Part shown: positions 1 through 64,000 of the stretch, piece by piece
Numbering within the stretch: the stretch's first letter is position 1
Layout of the letters: the number at the start of each line of letters is the position of its first letter
DNA from: Eriocheir sinensis
Lineage: Eukaryota; Arthropoda; Malacostraca; Decapoda; Varunidae
NCBI RefSeq assembly: GCF_024679095.1
Contig: NW_026112142.1
Span: 183,501-247,500, forward strand
DNA: 64,000 bases
Direction of reading: 5' to 3'
Made by a program: the position numbers and the translations under genes
Notes under the pieces: model-generated
What the model saw: the letters and a program-made list of their open reading frames with translations, nothing else
Databases searched by the model: none
What the model was told of the DNA's origin: nothing

Positions 1-155
1 ACCGCCGGTAAAATGAGGATCAAGCCTCCACCTGTGCCCCTGAAACTACACCTCACCCATCGTGAGTATTAGGGGGGATTCTGGGGCTGCCCTGTGTAGG
101 CCACTCGGCCTCTTCCAGTCTCCCTGTGTTTCTATGTTCTTATGTTCTTATGTGA
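1..155 (+). mobile_element. 3' end of a CR1-like LINE (fragment)
   Basis: The stretch ends in a phrase about a neighbour line (GGCCACTCGGCCTC) followed by repeated CTTATGTTCTTATG. The same ending closes the LINE C-terminus at 26835-27030, so this is read as the 3' tail of the same or a sister family. No coding part is left inside the window. Confidence 0.5.
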
Positions 156-427
156 TGAAGTCATTTTCCCCCACAGCTTAGGTTACCAGCAGTGTAAGTT
201 AAAGGTACTAATTTCCTCTTATTTCTCTCTTTACTGTAAAATTTCCCTATCCCTTTCTTCCTTAAAGGTACATGGTGTTCTCTTCTAACTATTTCCTGCC
301 GGCAGGTTGCCGGAGGGAGAGGTGGGTGGGGAGGAGCCTTCATCTATTCTGTCCCGTCCTACCACACGTAGATTACTAGTAGTAGCGGTAGTAAACAGAC
401 ACCCTCGCCATAGACCGATAGGTCTTC
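156..427. other. No recognisable feature
   Basis: Mixed-composition sequence between the LINE tail and the GGGCCCGTATCC motif at 429. Short open frames here have no recognisable domains. Confidence 0.4.
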
Positions 428-445
428 TGGGCCCGTATCCTCGAG

Positions 446-512
446 AGCTATTAACTTTTACTCTTAAGTTACTATCAGAGTTAATAGTTTCAAATTATTA
501 AGAGTAAAAGCT
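446..512. repeat. Subterminal inverted repeat
   Basis: CTTTTACTCTTAA near 449 is repeated inverted as TTAAGAGTAAAAG near 500, just inside the GTATCCTCGA motif. The hairpin is consistent with a MITE or transposon end. Confidence 0.45.
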
Positions 513-879
513 ATCCTCGTCAACTTTGAGTGTAGGTATTAGAAAATCCTGGCTACTATTATCTTCTTCTTCTTCTTCTTTATGGCGGGCTCGTTGCTAA
601 GGACGCCTCCGTGCAAAACGTAAACATCCGACATGAATTAAGTATATATTTCAAAAGAAAAATAAAGAGAAGATGTATAAATGTACAACAGAAACATAAT
701 AAATGGCAAACACAAGAAAATACTGAGTTTTGTGGCAGATAGAAGCAGCCTCAAAGGCTGCTTTTACTCCGTCACTCGTCAATACCCGTATCTCCCCTCC
801 TGCGTCACGACTTGCTCTGCTGAAATTACCGCACCATAACCACGTCATCTGCCCCAATGACCACATCTACGGGCCGGAG

Positions 880-3800
880 AACCAGCGCAGAAAAGGAGTA
901 AGTTTAATTGGTCGCCAGATGAAACGGTCTTCTTACATCAAATTCAAGAAAAAAGACGTATAATCAGAGGGTGTTATGGGAAGAGTATCACCCCTGAGGA
1001 TAAGAAGAGAGCGTGGACTGAAGTGGCAGAAGCTGTAACAAGGTTAGTAATCACATATTCATGGTTCAATTAGCTTACAAACTAACCTAACCTAATCAAT
1101 TGGGTATTTTTGGCATAATAACACAACCACTGACCTTCCAAACAAAACATACCTTTTTATTCTGTATCTGAATAGTTTCATTATGACCATTTCTGCCACA
1201 GCCCCCTCTCCCTCAACAACCTAACATAACTAAACCTATCCATGCCAAACCTGCCCCGTCCTACCGAACACATCCTAACTTAACATGCCAAGTTTGTTGG
1301 GGGGGAAGAGGGGGTTGGTATAGATAGTTAAGGCATATTTGCCCTGTTTTTATTCTTTATTTATTTTTATTTGTTTATTTTTTTTTTTTTATTGGGGGTG
1401 GGGGTGGGTTGGGGGGGGGGATGCTAGGCATGCCAGACTATGGACACTTTTACAAGTACTTTATGTCAAGACTATATGGGAACAGGTAGGTTTCGTGAGA
1501 ATGGTAAAGTAAGATTAAAATAGTATATTTATATCATTGGTCAAACAGATTATGGTGATATAATGTTAGATTGGAATGTACTCAAGATAATGATATTAGG
1601 GTTAACGCTTTTATTTTTCTTGTTACATATTCACATATCCATGATTCAAGTAACTTGCAAACTAACCTAACCTCGTCAAATGGGTATTTTTGTATACAAA
1701 CACAACCACAGAGTTTCCAAACAGGACATACTTTTTCCTACTGCTCCATGTGAATAGCATCATCATGACCATTTCTGCTGCAACCCCCACTCCCTCAACA
1801 ATCTAACATAACTAAACCAACTCCTGCTAAACCTGTCCTACCTAACACGTCCTAACCTAACATGGTAGGTCCCCAAGTTTGTTAGGGTGGAAAGGGGGTT
1901 AGTATAAGAGAGTCAAGTCATATTTACCTGTTATTTTATTTATTCCTTATTTAGATTTTTTTTGGGGGGTGGGTGGGTTGGGCATGCCAGACTCTCAACA
2001 CTTTTACAAATATTTTATGTTAAGACTATATCGGAATAGATAGATTTGATGAGAATGGTAAAGTAAGATTAAAATATTATTTTGATAGCATTGGTCAAAC
2101 AGTTTCTGGTGATATAATGTTAGGTTAGGAGTACTCAAAAGAATGGAATTAAGGTTAATGCTTTGAATTTTTTTGTATAGCTGTATTGTGTAATATCATC
2201 CTACTTAGAGAAAAGCATTTTAGAAAAGTAGGTAATGAAAAGTAGTATTTATGGCCATGTTCATAACAACTAAAAAGTTAATGTCTTATGATGCATGTAA
2301 ATAAAATACTGGTACTGATTTAGCTTTCCATCACAGGATGTATTAAATGTTATTGGAGAAGGTATGTGAATAAATAGCATGCCATAGTGAAACGATTAAG
2401 AAACTTGATTCACATTTATACCCTGACAGTGCCTTCCCTGGGAGTGGACCCCGTACGCAGGATGACTGTGAGAGGCGTTGGTACAACATACAACAAAAAT
2501 CAAAGCCTCGCATTGCCAAGTGCAAGAATGAGCTGCGGCAGACTGGTAATTTTTTTAGTTGTTATGTCTTTAAATGTAAAACTTATATTAGTTAAGTTTT
2601 TTATGTGCTCACAGAATGCAGCTATACTGGCCACAATGCCTTTATTTCAGCTTAAAGTCAATAAGTTCATAGCAGTGAACTGCATATTTGATATAGAATT
2701 TTTTTTAATGTTCATCTGTCAATGACTATCAATCTATCTAAATACCTTGGTTGTCTTCCCCCAGTGAAGGGTTTTAGCCAAGACAGGCACACACTTACTC
2801 ACACACTCACACTCATGTACACCACTCTCTCAGCTGCACAGCCCCTGAGGGAGTAAAAAAGGCCCTCACTGTATGGGGGATTAGCTGCACAGTTCAGACA
2901 GGGAACTTCCACACCAAGGCCTCACAGCATACACTGGTTTACCCCTGCCCCTTCATAACAATGACATTTCCCCCAGCACCTGAGTGCCCCACACGTGTGG
3001 CACCACAGATACGCAGGCGCCTGCCTATATAACTATGACATTAACTGTGGTAGATAAACTGGTGTATGACATCATAGGCTGCTCGTCTCATGTATTTGAA
3101 GGGGTACCAGAGCCATTCAGCATTGACATGATGTGCTAGGGACAGGACAGCAGCAACAGTCAAGCAGCAGTGAAATATTGACTGGCCTGTATGTTTTTGG
3201 CAAAAACTTTTATATTCTTATTAAAACAATTTATTAATCACCCTTAAATTCATATTCTTTGTAGATACACACTTTATCAGTATTGCTAGAGACCATCCCA
3301 GCACATTGTTCATTACTTGTGGAAAAGATACCATTAGCTGCTCCAGCAACAGCCACTGCTTCAATATCTGCTGGCCCTATGACACCAGCCACTGCTTCAT
3401 CATCTGCTGGCCCAATGACACCTGCCACTGCTTCATCATCTGCTGGCCCAATGACACCTGCCACTGCTTCATCATCTGCTGGCCCTATGACACCAGCCAC
3501 TGCTTCATCATCTGCTGGCCCAATGACACCTGCCACTGCTTCATCATCTGCTGGCCCAATGACACCTGCCACTGCTTCATCATCTGCTGGCCCTATGACA
3601 CCAGCCACTGCTTCATCATCTGCTGGCCCAATGACACCAGCCACTGCTTCATCATCTGCTGGCCCAATGACACCAGCCACTGCTTCATCATCTGCTGGCC
3701 CTATGACACCTGCCACTGCTTCATCATCTGCTGGCCCAATGACACCAGCCACTGCTTCATCATCTGCTGGCCCTATGACACCTGCCACTACTTCATCATC

Positions 3801-4509
3801 TGCTGGCCCTATGACACCTGCCACTGCTTCATCATCTGCTGGCCCTATGACACCAGCCACTGCTTCATCATCTGCTGGCCCAATGACACCTGCCACTGCT
3901 TCATCATCTGCTGGCCCTATGACACCAGCCACTGCTTCATCATCTGCTGGCCCAATGACACCTGCCACTGCTTCATCATCTGCTGGCCCTATGACACCTG
4001 CCACTGCTTCATCATCTGCTGGCCCTATGACACCAGCCACTGCTTCATCATCTGCTGGCCCTATGACACCTGCCACTGTTTCATCATCTGCTGGCCCTAT
4101 GACACCAGCCACTGTTTCATCATCTGCTGGCCCAATGACACCAGCCACTGCTTCAATATCTGCTGGCCCTATGACACCAGCCACTGCTTCATCATCTGCT
4201 GGCCCAATGACACCAGCCACTGCTTCATCATCTGCTGGCCCTATGACACCAGCCACTGTTTCATCATCTGCTGGCCCTATGACACCAGCCACTGTTTCAT
4301 CATCTGCTGGCCCTATGACACCAGCCACTGCTTCATCATCTGCTGGCCCAATGACACCTGCCACTGCTTCATCATCTGCTGGCCCTATGACACCAGCCAC
4401 TGCTTCATCATCTGCTGGCCCAATGACACCTGCCACTGCAAGGGATGACAATGAAGCTGCTCCACCAGTCACCACCTACTTCATCGGAGTTAAGAGATGC
4501 CTTTCATAG
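880..4509 (+). CDS. Myb/SANT-like (zeste-type) DNA-binding protein with 12-residue repeat tail, spliced
   Basis: Not named; recognised by domain. Exon 1 (about 880-1042) encodes FNWSPDETVFLHQ then GKSITPEDKKRAWTEVAEAV, and ends AG|GTTAGT. Exon 2 (2388-2545) starts after CATAG, continues in matching phase with ETIKKLDSHLYPDS, then ERRWYNIQQKSKPRIAKCK and ELRQTG, and ends at a GTAATT donor. Together these give the tryptophan-spaced helices of the zeste/MSANTD-type Myb/SANT-like domain, which binds DNA. Exon 3 (from about 3281, after ACTTTATCAG) keeps phase and enters about 30 copies of SSSAGPMTPATA, ending NEAAPPVTT...KRCLS at TAG 4507-4509. The first exon lacks an in-frame ATG after an upstream stop, so an earlier exon is missing from this model. 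Intron 1 holds a 0.55-kb duplication. The gene could be host-derived or the accessory gene of a Harbinger element, given the HARBI1 relic downstream. Confidence 0.55.
1045..2165 (+). repeat. Tandem duplication (~0.55 kb x2) in intron 1
   Basis: Two diverged copies, starting near 1045 and 1620. Both run through TTGCAAACTAACCTAACC-like sequence, a G-rich GGGGGTGGG stretch and TAAGATTAAAATA to GGTGATATAATGTTAG. The copies sit wholly between the proposed exons 1 and 2. Confidence 0.75.
2546..3280 (+). other. Proposed intron 2 of the Myb/SANT-like gene
   Basis: No domain-bearing frame is present. It begins with the GTAATT donor and has two possible acceptors, TTCTTTGTAG at 3264 and ACTTTATCAG at 3280. 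Only the second preserves the reading frame of the repeat tail. Confidence 0.4.
3342..4440 (+). repeat. 36-bp coding minisatellite, about 30 units
   Basis: Tandem 36-bp units read SSSAGPMTPATA on + and an AGVIGPADDEAV-type unit on -. The two most variable sites (CCA/CCT before ATG and CCA/CCT before GCC) are third-codon, synonymous changes in both of those frames. In the remaining open + frame (CFIICWPNDTCH-type) they would be N/Y and C/S changes. Rarer variants are A/V, S/I and A/T. Confidence 0.9.
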
Positions 4510-4736
4510 GGCAGCAGTATAATTTTTTGATGCTGGGGCTGAATATTACTGCCTCAAGGCTATGATTTTGTCACTTTTTTTTTTATTACTGAGGAGGTTA
4601 GGGTGGAAGGGGTGAAAAATAATCTCTGCTGTTTTTCGACAGAAATGGTTAGCAAATTCATTCAAAGCACAAAATTTACCAGAAAAAAAATTGTGTGCCA
4701 TTGTGAGTGGGTTCACTTGAGATTGGGCTCCAATAC

Positions 4737-5024
4737 GCCTCCGTGGTCTAGTGGTCAGCATGCCTGGCTTCTACGCGGGCCCGGGTTCGAATCCCGGCCC
4801 GGGCAGTCGGCGTGCAGCTCACCCAGCTGATCATCCTCACTCTCGGGCTGGTCGATAATTGACTACCTGGGGAAACTGTGGTAACCTGGATGTCACACTG
4901 GCCCTGTGTCCCGGGGTAATGGGCTCCCTCCCACCACAGGCTCAAGGGCCAATGTTACGGAGATGAGCACCGAGGCCACGCGCTGCTACAGCGTATGCCC
5001 CAACTTTACCTTTACCTTTATTGG
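4737..5024 (+). mobile_element. tRNA-derived SINE, family 1, full-length copy
   Basis: The tRNA-like head has an A-box-like TGGTCTAGTGGTCAGCATG and a B box GGTTCGAATCCC. It is followed by the body ACCTGGATGTCACACTGGCC and the tail CCAACTTTACCTTTACC. The same body recurs at 11317-11590, 53702-53894 and 56515-56622. Polymerase III transcription and LINE-driven mobility are known for such elements; nothing here shows activity. Confidence 0.85.
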
Positions 5025-5091
5025 CTCGACTGACAGACATGGCTTTGTATGTCGAAGGTCACTGGTTCAATCCCCACAGCCAGCACTCTCT
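5021..5091 (+). other. tRNA-like sequence
   Basis: A B-box match (TGGTTCAATCCCCA) lies 40-50 bases after GGCTCGACTGACAG, directly after the SINE tail. A cloverleaf is not convincing by eye, so this is called a tRNA-like relic and not a tRNA gene. Confidence 0.25.
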
Positions 5092-5251
5092 AACTTGGAT
5101 TTTTCCGAGTTCCCTAGAGCCTTGATTAATTTATCGGTGTTAAATGAGGAGATTTTCACCGGTACCCAGTCTTGGGTGTTACAAGATACGTTGTTACAAT
5201 CAGGGGCGTCATATGGACTTCAAAAGTGGGAGGGACATTAGGGCAGACATT

Positions 5252-5254
<3 letters not shown>

Positions 5255-5334
<80 letters not shown>
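5255..5334. repeat. (AT)n microsatellite
   Basis: About 80 bases of uninterrupted AT/TA dinucleotides. Confidence 0.97.
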
Positions 5335-5338
<4 letters not shown>

Positions 5339-5501
5339 TTACCATCATTAGCTTATAACACCTTTAGGCACCGATCATATTTGCATTTTATGTAGTCTGT
5401 GATGCAGGCAGGATATTCATTAGCACCTAATTAGACTCATGCTGCTCTCCAGTGCTCTCTGATCCACTCACAATCAAAGATGTAGTATACCTATATGGTA
5501 G

Positions 5502-6116
5502 CATTGAGTAATCTTAGGTCACTTGGTAAAGTGTTCACCTAAGTCCGACCCAAGCTGACAACATAAACCTAAGCGTGTTTGCAAGCTGAGTGCTTAGAAT
5601 ATTGGCATAATAATAAAAGATGCTGAAAACTGGATTCCACTACTTTACTGAATATATGAATAATTATATAATGAATTTGTAATGGAGCCAAGATAAAAAA
5701 AGCTATGTTTTCAGCGGTCATACCATGATCTCATGAAAATAAATAGGTTGACATATATAATTAATTACTACGTAATTTGGTATGATGACCATTGCACGTT
5801 AATACCATAGCTTTGCTAGCATTGAGTAATCTTAGGTCACTTTGTAAAGTGTTCACATAAGTCCGACCCAAGCTGACAACATAAACCTAAGCATGTTTGC
5901 AAGCTGAGTGCTTAATTGCATAATAATAAAAGATGCTGAAAACTAGATTCCACTAATAGAGTAATTATATACTGAGTTTGTAATAGAGCCAAGATAAAAA
6001 AGCTATGTTTTTCAGTGGTCATACCATGATCTCATGAAAATAAATAGGTTGACATATATAATTAATTACTACGTATTTTGTTATGATGACTATTGCACAT
6101 TAATACCATAGCTTTG
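5502..6116 (+). repeat. 315-bp direct tandem duplication
   Basis: Two adjacent copies each start GCATTGAGTAATCTTAGG and end TTAATACCATAGCTTTG. They share GTCCGACCCAAGCTGAC and CATGATCTCATGAAAATA. They differ by scattered substitutions and small indels, mostly in the A/T-rich middle. Confidence 0.9.
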
Positions 6117-6577
6117 AATCCAATGATGAATATCTTCAAGCAAGACACAAATAGCAACAGATTGGTCACCAATTCACTCAGTAAACACAATACTCCAGAA
6201 AAGTATACACTGAATTCACAATAAAGTTGTTTTTCCACTTGGAACTTTGTAAACAGAAACCAAGTAACCTCGTTTTACTTCACTCATAAGTCATGATGTT
6301 CACGATGTGGTCACCTCGACCTTTCGTTCCTCCTCCCACACACTGGCAGACGTCTCTAACAAGCTTTCTTACCACCATTATCTCAATACGAATAACCGGC
6401 AGGAGTAATTTGTTTTCTAACTTGATTTTAAAGCAACAATAATTATAAATCATATTCTAAATGACATTTTAATGAAATTTTCATGTCATCTTTTTCATTT
6501 GCATGTGTGTACCTTTCTGCTACAAATAAAAGTTTTTTTCCCATGTTTTGTTTTCCTTAACTCAAATATTTCACATT
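6117..6577. other. AT-rich sequence, no feature
   Basis: No coding, RNA or repeat structure is visible. It lies just downstream (on the minus strand) of the HARBI1 relic and may hold its decayed C-terminal coding part. Confidence 0.4.
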
Positions 6578-7062
6578 TTAATCAATAACAAAGGCATCAA
6601 ACACTAATTGTATGTTCAAGCTGTTTTTTTTTTTTTCTGTTGACAAACTACGTCGTTTTCCTTTGGTGCCATTATTTTCACATGGGTGCAGTCTATTAAT
6701 CCCACAACACTGGCAAGTTGGTAGAATTCTGTTTGCTTTTCATGGATCTCCACCCTATCAAGGGGAGACTGGATAAACCTCCCGACTACCTACGGGGCAC
6801 TGAGGGCGACCAGAGTTTCCGCAATCACCCTGCTTACACTACTCTGGCTTACCCCAAACTCATCACTTGAACACTGCAGCATTTTTCCTGTAGCCAAGTA
6901 TCTTTAAGTCAAAATCACTTTCAACCCCGGGGTGAGGAAATGCTCCCTTTGAACTGGATCTTGTAGCTCTCTTCTCACCAAATCAGTCACATACTCCATT
7001 CCTGCAAGGTCTAATATGTATGTCTTGACAAGTTCACCATCGTTATACAGTTCCAAAGCGTC
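6578..7062 (-). pseudogene. HARBI1-type PIF/Harbinger transposase relic
   Basis: Read on the minus strand from 7062, one frame gives DALELYNDGELVK, then YVTDLVRRELQDP, LTPGLKVILT, RYLATGKMLQCSSDEFG, VSQSSVSRVIAETLVALSAP, VVGLIDCTHVKIMAPKEND and NSLNIQLVFDAFVID. These match the HARBI1 family order, including the first catalytic Asp (IDCTH) and the second (VFDA). In-frame stops follow LKVILT and ALSAP, and a poly-A run replaces the usual VNRK segment, so this copy cannot make a full protein. The last catalytic acidic residue was not found. The family cuts DNA at Harbinger ends with a Myb-like partner, and such a Myb/SANT gene lies convergently upstream on +. Confidence 0.8.
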
Positions 7063-7129
7063 CTATCAAACTCTAAATTGCGGAGGCGGGCTGGGCGAGG
7101 AAGTCCGGCGGTCATGTTGATATGGGTCT

Positions 7130-7325
7130 GGGTCTGGGATTCACTATTAACTTTACTATTAAGTGTTTAGAAGTCCTCGCCAGCACTCCCAAGTTAATAC
7201 CAAAGTTAATAGTAGGTATTAGGCTAATAGTTGTTGAGGATACACTTTGCGAGTGAAGTTAATACTAAAGTCGAAAGTTAATACCAAGTTTAGTATTAAT
7301 AGTTGTCGAGGATACGGGTCCTGGT
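7130..7325. repeat. AGTTAATAGT-rich terminal region with GAGGATAC repeats
   Basis: GTTGTTGAGGATACAC (about 7231) and GTTGTCGAGGATACGGG (about 7303) are repeated in direct order among TTAATACCAAAGTTAATAG words. The outer motif is the inverted partner of that at 429. Confidence 0.5.
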
Positions 7326-7350
7326 GTATGTTCTTCCTATGTGTTCCTAT

Positions 7351-7460
7351 GTATTCCTCCTCCTCTTCCTCTTCCTCTTCCTCTTCCTCCAGCTCCACCC
7401 CCACCTCCGCCTATTCCTCCTTCTCCTTTTTCTTCTTCTTTTTCTTCCTTCTCCTGATCC
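7351..7460. repeat. Pyrimidine-rich (TCC/TTC)n tract
   Basis: Imperfect TCCTCTTCC and TTCTTC runs, giving low-complexity Ser/Leu/Phe or Glu/Arg frames on the two strands. Confidence 0.85.
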
Positions 7461-7726
7461 TCCACCTCCTCCTCCTAATGAACCACACAGCACACCATTA
7501 ACACTTACCCACATCCGCTGCCTCCACACCCTCACACCTTGTATCACTCACCTGGAAAGACAAATGACAGGTGATTAAAACGTGTTATAACATGTTTTAT
7601 CTCCTTCTAAAGTACGTTATTACGAGAGATGGGAGCACCAATAATAATATACACATAACCATAGACACAATACATAATACATACATGATACATAATCTTA
7701 TAACTATAATTAACCATACACCTGTC

Positions 7727-7728
<2 letters not shown>

Positions 7729-7789
<61 letters not shown>

Positions 7790-7862
7790 CTTTTTCCTTC
7801 CCTCCCTCCTTCCTTCCTTCCTTCCTTCCTTCCTTCCCTCCTTCCTCCTCCTCCTCCTCCTT
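7729..7862. repeat. Compound (GT)n-(TTCC)n-(TCC)n microsatellite
   Basis: GT repeats to 7788, then TTCC repeats, then TCC repeats. The right edge is also the 5' truncation point of the LINE fragment that follows. Confidence 0.95.
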
Positions 7863-7865
7863 CTG

Positions 7866-8262
7866 AACAAGCTCAGCAATGCTGATCACTCCAAACTCTT
7901 CACGCCACAAAGAAACCTGAGGACAAGAAACAACGGAAAAACAATTCAAGCAAAGCGATGCAATACCGACATCAGCAGGAGTTATTTCTCGAATAGAGTT
8001 GTTCGCCACTGGAACAGCCTTCCTGTATAAGTAGTTAGCGCAGAGACAATCAACTCCTTCAAGAAACGCATTGATCGCCACTTTGCTGCATCGGGGGTGA
8101 ACTGAACGTATCCAAGAGTAGGTACACAAGTGCTTTAATCCTTCCCTACAAGCCACTCCTACGGCTAACGGATTGATTAAATCACTGAAAGCAGGCAGCC
8201 TTCAAATGAGCCAACAGGCTTTCTGCTGCCTGCTAGTCCATGTTTCCATGTTTCCTCATTCT
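7866..8262 (+). mobile_element. CR1-like LINE 3' end, family E, 5'-truncated
   Basis: The frame reads KLFTPQRNLRTRNNGKTI, QAKRCNTDISRSYFSNRVV and RHWNSLPV, then after a stop VVSAETINSFKKRIDRHFAA ending SGVN. This is the usual C-terminus of CR1-group reverse transcriptases. It is followed by a 3' UTR with ATGAGCCAACAGGCTTTCTG and a CCATGTTTCCATGTTTCC end. The same sequence lies inverted at 37262-37690. The single in-frame stop after NSLPV marks decay. Confidence 0.75.
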
Positions 8263-8289
8263 TTTCATTTTTCCTTTTCTTTTCTTTTC

Positions 8290-8352
8290 TTCTTCTTCTT
8301 CTTCTTCTTCTTCTTCTTCTTCTTCTTCTTCTTCTTCTTCCTCCTCCTCCTC
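8290..8352. repeat. (TTC)n microsatellite
   Basis: A TTC run ending in TCC repeats, directly after the LINE tail. Confidence 0.95.
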
Positions 8353-8554
8353 CTCTCGTGTGAACTTGTCGAGAGTAAGGTAAGGTGTGTGTCTCCACGT
8401 CGGGAACTTGTTCAGGCTAAGTTCCGCCGCTGTGAACCTGTAAGCTGACTTGTCGGGAGTTATTCTGAACAAGCCGGGTGACAGACTCCGACCCCCCGAC
8501 AAGATGCGAACACGATTAGAACATTTCCCGAACATCACGCGTGCCTGGCTTCTG

Positions 8555-8557
<3 letters not shown>

Positions 8558-8620
<63 letters not shown>
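8558..8620. repeat. (GT)n microsatellite
   Basis: About 63 bases of perfect GT. Confidence 0.97.
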
Positions 8621-8622
<2 letters not shown>

Positions 8623-8663
8623 CATTAACCTGGTTTGGTACACTTTACTACAAAATCCATACA

Positions 8664-10237
8664 CCTTTTTTTTTTTTTACAACAAAGGATACAGCTCAAA
8701 GGCGCACAAAAAAGAAATCAATAATAAAAAAAAGCCCGCTACTCGCTGCTCCCCCCCCAAAAAATCAAGAAGAGGTGGCCGAAAGAGAGGTCAATTTCGG
8801 GAGGAGAGGTGTCCTGATACCCTCCTCTTGAAAGAGATCAAGTCATAGGCAGGAGGAAATACAGATGAAGGAAGATTGTTCCAGAGTTTACCAGCGTGAG
8901 GGATGAAAGAGTGAAGATGCTGGTTAGCTCTTGCATAAGGGGTTTGGACAGTATAGGGATGAGCATGAATAGAAAGTCTTGTGCAGCGGGGCCGCGGGAG
9001 GGGGGGGAGGCATGCAGTTAGCAAGTTCAGAAGAGCATTCAGTGTTGGAATATCGATAGAAGATAGAAAGAGAGGCAACATCGCGGTGGAATTTAAGAGG
9101 TAGAAGACAATCGGTAGAAGGAGGAGAGCTGATGAGACGAAGAGCCTTAGACTCCATTCTGTCCAGAAGAGCTGTGTGAGTGGAGCCCCCCCACACGTGA
9201 GATGCATACTCCATACGAGGGCGGACAAGGCCCCTGTATATGGATAGCAACTGCGCGGGGGAGAAGAACTGGCGTAGACGATACAGAACGCCCAAACTCG
9301 AGGAAGCTGATTTAGTGAGAGAGGAGATATGAAGTTTCCAGTTGAGATTTTGAGTTAGGGATAGACCGAGGATGTTTAGTGTTGAAGAAGTTGGCAGCTG
9401 AGTGTTGTCGAAGAACAGGGGATAGGTGTTTGGAAGATTGTGTCGAGTTGATAGGTGGAGAAATTGAGTTTTTGAGGCATTGAAGGACACAAGGTTCCTT
9501 CTGCCCCAATCGGAAATGATTGCAAGGTCTGGGGTTAAGCGTTCTTCAGCCTCCACTCTGGAGTCGTGTACTTCCTGTTGTGATGGTCTTCTATTGAAAG
9601 AAGTTGAATAATGCAGAGTGGAGTCGTCGGCGTATGAGTGGACAGGACAGTTTGTTATGGAAAGAAGATCATTCATGAATAACAAGAAGAGAGTGGGTGA
9701 TAGGACAGAGCCCTGTGGAACGCCACTGTTGATAGGTTTAGGGAAAGAGCAGTGACCGTCTACCACCGCAGAGATAGAACGGACGGAAAGGAAACTGAAG
9801 ATAAAGGAACAGAGAGAGGGATAGAATCCGAAAGAGGGCAGTTTAGAAAGTAAAGACTGGTGCCAGACTCTATCGAAGGCTTTCGATATGTCTAGCGCAA
9901 CAGAGAAAGTTTCACCGAAACGGCTAAGAGAGGATGACCAAGAGTCAGTTGAGAGAGCAAGAAGATCGCCAGTAGAACGCCCCTTGCGGAATCCATACTG
10001 GCGATCAGATAGAAGGTTAGAAGTGGAAAGGTGCTTTTGAATCTTCCGGTTAAGGATTGATTCAAAAGCTTTAAATAGACAGAAAATTAAAGCTATAGGG
10101 CGGTAGTTTGAGGGATTGGAACGGTCACCCTTCTTAGGCACAGGCTGTACAAAGGCATACTTCCAGCAGGAAGGAAAGGTAGATGTTGATAGGCAGAGAC
10201 GAAAGAGTTTGACCAGGCAGGGTGCTGCCCCTTGAAC

Positions 10238-10238
<1 letters not shown>
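8664..10238 (-). mobile_element. Non-LTR retrotransposon family A, 5'-truncated copy 1
   Basis: The copy carries RT and C-terminus. It ends at a short A run after the 3' UTR phrase AGCAGCGAGTAGCGGGC, shared with the copies at 14526, 24544 and 31900. Its 5' junction (10238) abuts a (CA)n tract. Confidence 0.9.
8791..10238 (-). pseudogene. Reverse transcriptase of family A (partial, jockey-like)
   Basis: The frame runs from the truncation point: NPSNYRPIALIFCLFKAFES (fingers), KGRSTGDLLAL, VALDISKAFDRVWHQSLL (first catalytic Asp), NSGVPQGSVLSPTLFLLF, then SYADDSTLHY with the catalytic YADD. Downstream come LVSFNASKTQFLHLS and the C-terminal PRMEYASHVWGGSTHTALLD, which copies RNA into DNA during target-primed integration. 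The only visible break is a frame change in a C run near 9000 (PPPPP versus PPLPRPRC). After it the expected C-terminus, ending GHLSSRN, is read to 8791. Endonuclease and the RT N-terminus are absent. Confidence 0.88.

Positions 10239-10239
<1 letters not shown>

Positions 10240-10315
<76 letters not shown>
10240..10315. repeat. (CA)n microsatellite
   Basis: About 76 bases of perfect AC, touching the 5' end of family A copy 1. Confidence 0.97.
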
Positions 10316-10316
<1 letters not shown>

Positions 10317-10371
10317 CAGGGTGGCGCCAACTCCACCTCGGCCGCCAGATATCACCGCTAGATGGAGACAC

Positions 10372-10580
10372 AGGACCATATTTTAAAACACATACTTGAC
10401 AAGGCTTTCGTAGGAGCTTAGGCCATTTCCAGGGGTAGTTTTATGTCCCTGGCGGTAGTTTGACCCATCTTCTGTACCGTGAACTTAAAAACACTTATTA
10501 GAACCCGATAGATCTTCTCTCTGACCATTGGAAATTGTTGATGTGAGAGGAGGAAGCGTCTGATAGCACCGACCACAGAC
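10372..10580 (+). mobile_element. MITE family M1, copy 1
   Basis: It contains the family core GGGGTAGTTTTATG, then TTCTGTACCGTGAAC, AGAACCCGATAGATC and the end GGAAGCGTCTGATAGC. Intact copies carry inverted ends resembling CGTATTCTCA. There is no coding capacity. Confidence 0.75.
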
Positions 10581-10744
10581 CCGGCCGCCAGATAGAGACA
10601 CAGCCACGGTCGCCACATCAAGGGGGGAAAGTGTCGCCGCCTGTCACATAAAGGGACGTAAAAACCGGAGCCACGAATTACACTCGCTGGTCACAGGGCG
10701 CGGCTATCTAGTTTTACTTGGAGTTGGAAATCGAGTCACAGATG

Positions 10745-11310
10745 AAACGTCCATTTAATACGGGGAATAAGAAGCGTTTTGGGGCTGTATGTGTTTCTTG
10801 ATCGTGGGCCATTCCTTTCCTCCTCATAAATCTACGATAAAAATTAATAAACCTTAGAATTTGAAATCATGCTCCTATTGTTCTTTTAGTCCTTATCTCT
10901 TTACTGTATAAGAGGACGTCAATTTACTACTATATATTAAAGACTAATTGAAATTCCATGTACGAATATCTTGATTCTTGATGAAAAAATATTAAACCTC
11001 TGAATTCTAGATCATGGCAAGGCTTTCTTTTATCTTTTTCTTCGTAGCTTTTAAACGTCAATTTACTGCTATAAGTTAGGATTTCTTGTTCTGTATGCCG
11101 TCTGTTCCGTTTCATTCCGTTCCTCTTGATAAATCCACGATGAAAAAATTACTAAACCTCAGAGTTCGAAATGATGTTCCTCTTTTTTAGTCCTGCCTTC
11201 TTTACTCTAATAAACGACGTCAATTTACTACTATTAATTAAGGGTTTCTTGTTTTCTATATTTCCTGTCCTGTTTCACTCCGCTCCTCTTCATAATCCAC
11301 GATGAGAATT
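10745..11310 (+). repeat. ~145-bp minisatellite, about 4 degenerate units
   Basis: Recurring phrases CGTCAATTTACTACTAT, TTCCTCCTCATAAATC/CCACGATGA and AAATTACTAAACCTCAGA appear at regular spacing. The last unit is interrupted by a SINE at about 11317. Confidence 0.75.
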
Positions 11311-11316
11311 TTAAAC

Positions 11317-11590
11317 CCATGACTATGAATCTGCGGGCCTGGGTTTGAATCCCGGCCTGGACTGTCAGCGTGCAGCCCACCCAGCTGTTCATGCTCCTTT
11401 CGGGTTGGTCGATAAATGTTACCTGGGGACCCTCTGGGAAGGTAAACTGTGGTAACCTGGATGTCACACTGGCCCTGGGTCGGGTTACTGGTTCTCTCCC
11501 CCCACACGCTCAAAGGGCCAACGGGACGCAGATGAGCACCGCCGCCACGCGTAGCTGTAGCGTATGCTCCCAACTTTACCTTACCAACAC
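11317..11590 (+). mobile_element. tRNA-derived SINE, family 1, copy 2 (5' shortened)
   Basis: The B box GGTTTGAATCCC and the whole body (GTGGTAACCTGGATGTCACA, GATGAGCACCGCCGCCACGC, CCCAACTTTACC) are present. The A box region is missing or diverged. Confidence 0.8.
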
Positions 11591-11782
11591 TTATTAGCCG
11601 CCCGCTGCGAGGCTGCCTCCCGGCAGCCGTTATTACTTAGTCCGCTACACGCAGCACACCGCCGGCCCGGCATAACACACAGCGAAACTAAGTGGCTTAT
11701 GGCGATTGTACTTTCGCTTCTACCTTCCCCGGGCACGGCAAGGAGGAAGGATTATGGTGCGGCCTTTCTTGCGTAGGATCCA

Positions 11783-12045
11783 ACAACAACAACAAAAATC
11801 AACTAGTACAAAAGAAAAATACATAAAAAAATAGAAGAAAAGAAAAGAAGAGAAGAAGAAAATAAATGGAATAAAAATAAAGTAAATAAATAAAATAAAA
11901 AATAAAATAAAAATAGAATATAGGACAATAAAAAAATATAAAAAAATACACAAATAAAACCAAATAAAAGTAGACACTAAAAACAATAACAAAAGAAAAA
12001 AATATATAAATAAACAGATAGATAAAATAAGATAAACAAACTGTC
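11783..12045. repeat. A-rich low-complexity tract
   Basis: Nearly all A with T and short G islands (AAATAA-type). It produces hydrophobic shadow frames on the minus strand; no coding signal. Confidence 0.8.
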
Positions 12046-12250
12046 GTAACATGATACTTGCTGTTTCAATGTTTCTTTTTATAATACTCCCGAGCGGGGA
12101 TTTGCAGCGCCTTCACACGTGTCCTCGTCTCGCCTATGGACGCGTCTTTAGGGAGTTTTACCTTTTAAGAAGTATCAGTTCGCGTCTTTTATAAGCTGTT
12201 TTTCAACGCGTGTTAAGATGCGAGGCAAAGTTAGTTCATTATAATAAAAC

Positions 12251-12252
<2 letters not shown>

Positions 12253-12319
<67 letters not shown>

Positions 12320-12363
12320 GACAGACAGGTAGATACATACAACAACAACAACAACAACAACAA
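12253..12363. repeat. (CA)n then (AAC)n microsatellites
   Basis: CA to 12317, a short spacer, then AAC repeats 12341-12363. Confidence 0.95.
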
Positions 12364-12524
12364 CTCCCTTGACCACCAAAGTCCCACAGTCTGTTAGTTA
12401 AAGTTACCGTCCGGGCTACTGAGTACAGCCCGGCGATGGGTTGGAGTGTCCCCCGCGCCGACACCCCGACCCATCAACCCCCGGGTGGCCGTAAACAAAT
12501 TAAGAGTGCAGCGCAGCGGGCTGC

Positions 12525-12785
12525 CCCTAAAGTGATCCCAATGTGTCCGCGCGTGCATTAGGTTTTCCCTCACTGGCCCATTATTCTCTTAAACATTTGG
12601 TAAGACTTTTCTTGAGGATCTGTTAGCATTTCCATGTGTAGTTTTATGAGCCGAGTGTTAGTTTGACAAGGCTTCTGCACCATTAACGCTAAAACACTCA
12701 TGAGAACCCGACCAATGAAAAACCTAAAGTGCTCCCAAGGTGTCCGCGCTGGCATAAGGCTGTCCCTCACTGGCCATAATCTTAA
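12525..12785 (+). repeat. ~200-bp segmental duplication carrying M1
   Basis: CCTAAAGTGATCCCAATGTG at 12525 and CCTAAAGTGCTCCCAAGGTG at 12723 are each followed by TCCCTCACTGGCC and an M1 start. A flank-plus-MITE segment was therefore duplicated in tandem. Confidence 0.7.
12568..12722 (+). mobile_element. MITE family M1, copy 2
   Basis: Core TTTCCATGTGTAGTTTTATG, TTTGACAAGGCTTCTGCACC and CATGAGAACCCGACCAATG; the right inverted end is missing. Confidence 0.75.
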
Positions 12786-13373
12786 ACGTTGCGGGCTTTA
12801 AACACACATATAAGATAAGGTTTTTGTAGAGGTTGTGTTAGTATTTCCATGGGTAGTTTTATGAGCCTACTGATAGTTTGACAAGGCTTTGCACCATGGG
12901 GAGGCTGTGGCTGAGTGGTCAGCGTTCGGGCGCGGGGTCCAGGAGGACGAAAGTTTGTCACGCCCGCTGCTACAACCAAGCTGGCAATTTTACAGTCATC
13001 GCCGAGTGGCCTAAGACTACCCACATGCTGTCCTGAAGGCCGCCTATCAACCCGGACTCTAGATTCTCTCTAAAAGAGACTCAAAGATAAGCTCGTGGGT
13101 GGCAGCAAGAGCCAAGCAAGATGGCGCAACTATAAACACTTCCCTGCGTCATTACGGACTGGGGAAGACCACCATGGCCCACCAAGAAAGCTTACTGGTG
13201 CCATAGGCATAACGGAAAAAAAAAAATTTAAAACACTTATGAAAACCCAAGTAATCTCCTCTGTGTCCTCTGGAGATAGTTGCTGTGAGAGCCGAAAGCG
13301 ACTAAAAATACGAGCCACTTGGCCTTTGGAAGCAAATGATGTTTAAAGCCGAAAGTGTCTGACAATACGTTTC
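12772..13373 (+). mobile_element. MITE family M1, copy 3, split by a SINE
   Basis: The left half (12772-12897) stops after GACAAGGCTTTGCACCATG. The right half resumes near 13230 with TTAAAACACTTATGAAAACC and ends AGCCGAAAGCGACTAAAAAT. A second partial right end (AGCCGAAAGTGTCTGACAAT) follows at 13322-13373. The SINE at 12898-13229 lies exactly between the halves. Confidence 0.75.
12898..13229 (+). mobile_element. tRNA-derived SINE, family 2, copy 1
   Basis: The head GTGGCTGAGTGGTCAGCG is an A-box-like tRNA start. The body carries CCTATCAACCCGGACTCTAG, AGCAAGATGGCGCAACTATA and ends in an A run. It is homologous, inverted, to 28005-28342. Confidence 0.75.
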
Positions 13374-13594
13374 TCATCCGCGCCCTCTAGACACATACAC
13401 AGAAAACACAAGAGAATATGAAGGAAAAGAAAAAAAACTCAAGAAACACCGCCACTCCGAGCACAAGGAGGCAAAAGGTGCGTGTGATGGACGGTCCAAC
13501 AGGTTACGAGACCAAGGATTCCTCATTCAAGGATAGGATGTGACACGGCGCGTAAGTATTCTCCATGATGACAAGTTCAGTGTAGCTTGCAGGG

Positions 13595-13595
<1 letters not shown>

Positions 13596-13660
<65 letters not shown>

Positions 13661-13681
13661 AGAATAGAATAGAATAGAATG
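13596..13681. repeat. (GT)n followed by (AATAG)n
   Basis: GT to 13657. The AATAG repeats 13658-13681 read ATTCT on the minus strand and are the 3' tail of the family B LINE. Confidence 0.95.
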
Positions 13682-14525
13682 CATATATTGCTCAGCCTTT
13701 TACAAAAAAAAAAGTATGGAGCACAGCCCCTGTATAACAAGTTATATCATTAATTCTTTATTTAAACAGCCTCAGAACTAATTTAATAAACTGAGCCAAA
13801 TTGCTTAGCATGTGCACATTTTTGCATTGCATCATTTTAACATATTTTCTGTGATTTGGATTTACTCTGTAGTGCTCTGGTATGTACTTGTTTCTCAGCT
13901 GTATAACATCTTGATTTTCACATTTAAACAGAACGTGATATTCATCCCCTATTTGTTCACCATTACATTTATCACAATACCGTTCTTCTCTTCTAATAAT
14001 TATCACGGCACCTACCACTAACAACTGGTAATCGGTTATTTCCTGTGCGAAACTTACTTATATTAATACGGTTTGTTTTACTTAGTTTAACAAGGCAATC
14101 CTTAATCTCATAAATTTCTTTATACATACAGTAACTACTACATATGCCTTTTGTCGTTATATTCCTATACGAAGTTGATATGCATAAATCTTTCAACCTC
14201 TGCTCAACAGTCTTCCTAAACCACTTAACATTGTTGATGGTTTGTGACTGCCATACACCTGACAGACCACATTCAATACATATACGTCTTATACAGTCCA
14301 ACCATGGCGATATAAGAGTACCAGACATATGTAAGTGCAATAAACATGTGTACATAACATAACTCGGCTTAGTATTTTTTCCCGTAATTAACCTTGACCA
14401 ATAATTTATCATCCTGCATTTTATACATATTTCCAGTGGATACATTCCTGATTCCCCATATACAATGTCCGTACTTGTATACCTATGTACATACATTACA
14501 TATTTAAGATGCCTCGTCTTTTTTA

Positions 14526-14682
14526 TTCTTTTTTTTTACAACAAAGGAGGCAGCTCAAGGGCACACAAAAAAAGAAAACAATAATAAAAAAAAGCCCGCT
14601 ACTCGCTGCTCCTAAAAAAGAAACAAAAGAGGTGGCCGAAAGCAAGATCAAAATACGGTAGGAGAGGTGTCCTGATACCTTG
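14526..14682 (-). mobile_element. Family A LINE 3' fragment, copy 3, nested in LINE B
   Basis: A 157-bp piece from GGTATCAGGACACCTCTCCT to the A-rich end with AGCAGCGAGTAGCGGGC. It cuts the LINE B frame exactly: LESLQIK lies on one side and TRHLKYVMYVHRY on the other. The fragment therefore arrived after family B. Confidence 0.85.
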
Positions 14683-17044
14683 ATCTGTAAAGATTCCAGT
14701 TCCCTTATAATGTCATAACCCCATATTTCGCAAGCGTAAGTCGCAACTGTCACCACCATACTACTGTACATTTATAATTGTATATCAAATGGCAAATCAT
14801 ATTTTCGAGAAGTCCCAATCAGTGGATACATGGCCTTAGTTGCGTGGTCTTTAAGTTCTAGTTGCCCTTTCCTAAACCGTCCATTATAGCTGAACAATAT
14901 ACCCAGGTGTTTATATTCTCTTACTACCTCTATTTCCTTCTCACCAACCTTGAAATTGTACTTACTGGTTACAACTCTACCCCTACTGAGAATTACTATT
15001 TCAGTTTTACTACAATTTACCTTTAATTTCCACTCTAAACAATACCTGTGAAGTGATACTAAAGCTACCTTCATGTTTTGCTCGCTATCACACAAAATAA
15101 CAGTATCATCTGCGTACATAATCACCAATAATCTGAGATACGTGTTTACAAGGTCATTGAAATTAAGATAGCTACAATTATACTCTATAAGTTTTCCCTG
15201 CAGGTCATTAACATAGAAAGCGAATAACAATGGTGATAGGTTTCCACCTTGCCTCACTCCCATATTGCAAGTAAATGTTTCAGACAACTGTTGGCCAACC
15301 ATTGCACATGACTTGACATTAAAATACATACTACGAATAACATTTAGTATCTTACCATTAACACTATATTTACAAGTTTAAACCATAGACCTTCCCTCCA
15401 TACCATATCAAAAGCCTTTTTATAGTCAATAAATAAACAAAATAATTTCATCATTTTCCACTGAAACAAGTCAACAACGCACTTGAGTAAAAAGATATGA
15501 TCCAGTGTGGAATATTCCTCACGAAAGCCTGCTTGTGTTTCATTGATGATGTTTTGATCGTCGGAATACTGTTTGAGACTGTCGTTAAGAATGGACGTAA
15601 ACAATTTCCCCATACAGCTTAAAAGGGTAATACTTCGGTAGTTATTTGCATCATTAACGTCTCCCTTGTTTTTATAAAGAGGTATTATAACGCCAGTGAG
15701 CCACTCCGATGGAAAGACACCTGTGTCAAGGATCTTATTGAATAGTTCGACATATAAAGGGCAGAGTAAGTCTTGTGTACATTTTATATATTCATTAATG
15801 ATGTTGTCACTACCAGGAGACTTGCCGTTTTTCAGTTTACCAATACAACAATTTATTTCAGCATGTGTTATAGGGTTGTTAAGTGCGGGCGAGTCAGCGT
15901 CACTGTTAGTTTCCTAATCAATTATCTCGTTTGCATTACTATCGTCGTCCTCTGTGTAGAGCATTTTAAAGTGGTCATAAAATTTCTCGAGTGGTGTGTG
16001 ATTATTTTTCTCTACTTTGCTCTTTTTTATAATCTTCCAGTATGCCTTTGCGTCTTTAGTTTTGTTTGCTCTTAATTGCTGAAGTATATTACTATTACCT
16101 TTATTCCTTACCCTCTTTAGTTCTCTTTTATAATTTCTACCTTTTTAATCATAGCTGTATACGTAACAGTATTCTTTTGTCTGTTATATTTATTCTTAGC
16201 CTTGTGATACTCTTTCCTGCTGTTGTAGCATTGTTTGTCATACCCTCCCATATTTACATTATTGCTCTTCTTTATATATTTTTTACTAAACTGTGGAAAA
16301 ACTTTCAATGCAGGGTCAATGAAGACACGCTTTAACTGATCATTTACATCATCAACTGATAATTTGGCAAAATTCATTATAAGTTCATTCACCTTACTCT
16401 TATCAATATTTTTCTCATACTCAATTTTCCGTTCATTTCTCCATCTGCCTGGCCTCAAACAAACTGCTTCACTCGTTTTATTGCCAGTCTCGCGCGCTTT
16501 GCTTCCCACACCTAAAAATTCCAAACAAATATGCAAACCACGATGAACATCTGAATATAATGGTTCAAAGTCTAACAGCCGAAAACTCTTAACAAATCGG
16601 ACAACATTCCAAGTACCAATAACATAGTCTATGACTGTATTGTAAGTGGTAGTAAACTTACCAATACCACGGTCTTCACCCATTCTCCCATTAAAGATAA
16701 TTATTGCATTGTTATTCTTACAAATTTCTATCATTTTTTTACCATAAGAATTTCTATCAGGGGTGTTGTCTTGATTACATCTGTTCTCTGAAAAGCCTGC
16801 CTTTCTTAAAATATCACAAATATCTTCTATTGGAGAAATATATTCATTAGTATCATTCACTAATTCATTACCGTCACTCACTGAGGCAATGTCAGAGAAA
16901 GTGGCGGTATGAGCATTGAAATCACCACTAACAATATGATATCCATCATTGTTTGACAAGAAAAGATTATCCAACTGTTGTAACCCGTAATCCGGGTCAC
17001 ACAGGGGAGACGACACACTGTTTGTACTAGTGACACTTGACTTA

Positions 17045-17935
17045 AAATTCTGGTACTTTAGGAGTATTTAAAGGAGTTCGTAAATGGGGTGATGAAACGG
17101 TGTCGCCTTTCTTATATGTATTTTATTCTACCTTAATACTACTTAATATTACAAAGGGTAAAAATATTGTTTAAACCAGCGACTGGCTTACTAGACTCAA
17201 TGAGTCTTCAGGTTTTCTTTCACTATTGGTTACTGACGTTAACACTGGTATAATATTGAGTAAAAACTCACACAATAAAGTATCATAGAAATATAATCCT
17301 AAGTAAAACTAAGATAATAGAACACAATAGATATGTTAGATACGCTTTCCTCTATGGTACCACATTACTCCATACTCACAGTAGCAAAGATGAATGTTCT
17401 ACCCATGTTGTCTAGGGAAGGACAACTGAGTGTCCAGCAACGAACAGAGTGCTGGTTGATCTGATCCCTAGCCTGAATAAATGCTTCTTATATAGGCATG
17501 ACATACATACAGACATCACGAGGGTAATACGTCAGGCGTGTGAGTCATACATCAAACTCACACCAAGCTCATACAATAATCTACCTAACCGACATGTGTA
17601 ATAAGGTCGATTTTAATCCTTAGTGTAGCTGTCACGCGGTGACGCAGCTTTGTTTTCATAACATTTTGTTCCGCGGTTGATCGTGTTTTGGCCGCGGTTG
17701 ATTGTGTTTTGGCCGCGGTTGATTGTGTTTTGGCTTAGAGAGATAAGCGGGTGCGTTAATGGGCAATTGCAATTGTGTATAGGTTGGTAAATGAACAGTG
17801 TGTGTGGGGACAATCATGTCTTGGAGTCCGTGTGGATACCGCTGTTGTCATCGGAAAATATTGCCGGAGAAGATGATGACACTGGAGCGAGTGGTGTCGC
17901 AGCCCTCGGGGCACCACACAACTCATCGAAATTTT
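17045..17935 (-). mobile_element. LTR-like insertion in LINE B endonuclease (possible solo LTR)
   Basis: The endonuclease frame breaks after RYGKPENF and resumes with KSSVTSTNSVSSPLCD, leaving about 0.88 kb of foreign sequence. On the minus strand this contains a TATA box (CCTATATAAG, near 17490) and, about 365 bases later, AATAAA (near 17124), the order expected of an LTR promoter and poly-A signal. No coding domain is seen. Both borders carry AATTTT/AAAATT-like words, but no clean target duplication could be fixed. Confidence 0.45.
17670..17733. repeat. 21-bp tandem repeat x3
   Basis: CCGCGGTTGATTGTGTTTTG-type units repeated three times with one C/T difference, inside the LTR-like insertion. 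Confidence 0.9.
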
Positions 17936-18540
17936 CAGGTTTACCATACCGCGAGTGGCTGGGTGGAATATACGCACAAGTAATTAACAGGTCATTTTCT
18001 AGTCCCACACTCCTTCCATTCACACAAATACTCAATAAAGCCTCATAATCTCCCTGAACTTTTTTCCACACAAATTTTACATCATTTTTTTACAGCAATT
18101 AGTAGATCCCCTGACTTAAATCTGCTTAAAGCATATCTGTTCTTATAGACAATGTCATACCCAATTTCTTTCATTTTAATACTTACATTGTTCATATCTG
18201 CATCATCACACTTAAGTCTCAGACATACAAATAACATCATAATATTTAAGAAGCCCAGTAAACTCGTCCACAAATAATTTTGATTTTAGGCCACATACAT
18301 TAAGTGATAATAAATTAATTGTACATAAATTTTGTGCTACAGTTTCAGGTATGGGTGGTGTGTCTGTGTGAGTGTAGTCTGTGTGGATGAATCAGTGTGC
18401 GTACCCGCTGTTGTCTGTACGTGCTTCGTACTGTGTGCAGCTTGTGTGGGTACGGTGTCATCTATAGTACTGGGAGTAGTAACAACTTTATACTCAGAAT
18501 TGCGTAGGTCATCTTGGATGTGCTGCACTCCAACTCGACC

Positions 18541-19478
18541 CTACTTGATTATATGATCTAGTTTGAGCCTCTTCCAATCTGGAGAAGTTATCCCCACCTT
18601 GCCAAGCTCATCAGGAGTAGTTATTTCAACTGGTCTGTCCCTCTCCGCCATCCATGCTAGAATCCTCCCATCTCTAGTGGTTACATTACTTACTGCAGCC
18701 TGTTCCTTAACTGTTTTGAGCATGGTGGCCCTCAAAGGTGTTAAATCCTCGTTGATGAATATTTTCTTCTGTTTCTTTCTCAGCTCCTCCTTGTTACTTA
18801 GCACTGCGTTGCGTTTCTTACGAAGGCAAAATCACATTATCACAGGCCTACCTCCCTCACCTGCTTTCCCCAAGCGATGCGCCATGGAGATGTCATTGGC
18901 CTCGAGCTTAACTCCTACATCCGCAGTCACCTCCATCACTTTAGCCTGTAGGATGTCCTCGTCCTCCTCTGGGTCATCTTCTAATCCAAATATCCGCAAG
19001 TTGTCTCTCCTCGTATACTGTTCTAGCCGGTCACAGGCGTAGCGTTGTAGCAAGTTAATCCTTTGTGTCTCAGTAGATGTACTCAGTAATTTTTCTCTGA
19101 AATCCTTTATTACTGTAGACACGGCAGTAGACACAGCAACAGATATGATATTCGCGATGCCTGGCAGGACCGCGGCAACCACATCCTTCACTGTTTTGGT
19201 CCCCTTGATGGATTCAGGAGTCAGGCTCTCGAGCTCGGCGTCCACTTTTTCCTTAACGAGCTGTTCCAAGTCCTTGTTTAGGTGCTGCTGAGCCATTTCA
19301 CTTCTTACTTGGGCTGCAAAAGCTGCTTTCACTTTGTACACATGCCACTTTTGCAGTTCATTTGTGATTGTAAAAGTCCCTTGTAGAATGAGTGTGGACT
19401 CTGCATTGTGTATGTAGTGCTGGAAAATTGCTTTGGCTAGGAACTGTCTCAGGCACGTCCTGTCGGTGCCGCTACTGC

Positions 19479-19480
<2 letters not shown>
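18541..19480 (-). pseudogene. ORF1 of LINE B: L1-type (transposase_22-like) RNA-binding protein
   Basis: The frame opens at about 19480, next to a CA tract, and has a helical, probably coiled-coil, N-terminal half (EQLVKEKVDAELESL). It then reads YTRRDNLRIFGLEDDPEEDE, ISMAHRLGKAGEGGRPVIM, a TGA, and in the same frame FCLRKKRNAVLSNKEELRKK, KIFINEDLTPLRATMLKTVK and DGRILAW, ending HIIK at 18541. This is the coiled coil, RRM-like and C-terminal domain order of LINE-1-type ORF1 proteins, which bind element RNA. The only break is TGA where R is expected (RPVIM-R-FCLRK), consistent with a CGA to TGA change. No start codon can be fixed. Confidence 0.8.
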
Positions 19481-19512
<32 letters not shown>

Positions 19513-19538
19513 TAGTGGTCGGCATTACTTACTATCTT

Positions 19539-19578
<40 letters not shown>

Positions 19579-19601
19579 ATCCTGCATTCAACAACTAAGT
19601 G

Positions 19602-19658
<57 letters not shown>

Positions 19659-19680
19659 ATCCTGCATTCAACAACTAAGT

Positions 19681-19736
<56 letters not shown>
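19481..19736. repeat. GT and CA microsatellites in a higher-order repeat
   Basis: GT (19481-19507), then three CA tracts (19540-19574, 19604-19655, 19682-19736). The CA tracts are separated twice by an identical spacer, ACTAAAATCCTGCATTCAAC plus AACTAAGT. The CA+spacer unit is itself tandemly repeated. Confidence 0.95.
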
Positions 19737-19740
19737 CGAC

Positions 19741-20477
<737 letters not shown>

Positions 20478-20869
20478 TATCATCATTAAGACATACTCAT
20501 CATTTATTATCATTTATCATTCAGCGTGTCTCCATACGTATCAATTATGCATCTCCTATCTCCTTATGACTACGAGAATACTCCGGCACTAACATGGATT
20601 TTAGGACAGTGCGGCGAAAGATGGAACGGATCAAGCCACCACTGTAACCTATCCTAACCTCGTCACTTTGCATCTCCCTCTATCAACCACGCACGAGCAT
20701 ACCCTTACACAACGTATACTTTTGGGTGAGTGCAACCTAAGGAGGATCGGATCGAAACACCATCGAAGCCAAACTAATCATCATCACTCCACGTCTCCCT
20801 CTACCTGCCTTTTTAACGTGGCAGAAGGTGAGGCAATCACGGCGGCCCAGCGAGAGAGGGAGACTGGTG

Positions 20870-22250
20870 ATACTTTAATTGGAAGACTGTGCCGGTGTGT
20901 GGTGCTGGGATGGCGATGAATATAGGCGTCGCTATGTATAGGGAGTGGATGGTCATGATAGATTAAGGAGGGATATTAGAACTCTCTTACTCTGTGGATG
21001 AATGAAGAGAGGAAGGAAGGAAAGAAGGAAGAAGGAAGGAAGGAAGGAAGCAAGGGGAATTAGAACGCTTTTACTCAATGAATGAATGAAGAGAGGAAGG
21101 AAGGAAAGAAGGAAGAAGGAAGAAGGAAGGAAGGAAGGAAGCAAGGGGAATCAGAACTCTCTTACTCTATGAATGAATGAAGAGAGGAAGGAAGGAAAGA
21201 AGGAAGAAGGAAGGAAGGAAGGAAGGAAGCAAGGGGAATCAAAACTCTCTTACTCTATGAATGAATGAGTAGTGAATGTAGAGAGAGAGAGAGAAAACAC
21301 GAAAAGATGTAAGCATTTGAATATAAACTGCCAGGGCGTGCCAGGATGATGCTGTATGAAGGCGTTGTTATGTATGGAGTGGATGGCCATGCTGGATTAC
21401 GGAGGGAAGACATACTTATATTACTCCATGAATGAACGAGGGGGAAGGAAAGAAGAAAGAAAGGCAGACAGAAGAAAAAAAGATGTACGCATTTACTTAT
21501 AAACTGTAAGAAAGCGAGCTCAGAACTATTAGTCAATATATGAAGGAAGGAATGTAGGAAGGAATAGGGATGGAAAAATTAAAGAAGGAAAGAGAAAGAA
21601 AGAAAGAAAAATATGTAGGTACGTCTATATCTAAGAAGTATAAAACCAAAATCAGACCTCTCAATCCACAAATCAATGAATGAAAGAATGAGGAAGGAAA
21701 AAAGGAAGAAAAGAGGAAGAAATAAAAAAAGAAATACGCATTAACCCATAAACTTTAAAAAGCGAAATCAGACCTCACATAATCCATATACAAAAGAATG
21801 AAGGAATAAATGAACATATAAGTAAAGGATGATGAAAGAAAAAAGGGAAAGAAAAGTGATGAATGAAGAAATAAAGAAGGGAAAGAAATTGAAGAAAGAA
21901 AAAGACGATGACGAAGAGGATAAGAGAAGGGAAAAGTAGAAAAAAACATAGGAATTTACCTACAAAATCTCAGAACCCCCAAAAACATGAATAACCAAAA
22001 ACAGGCAAGGAAAAAACTCACAAAACAAAAGAATAACGGGACTGAGTGAACAGATAAATGAAGGACAGAAGGGAAAGAGAAGGATATAACTGGTGAATGA
22101 AAAAAAAAAAAGAGACGGCAAAGAAAAGGGGGAAGAAGGGGAAGAAAGCTAAAAAAAAGACATACGAATTTATATATAAAACATCACACCCCAAAAAACT
22201 GACTGAAAGGAAAAGGAAGAAACAAGCAGAATAAAAGAAGAGAAAAACGG
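20870..22250 (+). repeat. Purine-rich degenerate satellite array
   Basis: GGAAGGAAGG units, with recurrent phrases AACTCTCTTACTCTATGAATG (four times, 20980-21270) and AAGATGTACGCATTTACTTAT (and variants, to about 22180). Two copies of GTATG(GA)GTGGATGG...GGAGGGA suggest an older ~430-bp duplication. The plus strand is almost purely A/G over long stretches. Confidence 0.8.
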
Positions 22251-22429
22251 AACTGTATTTCATTTTTATTATTTTTTTTATTATTTTTTGTGTGTGTCTG
22301 TAAGGGAAACACAAGCCACAAATTTAATCTGCAAGATCAGCAAACCAAATTCTTACTTCCGGGGGTGCGGCGCGGCGCCATACATATACATTAACTTTCT
22401 TCTCGCCTCCCAACCTGATGCGAGACTCC

Positions 22430-23640
22430 TGCGCTTCGAGGTGAGGGAAGACCAAGGGAAGGTGTGATAAAAGGTCTACCAAAACAAAATCCAGCCACGT
22501 TATTTGTATTTGGGAGTAAGAAAAGATAATAAGTTTTTGGTCCATATTCCGACCTTCTGAATCTGTCTCGAGGTGAGGGAAGACCAAGGGAAGGTATATT
22601 GAAAGGTCTAAGAAAACATAATCCAGTCACGTTATCTATCTAGTTGGAAGCAAAGCGAAACAGAATATGTTTTTAGGCCAGTATTCCAACCTGATATGAT
22701 CCTTCTGCTTGTGTCCCGAGGTGAGGGAAGACTAAGGGAAGGTATACTATAAGGTCTACCAAAACAAACTCCAGGCAAGTCATTTATAGTAGCAAGGCGA
22801 AGTTAATGACGTTTTAGGGTTTTTATTCCAACCTGATTTGATTCTTCTCCTTCTGCCTCGAGGTGAAGGAAGACTAAGGGAAAGTTTAATATAAGCACTG
22901 GGGAAAAAAATCTAACCAAGTTATTTGTACTTTAAAGCAAGGCGAAGATAATGAGTTTTAGGACAATATTCCAACCCCACTTCTACGCTTCGGTCTCTAG
23001 GTGAGGGAAAGACAAAGGGAAGGTATAAAATAAGGTCTAGCAAAACAAATCCAGCAACGTTATTTGTAGTAGGGAACAAGACAAAAAGAAACAGTTTTAG
23101 GCCCATATTTCAAGATGGTACGATTTTTCACCTTCTGTCCCGAGGTGAGGGAAGACAAAGGGGAGGTATAATATAAGATCTAGCAAGACAAAATCCACCC
23201 ACGTTATTTGTATTTGGAAGCAAGGCGAAAAAGAGTAAGTTTTTAAGGCCAATATTCCAACCTGATACACTTTTCCTCTTTCTGTCTCGAGGTGAGGGAA
23301 GACCACGGGAAGGTATCATACAAGGTCTGGGAAAGTAATATCCACCCACGTTGTTTATAGTTTCAAGCAAGATAATGAGTTTTTGGCCCTTATTCCAGCC
23401 TGATATGATTGTTCTGCTTGTGTCTCAAGGTGAGGGAAGGCCAAAGGAAGGTATATAATAAGGTCTAGCATAGCATAATCCAGCCACGTTATTTATAGTT
23501 TGAAGCAAGACGAATATAATTAGTTTTTTGGCCATTATTCCAACCTGATATGATTTTTCCCCTTCTGTCTCGAGGTGAGAGAAGACCAAGGGAAGGTAAA
23601 ATATAACCTCTAGCAAAACAAAATCCAGCCACAGTATTTT
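22430..23640 (+). repeat. ~142-bp satellite, 9 units
   Basis: Each unit has CTCGAGGTGAGGGAAGACCA, AAATCCAGCCACGTTATTTG and TATTCCAACCTGATATGATT. Anchors recur near 22437, 22569, 22716, 22857, 22996, 23140, 23287, 23425 and 23570. The same satellite is inverted at 25492-25825. Confidence 0.9.
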
Positions 23641-23674
23641 TTTGTAGCTAGAGGCAGAAAGAAGAGGATGAGTT

Positions 23675-23855
23675 TTTTGGGTCCATACTCCAAAACATTT
23701 CGGGATTTACACATTTCCCCGAAGTTGGTAAGGCTTTCCAAGAGGCTGTTGTTGTCTTTCCATGGGTAGTTTTGTGAGCCTTGTGATAGTCTGCCAAAGC
23801 CGAACGTGAAAACACTCATGAGAACCCGATTAATCTCCTTTGTGGCCTTTGGAAA
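23675..23855 (+). mobile_element. MITE family M1, copy 4
   Basis: GGTCCATACTCCAAAACATT start, core TTTCCATGGGTAGTTTTGTG, and CATGAGAACCCGATTAATCT. It is truncated after CCTTTGGAAACAGAC. Confidence 0.75.
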
Positions 23856-23865
23856 CAGACAAAAT

Positions 23866-24285
23866 AACAAACAAACACATATAGATAGACTGATATACTG
23901 ATAGACAAACTGAGATAGATAGATAAAATTAAAACTATCCCAACAGCTTTCAATGCAAAAATATCAAACAAACACACATATAGATAGACTGATATACTGA
24001 TAGACACACAGAGATAGATAGATAGATTAAATCAAAACTATTTCAACAGCTTTCAGTGCAAAAATATCAAACAAACACACATACAGATAGACTGATATAC
24101 TGATAGATACACACAGAGATAGATAGATGGATAAAATGAAAACTATCCCAACAGCTTTCAATGCAAAAATATCAAACAAACCCACATATAGAAACACTGA
24201 TATACTGATAGATACACACAGAGATAGATAGATATAGATAGATAAAATAAAAACTATCCCAACAGCTTTCAATGCAAAAATATCG
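23866..24285 (+). repeat. ~108-bp satellite, 4 units
   Basis: The repeated phrases AAAATATCAAACAAACACAC, AGACTGATATACTGATAGA and CCCAACAGCTTTCAATGC mark four tandem units. Each holds short GATA runs. Confidence 0.9.
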
Positions 24286-24543
24286 AGTGTTCCTTACCTA
24301 ATTCCAAAAGAAAAGAAGAGAATGTCGGAAATGGAAAATCAAATGTAATGGAAAAAGTCTCGGCCATACGGAGGAGGAGGAAAGAAAGAAGGTCGCGTAA
24401 GGATTCTCCCTCACGCTCCCCCCCCCTCCCCCACCCCCCCTTGTTTCCTGCCAAAAAGTTAGTTCATAGCTTTTTTTCGTGCCCGGTGACTGTGTGTGGC
24501 TACCTTTCTTTTACGTATAATTGTTGTGCAGGAGTTATAACGT

Positions 24544-24852
24544 TATTTTTTTTACAGTAAAGGAAGCAGCTCGAAGGAAAAAGAATAATAAAAAAAGCCC
24601 GCTAAACACTGCCACTGTAAAGACTTCAGAAGAGTGGCCAAAAGAGAGGTCAATTTCGGGAGGAGAGGTGTCTCAATACTCTCCTCTTAAAAGAATTCAA
24701 GTCAAGCAGGAGGAAATACAGACGAAGATAAATTGTTCCAGATTTTACCAGTGCGAGGGATGAAGGAATGAAGATGCTGGTTAACTCTTGCATAAGGAAT
24801 TTGGACAGTATAAGGATGAACTAGAGTAGAAAGTCGAGTGTAGCGGAACCGA
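24544..24852 (-). mobile_element. Family A LINE 3' fragment, copy 4
   Basis: On the minus strand: LSTLVHPYTVQIPYARVNQH, FIPRTGKIWNNL, and the 3' UTR ending in an A run. It matches the C-terminus of the copies at 8664 and 31700. Confidence 0.85.
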
Positions 24853-24864
24853 AAGAAAAAGACT

Positions 24865-25235
24865 ACTCCAAAAACGTCGAGCTTCTTAAGAGACAAACGA
24901 AAGGCATATTAACAAAACGTCGTGGGGGAAAGATCAATTCAATAACGTCGAGTTTCTTACCAAGACAGACAATAGATATATTAACGAAACGTCGTAGGAG
25001 AACAAATACTTCACTATCGTCGAGCTTCTTAGACAGACAAAAGATATGTTAACAGAACGTCTTGAGAGAATAACTACTTCCATAACGTCGAGACTCTTAA
25101 CAAACAATAGATATATTAACAAAACGTGGTAGGAGAACAAATACTTCACTAACGTCGAGATTCTAAGACAGACAAAAGATATATTAACAAAACGTCGTGA
25201 GAGAACAACAACTTCATTAATATCAGGTTTCTTAT
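24865..25235 (+). repeat. ~70-bp minisatellite, about 5 units
   Basis: AACGTCGAGCTTCTTA, AGATATATTAACAAAACGTC and GGAGAACAAATACTTCACTA recur at about 70-bp spacing. Confidence 0.85.
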
Positions 25236-25491
25236 GCAGAGAGAGAGAGATGGAATTGGAAATTTTTCTTTGGCAATAAACTGGAAAAAAAAAATCCGTT
25301 ACCCACACGATGAGATGATGCATAGCCAACCTTAGTACATCGGAGTTGAAGAAAAATTATTGCAATGTTCATAAATCGGAATGTGTTTACCCACTCTACT
25401 TATACTCTCCTAATAACATGAATGAGCTACAGTCAGCCATGCAGCAACACACATTCCCTTCGCCACACGCTTGTCATGCATAGAAGAGCGG

Positions 25492-25825
25492 CTGGATATT
25501 GTTTTCTTTGACCTTGTAATATATGATATACCTTCCCATGGTCTTTCCTCACCTCGAGACACAAGCAAAAGAATCGTATCAGGTTGGAATAAAGGCCAAA
25601 AACTCATTATATTCGTCTTGCTTCAAACTATAAATAACGTGGCTGGGTCACGTTTTCTTAGGCCTTTCAATATACCTTCCCTTGGTCTTCCCTCACCTCG
25701 AGACACAAGCAGAAGAATCATATCAGGTTGGAATAAAGGCCAAAAACTCATTATATTCTCCTTGCTTGAAACTATAAATATCGTGGCTGGAGTTTGCTTT
25801 GCAGACCTTATTTTATACCTTCCTT
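25492..25825 (-). repeat. 142-bp satellite, 2.3 units in inverted orientation
   Basis: TGGTCTTTCCTCACCTCGAG, ATCAGGTTGGAATAAAGGCC and ATAAATAACGTGGCTGG are the reverse complement of the 22430-23640 unit. A CA microsatellite ends the array at 25842. Confidence 0.9.
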
Positions 25826-25838
25826 TGGTGTCCCGGAG

Positions 25839-25841
<3 letters not shown>

Positions 25842-25889
<48 letters not shown>
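25842..25889. repeat. (CA)n microsatellite
   Basis: About 48 bases of perfect CA. Confidence 0.97.
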
Positions 25890-25891
<2 letters not shown>

Positions 25892-25944
25892 AACAGCAGC
25901 CTCCCAGGAAACATATGGCAGGGCATTAGTGGGTGGCGTTGTTA

Positions 25945-26275
25945 ATCCACGCTACGCAAGGATTAATGGGCCCCTAGAGTGAGTGCCTGCTCTTCCACCT
26001 CAATCCGTTGTATTGGCGTGCATCATGTCTTTTATATTACCTAACTCAGCAAGGGTAAATGGACCCCTATAGTGAATGCTTCCTCCTCCATCTGAGTCTC
26101 TTTTGTTTAATCCAGGTTACAAACATGAATAATGGACCCCTATAGTGTTTCCTCTTCCCTCTGAATCAGTTGTGTTCGTGTGAGTCATGTCTGTTCATTA
26201 CCTAACTCAGCAAGGATCAATGGAGCCCTAAAGTGAGTGCCTATTCCAGACTTCTTACGTTCTTATTTTCTTATG
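25945..26275 (+). repeat. ~125-bp degenerate tandem repeat x3
   Basis: AATGGACCCCTATAGTGA, CATCTGAGTC, and TATTACCTAACTCAGCAAGG recur. The last unit ends in a CTTACGTTCTTATTTTCTTA phrase resembling the LINE tail at 27010. Confidence 0.7.
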
Positions 26276-26364
26276 TAACCCTGTAATGCCTCCTCTACCA
26301 TATTTCTTTGTTCACCTATATCACGCCTTTATCGTTCCCCAGCTCATGTTAACCTTACCATATA

Positions 26365-27345
26365 AGCAAGTTAGATGTATAGTAATAGAAAGTAGCAGTA
26401 AGGTAGCAGCGTAGGTCTTGTATAACTCATAGAGGGAATACCAAACACGCGAGTTAGATGTATAAGTAATAGAAAGTAAGTCAGGTAGAAGCGTAGGTCT
26501 TGTATAACTCATGAAGGGAAACAACAACTCCGAGACATAAATATTCGTTCTTGCTTGATAGAGAAGTCTTGTAGAGAGGTCTTGTATATCTCATAGACTT
26601 AAATATCTCGGAAACAACTATAATCGACATCAAAGCATAAATTGAAGTCGTGTTTACTCATATAGTGAAGTATCTCGGAAACATTTATATTCATTCCCGC
26701 TTGATAAGCTAAAGTGCGAGCAAAGTATTTATAGAAGTCTTGTGCATCTCGTAAAGTGGAATAATAACACGGAAAACACTAATATTCGTGCTTGTTTGAT
26801 AAAAGAAAACCGAAACTAAAGCATAAATATGACTTTTGAATGTCTAATAGAGTGGTGGATGAGTGTAACAGGCTTGGCAGTCGTGCTGTGGATGCCAATA
26901 CAATAGATACATTCAAGAAAAGGTTGGTTAAATTTATGGATGGTGAGGTTAGGTGGGGTTAGGCTTACAGGAGCTGCCTTATATAGGCCAACCGGCCTCT
27001 AGTAGACTCCTTACGTTCTTATGTTCTTATGAAACATTTATATTTCAATTTCCTCGATAAAGACAAATACAGTGATACCAAAACAAATATAAATCTTGTA
27101 CATCTCAGTGTGAAGCATTTAGTAAACATTATTATTTCTGCTTACTCGATAAATAAAGTGATACCCAAAAATAGACAGAAATCTTGTATATCTCGAAGAG
27201 TGAAAAATATAGGAAACACTAATATTTCTGCCTCCTCGATGAAAAAAGTGATATCAAACCATAAATAGAAATCTTGTACATCTTAAAGAATGAAGAATTT
27301 AGCAAACATTAATATTTATGCTTACTCGATAAAAAAAAAATTAAA
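26365..27345 (+). repeat. ~85-bp degenerate satellite, interrupted
   Basis: TCTTGTATATCTCATAGAG, GAAACATTTATATTC and CTTGCTTGATAAA recur about ten times. The first two units (26365-26520) are the most alike. A LINE 3' end (26835-27030) splits the array. Confidence 0.75.
26835..27030 (+). mobile_element. CR1-like LINE 3' end, family F
   Basis: The frame reads SNRVVDECNRLGSRAVDANT, IDTFKKRLVKFMDGEVRWG and stop, the usual end of a CR1-group RT. It is followed by GGCCAACCGGCCTC and CTTATGTTCTTATG. Satellite units continue on both sides. Confidence 0.8.
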
Positions 27346-27599
27346 ATCTACAATTTCAATACATGCGCTAACTGCAATAAATCTTCGTAACCTTGCAACC
27401 TTAAACAAACCTCACACACAATATTCAGGACAGCAAAAATTCTCCCCGCCAAAGTACATTAATTAAAGACTTACAACCAGGATTTCGCTACGCCTTCTCT
27501 TTTCTTCTGTTCAGCGCGGACTAAATCAATACCACCGACCTGCAGCAGGAGCCAGACGTAGCGAGGGTAAGATAGTCACACAATGGTATAACTATTTAC

Positions 27600-27890
27600 T
27601 GTCTATTTTCACCTCCTAAACAAAACACTAAGAGAAAGACGCAAAAAAAAACACCATCTCTCACCTACACACCAGACAAAGCACAAGAGTTGGGTCCTTC
27701 GGAAATAGATTACACACTTTTTCATTCCTCTGTTTACTTTTACCTTCAAGGAAAAAGGAAGAAAAACATTGTCTCACCTGGGCACACCTAACAAAACGTA
27801 CAGGAGTTGGCTGTTCCGGAAAAGGCACACACACTACTTTTCACCACTTTTCATTCCTCTTTCTGTTTATCTCCTCAACAACAACAACAA
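27600..27890 (+). repeat. ~150-bp tandem repeat x2
   Basis: CACCTACACACC/CACCTGGGCACACC, CAGGAGTTGG, TTCGGAAA/TTCCGGAAA and TTTTTCATTCCTCT pairs mark two diverged units. An (AAC)n run closes the second. Confidence 0.65.
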
Positions 27891-28004
27891 CAACAACAAC
27901 ACATAAAACTAAAGAAAAAACAATTCCCACTTTACATATATTTGATAAAACTGTGTAAATAAAGGGTAAGTAATGACTTCACGAGCTGGCAATACGTGGC
28001 CTGG

Positions 28005-28342
28005 CTGAGCGCGCGCTGTGATTGGTCCTAATTTCCCGTGGAGACGAGGCGTTCCAGACTTGGCGAATATGCTTCCCGGTGGGGCCTGATGGTCGGCCCA
28101 GCCCGTTCTGGCGCAGGCCAGTGTTTATTGTGGCGCCATCTTGCATTGGCTCATGCTGCCCTCCCGGAGCTCATCTTTAATCCTAGAATCTAAAGTCCGG
28201 GTTGATAGGTGGTCTTCTGGACAGCATGTAGGTAGTTTTAAGCCACTCGGCGGCGGCTGAAAAATCCCAGCTTGGTGGCACCGGTCGGGGATTGAACTCG
28301 CGTCCTCCCGAACGCGGGGCCGTCACGCTATCCATTCAGCCA
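28005..28342 (-). mobile_element. tRNA-derived SINE, family 2, copy 2
   Basis: The minus strand starts GGTGGCTGAATGGATAGCG (A-box-like), has GAGTTCAATCCCC (B box), and shares CTATCAACCCGGACTTTAGA and GCAAGATGGCGCCAC with 12898-13229. Confidence 0.8.
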
Positions 28343-28344
28343 CC

Positions 28345-28966
28345 ATCCCCCCCATACAATACAATATAGCAAAAAATTCCACATGCTATTAAAAAAGGAA
28401 ATCAAAGAGGTTTACTTATAATGAACTGTACTTATTTCCTGAAGTAATGTATTAAAAAAAAAATATATTATGGCCTGTATTTAAAACAAAAGCACATTGA
28501 ATTTATACTGTAAAAGCAGTCTTTGAAAAATAATGATACACTTCTTTGAAAGAAGTTCATAAAAAGTCTTTGAAATCAAAATTCAAAATCTATAAAAAAA
28601 TAAGGTTTTTAATTCTTATGACAATAAATTTGGTTATTTTCAGTCTTGCTACTATTTATTGTAACTCACAGTTTACACTGTTTGCATATAGCTCTCCATG
28701 CTTTCCCAGACTTTGAAGGAATTCTGTTAAAATGTTCTCACCTACCGAACGGGCACAAGCCACTCCCGGTGAGGTATATATGGGAGGTGAGCAGGGAGCT
28801 GAAGCCCTCCAAAGACCCTTCCCATGTCCTCACTAACCGTTTCCCTATTGTCTCACCAACACCGGAGAGTAGTTCAGCATGCTCTCTAAAGACAGATCCT
28901 CTCTTTATCCACACCACACTACATTCTCACAACATATACACCTTTTCCCAAAATTAAAATTTCAAA
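28345..28966. other. AT-rich spacer, then open stretch before LINE A
   Basis: 28345-28640 is AT-rich with no feature. 28646-28957 is open on + but has no recognisable domain. It could be upstream sequence of the LINE that starts at about 28967. Confidence 0.35.
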
Positions 28967-31888
28967 ATGGCGCACATACACCAAGCCTCGGAGTCCCCGC
29001 CTGGGGGGGGGACCACAAATTCCCCCAGGGAGGACTCCCCTTCTGGCTGCCGACCCGAGAGGTGTCTTGATAACTCCTCGAACCTCTTTCTTCTCAATTT
29101 CTGCAACATTCGGGGTCTTCGCTCTAATTTTCATTCTGTGGAACATCATCTCTCCTCTAAACCTCACCTTCTCTTCCTTACCGAAACACAGGTTTCTGAG
29201 GCTACTGACAGCAATCTCTACTCTGTTCCCTCCTACTATCTCTATCCTAAATTTCAATCCAAAGCTGGATGTTGCGCCTACGTGCGCAACGACATCACTT
29301 GCTCTCGTGCCCACGACCTTGACTCTTCTGAATTTTCCACCATCTGGTTAAGACTTCACTGTCATTCTATTACTAAATACATCTGTGCTGTTTATCTCTC
29401 ACCTAACTCTACCAACTATGTAAAATTCTTTGACTATTTGAATTCTAAAGTGGAGCACATCTTGACCCACTCTCCCTTCGCTGAAATCTCCATCCTAGGA
29501 GATTTCAATGTTCACCACCAGCTTTGGCTTTCATCCTCTTTCACTGACCATCCTGGTGAACAAGCCTACAACTTTGCTATCCTCAACGACCTAAAGCAGT
29601 TGGTCCAGCACCCTACACGTATTCCTGACCGTCTTGGAGATCGGCCCAACATTCTAGACCTCTTCCCTACCTCAAACCCTTCTGCTTATTCTGTCAAACT
29701 GTTCTCCGTTGGGCTCCTCCGATCACAATCTTATTTCTGCATCCTGTCCTATCGCTCCTGTACACCCTCTGGACCCACCGAAGAGGCGATGCTTCTGGCA
29801 TTTTGCTTCAGCTCGGTGGGACGACCTGAGGATGTACTTTTCCGATTTCCGTGGAATGATTATTGCTTCCAGGATAGAGACCCTCTGTGTGTGCTCAGCG
29901 CATCACAGAGGTGATTGTCTCTGGAATGGAGGCATACATTCCTCGTTCTTTCTCTACTCACGCTAAAAAGCCTTGGTTTAATCACGCTTGTTCTCGTGCT
30001 GTCAATGATAGAGAGGTAGCTCACAAAAGATACCAGAGCCTTCAAACTAATGCTAATTATGAACTTTACATTTCTGCCCGAAATCGTGCCAAATCTATTC
30101 TCCGACTAACCAAAAATTCTTTCATTAATAGAAAATGTCAAAACCTTGCTTTCTAACTCTTCCCGTGACTTCTGGCATCTAGCCAAAACATCTCCTCCAA
30201 CTTCACTTCTTCATCTTTCCCTCCACTCCTCAGTCCTGACGGCAACACTGCCGTCTCATCTATCTCTAAGGCTGAACTCTTCTCTCAAACTTTTTCTAAA
30301 ACTCCACTCTGGACGATTCTGGGCATATTCCTCCTACTCATCCCCCTCTGACTCCTTTATGCCTGTTATAAAGATTCTTCAAAATGATGTTTTCTATGCC
30401 CTCTGGCCTCAATCCTCAGAAGGCTTATGGACCTGATGGAGTGCCCCTATTGTCCTTAAAACTGTGCCTCCGTGCTGTCACCCTGCCTGGTCAAACTCTT
30501 TCGCCTCTGCCTGTCAACATCTACCTTTCCTTCTTGCTGGAAGTATGCCTTCATACAGCCTGTACCTAAGAAGGGTGACCGCTCCAATCCCTCAAACTAC
30601 CGTCCGATTGCTGTACTTTCTTGTCTATCTAAAGCTTTTGAATCAATCCTTAACCGGAAGATTCAAAAGCACCTTTCCACTTCTGACCTTCTATCTGATC
30701 GCCAGTATGGGGTCCGCATTCTACTGGTGATCTCCTAGCCTTCTTAACTGACTCTTGGTTATCCTCTCTTAGCCGTTTCGGTGAAACTGTTATTGCGCTG
30801 GACATATCAAAAGCTTTTGATAGGGTCTGGCACAAATCTTTGCTTTCTAAACTACCCTCCTACGGTTTCTATCCTTCTCTCTGTACCTTTATCTCCAGTT
30901 TCCTTTCTGACCGTTCTATTTCTGCCGTGGTAGACGGTCACTGTTCTTCCCCTAAATCTATTAACAGTGGTGTCCCACAGGGTTCTGTCCTATCTCCCAC
31001 TCTTTTTCTGTTGTTCATTGATGATCTTCTTTCCAAAACGAACTGTCCTATCCATTCCTACGCCGATGATTCCACTCTGCATTATTCAACTTCTTTTAAT
31101 AGAAGACCCACCCTTCAGGAACTTAACGACTCAAGGCTGGAGGCTGCAGAACGCTTACCCTCAGACCTTACTATTATTTCCGATTGGGGCAAGAAGAACC
31201 TGGTGTCCTTCAACGCCTCAAAAACACAGTTTCTCCACCTATCCACTCGACACAATCTTCCAAACAACTATCCCCTATTCTTTGACAACACCCAGCTATC
31301 ACCTTCCTCAACACTAAACATCCTCGGTCTATCCTTAACTCAAAATCTCAACTGGAAACTTCATATCTCATCTCTTACTAAATCAGCTTCCTCGAGGCTG
31401 GGCGTTCTGTACCGTCTCCGCCAGTTCTTCTCCCCTGCACAGTTGCTGTCCATATACAGGGGCCTTGTCCGCCCTCGTATGGAGTATGCATCTCATGTGT
31501 GCACACAGCTCTTCTGGACAGAGTGGAGGCAAAGGCTCTTCGTCTCATCAGCTCTCCTCCTCATACTGATAGTCTTCTACCTCTTAAATTCCGCCGCAAT
31601 GTTGCCTCTCTTTCTATCTTCTATCGATATTTCCACGCTGACTGCTCTTCTGAACTTGCTAACTGCATGCCTCCCCCCCTCCCGCGGCCCCGCTGCACTC
31701 GACTTTCTACTCATGCTCATCCCTATACCGTCCAAACCCCTTATGCAAGAGTTAACCAGCATCTTCACTCTTTCATCCCTCACGCTGGTAAACTCTGGAA
31801 CAATCTTCCTTTATCTGTATTTCCTCCTGCCTACAACTTGAACTCTTTCAAGAGGAGGGTATCAGGACACCTCTCCTCCCGAAACTGA
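28967..31888 (+). pseudogene. Endonuclease-reverse transcriptase polyprotein of family A
   Basis: The ATG at 28967 opens [12 protein letters not shown]. The APE-type endonuclease follows: [49 protein letters not shown] and, after a frame change near 29700, [13 protein letters not shown]. After a linker come NPQKAYGPDGVPLLSL, NYRPIAVLSCLSKAFE, IALDISKAFDRVWHKSLL, NSGVPQGSVLSPTLFLLF and SYADDSTLHYS (catalytic YADD). The C-terminus is HSFIPHAGKLWNNLPLSVF and ends HLSSRN. Frame changes near 29700, 29890, 30160, 30370, 30720 and 31495 mean no intact protein. Annotators usually call this protein jockey-like; I do not assign a clade. Confidence 0.88.
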
Positions 31889-32013
31889 CCTATCTTTCGG
31901 CCACCTCTTTGGATTCTTTTTAGGAGCAGCGAGTAGCGGGCTTTTTTTTATTAATGTTTACTTTTTTGTGCCCTTGAGCTGTCTCCTTTGCTGTAAAAAA
32001 AAAAAAAAAAATA
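28967..32013 (+). mobile_element. Non-LTR retrotransposon family A, long copy 2
   Basis: Contains endonuclease, RT and 3' UTR, and ends in an A run (31997-32013) after GAGCTGTCTCCTTTGCTG. It supplies the missing 5' half of the truncated copies in this window. Confidence 0.9.
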
Positions 32014-32336
32014 TTAATCCTTGTGGTCAGTGACACCTCTACGCTCTTGCTGTTAGCTCAGGAATGAGTGGCTGGCCTGTAACACCTAAACAGTCAAACT
32101 ACTACACAGTGGCACAAGTCCGGCTATGTCCTAACATGATGTAAGAGGAACAGGACAGAGCCTGAGAGAGATGATGCAATCCTGGTCAGTGGCTACTGGG
32201 CAGCTTGACAGGTTCAAACACATTGTAACCAAGTGAGAGATGATGCAACATGCTGGAAGAACACTGCGAAATGTGTTTTAAACTAATGTATAAAATTTAT
32301 ATAGTTTCCAAATATTTCTATGCTGATTAATAAAAT
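32014..32336. other. No recognisable feature
   Basis: Mixed sequence with two nearby GAGAGATGATGCAA words. No coding or element signature. Confidence 0.4.
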
Positions 32337-32505
32337 AAAAAAAATCAGATTTAAATAAAAAAAATCTGATTTAAATAAAAAAATCTGATTTTTTTTTTTA
32401 AATAAAAAAATCACCAACCCTGAGCGGCGGGCGGGACGCGAACCTGCGTCCTCCTGGAGGTCGCGCTCGAGCGCTGACCACTCAGCCACCACCTCCCGTG
32501 TCCTT
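32337..32505 (-). mobile_element. tRNA-like SINE head with AT-rich tail
   Basis: The minus strand reads GTGGCTGAGTGGTCAGCGCT and CAGGTTCGCGTCCC (B box), then passes into repeated AAATCAGATTT and its inverse. The head resembles family 2 but the body is absent. Confidence 0.55.
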
Positions 32506-33067
32506 AAACAAGCGAAAGAGAGTTGGTACACACTGTTACAGTCGTCTCCACTTTGCTTGTACTTCAGTTTCCATCGTGATAATTAAGATCGCATGAACCT
32601 TTCTTATTCAATTACATGGCCTCTGTGTTATTTATCCTTCAAGCGAGCGGAAGTCCAGACGTATAATTACACTCGGCGCCTGGCTCTACACCGTACGTCC
32701 CGCACCACCCACGCTGGATATAATTAACTCCCTCCCTTTACCTCTTCCCTCCTCATCCTTTCTCTTCCCCGTCATTCTCAGCCGGACACACCCCTCGTGC
32801 CCCCATCTCTACCCCCTCCTCCCTCCAATCTCTCACTAGGGGTGGGCAGGTACCGGTACCAAAACCAGTACTAACGGTACCAGCTAAATGGTACGGTACC
32901 GGTACCAGATTGCTCGGATTTATTTATTGGCTTTATTGATAATTCTTCATGTCTGATTTTTTTTTTAAGGTTGCTAATAAATATTGTTATTGTTATTAGA
33001 CTATGATCGAGTACATCCTTATTTCCTGTACATGCTATTTTTTTATCGAAAAAATAAATATTCACTT

Positions 33068-33073
<6 letters not shown>

Positions 33074-33150
<77 letters not shown>
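33074..33150. repeat. (GA)n microsatellite
   Basis: Follows TTCACTTCATTCA; an equivalent tract after the same words lies at 33964-34037. Confidence 0.97.
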
Positions 33151-33152
<2 letters not shown>

Positions 33153-33186
33153 CACCACTCAGTGAGTGGATATCTCGGTGATATGG

Positions 33187-33905
33187 GTACTCGATCATAG
33201 TCTAATAACAATAACATTTTTATTAGCATCCTAAAAAAGAAAAAGAATCGGACATGAAGAATTATCCAATAAATCCAATAAATAAATAAAATAATAAAAT
33301 AATGGAAACGGGAGCTGTGATGGAAACGAAAAGCAGGACAAAATGGTGGGAACTTGGGGAGACGGTCAGCGAGGCAGTGACTCAGCGTCTCCACACAGGG
33401 CCCATACCGCGTGATACCGCATGGAGGCGGGCGAGCCCCGAGCGTTACTAAGATCCAAACGGTACCGGTACAAGCGGCAATGTTCAATGCCGAGTGATCA
33501 TGAGGCTTCGCGGCACCAGGTACCGGTACCTGGTGCCGAGAAGAATCGATTCAGCCGGCACCCGGTACCGGTACCTGGTGCCGAGAAGAATCTATTCAGC
33601 CGGCACCCGGTACCGGTACCTGGTGCCGCGAAGCCTCATGATCACTCGGCACTGAGCATTGCCGCTAGTACCGGTACCGTTTGAATTTTAGTGACGCTCG
33701 GTGCTCGCCCGCCTCCATGCGGTATCACCCGGTATGGGCCCTGTGTGGAGACGCTGAGTCAATTTTGTCCTGCTTTTCGTTTCCATCACAGCGTTTCCAT
33801 TATTTTATTATTTTATTTATTTATTGGAGTTATTGGATAATTCGACTTTTTCTTTTTTAGGTTGCGGATAAATATTGTTATTGTTATTAGACTATGATCG
33901 AGTAC
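33187..33905. repeat. Large palindrome (~360-bp arms)
   Basis: The left arm starts TACTCGATCATAGTCTAAT and the right arm ends ATTAGACTATGATCGAGTA. Matching pairs inside include TCTCCACACAGGGCCC with GGGCCCTGTGTGGAGA and GATCATGAGGCTTCG with its complement. The centre (33510-33630) holds three GGTACCGGTACC blocks. Confidence 0.9.
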
Positions 33906-33958
33906 ATCCATAATAACTATACATGCTATTTTTTTTTCGAAAAAATAAAAATTCACTT

Positions 33959-33963
<5 letters not shown>

Positions 33964-34037
<74 letters not shown>
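33964..34037. repeat. (GA)n microsatellite
   Basis: Second GA tract of the foldback element. Confidence 0.97.
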
Positions 34038-34041
<4 letters not shown>

Positions 34042-34443
34042 CTTAACAGGAAATTTATTTGGGAATTTTATCAGAAGTCATTAAGATAAAGAAAATACTC
34101 CTTCGGGTACCGGTACCGGTACCGGTATTAACGGTAAATGAGTATTCGGTACCGGTACTACCGGTACTCAAATTAACGGTACTTGCCCATCCCTATCTCT
34201 CACACAGACATGCCCTCTCTCGCCTCCCCGTTCCTCACCCTCCTGACACCCCTCCCCTCGCCCCCCTTTCTCCACCTCCCTCAGCCTTCTCCTTCCCCGT
34301 CATCCTCATGAACGAGGGACCTACACGAGTACTATACACGCCTTGATGATGATGATGATGATGGTGATGGCAGAGAGTTGAGAATGTTGTGTTACCTTGA
34401 ATCATTATTAGCAGTCCGGTGCAAAACATAGGACTGTCCCAAT

Positions 34444-34444
<1 letters not shown>

Positions 34445-34523
<79 letters not shown>
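34445..34523. repeat. (TC)n microsatellite
   Basis: About 79 bases of perfect CT. A short (GAT)n lies upstream near 34345-34370. Confidence 0.97.
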
Positions 34524-34527
<4 letters not shown>

Positions 34528-34667
34528 AGCAACCTTCCATCTCTCGACAGCACCAGACAGCCGCCCCTCCTCCTCCTCCCCCACATTCTTCTCCTTTTCC
34601 TCCTAATCCTCTTCCTCCTAAACACTCGACTGCTGCCGGCCAAATAAGACACGGAGAAGCGCTCTAA

Positions 34668-34669
<2 letters not shown>

Positions 34670-34714
<45 letters not shown>

Positions 34715-34746
34715 AGCCACAGGAAAAGAGAAAAACAATGGCCCAG

Positions 34747-34834
<88 letters not shown>

Positions 34835-34912
34835 ATATCAAGGTCAGTGATTTTTATGAATATCGTCTCGCTTTACATAAACATAAAAAAAACACCTTAC
34901 AATGCGCGCGCG

Positions 34913-34945
<33 letters not shown>
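34670..34945. repeat. Cluster: (CA)n, (GA)n, (GA)n
   Basis: CA at 34670-34710, GA at 34749-34830, GA at 34916-34945, with short unique spacers. Confidence 0.95.
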
Positions 34946-34948
<3 letters not shown>

Positions 34949-35009
34949 CTATATCCATGTCTGTGTTTTTTATCAATAACATCTATCATTTTACACATGG
35001 AAGGAAACC

Positions 35010-35245
35010 CTCCGAAAAGATATACATGATTCATGTGACCCTGAATTCCTTCACTTCGCCTCAACGCTAACATAACAACTCCTCAAATACTAACAAACCA
35101 ACATTATCACTTTTTTTATTCAAGAACCTCAAAATCAACTCTACGAAAAGATATGACTTACATGAATTTATATTCCTTCCCTTCCTTACCTCAGAGCTCA
35201 CGTAATAGCTCCTCAAATACAAAATACAAACAAATAAGTTTTAAT
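35010..35245 (+). repeat. ~130-bp tandem duplication
   Basis: CGAAAAGATAT, ATTCCTTC, CTCAACGCTAACATAACA and ACTCCTCAAATACTAAC recur as a second, diverged unit. Confidence 0.65.
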
Positions 35246-35762
35246 TCACCCACCAAAACGTAGGGCACATAAATCATCCCGTAATGGCGTATTGTTAACT
35301 GCCGCACCATTAAACTCATCACATGATTGCAAGCTTCTCGTACCAATGAAAAAAATCACTCAGGAGCGGATGGCAACAGGTATATTTATTTCTCCTGCTT
35401 CCCCGTCGCCGCCTTCGCCATTTGGTCCTCAGTGTGGGAGCCACGTCGATGCCCGCCAGGAAGGGAGGACTCGGTATAAACATTTCCCGCTGATGGAAAC
35501 GTGGTGCTCGCCTCGCACGCCAACCCAAACTATATTCCCCTTAATGGTCAGGTTTTCTACTTGGCACCGGCTACTAACATGATTTCCTGTACAGTATTCT
35601 CCAATTCCTAAGCTTTAATTGTGGGTAATACTACTTCAGGGCTAATGGCAACGTTAATCATGTAGTTGGCTTCCCAAAGGATATAGTACGGACTAAGTTT
35701 ATTCAATGTCTATCTATCCCATCATTACAGAACCTGACAAACGCCCTAATCCACATCGATGG
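35246..35762. other. No recognisable feature
   Basis: Apparently unique sequence with no coding signature beyond chance frames. Confidence 0.4.
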
Positions 35763-35975
35763 ACTATTTTCTGAAACATTTCGGTTTCCAAGCTCCCAAG
35801 GTTTTCGTAGTATTCCTGGCTATTTCCATGGGTAGTTTTATGACCCTGGTGGTACTCAAACTCTTCTTCTGTACCAGGAACCTAAAAAAACACTCATTAG
35901 ACCCCAACTAATCTTCTTTCTAGCCTTTGAAAATCGTTGATGGGAGAGGTGGAAGCGTCTGAGAACACCAACCAA
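35763..35975 (+). mobile_element. MITE family M1, copy 5
   Basis: CTGAAACATTTCGG start, core TTTCCATGGGTAGTTTTATG, TTCTTCTGTACCAGGAAC, end GGAAGCGTCTGAGAACACC. Confidence 0.8.
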
Positions 35976-36084
35976 CATCAGCACCAAACATTACACAAGG
36001 ACTTTTCGCATTTAGTTCTTTAGCTTACAAACCCAATCTGCGTCAAACAGTATAACTTGCTCTGATTAGTCCCGCCTTCCTGCC

Positions 36085-36465
36085 TCCCTATTATTACCAG
36101 GTCCTCGCGTGATAGGTTCTCCTTTTCTTTCCTCCTCGTCCTTCCCTCAGTAATTAATGGACACACAAGCACAAAACTCATTCATCCGTTTACTATTGCC
36201 CTTCTCTTAACGCCTTCCTGCCTCCCTACTACTATCATCAGGTCCTCGTTTACTACACAGGTTCTGCATAGCTTTCCTCCTCTTACTTTCATGGGTAACT
36301 AATTAACACAGGCACAAGACTCATTCATCTTTATAGTGTTGTCCCTCCTCATTGCCTTGCTGCCTCCCTCGCGTGGTAGGTTCTGCATTTCTTTACTGTC
36401 CTTCCCTCCCTCAGTCCTCAGTATGTAACTAATGGGCAGTCACAAGACTCATTCATCCCTTCCCA
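36085..36465 (+). repeat. ~125-bp tandem repeat x3
   Basis: CCTGCCTCCCTA, GTTCTGCAT, TTCCTCCTC and CAAGACTCATTCATC recur three times. Confidence 0.75.
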
Positions 36466-36557
36466 GCTGTGCTTCCTCCTAAGCTGACAGCCACGCACGA
36501 CAACCTGCCACCGCACCTTGCACAATGAAGTCTCCACTCAGTCGATGATAAATGAAT

Positions 36558-36559
<2 letters not shown>

Positions 36560-36601
<42 letters not shown>

Positions 36602-36659
36602 TGTGGGGTGGTACAGGCTGTCAACCACGAGTCTAGCATGTGATCAGACCGTGGCTGGA

Positions 36660-36737
<78 letters not shown>
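36560..36737. repeat. (CA)n and (TC)n microsatellites
   Basis: CA at 36560-36599 and CT at 36663-36737. Confidence 0.96.
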
Positions 36738-36741
<4 letters not shown>

Positions 36742-36816
36742 CAAATAAGTAACAAGCAGGCTAGCAACACACTGACAAACACATTCTCATGCCTACACGT
36801 TCATGCACCAGCCAGG

Positions 36817-37031
36817 GCCCACATTCTCAAACATTTCGGGGCCTACATAAACACCCACATTAGATAAGATTTTCGTTGGGCTGTGTCAGTATTTCCAAGA
36901 GTAGAATTATGAGCCTGGGGATTGTTTAACAGGACATCTCCACCGTGAACGTGGAAAACACACACGAGAACCCGGCTAGTACCCTTTGGAAATAGTTGTT
37001 GTGGGAGCCGAAAGCGTATGAGAATACGAGC
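36817..37031 (+). mobile_element. MITE family M1, copy 6 (near complete)
   Basis: The left end, CACATTCTCAAACATTTCGG, and right end, AGCCGAAAGCGTATGAGAAT, are imperfect inverted repeats. The core is GTATTTCCAAGAGTAGAATT. Confidence 0.82.
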
Positions 37032-37261
37032 GCAGCGCCAGACAGCCAGACAGCGGCCCCACACCACGACCCCAACGCTGTGAACTCCCCTCCAGGGCCC
37101 TCCCTGCTCCCCTCCGCTCTCCTCAGCTCCTCCACGATCATCAGTGTCGGTCCTCGGCGGGCATAACACCGTAAACAGTACCAGGTGACCTCAAAAATGC
37201 CTCTCGTCTCCTCTCTCTATCTCCACTCCGGGGACTTCAGAACCGACAGACTGGGAAAAGT

Positions 37262-37690
37262 GGTGAGAAACATGGAAACATGGAAATGCAGGCAACAGAA
37301 AGCCTATTGGCTCATTACGAGGTCGCCCGCTTGGGTGATTTAATCTGCTCGACCGCCACTTGGGGCTTGGTGAGCAGATGAAAGCACCTTGATATTGAGG
37401 AGCAGATGGAAGCCCCTCGTTATTCAGTTTACTCCCGACGCAGCGAAATGACGGTCGATTCTATATTTGAAGGAGTTGATGGTATTCGCATTTACTACTT
37501 CTGAGGAAAGATTGTTCCAGCGGCGGATGACTCGGTTTGAAAAGAAACTCCTTCCAATGTCTGTGTTACATCGCCTCGACTGAATGGGTAAACCGTTATT
37601 TCTAGTTCTTGAGTTGGTGTGCAGTTCAAAGAATTTGGAGTAATGAGGGAGAACCGGGAAGAATGTGGCTGAATGGCGCAACGAGGAGGA
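37262..37690 (-). mobile_element. CR1-like LINE 3' end, family E, copy 2
   Basis: The minus strand reads ELHTNSRTRNNGLPIQSR, RCNTDIGRSFFSNRVI, NANTINSFKYRIDRHFAA and SGVN stop. The 3' UTR has GAGCCAATAGGCTTTCTGT and a CATGTTTCCATGTTTC end. It is the inverted homologue of 7866-8262, here without an internal stop. A (TCC)n tract lies just upstream of its 5' limit, as in the other copy. Confidence 0.8.
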
Positions 37691-37781
37691 GGAGGAGGAG
37701 TGAAGAGACGACGTTGACGAGCTGTGGAAAATGAATTTAAAGGGAACGGCGAGTTTGTGTGATGAGACATGAGTTTACGAT

Positions 37782-37782
<1 letters not shown>

Positions 37783-37828
<46 letters not shown>
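37783..37828. repeat. (GA)n microsatellite
   Basis: About 46 bases, just upstream of the 5' truncation of LINE C. Confidence 0.95.
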
Positions 37829-37830
<2 letters not shown>

Positions 37831-37857
37831 GGTGGGTGTTACTTCTGTGTATGTGTG

Positions 37858-40464
37858 TGTGGACACTCAATGCTCCCAACGCACACCTGTACACCTACCC
37901 ACACATCCCTGATCCTATAAGGAATGCCAACGATAACGCGAGGACTCTCGCCACTCTATGCTCAGACGAGAAACTCATTGTTATCAATAATCTCAAGACA
38001 CCCACGCAATACTTCCCGAGTAAATTGACTTTCAAGAAAACAACAGAGTGGAAATATGAGTTGGACGTATGTGTTGCTTCAACCTGTGTGGTTCAGTGTT
38101 TGAGTGAGTTTTGTGTGTGGCAAGACATGTCTTTACCGTCTGACCACGCTCCTATATCTGTGTCTGTGTCTCCCCCGAGTGTCAACGTTACGGACCTGTG
38201 TGTCCGCGCGCAGCACCTGGGTGACCACGCTACAATATACACTACATCAAATAATGCCTTGGTTAACCGACCTACGAAATTTTGTGATTTAAATGTTGAA
38301 GAATTTCATACCGTGCTCACCCAGCGTGATGTGCCTGTGTTGAGTGCTGATGGCCATGTTGACAGATATGCCGATGAAATCGCGAACACGCTATACGAAT
38401 GCAGTAAAACAAGTTATAATGATAATCATGGTAATGTTGTGGATGCAATGACAAACAGATGGGACAGACTGCTCCGTGATAATGACGATAAGCATGTATG
38501 GCAGGCTATTGACTGGAGAGGAGAATACAGAGAGACCAATGATAACAACAGGTGTCCAGATGATGAAGAGTTTAAATTATTTTTTGAAGAGTTGTTAAAC
38601 CCCCCTGATGTGACTGATCTTGATGTTGATGCTTTCACCACTCCTGTGACAATTCCTATTTTAGACAGTGAAATATCAGTGGTTGAGGTGGAACACAGCA
38701 TAAATAAACTCAAAGTAGACAAGGCGAGCGGCCCGGATGGTTTGTGTCCAGGGATTTTTAAAGTGTTACCGATGCAGTGGCTTTTATCAATCACTACTTT
38801 ATTCAACACTATTTTTATCTCAGGCAGTTACCCGTCATCGTGGCGTCTGGCAAGACTATTTACAATTCTCAAGCGTGGTGACCCACTACTCCCGAGTAAT
38901 TATCGCGGCATTAATGTGATGAACATAATTGCAAAAATATATGACATGGTGCTGTGTAACCGATTGATGCAGTGGTTTTCCCCGTATAGAGAGCAGGCTG
39001 GCAGCCAGCCCAAGCGAGGATGCATTGAACACATTGTGACGTTAAGAATATTGCTTGACATTGCTAGAAGAAAGAAATTTCCGTTATTTGTGACATTTGT
39101 AGATTTCTCACAGGCGTACGACCGTGTCCCGCGTGCTACACTGATGGGCGTGTTACGGCGTCTGGGGTGTGGTGCGGTAATGCTGGCTGCTCTGGTCGCC
39201 ATGTACCGCGTCACCCACAGCGTCCTTGGCGCGGCTGTCCTCACTGCCACCTTGGGTGTGCGTCAGGGCTCCCCCACCTCTTGCATTTTGTTTGTTTTGT
39301 TTATTAATGATTTGGTCAAGCTATTAAAAGAGAATTGCGGGCGGGACGGGTTTCTGTTGTGGCTGCACACGTTGGTGCTGATGGATGACACTGTCTTGCT
39401 CTCCACGTCAAGGGAAACCATGCACCATAAGCTTTCCATACTCTGTCAGTATTGCAGTGATTATGGTATGAAAGTAAATGTTAAGAAAACAAAGTTTTTT
39501 GCTGTTAACGTGAATTATGATGAGCGCGGGACGTTACGTGTGGGCGACGTGTCAGTAGAATGGTGTGACCGCTATACGTACTTGGGTAGTGTATTCACCA
39601 GCGACGGGTCCGTCTCATCAGCTATTGCTGCCCACGCACAGACGCGAATGTGCCATATTTTAAAGTTCGCCTCATTTATAAAGAAGAACAACGATACCCC
39701 GTTTTTATGTAAAGAGACGAGTGTTTGATGCCGCGCTGATGTCGACCGTACTCTATGGGTGTGAGTCGTGGTTGAATGGTGATCTTAAGCCAGTTGTAAA
39801 ACTGTATAACTGGGGTATCAAGCAACTATTGGGTGTGCGTATGACAACCTGCAATGACCTATGTTATTTAGAACTAGGACTGCCGCCCCTACGAGCCCTT
39901 GTTATTGGTAGACAACGTAAATTTTTCCGGTGCATGTGGAGGGAGCGGCGAGAAATAAATGACGACCCATGGTCACACGCAGTAAGACTCGCGATGGAAG
40001 CCAATGTACCAACAGGCAGGTTTATTTCTGATCTTATTTCTCAAGAAATAGATGATGTTGGTGAGGCGATTAGTGCCCTAAAAGAATCTGTTGCAGCATC
40101 TAATTCTTCTAGAAGAACGACATATGTGTCCCTAAATCCTGATTTTACTGTCCACAACTTATATTTGACACGAAAGTTTTTTAATGATTTACATAGAACA
40201 TCGTTTACAAAGTTACGTGTGTGCGGGCATGATTTAGCTGTAGAGACTGGTCGGTGGAATAGGCGAGGCAGGGGGCGCCTTCCCCTGGAAGAGCGGCTTT
40301 GCCCGTGTGGGGAGGTGCAGACTGAACTACACGTGGTGGAGTCTTGCGCCCTCACACAGCCATTGCGAGAACACCACCACTTTGCAACATGGCAGGAGCT
40401 TATGACAAAAGATGCACATGTCGCAGCAAGAATTGTTCATTTCTTACTTACTACATATCATTGA
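37858..40464 (+). pseudogene. Endonuclease (partial)-reverse transcriptase of LINE C
   Basis: It opens inside the APE endonuclease, with LPSDHAPISVSVS near its end. RT follows: INKLKVDKASGPDGLCPGIF, NYRGINVMNIIAKIYD, GCIEHIVTLRILLDI, FVTFVDFSQAYDRVPRATLM (catalytic Asp), LGVRQGSPTSCILFVLFIND and LVLMDDTVLLSTSRE, where the usual aromatic residue before XDD is leucine. Downstream are YGMKVNVKKTKFFAV and YTYLGSVFTSDGSV. A frame change near 39710, explained by one extra T in a T run, then gives RRVFDAALMSTVLYGCESWL. The C-terminus includes LCPCGEVQTELHVVESC (Cys/His cluster), ending LLTTYH at 40464. Apart from that indel the 2.6-kb frame is unbroken, so this is a young copy. Confidence 0.9.
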
Positions 40465-41111
40465 TATTGTCTTCCTGAACACTGGAGTCATGGTCGTTTG
40501 TATGTTGTCAATACGCCATTGAAACTGTCTTTCGTTTATTGTCTTAGTTCTGTAAGTCTGTCTTTTTAGTCAGGTAAATCTTATGTCATTGTTCTATCGC
40601 ATAGTTCTGTTTGTGTACCAAATGTCATGCCTTAGTCACGCTTTTATTTGATCTGCTTTTAACTTTTATTTGTTCTGTTTTAACGTTCCTTTTCTTTAGG
40701 TTTTTCTTTTTCTTTTTTAGATTTTCTTATCTTAGAGTGTCTTCTTAACATGTCCAGGCTATTAACATTTTAGTATATTTATTTTAGAGAATTCGTCATC
40801 TTTTATGGTTCCTCTGTTTTTACGTTTTTATCATAGTGTATTTTATAAATTTCTAGATATAAGTAGTTTCATATAATTATCAAAATTTGTAAAGTTTTAA
40901 TTTTTTAAAACTATTTTACGCCAGTAACGACACCAGAGCTGTGTATATTTTAGCGATTATATAAAGATTTTACGGAAGTGCTGAATGTGGACTACAAATT
41001 TGAAATGTAGTTATATTAACGAAATTAACATTCTTAAATAACTTCCGATTTATGTATGATGTTTTGGTTTTATGTACATTTGTGGTCAATAAATATCTAT
41101 CTACCTATCTA

Positions 41112-41112
<1 letters not shown>
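37858..41112 (+). mobile_element. LINE family C, 5'-truncated
   Basis: The element begins inside the endonuclease domain and runs through RT to a 3' UTR (40465-41112). The UTR has AATAAA at 41088-41093 and a TATCTATC-type terminal repeat that passes into a (GT)n tract. Confidence 0.88.
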
Positions 41113-41355
<243 letters not shown>

Positions 41356-41429
41356 AGGAGCCGTCAGCCTGTCACACTTGTCTCCCGGCTGGCAAGGGGA
41401 CGGGAGGTGACAGGTCGGCAGAATCAAGC

Positions 41430-41740
41430 AAGATAGAGGCTGTAGAATCTGTATAGCCTGTACAGGAACCAAGTTAGAGACTGTACAGGCAAGCAAGTTA
41501 ATATGTGGTCTAAGGGCAAGCAAGTGTCTGTAGGCTGTATAGTCAGTTATGTCTGTAGGCTATATTGTCTGCATGTCTGTAGGTTGTATAGTCTGTAGAG
41601 GCAAGCAAGTCTGTACGGGTAAGCAAGTGTGTCTGTAGATTATGTAAGGGCAAGCAAGCAAGCGTCTGTAGGGGCAGGCAAGTGTGTAGGCAGCAGCGAC
41701 AAGCATATTAGTCTGTAAGAGTCTGTCTGGGCACGCAAGA
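41430..41740 (+). repeat. Irregular GCAAGCAAG/TGTCTGTAGG repeat
   Basis: The phrases GGCAAGCAAGTGTCTGTAGG and CTGTATAGTC recur at uneven spacing over 300 bases. Confidence 0.6.
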
Positions 41741-41984
41741 GTACATGGGTGCAGGGCCAGGCACGCGGGGCACGTTACCTTGTGTTCGCGGGGGAGGGCC
41801 TGGTGATAGTAGTCTTCGGGGCACACACGCGGCCCTGCTCGGCGGCAGATCACGGCCCCGCTGGCAGGCCGCGGCCACCTCGTTAGCTGCAGCAAGCACG
41901 CTTCTTCTTCCTCATCCTCTTCTGAACTGTTCCGCTTTGTATCGCTTCATGGCTCCTACTTGGTTCTTTTTCACACTTATACAC

Positions 41985-43925
41985 TCCACTGCACACTTAA
42001 TGCTTCACTCTGCACACTTATATGCTCCACTCTGCACACCTATAGTAGATGCTTTCACTTGACAATACTTCACCCTGCACACTTAGATGCTCCACTTTGC
42101 ACACTTAATACTTCACTGCACACTTTGATGCTCCACTCTGCACACTTAATACTTCACTGCACACTTTGATGCTCCACTCTGCACAATTAATACTTCACTG
42201 CACACTTTGATGCTCCACTCTGCACACTTAATACTTCACTCTGCACACTTTGATGCTCCACTCTGCACACTTAATACTTCACTCTGCACACTTTCATGCT
42301 CCACTTTGCACACTTAATACTTCACTGCACACTTAATGCTCCACTCTGCACACTTACATGCTCCACTCTGCACACCTATAGTAGATGCTTTCACTTGACA
42401 ATACTTCACCATGCACACTTAGATGCTCCACTTTGCACACTTAATACTTCACTGCACACTTTGATGCTCCACTCTGCACACTCAATACTTCACTCTGCAC
42501 ACTTAGATGCTCCACTCTGCACACTTAATACTTCACTCTGCACACTTAATATTTCACTCTCCACACTTAATACTTCACTGCACACTTTGATGCTCCACTC
42601 TGCACACTCAATACTTCACTCTGCACACTTTGATGCTCCACTCTGCACACTTAATACTTCACTCTGCACACTTAATATTTCACTCTCCACACTTAATACT
42701 TCACTCTGCACACTTTGATGCTCCACTCTCCACACTTAATACTTCACTGCACACTTAGATGCTCCACTCTGCACACTTAATACTTCACTCAGCACACTTT
42801 GATGCTCCACTCTGCACACTTAATACTTCACTCTGCACACTTAATATTCCTCTCCACACTTAATACTTCACTCTGCACACTTTGATGCTCCACTCTGCAC
42901 ACTTAATACTTCACTGCACACTTAGATGCTCCACTCTGCACACTTAATACTTCACTGCACACTTAGATGCTCCACTCTCCACACTTAATACTTCACTGCA
43001 CACTTAGATGCTCCACTCTGCACACTTAATACTTCACTCTGCACACTTAGATGCTCCACTCTGCACACTTAATACTTCACTCTGCACACTTAGATGCTCC
43101 ACTCTGCACACTTAATACTTCACTGCACACTTAGATGCTCCACTCTCCACACTTAATACTTCACTGCACACTTAGATGCTCCACTCTGCACACTTAATAC
43201 TTCACTCTGCACAAGATGCTCCACTCTGCACACTTAATACTTCACTCTGCACACTTAGATGCTCCACTCTGCACACTTAATACTTCACTCTGCACACTTA
43301 GATGCTCCACTCTGCACACTTAATACTTCACTGCACACTTAGATGCTCCACTCTGCACACTTAATACTTCACTCTGCACAAGATGCTCCACTCTGCACAC
43401 TTAATACTTCACTCTGCACACTTAGATGCTCCACTCTGCACACTTAATACTTCACTCTGCACAAGATGCTCCACTCTGCACACTTAATACTTCACTGCAC
43501 ACTTAGATGCTCCACTCTGCACACTAAATACTTCACTCTGCACACTTTGATGCTCCACTCTGCACACTTAATACTTCACTGCACACTTTGATGCTCCACT
43601 CTGCACACTTAATACTTCACTCTGCACACTTAGATGCTCCACTCTGCACACTTAATACTTCACTCTGCACACTTAGATGTTCCATTCTGCACACTTAATA
43701 CTTCACTCTGCACACTTTCATGCTCCACTCTGCACACTAAATACTTCACTCTGCACACTTTCATGCTCCACTCTGCACACTAAATACTTCACTCTGCACA
43801 CTTTGATGCTCCACTCTGCACACTTAATACTTCACTCTGCACACTTAGATGCTCCACTCTGCACACTTAATACTTCACTCTGCACACTTAGATGTTCCAT
43901 TCTGCACACTTAATACTTCACGCTG
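41985..43925 (+). repeat. 43-bp dimeric satellite (~1.95 kb)
   Basis: Alternating half-units of about 21 and 22 bases, CACTCTGCACACTTAATACTT and the TTAGATGCTC type, recur about 45 times as dimers. The variants TTTGATGCTC and a shortened CACTGCACACTT are spread through the array. Open frames here are repeat artefacts. Confidence 0.92.
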
Positions 43926-44102
43926 CATCGAGCTTTGTTTCTCCGTACACTTTGCCGAGTCTCTTGTTTTGCTTTTCTATTTTCTTTCCCTTCGTTTTCT
44001 TCACTGTAGCCTAGTGTGGTCTTTTAGCATTTCCCTTTTCTGTCCTTTTGTTTGTTTCCTACTGTTACACTTGCTATGTTCATTTATCTTTTCCTGCTGT
44101 GT
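43926..44102. other. Short unique spacer
   Basis: T-rich sequence between the satellite and the MULE target duplication; no feature. Confidence 0.5.
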
Positions 44103-44118
44103 TCTTTTTTCGGTATCC

Positions 44119-46572
44119 GGTCATTTCGCCCACATGACCAGTTCGCCCACATCAAAAAGTCGTTTCGCCCAAAGTCAGTTCGCCCACACTGAGGAGTCAG
44201 TTCGCCCACACTGAGGAGTCAGTTCGCCCACACCGAGGAGTCAGTTCGCCCACACTGAGGAGTCAGTTCGCCTACACCGAGGAGTCAGTTCGCCCACACC
44301 GAGGAGTCAGTTCGCCCACACCGAGGAGTCAGTTCGCCCACACTGAGGAGTCAGTTCGCACTACACCGAGGAGTCAGTTCGCACTACACCGAGGAGTCAG
44401 TTCGCCCACACCGAGGAGTCAGTTCGCCCACACTGAGGAGTCAGTTCGCCGACACCGAGGAGTCAGTTCGCCCACACCGAGGAGTCAGTTCGCCCACACC
44501 GAGGAGTCAGTTCGCCCACACGGAGGAGTCAGTTCGCCCACACCGAGGAGTCAGTTCGCCCACACTGAGGAGTCAGTTCGCCCACACCGAGGAGTCAGTT
44601 CGCCCACACCGAGGAGTCAGTTCGCCCACACTGAGGAGTCAGTTCGCCCACACTGAGGAGTCAGTTCGCCCACACTGAGGAGTCAGTTCGCCCACACTGA
44701 GGAGTCAGTTCGCCCACACTGAGGAGTCAGTTCGCACTACACCGAGGAGTCAGTTCGCCCACACTGAGGAGTCAGTTCGCCCACACCGAGGAGTCAGTTC
44801 GCCCACACTGAGGAGTCAGTTCGCCCACACCGAGGAGTCAGTTCGCCCACACTGAGGAGTCAGTTCGCCCACACCGAGGAGTCAGTTCGCCCACACCGAG
44901 GAGTCAGTTCGCCCACACTGAGGAGTCAGTTCGCCCACACTGAGGAGTCAGTTCGCCCACACTGAGGAGTCAGTTCGCCTACACCGAGGAGTCAGTTCGC
45001 CCACACTGAGGAGTCAGTTCGCCCACACTGAGGAGTCAGTTCGCCCACACTGAGGAGTCAGTTCGCCCACACCGAGGAGTCAGTTCGCCCACACTGAGGA
45101 GTCAGTTCGCCCACACTGAGGAGTCAGTTCGCCCACACTGAGGAGTCAGTTCGCCCACACTGAGGAGTCAGTTCGCCCACACCGAGGAGTCAGTTCGCCC
45201 ACACTGAGGAGTCAGTTCGCCCACACTGAGGAGTCAGTTCGCCCACACTGAGGAGTCAGTTCGCCTACACCGAGGAGTCAGTTCGCCCACACTGAGGAGT
45301 CAGTTCGCCCACACCGAGGAGTCAGTTCGCCCACACTGAGGAGTCAGTTCGCCTACACCGAGGAGTCAGTTCGCCCACACTGAGGAGTCAGTTCGCCCAC
45401 ACTGAGGAGTCAGTTCGCCCACACTGAGGAGTCAGTTCGCCCACACTGAGGAGTCAGTTCGCCTACACCGAGGAGTCAGTTCGCCCACACTGAGGAGTCA
45501 GTTCGCCTACACCGAGGAGTCAGTTCGCCCACACTGAGGAGTCAGTTCGCCTACACCGAGGAGTCAGTTCGCCTACACCGAGGAGTCAGTTCGCCTACAC
45601 CGAGGAGTCAGTTCGCCTACACCGAGGAGTCAGTTCGCCCACACTGAGGAGTCAGTTCGCCTACACCGAGGAGTCAGTTCGCCCACACTGAGGAGTCAGT
45701 TCGCCCACACTGAGGAGTCAGTTCGCCCACACTGAGGAGTCAGTTCGCCCACACTGAGGAGTCAGTTCGCCCACACCGAGGAGTCAGTTCGCCCACACTG
45801 AGGAGTCAGTTCGCCCACACTGAGGAGTCAGTTCGCCTACACTGAGGTCAGTTCGCCCACACTGAGGAGTCAGTTCTGCCCACACTGAGGAGTCAGTTCG
45901 CCCACACCGAGGAGTCAGTTCGCCCACACTGAGGAGTCAGTCTGCCCACACCGAGGAGTCAGTCTGCCCACACTGAGGAGTCAGTTCGCCCACACTGAGG
46001 AGTCAGTCTGCCCACACCGAGGAGTCAGTTCGCCCACACTGAGGAGTCAGTCTGCCCACACTGAGGAGTCAGTTCGCCCACACTGAGGTCAGTTCGCCCA
46101 AACTGAGGAGTCAGTTCGCCCACACTGAGGAGTCAGTTCGCCCACACTGAGGAGTCAGTTCGCCCACACTGAGGAGTCAGTCTGCCCACACTGAGGAGTC
46201 AGTCTGCCCACACTGAGTCTGCCCGAGGAGTCAGTCTGCCCACACTGAGTCAGTTCGCACACTGAGGAGTCAGTTCGCCCACACCGGAGTCAGTGCCCAC
46301 ACTGAGGAGTCAGTTCGCCCACACTGAGGAGCCTGCCCACACTGAGGAGTCAGTCTGCCCACACTGAGGAGTCAGTTCGATTACACTGAGGAGTCAGTTC
46401 GCCCACACCGAGGAGTCAGTTCGCCCACACTGAGGAGTCAGTTCGCCCACACTGAGACGTCAGTTCGCCAACACTGAGGTGTCAGTTCGTCCACACTGAG
46501 GTCAGTTCGCCACACTGAGGAGTCAGTTCGCCCACACTGAGGAGTCAGTTCGCCCACACTGAGAGAGTCAGT

Positions 46573-46575
<3 letters not shown>
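44119..46575 (+). repeat. Left terminal array of 22-bp units (~110 copies)
   Basis: Units are CAGTTCGCCCACACTGAGG plus AGT, with CTGAGG/CCGAGG the main variant. The outermost units are different (TCATTTCGCCCACATG, GTCGTTTCGCCCAAAGT). Toward the inner end many units read CAGTCTGCCCACA or are shortened. A (GA)n tract (46577-46615) closes the array. Confidence 0.97.
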
Positions 46576-46619
<44 letters not shown>

Positions 46620-47403
46620 GATTGAATGAGTGCTTCTTATAGTTAAATGGTTAACCAGTTAAATAGTTTAATCTAATTATAAAAATGAACCGTGAAAGTA
46701 GGTCTCGTCATTACAGAAAGCCATCGTATGCACTCAGTTCCTGACATGATGGCAGTCTGTCCAGAACTCTGTATTTCATGTGGTTTTCCTGTACGGCCAA
46801 GACAGGAAGGGCTACAGTGCGAGTTCTGCTGCAGGTGGCAACACAGAAAATGTGATACCGGTGCATCAAGAGGAGATTATTGGGCAGCCGTGAGGTCTGA
46901 CAATACAATTGACTGGACTTGTACTTTGTGCACTAAGGAAGAAGCTACATCTCAAGACATTTCAACTGAAATAGAATCTTCATTTGGTGTACATCTGCAA
47001 GACAATTTGAGTGAGGAACAAGGTATTTCTTCACTGGAACTTGAAACATCACTTGATGACCCACCCCTGCAAAGTGAGGCACAAGTTAACCCTCCTGTGT
47101 TGCCCTCGTTTCAGCTATTTGAGGGTGGCACCAAAAGAGGTGAAAACAAGCTTATTGATGATCTTGGATACACTTATAACATTAAACTAGGAAGGCCAAA
47201 TGTAACATATTGGCAATGTACCGTCCGGCCCAAGGACAATCCCTGCAAAGCAACGGTCACACAAAGAAATAAGACCTTTGTGAAAAGAAATACACACAAT
47301 CATCCTCCGTCTGCCGATTCATCTTCAACAACAAACATCACATCTCAGGTGAAGAAAATGGCAGTACAAGATATCTTCAAACCAGCATCTGCCATAGTTG
47401 ATG

Positions 47404-47405
<2 letters not shown>

Positions 47406-47463
<58 letters not shown>
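47406..47463 (+). repeat. (GT)n at the intron 1 donor
   Basis: The proposed splice donor GAG|GTGTGT is the first GT of about 29. Confidence 0.9.
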
Positions 47464-47466
<3 letters not shown>

Positions 47467-47473
47467 TCTGTAT

Positions 47474-47691
47474 CAGTGGCTGCTCGTACTTAAAATTAGT
47501 GGAGGTGCTGCTCCCAGAAATTTCCCTCCACCAGCGCGCCAAGGTCGGCACTGCGTGACTGCGCCACTGAGGGAACGGCAGCCGCAGCCAGCCTCCTGTG
47601 TGCACAACTAAAATAAGGGATGGCTACTGACATTACGTTAGTTAGTAGTGGGTGCTGCATTTCCACAGAGCCTATGCACGGGCAGCCACTG
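47474..47691. mobile_element. hAT-like MITE in intron 1 of the MULE transposase
   Basis: The ends are CAGTGGCTGCTCGTAC and, inverted, CAGTGGCTGCCCGTGC. Flanks are GTCTGTAT on the left and, two bases out on the right, CTCTGTAT, a 7 of 8 match to an 8-bp duplication. 218 bp, no coding capacity. Confidence 0.75.
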
Positions 47692-48413
47692 GACTCTGTA
47701 TGTCAGTCTGTGTGTCTATGTTTGTTTGAGGGTGATCGAGAGGAGTTAAGAATAAGTAGGAAAATGTTGAACATGCCAAAATTTTATACTATTAGGAATT
47801 GCGATTAATGCCAACATTTCATTCCATTCAGGTTCTCTTGCAAGAACTACGAAATAAACCTTGCCCGAGTCTTCCAAAGCCCGAAAACTTGGCTAGGACA
47901 GCGAACAGGCAGAGGGAAAAATTAAGACCTGCTGAACCCAAGGACCTAGCATTCGAACTTGACGAGAACCATATCCCAAGCAAATTCTTGAGAGCGGATG
48001 TGAGGATCCGTGGACGGCGCCACTTGATGTTTGCAACAGATCAGCAAATGGAACTTCTAAGCAAAGCCAAATCATGGTATATTGATGGGACATTCAAGCT
48101 CTGTAGACACCCCTTTTCTCAATTACTTACAGTAAATGCATTCGTAAGAACAGATCAATGTGCGAAACAAGTTCCCCTGTTGTTTGTTTTAATGTCAGGA
48201 AGAAAAAAAAGCGATTATCGTGAAGTTTGTAATGCACTTTTAAACTGTCTTCAAGAGGAAATTTCAGTCAAGCATATAACTATTCAATTGACTTCGAAAA
48301 AGCACTTTGGAAAGTGCTGCCTGAGGTGCTACCGTTTGTAACTATCAAGGGATGCGTCTTCCACTGGACACAAGCTATATGGAGAAAGGTGAGTAAACTT
48401 GTGGATTGTTCCA

Positions 48414-48423
<10 letters not shown>

Positions 48424-48487
<64 letters not shown>
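48424..48487. repeat. (GA)n in intron 2 of the MULE transposase
   Basis: GA run between the GTGAGT donor and the next coding block. Confidence 0.96.
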
Positions 48488-48490
<3 letters not shown>

Positions 48491-49264
48491 CAGCCAAATG
48501 TCAAGTGGCGTTGTTTTAAGTATTTCTTCTGTATTTTCTCCACAAGATACAACTTACAAGAGGTTGGGCTTCAAGTGACGTATACTCACGATGAAGCAAC
48601 GTACAAGTTCTTACGAAAGCTGATGGCTCTTCCATTTCTGCCGGAGACCGAAATTCCTGCGATGTTTCAACGACTTTCATCCAAAGCAACGGGTACTCAA
48701 GTACGCCAAGCATTAAACTACATTGAAAGAACCTGGATCGACGGCTCTCTGTGGCCACCTTCCACTTGGAGTGTATTCCAGAAATCTGTGCGTACCAATA
48801 ATGACATTGAAGGGTGGCATAATAGGCTAAATAAACGTGCAGCAGGTAGAAGTACATAGTTTACAGTTTTATGTATTGGTAAACCTACTGCATAAAGAAG
48901 CGCTATTAACATCTATACATAAAAGATTGGTGTCCGAAAGAAAGCTCAGCAGGATTCAACGAAAACATTATAAGGACCTTCAGAAAAAATTATTCACTCT
49001 TTGGGACGAATACGTGATGGGCGAAAGATCAGCGTTTAAGCTTCTGAAGTCATGCTCTTATTTGAATGGGCCAAAAGCGTAATGTTTCCTACCTTACTAT
49101 GAGTACTAAATATATTTTATTTTACTTTTAGAATACATGTTTTTTATACATGATTTGTTTTTAGATGATGTCATTTCTACATAAATTTTATATGAATGTC
49201 TACTCGCAGCATTTATTTTACTTTTAGAATTCAGATACCTTTAAATATAAGATGGTATTTTGTA

Positions 49265-49721
49265 TGAACTGACTCCTGAGTGCGGGCGAACTGACCCCTG
49301 ATTGTGGGCGAACTGACTCCTGATTGTGGGCGAACTAACTCCTGAGTGTGGGCGAACTGACTCCTGAGTGTGGGCGAACTGACTCCTGAGTGTGGGCGAA
49401 CTGACTCCTGAGTGTGGGCGAACTGACTCCTGAGTGTGGGCGAACTGACTCCTGAGTGTGGGCGAACTGACTCCTGAGTGTGGGCGAACTGACTCCTGAG
49501 TGTGGGCGAACTGACTTCTGAGTGTGGGCGAACTGACTCCTAAGTGTGGGCGAACTGACTCCTGAGTGTGGGCGAACTGACTCCTGAGTGTGGGCGAACT
49601 GACTCCTCGGTGTGGGCGAACTGACTCAACTTGTGGGCGAAATGACTCAACTTGTGGGCGAAATGACTAAACTTGTGGGCGAACTGACTTGTGGGCGAAC
49701 TGACATGTGGGCGAAATGACC
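49265..49721 (-). repeat. Right terminal array of 22-bp units (~20 copies)
   Basis: Reverse complement of the left unit: CTGACTCCTGAGTGTGGGCG. It differs from the left array at one position (CCTGAG here, CCTCAG expected). Outer units change to ACTTGTGGGCGAAATGACT and end ATGTGGGCGAAATGACC. Confidence 0.96.
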
Positions 49722-49737
49722 GTAAACCTCTTTTTTC

Positions 49738-50405
49738 CCGCTAAGTGTAAGTGAACTATGAACTTCATAAATATATCCAAACAACTGATTATTATCAATC
49801 GCACGTGTAGTGTCAAGCACCCGCGAGTATAGGGAACTAGAGGTTTCAAAAATATATCCAAATAACTCATTATCTATCGCACGTGTAGTGTCAAGGGCAA
49901 CTTCCCCGAGCCAGACACTGCACCTCACGGCTCACAGCACCACCACGACACCACCGTCACTGGCAAGAAGCTCACTGATCAGCCGACTGCAGGCAGGCGC
50001 GGGCCGCGGCGCAAACACGAGGTTGGCGGGAGAAACATTGTACTCCTACCAACCAAAGGACGGTTCTGCATCTCGTACGTTGGTTCTTGTGCATACTAAA
50101 GTTATGAAACAATTATATAACTCGGCTTTATATACCGCCTACACAGATATAATGCTTTGTTTCGTTTTCTTATCGACAGTGACCGGTTATGACACGTCTG
50201 GCACCTGCATCACTACGCTCCGCTCTTCCGTCGTTTATTGCAGAAACTCTTGTCAACCTTTTCACTGAACAAACTTATTCGTGTACTGACAGTAAGAATG
50301 GAAAGATCGACAGAGGACAGAGAGGCAAGAGGCTGGAGACGGTGCCGGAGCGGCGAGCGGCGGGGAGGAAGGAAGGCAAGTTAGACACAAGTGGTGGTTG
50401 GGGGT

Positions 50406-50446
<41 letters not shown>

Positions 50447-50585
50447 CAGATGCAGACAGAATGACGTATTTGTATAATTTCATAGACACCAGAAAGACTG
50501 ATTTACAATATGAAGAGCCTGAAGTTGGTATTCTTATATTAGAGACGCTTCCGCCTCCTACATGAACTCAATGAAACTGCTTCGT
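49738..50585. other. No gene; one 82-bp duplication
   Basis: AATATATCCAAACAACTGATT...CGCACGTGTAGTGTCAAG at 49765-49815 is repeated with changes at 49848-49895. A (CA)n lies at 50407-50443. Nothing else is recognised. Confidence 0.5.
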
Positions 50586-50587
50586 TA

Positions 50588-50770
50588 TAGTGAAACCATA
50601 TTTGGCGTTCGCTCCCGCGGGTCCTTTCCTCCCGCCGCTCTGCCACACACGCCCAACACCCATCTTTTCCTCTCATGTATTAGCTCTAGGTAACATGAGA
50701 TAAAGAGAGGCGTTGGGGCGGTGTTGCAGAAGGGACCCGCGGGAGCCAACGCCAAAATCTTGTTTCACTA
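50588..50770. mobile_element. Hairpin MITE flanked by TA
   Basis: The left end TAGTGAAACCATATTTGGCG and the inverted right end TAGTGAAACAAGATTTTGGCG-like arm extend through CTCCCGCGGGTCC. TA lies at both borders (50586-50587, 50771-50772), as for Tc1/mariner-type insertions. 183 bp, noncoding. Confidence 0.75.
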
Positions 50771-50772
50771 TA

Positions 50773-51217
50773 GGAGCACCGTTGCCAGATTATTGTCCTC
50801 AGAGCATCGTATTTACCATAACTATTGCCAAGAAACACCGATAATCAACCATTTTAACGATAACTATATATGAAGTCAGTTATTGGGGTGGAGGAGATAA
50901 ATTTCGGCTCTGAAATCGGCAAACATAAGAGGTGAGTAGGACAGTCTGGCACCGCTGTAGGAGGCACGAGGGGACAGGGAGAGCTAGGGAGGGAGCGGGA
51001 GGGACACGGAAGGGAGGTACATGTATACAGTACCTAGTCAGCAGGTATAATAGTTACGCATTAATCCGTTTGACTTGTTCCTTCACCGTCGACACAATTT
51101 CCTCTCTGACTTCCATCGTGCGAGTAATGAGCGAGCGGCGGGACGGAAACTGAACTAGACCTCCGCCAAACACCATATTACTGCTGCCATTGACGCGCTG
51201 AGGATAAGTGGAGGGGG

Positions 51218-51219
<2 letters not shown>
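50773..51219. other. No recognisable feature
   Basis: Apparently unique sequence; short chance frames only. Confidence 0.4.
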
Positions 51220-51250
<31 letters not shown>

Positions 51251-51277
51251 GAAACACAGTTGTCTATAAACAATCAT

Positions 51278-51313
<36 letters not shown>
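51220..51313. repeat. (GA)n and (TC)n pair
   Basis: GA at 51220-51249 and TC at 51282-51313, complementary and 32 bases apart. Confidence 0.93.
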
Positions 51314-51316
<3 letters not shown>

Positions 51317-51449
51317 ATTTCCGAATACACGAACTAAATCATTTACGTACATAATTTCTAGTTAAATATAATAAGTATCGGAATAAGGATAAGAACAAGA
51401 ATAAGAATAATGATAGTGATAATGGATGATTTCGACGCTGCAGTTATGC

Positions 51450-51770
51450 AGTTACCGTGAACCGCAGAACCTTTGTGAAAAATGTTTGCCAGTCTTCTAA
51501 GACATTAACTATTGCACTAAGTGAGGGAACTGGTGGTTGACTGTAATAATAACAATGGGTTTATGAGTTGAATTTATTTATCGTGAACCACAGAACAGAG
51601 TGAAAATAATAGGCTAGTCTTCCATGTTGTTATCTATCGCTGCTAAAGGTGATTAAAAAAAAAGAATATACAAAATATACTATATTAGAACTACGTAGAA
51701 CCGAGAATGAAAGTAATACGCCAGTTTACTAACATGTTATTTATTGTTGTTAAATGTGACAAACAACAAA
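51450..51770 (+). repeat. Degenerate ~125-bp tandem repeat x3
   Basis: GTGAACCGCAGAAC/GTGAACCACAGAAC/GTAGAACCGAGAATG, each followed by GCCAGT(CT)T and ATGTTATTTATTG-like words. Confidence 0.55.
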
Positions 51771-51836
51771 AGAAAATGTTCCGCCCCTTCTCCCTTCCCT
51801 TCCTTATTTGTGGGTCAGCACCTTGGTTTGGGTTAT

Positions 51837-51837
<1 letters not shown>

Positions 51838-51889
<52 letters not shown>

Positions 51890-51969
51890 CAGCAGCAGTA
51901 GTAGTAGTAGTAGTAGTAGAGCAGCAGCAGCAGCAGCAGTAGTAGTACTAGTAGTAGTAGTAGTGCAGC

Positions 51970-52013
<44 letters not shown>

Positions 52014-52034
52014 TAGTAGTAGTAGTACAGCAGC

Positions 52035-52077
<43 letters not shown>

Positions 52078-52078
52078 T
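51838..52078. repeat. (AGT)n/(AGC)n trinucleotide tract
   Basis: About 240 bases of AGT repeats with interspersed AGC blocks. All minus-strand long frames here are homopolymeric artefacts. Confidence 0.96.
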
Positions 52079-52144
52079 ATTCAACTAGAACCTCCATATT
52101 AAGTGTTTTCAACCTTCCGAGGAAAATAAGCGGCTAATAACTTA

Positions 52145-52409
52145 GGGCCGCTTTCACAGTCACTTTGTTTGTGTTGATCGTTGCCAATGGCGGCGATCGC
52201 CGCTATAATATTTCACGTGAAACCGGCTTATGGGGTAGTGGCGGTTGCAGACGAAGCGAGAGGTGTCGAGAGTGTGTGGTAAGGTGCGGTACTAGGCTAA
52301 CCCCGCAGCCGCAACTACCCTATCGGACAGTTTTACGTGGAAATACTATAGCGGCGATCGGCGCCATTGGTAACGATCAAAACAAACAAAACGGTTGTTA
52401 AAGCGGCCC
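52145..52409. mobile_element. Foldback MITE, ~90-bp arms
   Basis: The left arm GGGCCGCTTTCACAG...GATCGTTGCCAATGGCG...GCGATCGCCGCTAT is matched by the inverted right arm GGGCCGCTTTAACAA...GATCGTTACCAATGGCG. GGGCC starts suit PIF/Harbinger MITEs, but no TWA duplication was seen. Confidence 0.75.
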
Positions 52410-52537
52410 ATGTTGGTAGCTCTGTACAGAATCTTTCCAGCTTAGATTTCCAAGGAAAGGCAAGTGAGAAGGTCTTTGTTCTCTAAATACGGTTAAATTT
52501 AGATGGTGTATACATCAAGGAGGGAAGTGTAGCAGTA

Positions 52538-52566
52538 AGGCCCGTACTCACAAACCTTTGGGGGGC

Positions 52567-52616
<50 letters not shown>

Positions 52617-52692
52617 TTGATAAGGCTTCGGTAGAGGCTGGGTTAGTATTTTCATGGGTAGTTTTATGAACCTAGTGATAGTTTTAATTTAT
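52538..52692 (+). mobile_element. MITE family M1, copy 7 with (CA)n inside
   Basis: GCCCGTACTCACAAACCTTT start, (CA)n 52569-52616 in place of the usual TACACACACATT, then TTTGATAAGGCTTCGGTAG and the core TTCATGGGTAGTTTTATGAA. The right half is missing. Confidence 0.78.
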
Positions 52693-52726
52693 CCCTGGAT
52701 GGTTACCTTATACACGTGGAACATAT

Positions 52727-52946
52727 TCTCAAACATTTCGAGGCTAGCACACTTACATTTGTTAAGGCTGTGGTAGAGATTGTGCTAGTATTTCCATGGG
52801 TAGTTTTACGAGCCTAGTTATAGTTTGACAAGGCTTCTGTACCACGAATGTTAGAGAACACACTTAAGAACCCGACTAATCTCCTTTGGGGCCTTGAGAA
52901 CTATTTGTTGCAGGAGCCGAAAGCGTCTGAGAATACGGAGTCATTA
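52727..52946 (+). mobile_element. MITE family M1, copy 8 (near complete)
   Basis: ATATTCTCAAACATTTCGAG start, TTTCCATGGGTAGTTTTACG core, and AGCCGAAAGCGTCTGAGAAT end, with imperfect inverted termini. Confidence 0.85.
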
Positions 52947-53269
52947 CGGCCCTTGACTTGTTGAATGAGGAGGCTGGCGTGCAGGCAGTGTTAGCTTGGA
53001 GTTGGAAGGAGGGGAAGCACAGGGTTACCACATATAACTCTGTAAGGGGGATGGACAGGTCGGGGCTTCTGGATTAATGTTGTGTACGTTGACTTTTAAA
53101 TACTGTCTGCACACCCTCGTCCGGGAGAGTCTGGCAGGGGAGGGACACGCACTAACCACACCCACAACACACACTCATAATGACACACGGTAGAGTCAAC
53201 AGTCGTGCCTAACGTTGACACAAAGGCTTGAATTTGTACACGCGTATAGTGGTAGTACCTGTGAAACTA

Positions 53270-53271
<2 letters not shown>
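52947..53271. other. No recognisable feature
   Basis: Mixed sequence before a (GA)n tract. Confidence 0.4.
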
Positions 53272-53333
<62 letters not shown>

Positions 53334-53488
53334 AGTGACAAACAGACACTTATTACAAATTATTTTTTTCATATTTTTCATGTGTATTTTGTTTGTGTAT
53401 GTTTATATGTGTATGTGTAACAATGGACATTTGATTTTGTCCCACACACAGGCTCTTCAAATAGTCTCTCTCTCTCTCTCTCTCTCTC
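53272..53488. repeat. (GA)n and (TC)n microsatellites
   Basis: GA 53272-53330; TC 53464-53488. Confidence 0.95.
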
Positions 53489-53701
53489 GTAAAACAATAA
53501 TAAATCATTGCCATAATTAGAAGCTGCTTGTCTATTTATCTGTTTGTTTGAAAGTGATGCACATTTGTTTCATATAATCACTTACTCAGTAATTACAAAC
53601 TGATAAAGCCATGTGTTTATGTATTTATATGTATTTATGTCCGTTTATTTCAAAGGGATAGAATGTTCAGATTATCACCTGCTTCTCATGAACTCTTTTC
53701 G

Positions 53702-53894
53702 TGCCTCCGCAGTGCAGTGGTTAGCATCCCTAACTACGAATCTGGGGGCCTGGGTTCGAATCCCGCCTGTGCAGTCAGGGTGAAACCCACCTGGCTGTTC
53801 ACCCCCCTTTGAGACTGGTCGGTAATTGGGTACCTGGGGAAACCAAAGGAGGATAAACTGTGGCAACCAGGATGTCACAATTGCCCGTATCCCG
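53702..53894 (+). mobile_element. tRNA-derived SINE, family 1, copy 3 (left part)
   Basis: The head GTGCAGTGGTTAGCATCCC and B box GGTTCGAATCCC are followed by GCAACCAGGATGTCACAATT. The copy is cut at 53894 by a 2.6-kb insertion and resumes at 56515. Confidence 0.85.
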
Positions 53895-54271
53895 TGTTAT
53901 AGTAGGATATCAATGTATTATTATTATTTAATATCACCACGAATTAGGCCTACAATTGTCAATGGAAAAACCCACGACAGATAGATCACGCCACCTTATA
54001 GGAATGTCGTCCGTCAGTGTTTACCGTCTCAGTTTTGTATACTTAGCACTCCGATGGTGCGTGGAGGTCACCTTGACATACGTGACCAATTGTAACCATT
54101 ATTTTCCAACCTGTAACTCGCCACTCCTTCACGAGAGTCCGACTGACACACAACGACAGTCGCTCTCGCTCCGTCGCTTCTTGTACATAAAGGCTACGAA
54201 TATAATTCGCCTTAAGGAAGCTGAAGTCTTAATCAACACCCTTTAAACGCCCCCCGACAAGCCCGTTACAT

Positions 54272-55456
54272 TTGGTTGGCAGCGGTCACCCCGCGCCTGT
54301 GCCTTCGCTACCTCGTTCTCCTCCAAGCCACGAGAACTCACCAACAAAACTCCGGGGACAGGCGTACAAGGGAAGAAGGAGTCAACGCACCTGCCGTCCG
54401 CGGCAACGCACCAGCCGTCCGCGGCAACGCACCTGCCGTCCGCGGCAACGCACCAGCCGTCCGCGGCATCTCACAAGTCGCCACCTACGTGCAACTCACA
54501 AGGCGCCAGCTACAAACATCTCACAAGTCGCCACCTACGTGCAACGCACAAGGCGCCAGCTACAAGCATCTCACAAGTCGCCACCTACGTGCAACTCACA
54601 AGGCGCCAGCTACAAGCATCTCACAAGTCGCCACCTACGTGCAACCCACAAGGCGCCAGCTACAAGCATCTCACAAGTCGCCACCTACGTGCAACTCACA
54701 AGGCGCCAGCTACAAGCATCTCACAAGTCGCCACCTACGTGCAACTCACAAGGCGCCAGCTACAAGCATCTCACAAGTCGCCACCTACGTGCAACTCACA
54801 AGGCGCCAGCTACAAGCATCTCACAAGTCGCCACCTACGTGCAACTCACAAGGCGCCAGCTACAAGCATCTCCCAAGTCGCCACCTACGTGCAACTCACA
54901 AGGCGCCAGCTACAAGCATCTCCCAAGACGCCACCTACGTGCACCACACAAGGCGCCAGCTACAAGCATCTCCCACGACGCCACCACCGTGCAACTCACA
55001 AGGCCAGCTACAAGCATCTCCCAAGTCGCCACCTACGTGCAACTCACATGGCGCCAGCTACAAGCATCTCACAAGTCGCCACCTACGTGCAACTCACAAG
55101 GCGCCAGCTACAAGCATCTCACAAGTCGCCACCTACGTGCAACTCACAAGGCGCCATCTACAAGCCTCGAGCACACCAGCTATAAGCAACTCTACAGGCG
55201 TCCAGCCTACAAGCCTCGAGCACACCAGCTACAAGCCTACAGGCTCTACAGCCTACAAGCCTCGAGCACACCAGCTTCAAGCAACTCTACAGGCGTCAAG
55301 CCTACAAGCCCCGAGCACACCCACAGGCCTACGCAGCCGATAGCGAGGCCACAATCTACGCCCCCCTTTCAAGCCAGCACTGCTACGTACCCTGCAAGCC
55401 ACTCCACGATACGGCAGAGGTATTCACACCTGCAACGAGGAGGCACGCCCCGCTGA
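54272..55456 (+). CDS. Unrecognised open frame made of tandem repeats
   Basis: A 394-residue frame inside the LTR-like insertion. Its first part covers a 21-bp repeat (x4, 54390-54470). The rest covers a 50-bp repeat, whose length is not a multiple of three, so the translation cycles through VATYVQLTRRQLQ, SHKSPPTCNSQGASYK and HLTSRHLRATHKAP. Other + frames of the same array are also open. No known domain; expression is doubtful. Confidence 0.25.
   Translation: MVGSGHPAPVPSLPRSPPSHENSPTKLRGQAYKGRRSQRTCRPRQRTSRPRQRTCRPRQRTSRPRHLTSRHLRATHKAPATNISQVATYVQRTRRQLQASHKSPPTCNSQGASYKHLTSRHLRATHKAPATSISQVATYVQLTRRQLQASHKSPPTCNSQGASYKHLTSRHLRATHKAPATSISQVATYVQLTRRQLQASPKSPPTCNSQGASYKHLPRRHLRAPHKAPATSISHDATTVQLTRPATSISQVATYVQLTWRQLQASHKSPPTCNSQGASYKHLTSRHLRATHKAPSTSLEHTSYKQLYRRPAYKPRAHQLQAYRLYSLQASSTPASSNSTGVKPTSPEHTHRPTQPIARPQSTPPFQASTATYPASHSTIRQRYSHLQRGGTPR
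54390..54470 (+). repeat. 21-bp tandem repeat x4
   Basis: CAACGCACCTGCCGTCCGCGG-type units, alternating CCTGCC and CCAGCC. Confidence 0.93.
54470..55165 (+). repeat. 50-bp minisatellite, ~14 units
   Basis: Each unit contains CAAGTCGCCACCTACGTGCA and AAGGCGCCAGCTACAAGCAT. Late units carry CCCAAG for CACAAG and one is shortened. Confidence 0.96.
55166..55330 (+). repeat. ~50-bp CTCGAGCACACCAGCT repeat x4
   Basis: CCTCGAGCACACCAGCT, ACTCTACAGGCGTC and CAGCCTACAAG recur. It is related in words (CTACAAGC) to the preceding array. Confidence 0.8.
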
Positions 55457-55458
55457 CC

Positions 55459-55920
55459 TTGGGACACCCCGCATGCCCCTCGCTCCACAGCTGGCGGCAC
55501 CACCGCCGCTGCCGGGAGCATCGGCCCAAACCTCTTCCGACAAACAGTCAGCAAGGGTACCCGCGGACATCTCCCGGTGACTGCAAGCTGTTCCCACTAC
55601 CGTCTCTTGCAAGGCGTCTTCTCAAGAGGTTACACACCCAAGTCGTCTTGTCTGCCACCGCCGCCCATCTCTTCCTATACCAAGGACGACGCGGCCATCA
55701 TACGTCTGGCGGCTGTGTACCAGCTCCCAGCCGCGCACCGCGGCCGCTCATTTTGCTGGGTCAGCAGTTTTTCAACCTCCATTGCGAGTCCTCCGATGTC
55801 AGCCCATCCCTCACCTCTCACCGCCGCTGTGGCCGCGGCCGAGGTTTCCTGACGCGCCTACAACGACTGCACGTCACCCAGGGCATCACAAGCCGTCGCC
55901 CTCTCCACTACATCAGCTGA
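55459..55920 (+). other. Unrecognised 153-codon open frame
   Basis: GC-rich, Arg/His/Pro-rich frame in the LTR-like insertion with no recognised motif. Several other frames overlap it. It may be remnant internal sequence rather than a gene. Confidence 0.2.
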
Positions 55921-56514
55921 CTAATCTTGGTATTTGTGGATATTCCCTTCTTGTCCAAATATGCCGACTCGGCTTATTTTCATTATTGTCCGTGCAGGGG
56001 CACGATTTTTTTTATTTCTGTGTTCCTAACGCTGTTAATCAGTCATAATTGTGGGAGTAACGTTCATTCGCATACGATATTGATTCTTTCTTATTGTTTG
56101 CTAGCGAGTCTATTGAGTATAGTGTGATTTCCCTGATCAAAGTTAATCTTCATCAGTGTGCCCTGCCTCCGTTTTCTTTTCACCGCTCGAGAGAAACCGT
56201 GAGCATCAATGGTATACTCACTTAACATACCACTTGTTTATATAGTTATTCTTTCTATATATACCCATATCATTAGGGCATTCCATTATAACCTTAACTT
56301 CTATTACGTCTAAACAGGCACCTTGCTTGCCATTCTTTCTTGCCTTTTTAGGGTTTCAACGCAAACTATTCATTCATACACGTTCCGTTTATTGGTTCAT
56401 ATTTACAGCTATCAACATATGCTCCTATTTTGTAAATGATTTACACCTTTAACCAGTTGGCTCGTCCTTCAAGTGAAGAGGGACTGGAACACTTCCCCCG
56501 ACAAGCCCGTTACA

Positions 56515-56622
56515 CCCGTGGTAATGGGTTCTCACCCAACACAGGCACAAAGGCCAATGCAACACAGGTGAGCACCGATGCCACGCGCAGCTTTAGCGGA
56601 TCTCCCTATAACTTTACCCATT
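56515..56622 (+). mobile_element. tRNA-derived SINE, family 1, copy 3 (right part)
   Basis: CCCGTGGTAATGGGTTCTCA, GTGAGCACCGATGCCACGCG and CTATAACTTTACCC complete the SINE interrupted at 53894. Confidence 0.85.
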
Positions 56623-56904
56623 TAGTCATGTGAACGTTTCAGTAATCACAAACTAATGAAGGCGCCCCGTGTGCCGACGGTTCCTGCGTGTGCCCCCGCG
56701 GCCCAGGAGGCAGGTGGCTCAAGTCGCCCCGCGCGGCCCCAGGTCCCGCCGGAGCAAGGCGAGGAACGTGACCACCCGGCCTCCCACTTACAGGTTCACT
56801 TCCATTACAGTGCACAATGCCGCGGACTCCCACTCTTATTATGCCCCGGAAATTGGCTTCCGTGCAGAGGTGGGCTAATGCGCTGTTTGAGATTTCTTAT
56901 TTAT

Positions 56905-57200
56905 GCCTATTTTCATTACTGGGGTCTGGAAAGGTTAAGGTAAGGTAGAATAATGAAAGCCTATTTTGGAAGAAGGTTTGTCCTTGGGAATGGTCTGCTA
57001 CCAAGATATTTCTGAGTACCTGAAGTAGGTAAAGAAAAATAATAAGTAGCACTACCCCACTTTCATTACTGTATAAGGGCTGGAAAGGTTAAAGTATGGT
57101 CACGGGTATATATTTTGGAGGAAGTTTCGTCTTTAGGGAAGGAACTAATACGAAGATATTTCAGAGATTGGCTGAAAGAGGAAAAAAAAGTACCCCAATA
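56905..57200 (+). repeat. ~150-bp tandem duplication
   Basis: TTTTCATTACTGGGGTCTGG and TTTCATTACTGTATAAGGGC start two units, both with GAAAGGTTAA and AAGATATTTC(TG)GAG. Confidence 0.75.
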
Positions 57201-57369
57201 TGACTTAGGGCAATACTGGTTCATTATTTGCTTTAGGAAGTTAACAAAAAAGTAATGAAACGAATATATAGTTAATTATTCTCGTGATGGTGGTAGTGGT
57301 CTGAGAGAGAGAGCCCGGGCAGACCCAGTATCTGAGGCCGCCTACTCCTCGCTGCCGGTTAAGTGGCCC

Positions 57370-57400
57370 AGGCGAGTATAGGAAGTACCTATACTCGCCT
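57370..57400. repeat. Perfect 13-bp-arm hairpin
   Basis: AGGCGAGTATAGG and its complement CCTATACTCGCCT with loop AAGTA. GGGCAGACC (about 57315) and its inverse (about 57457) lie outside, so it may be the centre of a small MITE. A (CTAC)n tract follows to 57540. Confidence 0.65.
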
Positions 57401-57709
57401 CAGCACGCTCCCTTCTCACCCTTTCTGCCTTAGACGTGTTATTCATGGGGTCGGTCTGCCCCTACCACCTACCTACCTACTACTACCTACCTAACTACTT
57501 GCCTACCTGCCTATCTCTCTACTTACCTACCTACCTTTATGCTGGGAGTTAGGAGGCGAGCATCATGGAGTACGGGAACAGACATAGGTTGAAGACACTA
57601 TAAGGATGCATAACGTCCTACGATAGAGTATACAGAGCGTGTTTTAAGCAAGTATATCCGAATAGCGAAGCAGAATAAGAACAAAATTAGTTCGCACCAT
57701 ATTCTCTTG

Positions 57710-58690
57710 TGTTGGTATGTGGCAAAAGGGAACTGACAGTCGGAGGCAGAGGCGAAGAGGATGTAGAAGAGGCACTTAAACCATCAGTCCGCATGTATAT
57801 AGCCTAATAGCAGATGAAAATAAAGACAACATCTGTTCTCATCGTGTACAGGTAGCAAGAGAGAGCTGACATTTGGCAGAAGAGGCTGGATCATGAAGTA
57901 AGGCGAAGAGGAGGTAGAGGAGGCACTTAAACCACCATTCCGTAATACCTAATTAGAATAAAGGCAGATTATATTCTTACTTATGCTTCCGTGTGGAGGC
58001 AAGAGGAAGCTTACGGTTGAAGGAAGAGTCTGGGTCATGGAGGAGGGCGAAGAGGGGAGAGGGGTCACTTTAAACCACCATCCCGTAATACCTAATCAGA
58101 ATAAAGGCAGATTATATTCTCACTTTATGCTTCCGCGTGTACAGGAGGTAAAAGGAAGCTTACAGTTGGAGGAAGAGTCTCGGTCATGGAGGAAGGCGAA
58201 GAGAGGAGTGAAGGGGCACTTAAACCCCCATCCCGTAATACCTAATCAGAATAAAGGCAGATTATATTATTACTTATGCTTCCGTGTGGAGGCGAGAGGG
58301 AGCTTACAGTTGAAGGAAGAGGCTGGGTCATGGAGGAAGGCGAAGAGAAGGGAGGAGAAGCACTTAAACCACCATTCCGTAATACCTAATCACAATAAAG
58401 GCAGATTACATTCTTACTTTATGCTTCCGTGTGGAGGCAAGAGAGTTGGAGGAAGAGGCTGGATCATGGAGGAAGGCGAAGAGAAGGGAGGATGAACACT
58501 TAAACCACCATTCCGTAAATCACAATAAAGGCAGATTACATTCTTACTTTATGCTTCCGTGTGGAGGCAAGAGGGAGCTTACAGTTGGAGAAAGAGTCTG
58601 GGTCATGGAGGAAGGCGAAGAGAGGTACAGAAGGAGCACTTAAACCCCCATCCCGTAATATCTAATCAGCATAAAGGTAAAGTTTTCCTG
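57710..58690 (+). repeat. ~142-bp satellite, 7 units
   Basis: CACTTAAACCACCATTCCGT, AATAAAGGCAGATTATATTC and CTTCCGTGTGGAGGCAAGAG recur at about 142 bp (129-151). The unit is unrelated to the 142-bp satellite at 22.4 kb. A 170-codon frame (57983-58495) follows the array and is probably an artefact. Confidence 0.9.
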
Positions 58691-61080
58691 GGTTGACATT
58701 GTGTTATTTTCTTGCCCAATTGTTATCAGTTCTACGCACCATATGACCTTCCCAAGTCTGTGTTATGTCATATTCATTGAGTTGGCTTCTTTCGGTACTT
58801 GCGACAGCGTGAGCGAGTCGCACGAGGTCAGAGACAGCCACACCTCAGGGCGCGGGGCAGCGGAGCACCGCTCGCCTGCCCGTCACCCGTCTTCTCTCCT
58901 CTTCTCCGCGTTGTTCGCCCTTTTTATTTGCTTGTAGTTCGTCCGGAAGGGTGTGGGTTCCGGTTGATGACGGCTGATGAAAGTCATCATTTGCTGATCC
59001 TAGTGTCAGTTCATCACAGCTTCCCACGGCCAAAAGCACGACGTGTTGTTAAACATCCTGTTGTGCGACACCGACCGGGTGTCGCCACACGTATAATCAT
59101 ACATTCACATGTACATTATAATATACACATTACATCGCTCGGTTCTCTAAAAGTCGCGACCTCACGACTCACCCCACCTTTACAAATTGCCGTACCTACC
59201 CATGTTGCAGTCGCCCAAAGTGTACTATCTAAGCGTGGTCTTGTTACAGTTGCTTTAAAGATTATCACAGAAGTCAGAGCCCGCCTAACGATACAACATA
59301 GGGAAATGCCAATGATAATAATCATGGAAGTAACAAGAAATGGGTAATGCAAATACAGGTTGAGGTAAATAGGGCTAGAGTCGTGGATGTGGAAGTTGAG
59401 CACTATTCCGAAAAAACAAAATAATAGCTCGAAAAATTATTTACATGATACATCCTAGAAAAATTAAATTGACTAAACTGTCATTGGGATACACGATAAT
59501 GGAGCTATTTGGAATAGTAAAAAGAAAAAGGAACAATCCTTGAAGAAGATCTGCTTCACACTGAACCTTCGAGTCACACCTGGACAAAAAACTGTCGCAG
59601 TGTCGCTACCCTCGGCACGCCATCGAGGCGGGTGGGGTTTGCAACAATAGATAAGGTTGTGTGAAAAGAGGTAATGTTATCCGTAGAGTCTCCTAATAGT
59701 TACAATGTGATAACAAGGACAAGTCTGGAGAACCTTAGAAGCATCGGCAGTCAGCACCACTAACTCCTAATACTCCGTTTTTCAGGTCTACAGTACTATA
59801 AAAGAAAATCCTGTCACCAAGTTGTGAAATCACTTGTAATAAATCTCACTGAAATATGTAATTCCAGCATAATTGATTAAAGTAATTCCAGCATTAATAA
59901 ACATCAAAGTCTGCTTACTTCCAAAGCTTACAGATATTCACATGCTGGTTACGATAAAAGTTAGAGACAGCATCTGTTCAAGTTAAGTCTGTCAGTGCAG
60001 AGAAAAAGTATGTTTTAAGCAGAAGTACATGAGGTTCAAGGTTAAATTGTACCTATCCCTATGTTAGTCTACACCCTCGGTTATTACGGCTCCAATTAAA
60101 TTAAGAAGACTGACTGCCTTGCATCAACTCAGCAATAAAAGAAAATAGTGGGTTAGAGTGAAATGTATTACTCAAGCACTCCCCTTCTCGCATGAAAAAG
60201 ATGCAGGCAAAAGCTTAGGAACCAAACATAAATTAGTAGATGCGAGGATGCAGGTTATAGTCGTGTGGTGGAAAGATACACAAAGCAGCGTCAGGATGAG
60301 CCTCAAGCCGGTGCTAGTCTTTGGAGACGATCACTATGCACCATTCTGTGCAAAAAAAAAAGATCGTAAAGCTCAAATTTCCAACCACCTATTTATCTGA
60401 TTATGTCTGCCTAAACCACGGGTAAAAGAACACATCAAGGAATTTTTGATTACCGCTGGTGACACCCAAAAAGGTTTAGGTCAGAGGGTCGCGAAGGCCC
60501 CCTCCCCGACGAACGTGTCGACGGCAAACGAAGCTTCAAAAAGGACCCAAAATTACTTTAAATGCCATAAAAGTTGGCTGATAAAACCGTGTAGGTTGCC
60601 AGTGGGGCTGTAGTCAAGGGATACTGCACTCCTTCGAAGAGGAACTTTAAGGACAATCATGTACACAATGAACTCTAGTAATAATCAGAACAGAAATGGT
60701 TTCTCCATCTGTCTAGTTTCCCTGTTTAAAACACGAGATCAAATTAGTAGATAGCCTATAGGCGTCCATTGGCCTATTAAATAGGCCACTCGTTTGCACA
60801 GTGTCCACAGCAAAATATGCACCCTTTATGAGGCTGTGTTGCCCATCTTCCCCAAATGTTTCAAGAAAAAGTGACCGAAACGCATCATGATCCTGTGAAC
60901 GCGCTCCTGTTTTTGAGGGCCGGCGTTCCCGTTCCCGGGATTGACCTTCGAGCGGCTGAGAGATATTTTATCTCCCGGATTTGACACGAATGAAATGTCC
61001 ATGACAATCTCACTTTGAAACAAGAAGTCCCTGGCTGAACAATCTGCCTCCCTTGATACCCTGCGAAAGGCCTAACTGCT
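58691..61080. other. No recognisable gene or repeat
   Basis: Apparently unique sequence. Open frames at 58799-59347 and 60158-60400 have no domain I can name. A small inverted pair, ACTATTCC with GGAATAGT, encloses about 59402-59520. Confidence 0.4.
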
Positions 61081-63314
61081 GTTGTCGTTAGCGGGTGATT
61101 AGGGGCAGAAGCCATTGTGGGATTAGTAAGGTAAGTGTTTCCGATGTGTAACACTTTATATTTGTCATCGTTAAATTTCATTTGGCCCAATGTGCAAGTC
61201 GATCTAGATCTGATTGTAATGCTTCTTCGTCGAGTGTCGTAGTTACCTTACTAGCGATTTTTGTGTCATCAGCATATTTTGATACTTCGCATGTGAGCCC
61301 ATCATCGATATCTTTAACAAAAATTAAGAAGAGCATGGGGCCAAGCACTGATCCTTGAGGTACGCCGCTTCTGACATCGAGTCAGTTAGATGAAACACCG
61401 TTTAGATTCTAAACGGTGTAATTCTAAACTTTAGAACTACTCTCTGTCTCCGCTCTGAGAGCCAGTCTACAAGCCAATTGTGAATGTTACCCGAGATACC
61501 GTGCGCCAATAGTTTACTGAGCAACCGTTTGTGGGGGACTCTATCAAATGCCTTTTGAAAATCCAGATAAATGATAACTACTGATCTGCCTTCATCGAAC
61601 ACTTCAAAAATAAAATGAAAAAAATTAAGTAAGTTAGTGAAACACGAACGTTTACTACGGAAGCCATGTTACGAATTATTTGTTATAATATTTTCTTCGA
61701 AGAATTTCACCATATTGTCGCGAATGATAGTCTCCATTAACTTACAAACAATCGATGTCAGGCTAATTGGTCGATAGTTTCTTGGATGAGACTTGTACCC
61801 CTTTTTGAAAATTGGTGTGACATTTGCTAGTTTCCAATCCGACGGAACTTTTCCAGCTGTTAAAGATTTTTTGAAAAAGATAGAGAGCGGTTTACAAATT
61901 TGATGTATGATTCCTTTTATAATTCTAGGTGTAATTTTGTCTGGACCAGGAGCTTTCCTTACTTCATTCTTTTCAATTGTGCATTAAATGTCATTTTTTA
62001 CGATGAGCACGCCATTCAAAATCTTTTCGGTCCTTTTAAGCTCCGGCGGTTGAGGTGATGAACAATCATCGTCGGTAAATACGGATGCGAAAAAGTTATT
62101 TAGAATTGTAGCCATTTCATTTTCATCGTTCGTGTGGTTACCATTGTCATTAGCAAGCGGTCCGATACTACAAGTGAGTGATTTTTTATTATTTACATAG
62201 CTAAAAAATTCTTTAGGATTAGATTTACTTGTTTCCGTTATATATTCGTCAAGATTTTTCTTGCTACGTTCTATTAATTTCTTGGTTTCGCGGCGAATTC
62301 TGTCCAACTCTATTTTCTAAGCCTCACTCTGGATTGATATATATCTACTGTATACGCGTTTTTTTTAGAGAGAGGCTATTTTGAATTTCGTTATTCCACC
62401 ATTTGGGTTTCTTCTTAAAAGTTGAACATCTGTTACGATATTGTGGTGAAGGCCTCCCACGATTTATCAATATCTGTTTCCGTCGAAATTATAGTCCAGT
62501 CAATGTTTTTTAGAATTGATCGGAGTCATACGAAATTCGCTCTCTGATAATCAGGCACCTTTTCTTTACTATGAGTTACTTGACTTTCTTTCATCTAGAA
62601 CTACGTAGAACTAAAAACTGGACCAACATTTACTTCGTTGATTAGATCAGCTGTCGCTGAAATGATAAGGTCAAGTATATCATTTTCCCAAGTCGGTTAT
62701 TGAACGTGTTGATGTAAATCACTTTCTAATAAATATGTGTACAGGTCGAGCCCTGTATGAGAATTCAACGGTTCGCCCTATCTTTTCACTGGCAAGTTAA
62801 GGTCCCCCACAATTACTGTCTCGCAACTGCTACTTGTTTCTAACATTAATGCACTTAACGCGTGGTCGATATCAAGAGTCTGCCCTGGCGGTCTATAGAT
62901 TAGTCCAACTACTATTTTACGAGACTTATTTTTAATTTCAATGAGAATCATATCCACATTGGTTATAATATCTGTTTTCACGAATACTGAATGGAGAGAG
63001 TTGTGGATATATAACATAACGCCCACACCCTGTCTGTTCTCTCTTTCATGACTAAAAGTCGTATAACCCGGTAATCTATATTCCGCAATGAAATCTCTAT
63101 TTGAAGAGTCTATCCAAGATTCTGTGATTCCGATGATGTGATAACGATTTGTAGCTGCTAGTGCTTTTAAGTCTTCAAATTTGTCACGTAGGCTACGAGC
63201 GTTTATATAGTAAGTTTTAATGTGATTCGAGTCGGGAGTTGCGCGGGCTGAGTGCTCCTTCACGGTGGAGCTGCTGGTGTTCTCACCTTGGCGTTGTTGT
63301 TTTTTTACATTCAA
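61080..63314 (-). pseudogene. ORF2 of LINE D: endonuclease and reverse transcriptase
   Basis: The endonuclease opens at IKTYYINARSLRDKFEDLKA and reads HIIGITESWID, FSHERENRQGVGVMLYIHNS, VGLIYRPPGQTLD and VIVGDLNLPV, where the frame closes at 62778. A linker (RRETKKLIERSKKNLDEY, about 62290) precedes RT. RT includes VIIYLDFQKAFDRVPHKRLL (first catalytic Asp), SGVPQGSVLGPMLFLIF with RSGVPQ seen near 61370, and SKYADDTKIAS (YADD). It then has DRLAHWAK, a TGA where W is expected, and MKFNDDKYKVLHIGN. Multiple stops and frame changes inactivate it. The start overlaps the ORF1 stop (63311-63314). Confidence 0.87.
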
Positions 63315-64000
63315 AGAGCCACTTGGTCACAGAGCAGCCTCCCGAAACGGGCTGCTCCAACAGGATTTAAGTGGATGCCATCGGCAAGGAACAAGTCCGA
63401 ATCGTAGTAAATTTTTTTCCAGAAGTTAACGAACTGGGCGTTTTCTTGTGGGCAAAGGGACTGAAGTCTGTTGTTCGTGCTGAAGGCCTTACTGTAAAAG
63501 CAAGGTTCGGCACCGACCCTTGGGAGAATTCCTGAGATTATGATGTTACTGGCATCCGTTTTTCGTTTATACTGCTTGATCATGCGGCTGTATTTTTCAA
63601 GCAGTTCCTCAGAACGGGTTGTCCTTACGTTATTTGTGCCCGCGTGAATGACAAAGAGGGTGTTTCGGTCAGCATTACTCGTGACATCATCGCACGCTGC
63701 GGTGATGTCGTCCAGTCTGGCACCTGGATAGCAGTAACGTTTTCTGCTGCCGTTTGATGAACGATCACAGAACTCAAACAGCTAGCCACGCACCATGGAG
63801 TACCCAACTAGACGAGTCTCAAACTCATCCTCCATGGTGTCTGTCAGCACCTGGAACATATTGAAGGTAGTGGGGGTCAGTAAATGTTTGATTGCCTGCT
63901 TCGGTTTGGCTCCATTCCTTACAGGTTGGAACCCGTCATCCTGTGAAGCAGGAAGAGAACCGTTATGTGGGGCAGGCTGGGAGGTGGCCTGTAAGGCAGG
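63311..64000 (-). pseudogene. ORF1 of LINE D: SGNH-esterase-like protein (partial)
   Basis: Open from the window edge. It reads VGYSMVRG (block I, Asp of the usual GDS replaced by Tyr, Ser kept), a TAG near 63783, then RYCYPGARLDDITAACDD, NTLFVIHAGTNNVRTTRSEE (block III GTNN), IIISGILPRVG and DLFLADGIHLNPVGAARFG (block V Asp-x-x-His). Esterase domains of this type are known in ORF1 of CR1-group LINEs, where their role is not settled. One stop separates block I from the rest. It ends VAL and TGA at 63311. Confidence 0.85.

Follow-up and report, generated by a model that had tools for sequence, protein, structure and literature searches.

Analysis of the window, a 64,000-nucleotide stretch of the Eriocheir sinensis genome, confirms that it holds a foldback-type MULE of 5,617 bp (44112..49728, forward strand) flanked by a target duplication, TCTTTTTTC, with one 9-bp copy on the left (44103..44111) and its match on the right (49729..49737). 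The exact duplication named in a preliminary description of this DNA holds up, as TCTTTTTTC is the sole 9-mer common to the two 400-bp flanks; from flank composition, a nine-of-nine match by chance has a probability of 3.8e-6. Throughout the window the forward strand carries it at these two places only, and its reverse complement occurs once, at position 948. Inside the duplication, the 18-bp motif GGTCATTTCGCCCACATG stands exactly and in inverted orientation at both ends (44119..44136, forward strand, where it contains the first array core, and 49704..49721, reverse strand), as that description had held, but it stops 7 bases short of the duplication, leaving the tips GGTATCC on the left (44112..44118, forward strand) and GGTTTAC on the right (49722..49728, reverse strand, reading inward). 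With up to three mismatches allowed, GGTCATTTCGCCCACATG matches at eight places, every one within the element, against an expectation of 0.03. When tips were compared between ends across loci, the two tips of one element were unlike in 18 of 18 loci.

The arms are inverted arrays of a repeated core, GTCA[G/T]TTCGCCCACA. The 5′ arm (44120..46580, forward strand) has 112 cores with spacers mostly of 7 bases, CTGAGGA or CCGAGGA, and the 3′ arm (49251..49720, reverse strand) has 22 cores, counted in the same way, with inner spacers CTCAGGA. Tandem-repeat detection bears out the long inverted arrays of a 22-bp unit that were first noticed, with 109.5 copies at 44173–46577 on the 5′ side and 17.5 inverted copies at 49266–49648 on the 3′ side. 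Apparently new is that arm-specific spacers surround the conserved core: CTGAGGA was counted 116 times in 5′ arms and 0 times in 3′ arms, CTCAGGA 0 and 123 times. A small hairpin in each unit, spotted by eye in the left-arm unit alone, was dropped as a conserved feature.

Between the arms, on the forward strand, lies a transposase gene of three exons. Exon 1 (46746..47405) carries a PHD-like C4HC3 finger and a FLYWCH finger; after intron 1 (47406..47831; 426 bp, GT..AG, with a GT-repeat at the donor), exon 2 (47832..48388) carries both catalytic D residues of the MULE domain; and after intron 2 (48389..48546; 158 bp, GTGAGT..CACAAG, with an AG repeat), exon 3 (48547..49082) carries the catalytic E and the C-terminus, with the stop at 49080–49082. 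The GT/AG splice sites of both introns are present in all 11 full-length copies, which represent six insertions. Intron 1 is precisely missing in a sister subfamily, subfamily 2, and intron 2 occupies the identical position in both subfamilies with diverged sequence; these two observations support the splicing of two introns predicted for the transposase gene. Considered as a possible dispersed repeat, the intron 1 sequence turned up, among the loci compared, only in L024, L017, L021, L029 and the window itself. Between subfamilies dN is 0.27 and synonymous sites are saturated, which points to constraint, and comparison of the copies shows that the element carried a three-exon gene predicted to encode a PHD–FLYWCH–MULE (DDE) protein.

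The spliced transposase of the preliminary description is thus upheld by comparison of copies and subfamilies, but three small insertions private to the window copy disrupt its frame, one of 5 bp in exon 2 near 48284 and two of 7 bp and 4 bp in exon 3 near 48548 and 48853. All three are missing in the four other aligned copies, including the same transposon insertion on another contig, and we therefore reject the frameshift as a functional feature. A domesticated host gene is rejected as well, because the gene is dispersed together with its ends and 9 of the 11 sampled full-length copies are broken. One full-length copy, L066, retains an unbroken frame of 578 aa, and with such a gene in the sample, activity is directly testable.

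Two of the three protein motifs first proposed are recognized by Pfam. FLYWCH (PF04500) precedes the MULE domain and matches above the cut-off at 1e-5 to 1e-7 (1e-7 in the window copy, 4.4e-7 on its joined reading), and the MULE domain matches at 1.9e-4 in pieces and 1.3e-10 on the joined reading of the window copy, and at 1.4e-10 (PF10551, 42 bits, cut-off 27.6) in L066. We take D305, D372 and E490, assigned by motif, to be the catalytic triad; their spacing, D-66-D-117-E, lies within the published 60–76 for the first interval and slightly below the published 120–135 for the second. The PHD-like finger falls under the Pfam cut-off, with E-values of 0.27–0.72 in the window subfamily and 0.0032 for a subfamily 2 piece, but a comparison with solved structures gave matches to Pygopus PHD fingers at 2.5e-5, and its C4HC3 positions number eight of eight in L066 and L030 and seven in L014. 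A single-sequence structure prediction of exon 1 had a mean pLDDT of 35 and was set aside.

The end motif has 484 matches in the genome (250+234) against 7 (1+6) for a reversed control. After loci sharing one insertion were merged by flank comparison, 33 insertions were distinguished overall (32 if the 85% likeness between the flanks of L055 and L059 marks them as a single insertion), 16 of them with paired ends. Nine of these 16 carry exact duplications of 8–9 bp, six carry duplications with one mismatch and one, L027, has none; pairing left and right flanks from different loci gave 0 exact and 1 near match in 272 pairings. The 9-bp duplications foreseen in other copies do recur, but their length is 8 or 9 bp. 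In a second sample, partner ends were found for 10 of 26; these were not counted for duplication because they were found by seeking the duplication itself.

An empty site with a single TCTTTTTTC, which the preliminary description had predicted, was found at 45 places (22+23) against 0 (0+0) for the control. The target letters are retained in 44 of 45 empty sites among the matches listed, and homology spans the junction in all eight retrieved. These empty sites are paralogous copies of the target, not alleles, and the comparison shows the insertion target as one copy of a dispersed repeat of which 9 bp were duplicated.

In IMG/VR, five contigs hold the 16-bp end, each with a single core; none of these contigs carries an array, and a search with the patterns used returned no protein relative. 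The letters of the end sequence matched three papers in the literature, which are unrelated, judging by title.

That an unrelated minisatellite merely happens to enclose a transposase gene, or that the gene is a transposase-derived host gene, would fit the window copy taken alone, with its broken frame and huge arrays. Ends, arms, gene and duplications nevertheless recur jointly at many genomic positions, and there are empty sites. We regard this reading as having a negligible chance of being right, and the family, duplications and empty sites rule out a chance association or plain minisatellite. The search for further copies that had been proposed in advance returned copies sharing ends, duplications and transposase. 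The window element is a member of a dispersed, fairly young family, and the whole is almost certainly best explained as a broken copy of a cut-and-paste DNA transposon, a MULE of foldback build.

The long arrays, by contrast, do not belong to the family plan as first supposed, expansion being confined to a few copies. Giant arms, single arms of 77–112 units, were seen in 3 of the 33 insertions sampled; the other sampled arms have 1–22 units. L031–L033, which comprise ends separated by 15.6 kb and a second C4 end, have 4, 4 and 6+5 cores and were excluded from the arm counts. Where the window copy has 112/22 units, the identical insertion on a different contig has 76/28; a further insertion has a 5′ arm of 9 units on one contig and 18 on a second, and at three loci carrying the window's very insertion the giant 5′ arm is gone, including its tip. 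Comparison of these copies shows that arms alter their length after insertion; we suggest that this would occur through slippage, unequal exchange and deletion inside one arm, since the arms retain their own spacers without mixing. Repeated runaway growth of single arms is apparently a new feature.

The core might have no role beyond the outermost unit, the arms growing and shrinking neutrally like minisatellites whose length does not affect movement, a reading favoured by the rarity of giant arms, the three deletions of the 5′ arm and the exact duplications of L022, L023 and L026 despite only 2–5 units per arm. Against it, cores are better conserved than spacers between groups (0.855, or 0.761 minus the anchor columns, which inflate the core score; the groups were picked by the analyst), 34 of 36 arms have a first spacer of just 1 base, and in the available text on Galileo the tandem repeats of long arms contain additional transposase sites (PMC3688188). 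On balance we consider neutral drift a possible but less probable account, and the conserved core is probably the transposase site. In our model the FLYWCH finger would bind the repeated core, making each arm a stack of transposase sites that begins 8 bases in from the tip, and the DDE domain would cut at the 7-bp tips and insert the element at a target cut with a stagger of 8–9 bp. By reading histone tails, the PHD-like finger may bias the landing place. The arms form a natural series, from 1 to 112 units, with one insertion seen long, different, lost and never filled, which lets one ask why foldback arms grow, and whether they aid transposition or act as a source of satellite DNA.

The basic plan of the element is already known. 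FB-NOF of Drosophila, with tandem-repeat foldback arms, a MULE-type protein and 9-bp duplications, had been offered as its model. FB-NOF is not the nearest precedent, because intron-containing FLYWCH-MULE genes within tandem-repeat termini are published for Muta1 and Muta5 (PMC5225508) and Tm1 (PMC3169594). Placement in the MULE superfamily follows the MULE transposase domain with DDE and the duplications, within the 8–10 bp expected, of the paired-end insertions; the long inverted arms of tandem units give the foldback build, and the FLYWCH finger ahead of the MULE domain is a feature described for Phantom, with Muta and Tm1 (PMC3169594). Compared by description, mosquito Muta1 and nematode Tm1 come nearest among the published elements considered. 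Muta1 and Muta5 of Aedes aegypti, assigned to the Phantom family, with Muta1 termed a type 2 foldback element, share 8- or 9-bp duplications, a transposase with FLYWCH and DDE, introns (their genes have 2 and 3 exons) and subterminal tandem-repeat arms (a 12- or 15-bp repeat in 9 copies); unlike the window element, they have shorter repeat units and no arms of tens of units, and the accounts available leave a PHD finger unmentioned (PMC5225508, PMC6446971). Tm1 of Meloidogyne shares 9-bp duplications, FLYWCH and MULE domains, introns (7 exons), arms of 1–9 units of ~14 bp and differing 7-bp tip motifs, but its arms are short, its unit is unrelated by eye, and its 496-aa protein is described, in the text at hand, without a PHD (PMC3169594).

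Tetris of Drosophila virilis likewise has foldback arms of tandem units, which also form satellite-like arrays, and 8–10 bp target duplications, but units of 220 bp and, in the available account, no detected transposase (PMC4079207). A 4,268-genome survey of arthropod MULEs gives four decapod species with MULEs of 2.4–7.6 kb, proteins of 437–1136 aa and terminal repeats of 22–777 bp; PHD, FLYWCH and tandem units are all absent from its main text as available (PMC13359780).

The presence of a conserved PHD-like finger alongside FLYWCH and MULE in one protein is apparently new, the available part of one survey listing PHD for Rehavkus alone (PMC6446971). The element could itself be a Rehavkus and not a Phantom/Muta, given its PHD-like finger, minisatellite arms and 8–9 bp duplications: Rehavkus has a PHD finger, a minisatellite near the 3′ end, a 9-bp duplication and a MULE-like DDE (PMC6446971, PMC10218199), and Rehavkus-1_TC of Tribolium has satellite monomers within inverted termini (PMC10218199). 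We think this unlikely, since arrays are present in both arms and the protein has a FLYWCH finger and a significant Pfam MULE domain, which the available survey text, compared by description, gives for Phantom-type groups and does not list for Rehavkus (PMC6446971, PMC10218199). We offer only as a speculative and rather doubtful possibility that this MULE lineage fuses a Rehavkus-type PHD to a Phantom-type FLYWCH-MULE and links both groups, its arms being expandable stacks of transposase sites prone to one-sided runaway to satellite-length arrays and its PHD reading chromatin for landing sites. A PHD-like finger ahead of a FLYWCH-MULE suggests that chromatin guides insertion, and it may be a tie between Rehavkus and Phantom.

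The duplication, the empty sites and the protein together identify a mobile element in the window whose classification as a foldback-type MULE is close to certain. As the preliminary description proposed, the element (44112-49728; 5,617 bp) is flanked on both sides by the 9-bp target duplication TCTTTTTTC (44103-44111 and 49729-49737), which does not recur on the window's plus strand; no other 9-mer is common to both 400-bp flanks. Its true ends lie 7 bases outside the 18-bp inverted motif, and the tips read GGTATCC on the left and, read inwards, GGTTTAC on the right. Joining the flanks with a single TCTTTTTTC (34 bases, up to 3 mismatches) matched 22 + 23 places against none for the reversed control, with 11 of the 45 exact and the nine target letters intact in 44; at all eight places fetched, each an exact match, homology to the joined flanks spans the junction (0.77-2.9 kb, 82-92% identity), so that the single copy anticipated at unfilled sites is indeed found there. 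Because this homology crosses the junction, the element lies inside one copy of a dispersed repeat whose other copies represent the pre-insertion site; the empty sites are paralogous, not allelic. A 43-bp tandem array (46 copies, 41989-43927), which stops some 175 bp short of the insertion on its left side, is part of that dispersed repeat.

In the 1.77-Gb assembly that contains the window, the 18-bp end matches 250 + 234 places when up to 2 mismatches are allowed, compared with 1 + 6 for the reversed control. Our first sample, ends on opposite strands within 10 kb among the matches listed, chosen blind to duplications, holds 18 loci including the window; by their flanks the window and L024 are one insertion, as are L016 and L030 of a sister subfamily, which leaves 16. 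This merging lowered the counts and left the odds of every reading unchanged. Exact duplications flank nine of the 16 insertions (six of 8 bp, three of 9 bp) and one-mismatch duplications another six, none being found at L027, while left-right pairings of different loci gave 0/272 exact and 1/272 near (pairs of L016 with L030 included). Taken together with the empty sites and with the protein's DDE domain, these duplications imply that the element moves by cut-and-paste with an 8-9 bp stagger. The two tips are unlike each other at all 18 loci: exactly GGTATCC and GGTTTAC at 11, one or two bases in all off that pair at four, GGTATCC and GAATTAC at two, and TGACACG and GAATTAC at L027. The GGTATC-type tip lies upstream of the gene in 14 of the 15 loci whose strand was set by transposase pieces, some of them short matches only, the exception again being L027.

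The spliced transposase of the preliminary description stands in its domains and splice sites, but the window copy's frame is not intact, carrying three small insertions (5, 7 and 4 bp) that are missing in all four of the other copies aligned. Three exons (46746-47405, 47832-48388 and 48547-49082) encode a predicted product with a PHD-like C4HC3 finger, a FLYWCH finger and a MULE domain. We sampled 11 full-length copies of the main subfamily, to which the window belongs, from six insertions as judged by flanks: one common to the window, L024, L062, L064 and L067, one common to L029 and L057, and one each for L017, L021, L063 and L066. Both introns have GT-AG borders in all 11; the frame is broken in nine, the exceptions being L066 (578 aa, unbroken) and L029 (572 aa, with an in-frame deletion). 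In the sister subfamily, where L016 and L030 share one insertion, intron 1 (47406-47831) is missing precisely at the exon junction, and intron 2 keeps its position with diverged sequence. That the introns are spliced is thus indicated by comparative evidence, not RNA, and the clean absence of intron 1 from one subfamily implies gain or loss of an intron inside a transposon. In the sister subfamily, the linker that separates the PHD-like region from FLYWCH also contains a coding minisatellite of in-frame 51-bp repeats (17 aa; L030 element positions 511-1237, ~14 copies; L016 likewise). Elsewhere in the window, long minisatellites lie inside long open frames at 3350-4439 (36-bp unit x30) and 54466-55165 (50-bp unit x14), and the long frames at 14775-17067 (-), 28958-31838 (+) and 37773-40461 (+) resemble non-LTR retrotransposon proteins.

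Five main-subfamily copies (window, L024, L017, L021 and L029) share 98-99% identity in their interiors, which suggests a recent spread. Comparing the subfamilies (L024 against L016 and L030) gives 63-64% amino-acid identity and a dN of 0.27-0.28, with saturation at synonymous sites (pS 0.75-0.76). Constraint extends to the PHD-like region (dN 0.31-0.37, dS 1.75-1.88) and to FLYWCH (dN 0.27), and the linker between them is little conserved (36% identity). This constraint, a Pygopus structure match (2.5e-5; 0.0034 for L030) and the eight ligand positions, all held in L066 and L030 and seven in L014, make a PHD finger likely, though not certain because the Pfam PHD model scores under its cut-off. 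A chromatin-reading role for it is a suggestion only.

What had been described as inverted ends and 22-bp arrays is one thing, built from copies of a 15-bp core GTCA[G/T]TTCGCCCACA that alternate with a spacer. The window's outermost cores begin 8 bases in from each tip, and the next ones begin 16 bases deeper; at the 18 loci, 34 of the 36 arms have a first spacer of 1 base, later spacers near the tips are 0, 1, 6 or 7 bases, and deeper inside the length settles at 7. Across these loci, CTGAGGA occurs 116 times in 5' arms and never in 3' arms, CTCAGGA is confined to 3' arms (123 times), and CCGAGGA is found in both (57 times in 5' arms, 8 in 3' arms); with spacers this arm-specific, there is no visible homogenisation between the arms. 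Between four groups that we picked, conservation is 0.855 for core against 0.469 for spacer, and 0.761 on core columns unused for finding cores. We hypothesize that the core is the transposase site, given its conservation, the near-fixed first spacing and the precedent of Galileo, a P-type foldback element whose tandem repeats hold extra transposase sites (PMC3688188).

The window's arms hold 112 cores on the left (2.47 kb) and 22 on the right (0.47 kb). L024, on contig 45, has an identical duplication and surroundings collinear with ~33.5-53.9 kb of the window (blocks of 93-99.6% identity, order broken beyond), with arms of 76 and 28 units. L062, L064 and L067 share the window's 3' junction TCTTTTTTCCCGC... 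and have 13, 22 and 13 units in their 3' arms, but none has the 5' tip: their left flank ...CTGCTGTGTTC joins the innermost 5' arm directly, the loss taking in the tip, nearly the entire 5' arm and all of the left duplication except its first three bases. L029 and L057 likewise share flanks and duplication; their 5' arms hold 9 and 18 units, their 3' arms 10 each. Such unequal lengths at one insertion, in loci that may be alleles or duplicated segments, imply that arms change after insertion, up or down. A second sample, all 26 exact ends not yet used among the matches listed, includes six loci in first-sample insertions and, among the rest, three pairs that each share an insertion, and so adds 17 insertions, or 16 should L055 and L059 be the same. 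Arms above 25 units occur in three of the 33 insertions: window/L024, L015 (3' arm of 93 units, 5' arm of 7) and L059 (77 units with a 38-bp higher-order pattern; other subfamily); the remaining counted arms have 1-22. Long arrays are therefore present in the window as claimed, not as a family trait, and represent expansions in single insertions. The flanks of L055 and L059 show 85% similarity as far as the insertion point, and their arms of the same kind hold 9 and 77 units; the two may represent a single old insertion within a duplicated segment.

Our literature search, whose scope left out Repbase, supplements and most subscription papers, recognised no description of PHD, FLYWCH and MULE in one protein. 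In the passages drawn on here, PMC6446971 attributes a PHD finger to Rehavkus alone (the word appears twice, both for Rehavkus) and FLYWCH to Phantom as well as some others; decapod MULEs measure 2,364-7,555 bp and their terminal repeats 22-777 bp (PMC13359780, whose main text contains neither PHD nor FLYWCH), and the foldback arms of Tetris seed satellites (PMC4079207). The plan of the element is already seen in the accounts of Muta1 (PMC5225508) and Tm1 (PMC3169594), the latter, like the window element, having different 7-bp motifs at its two tips. What appears to be new here is the variant, in its set of domains, its spacers specific to each arm and its runaway arms.
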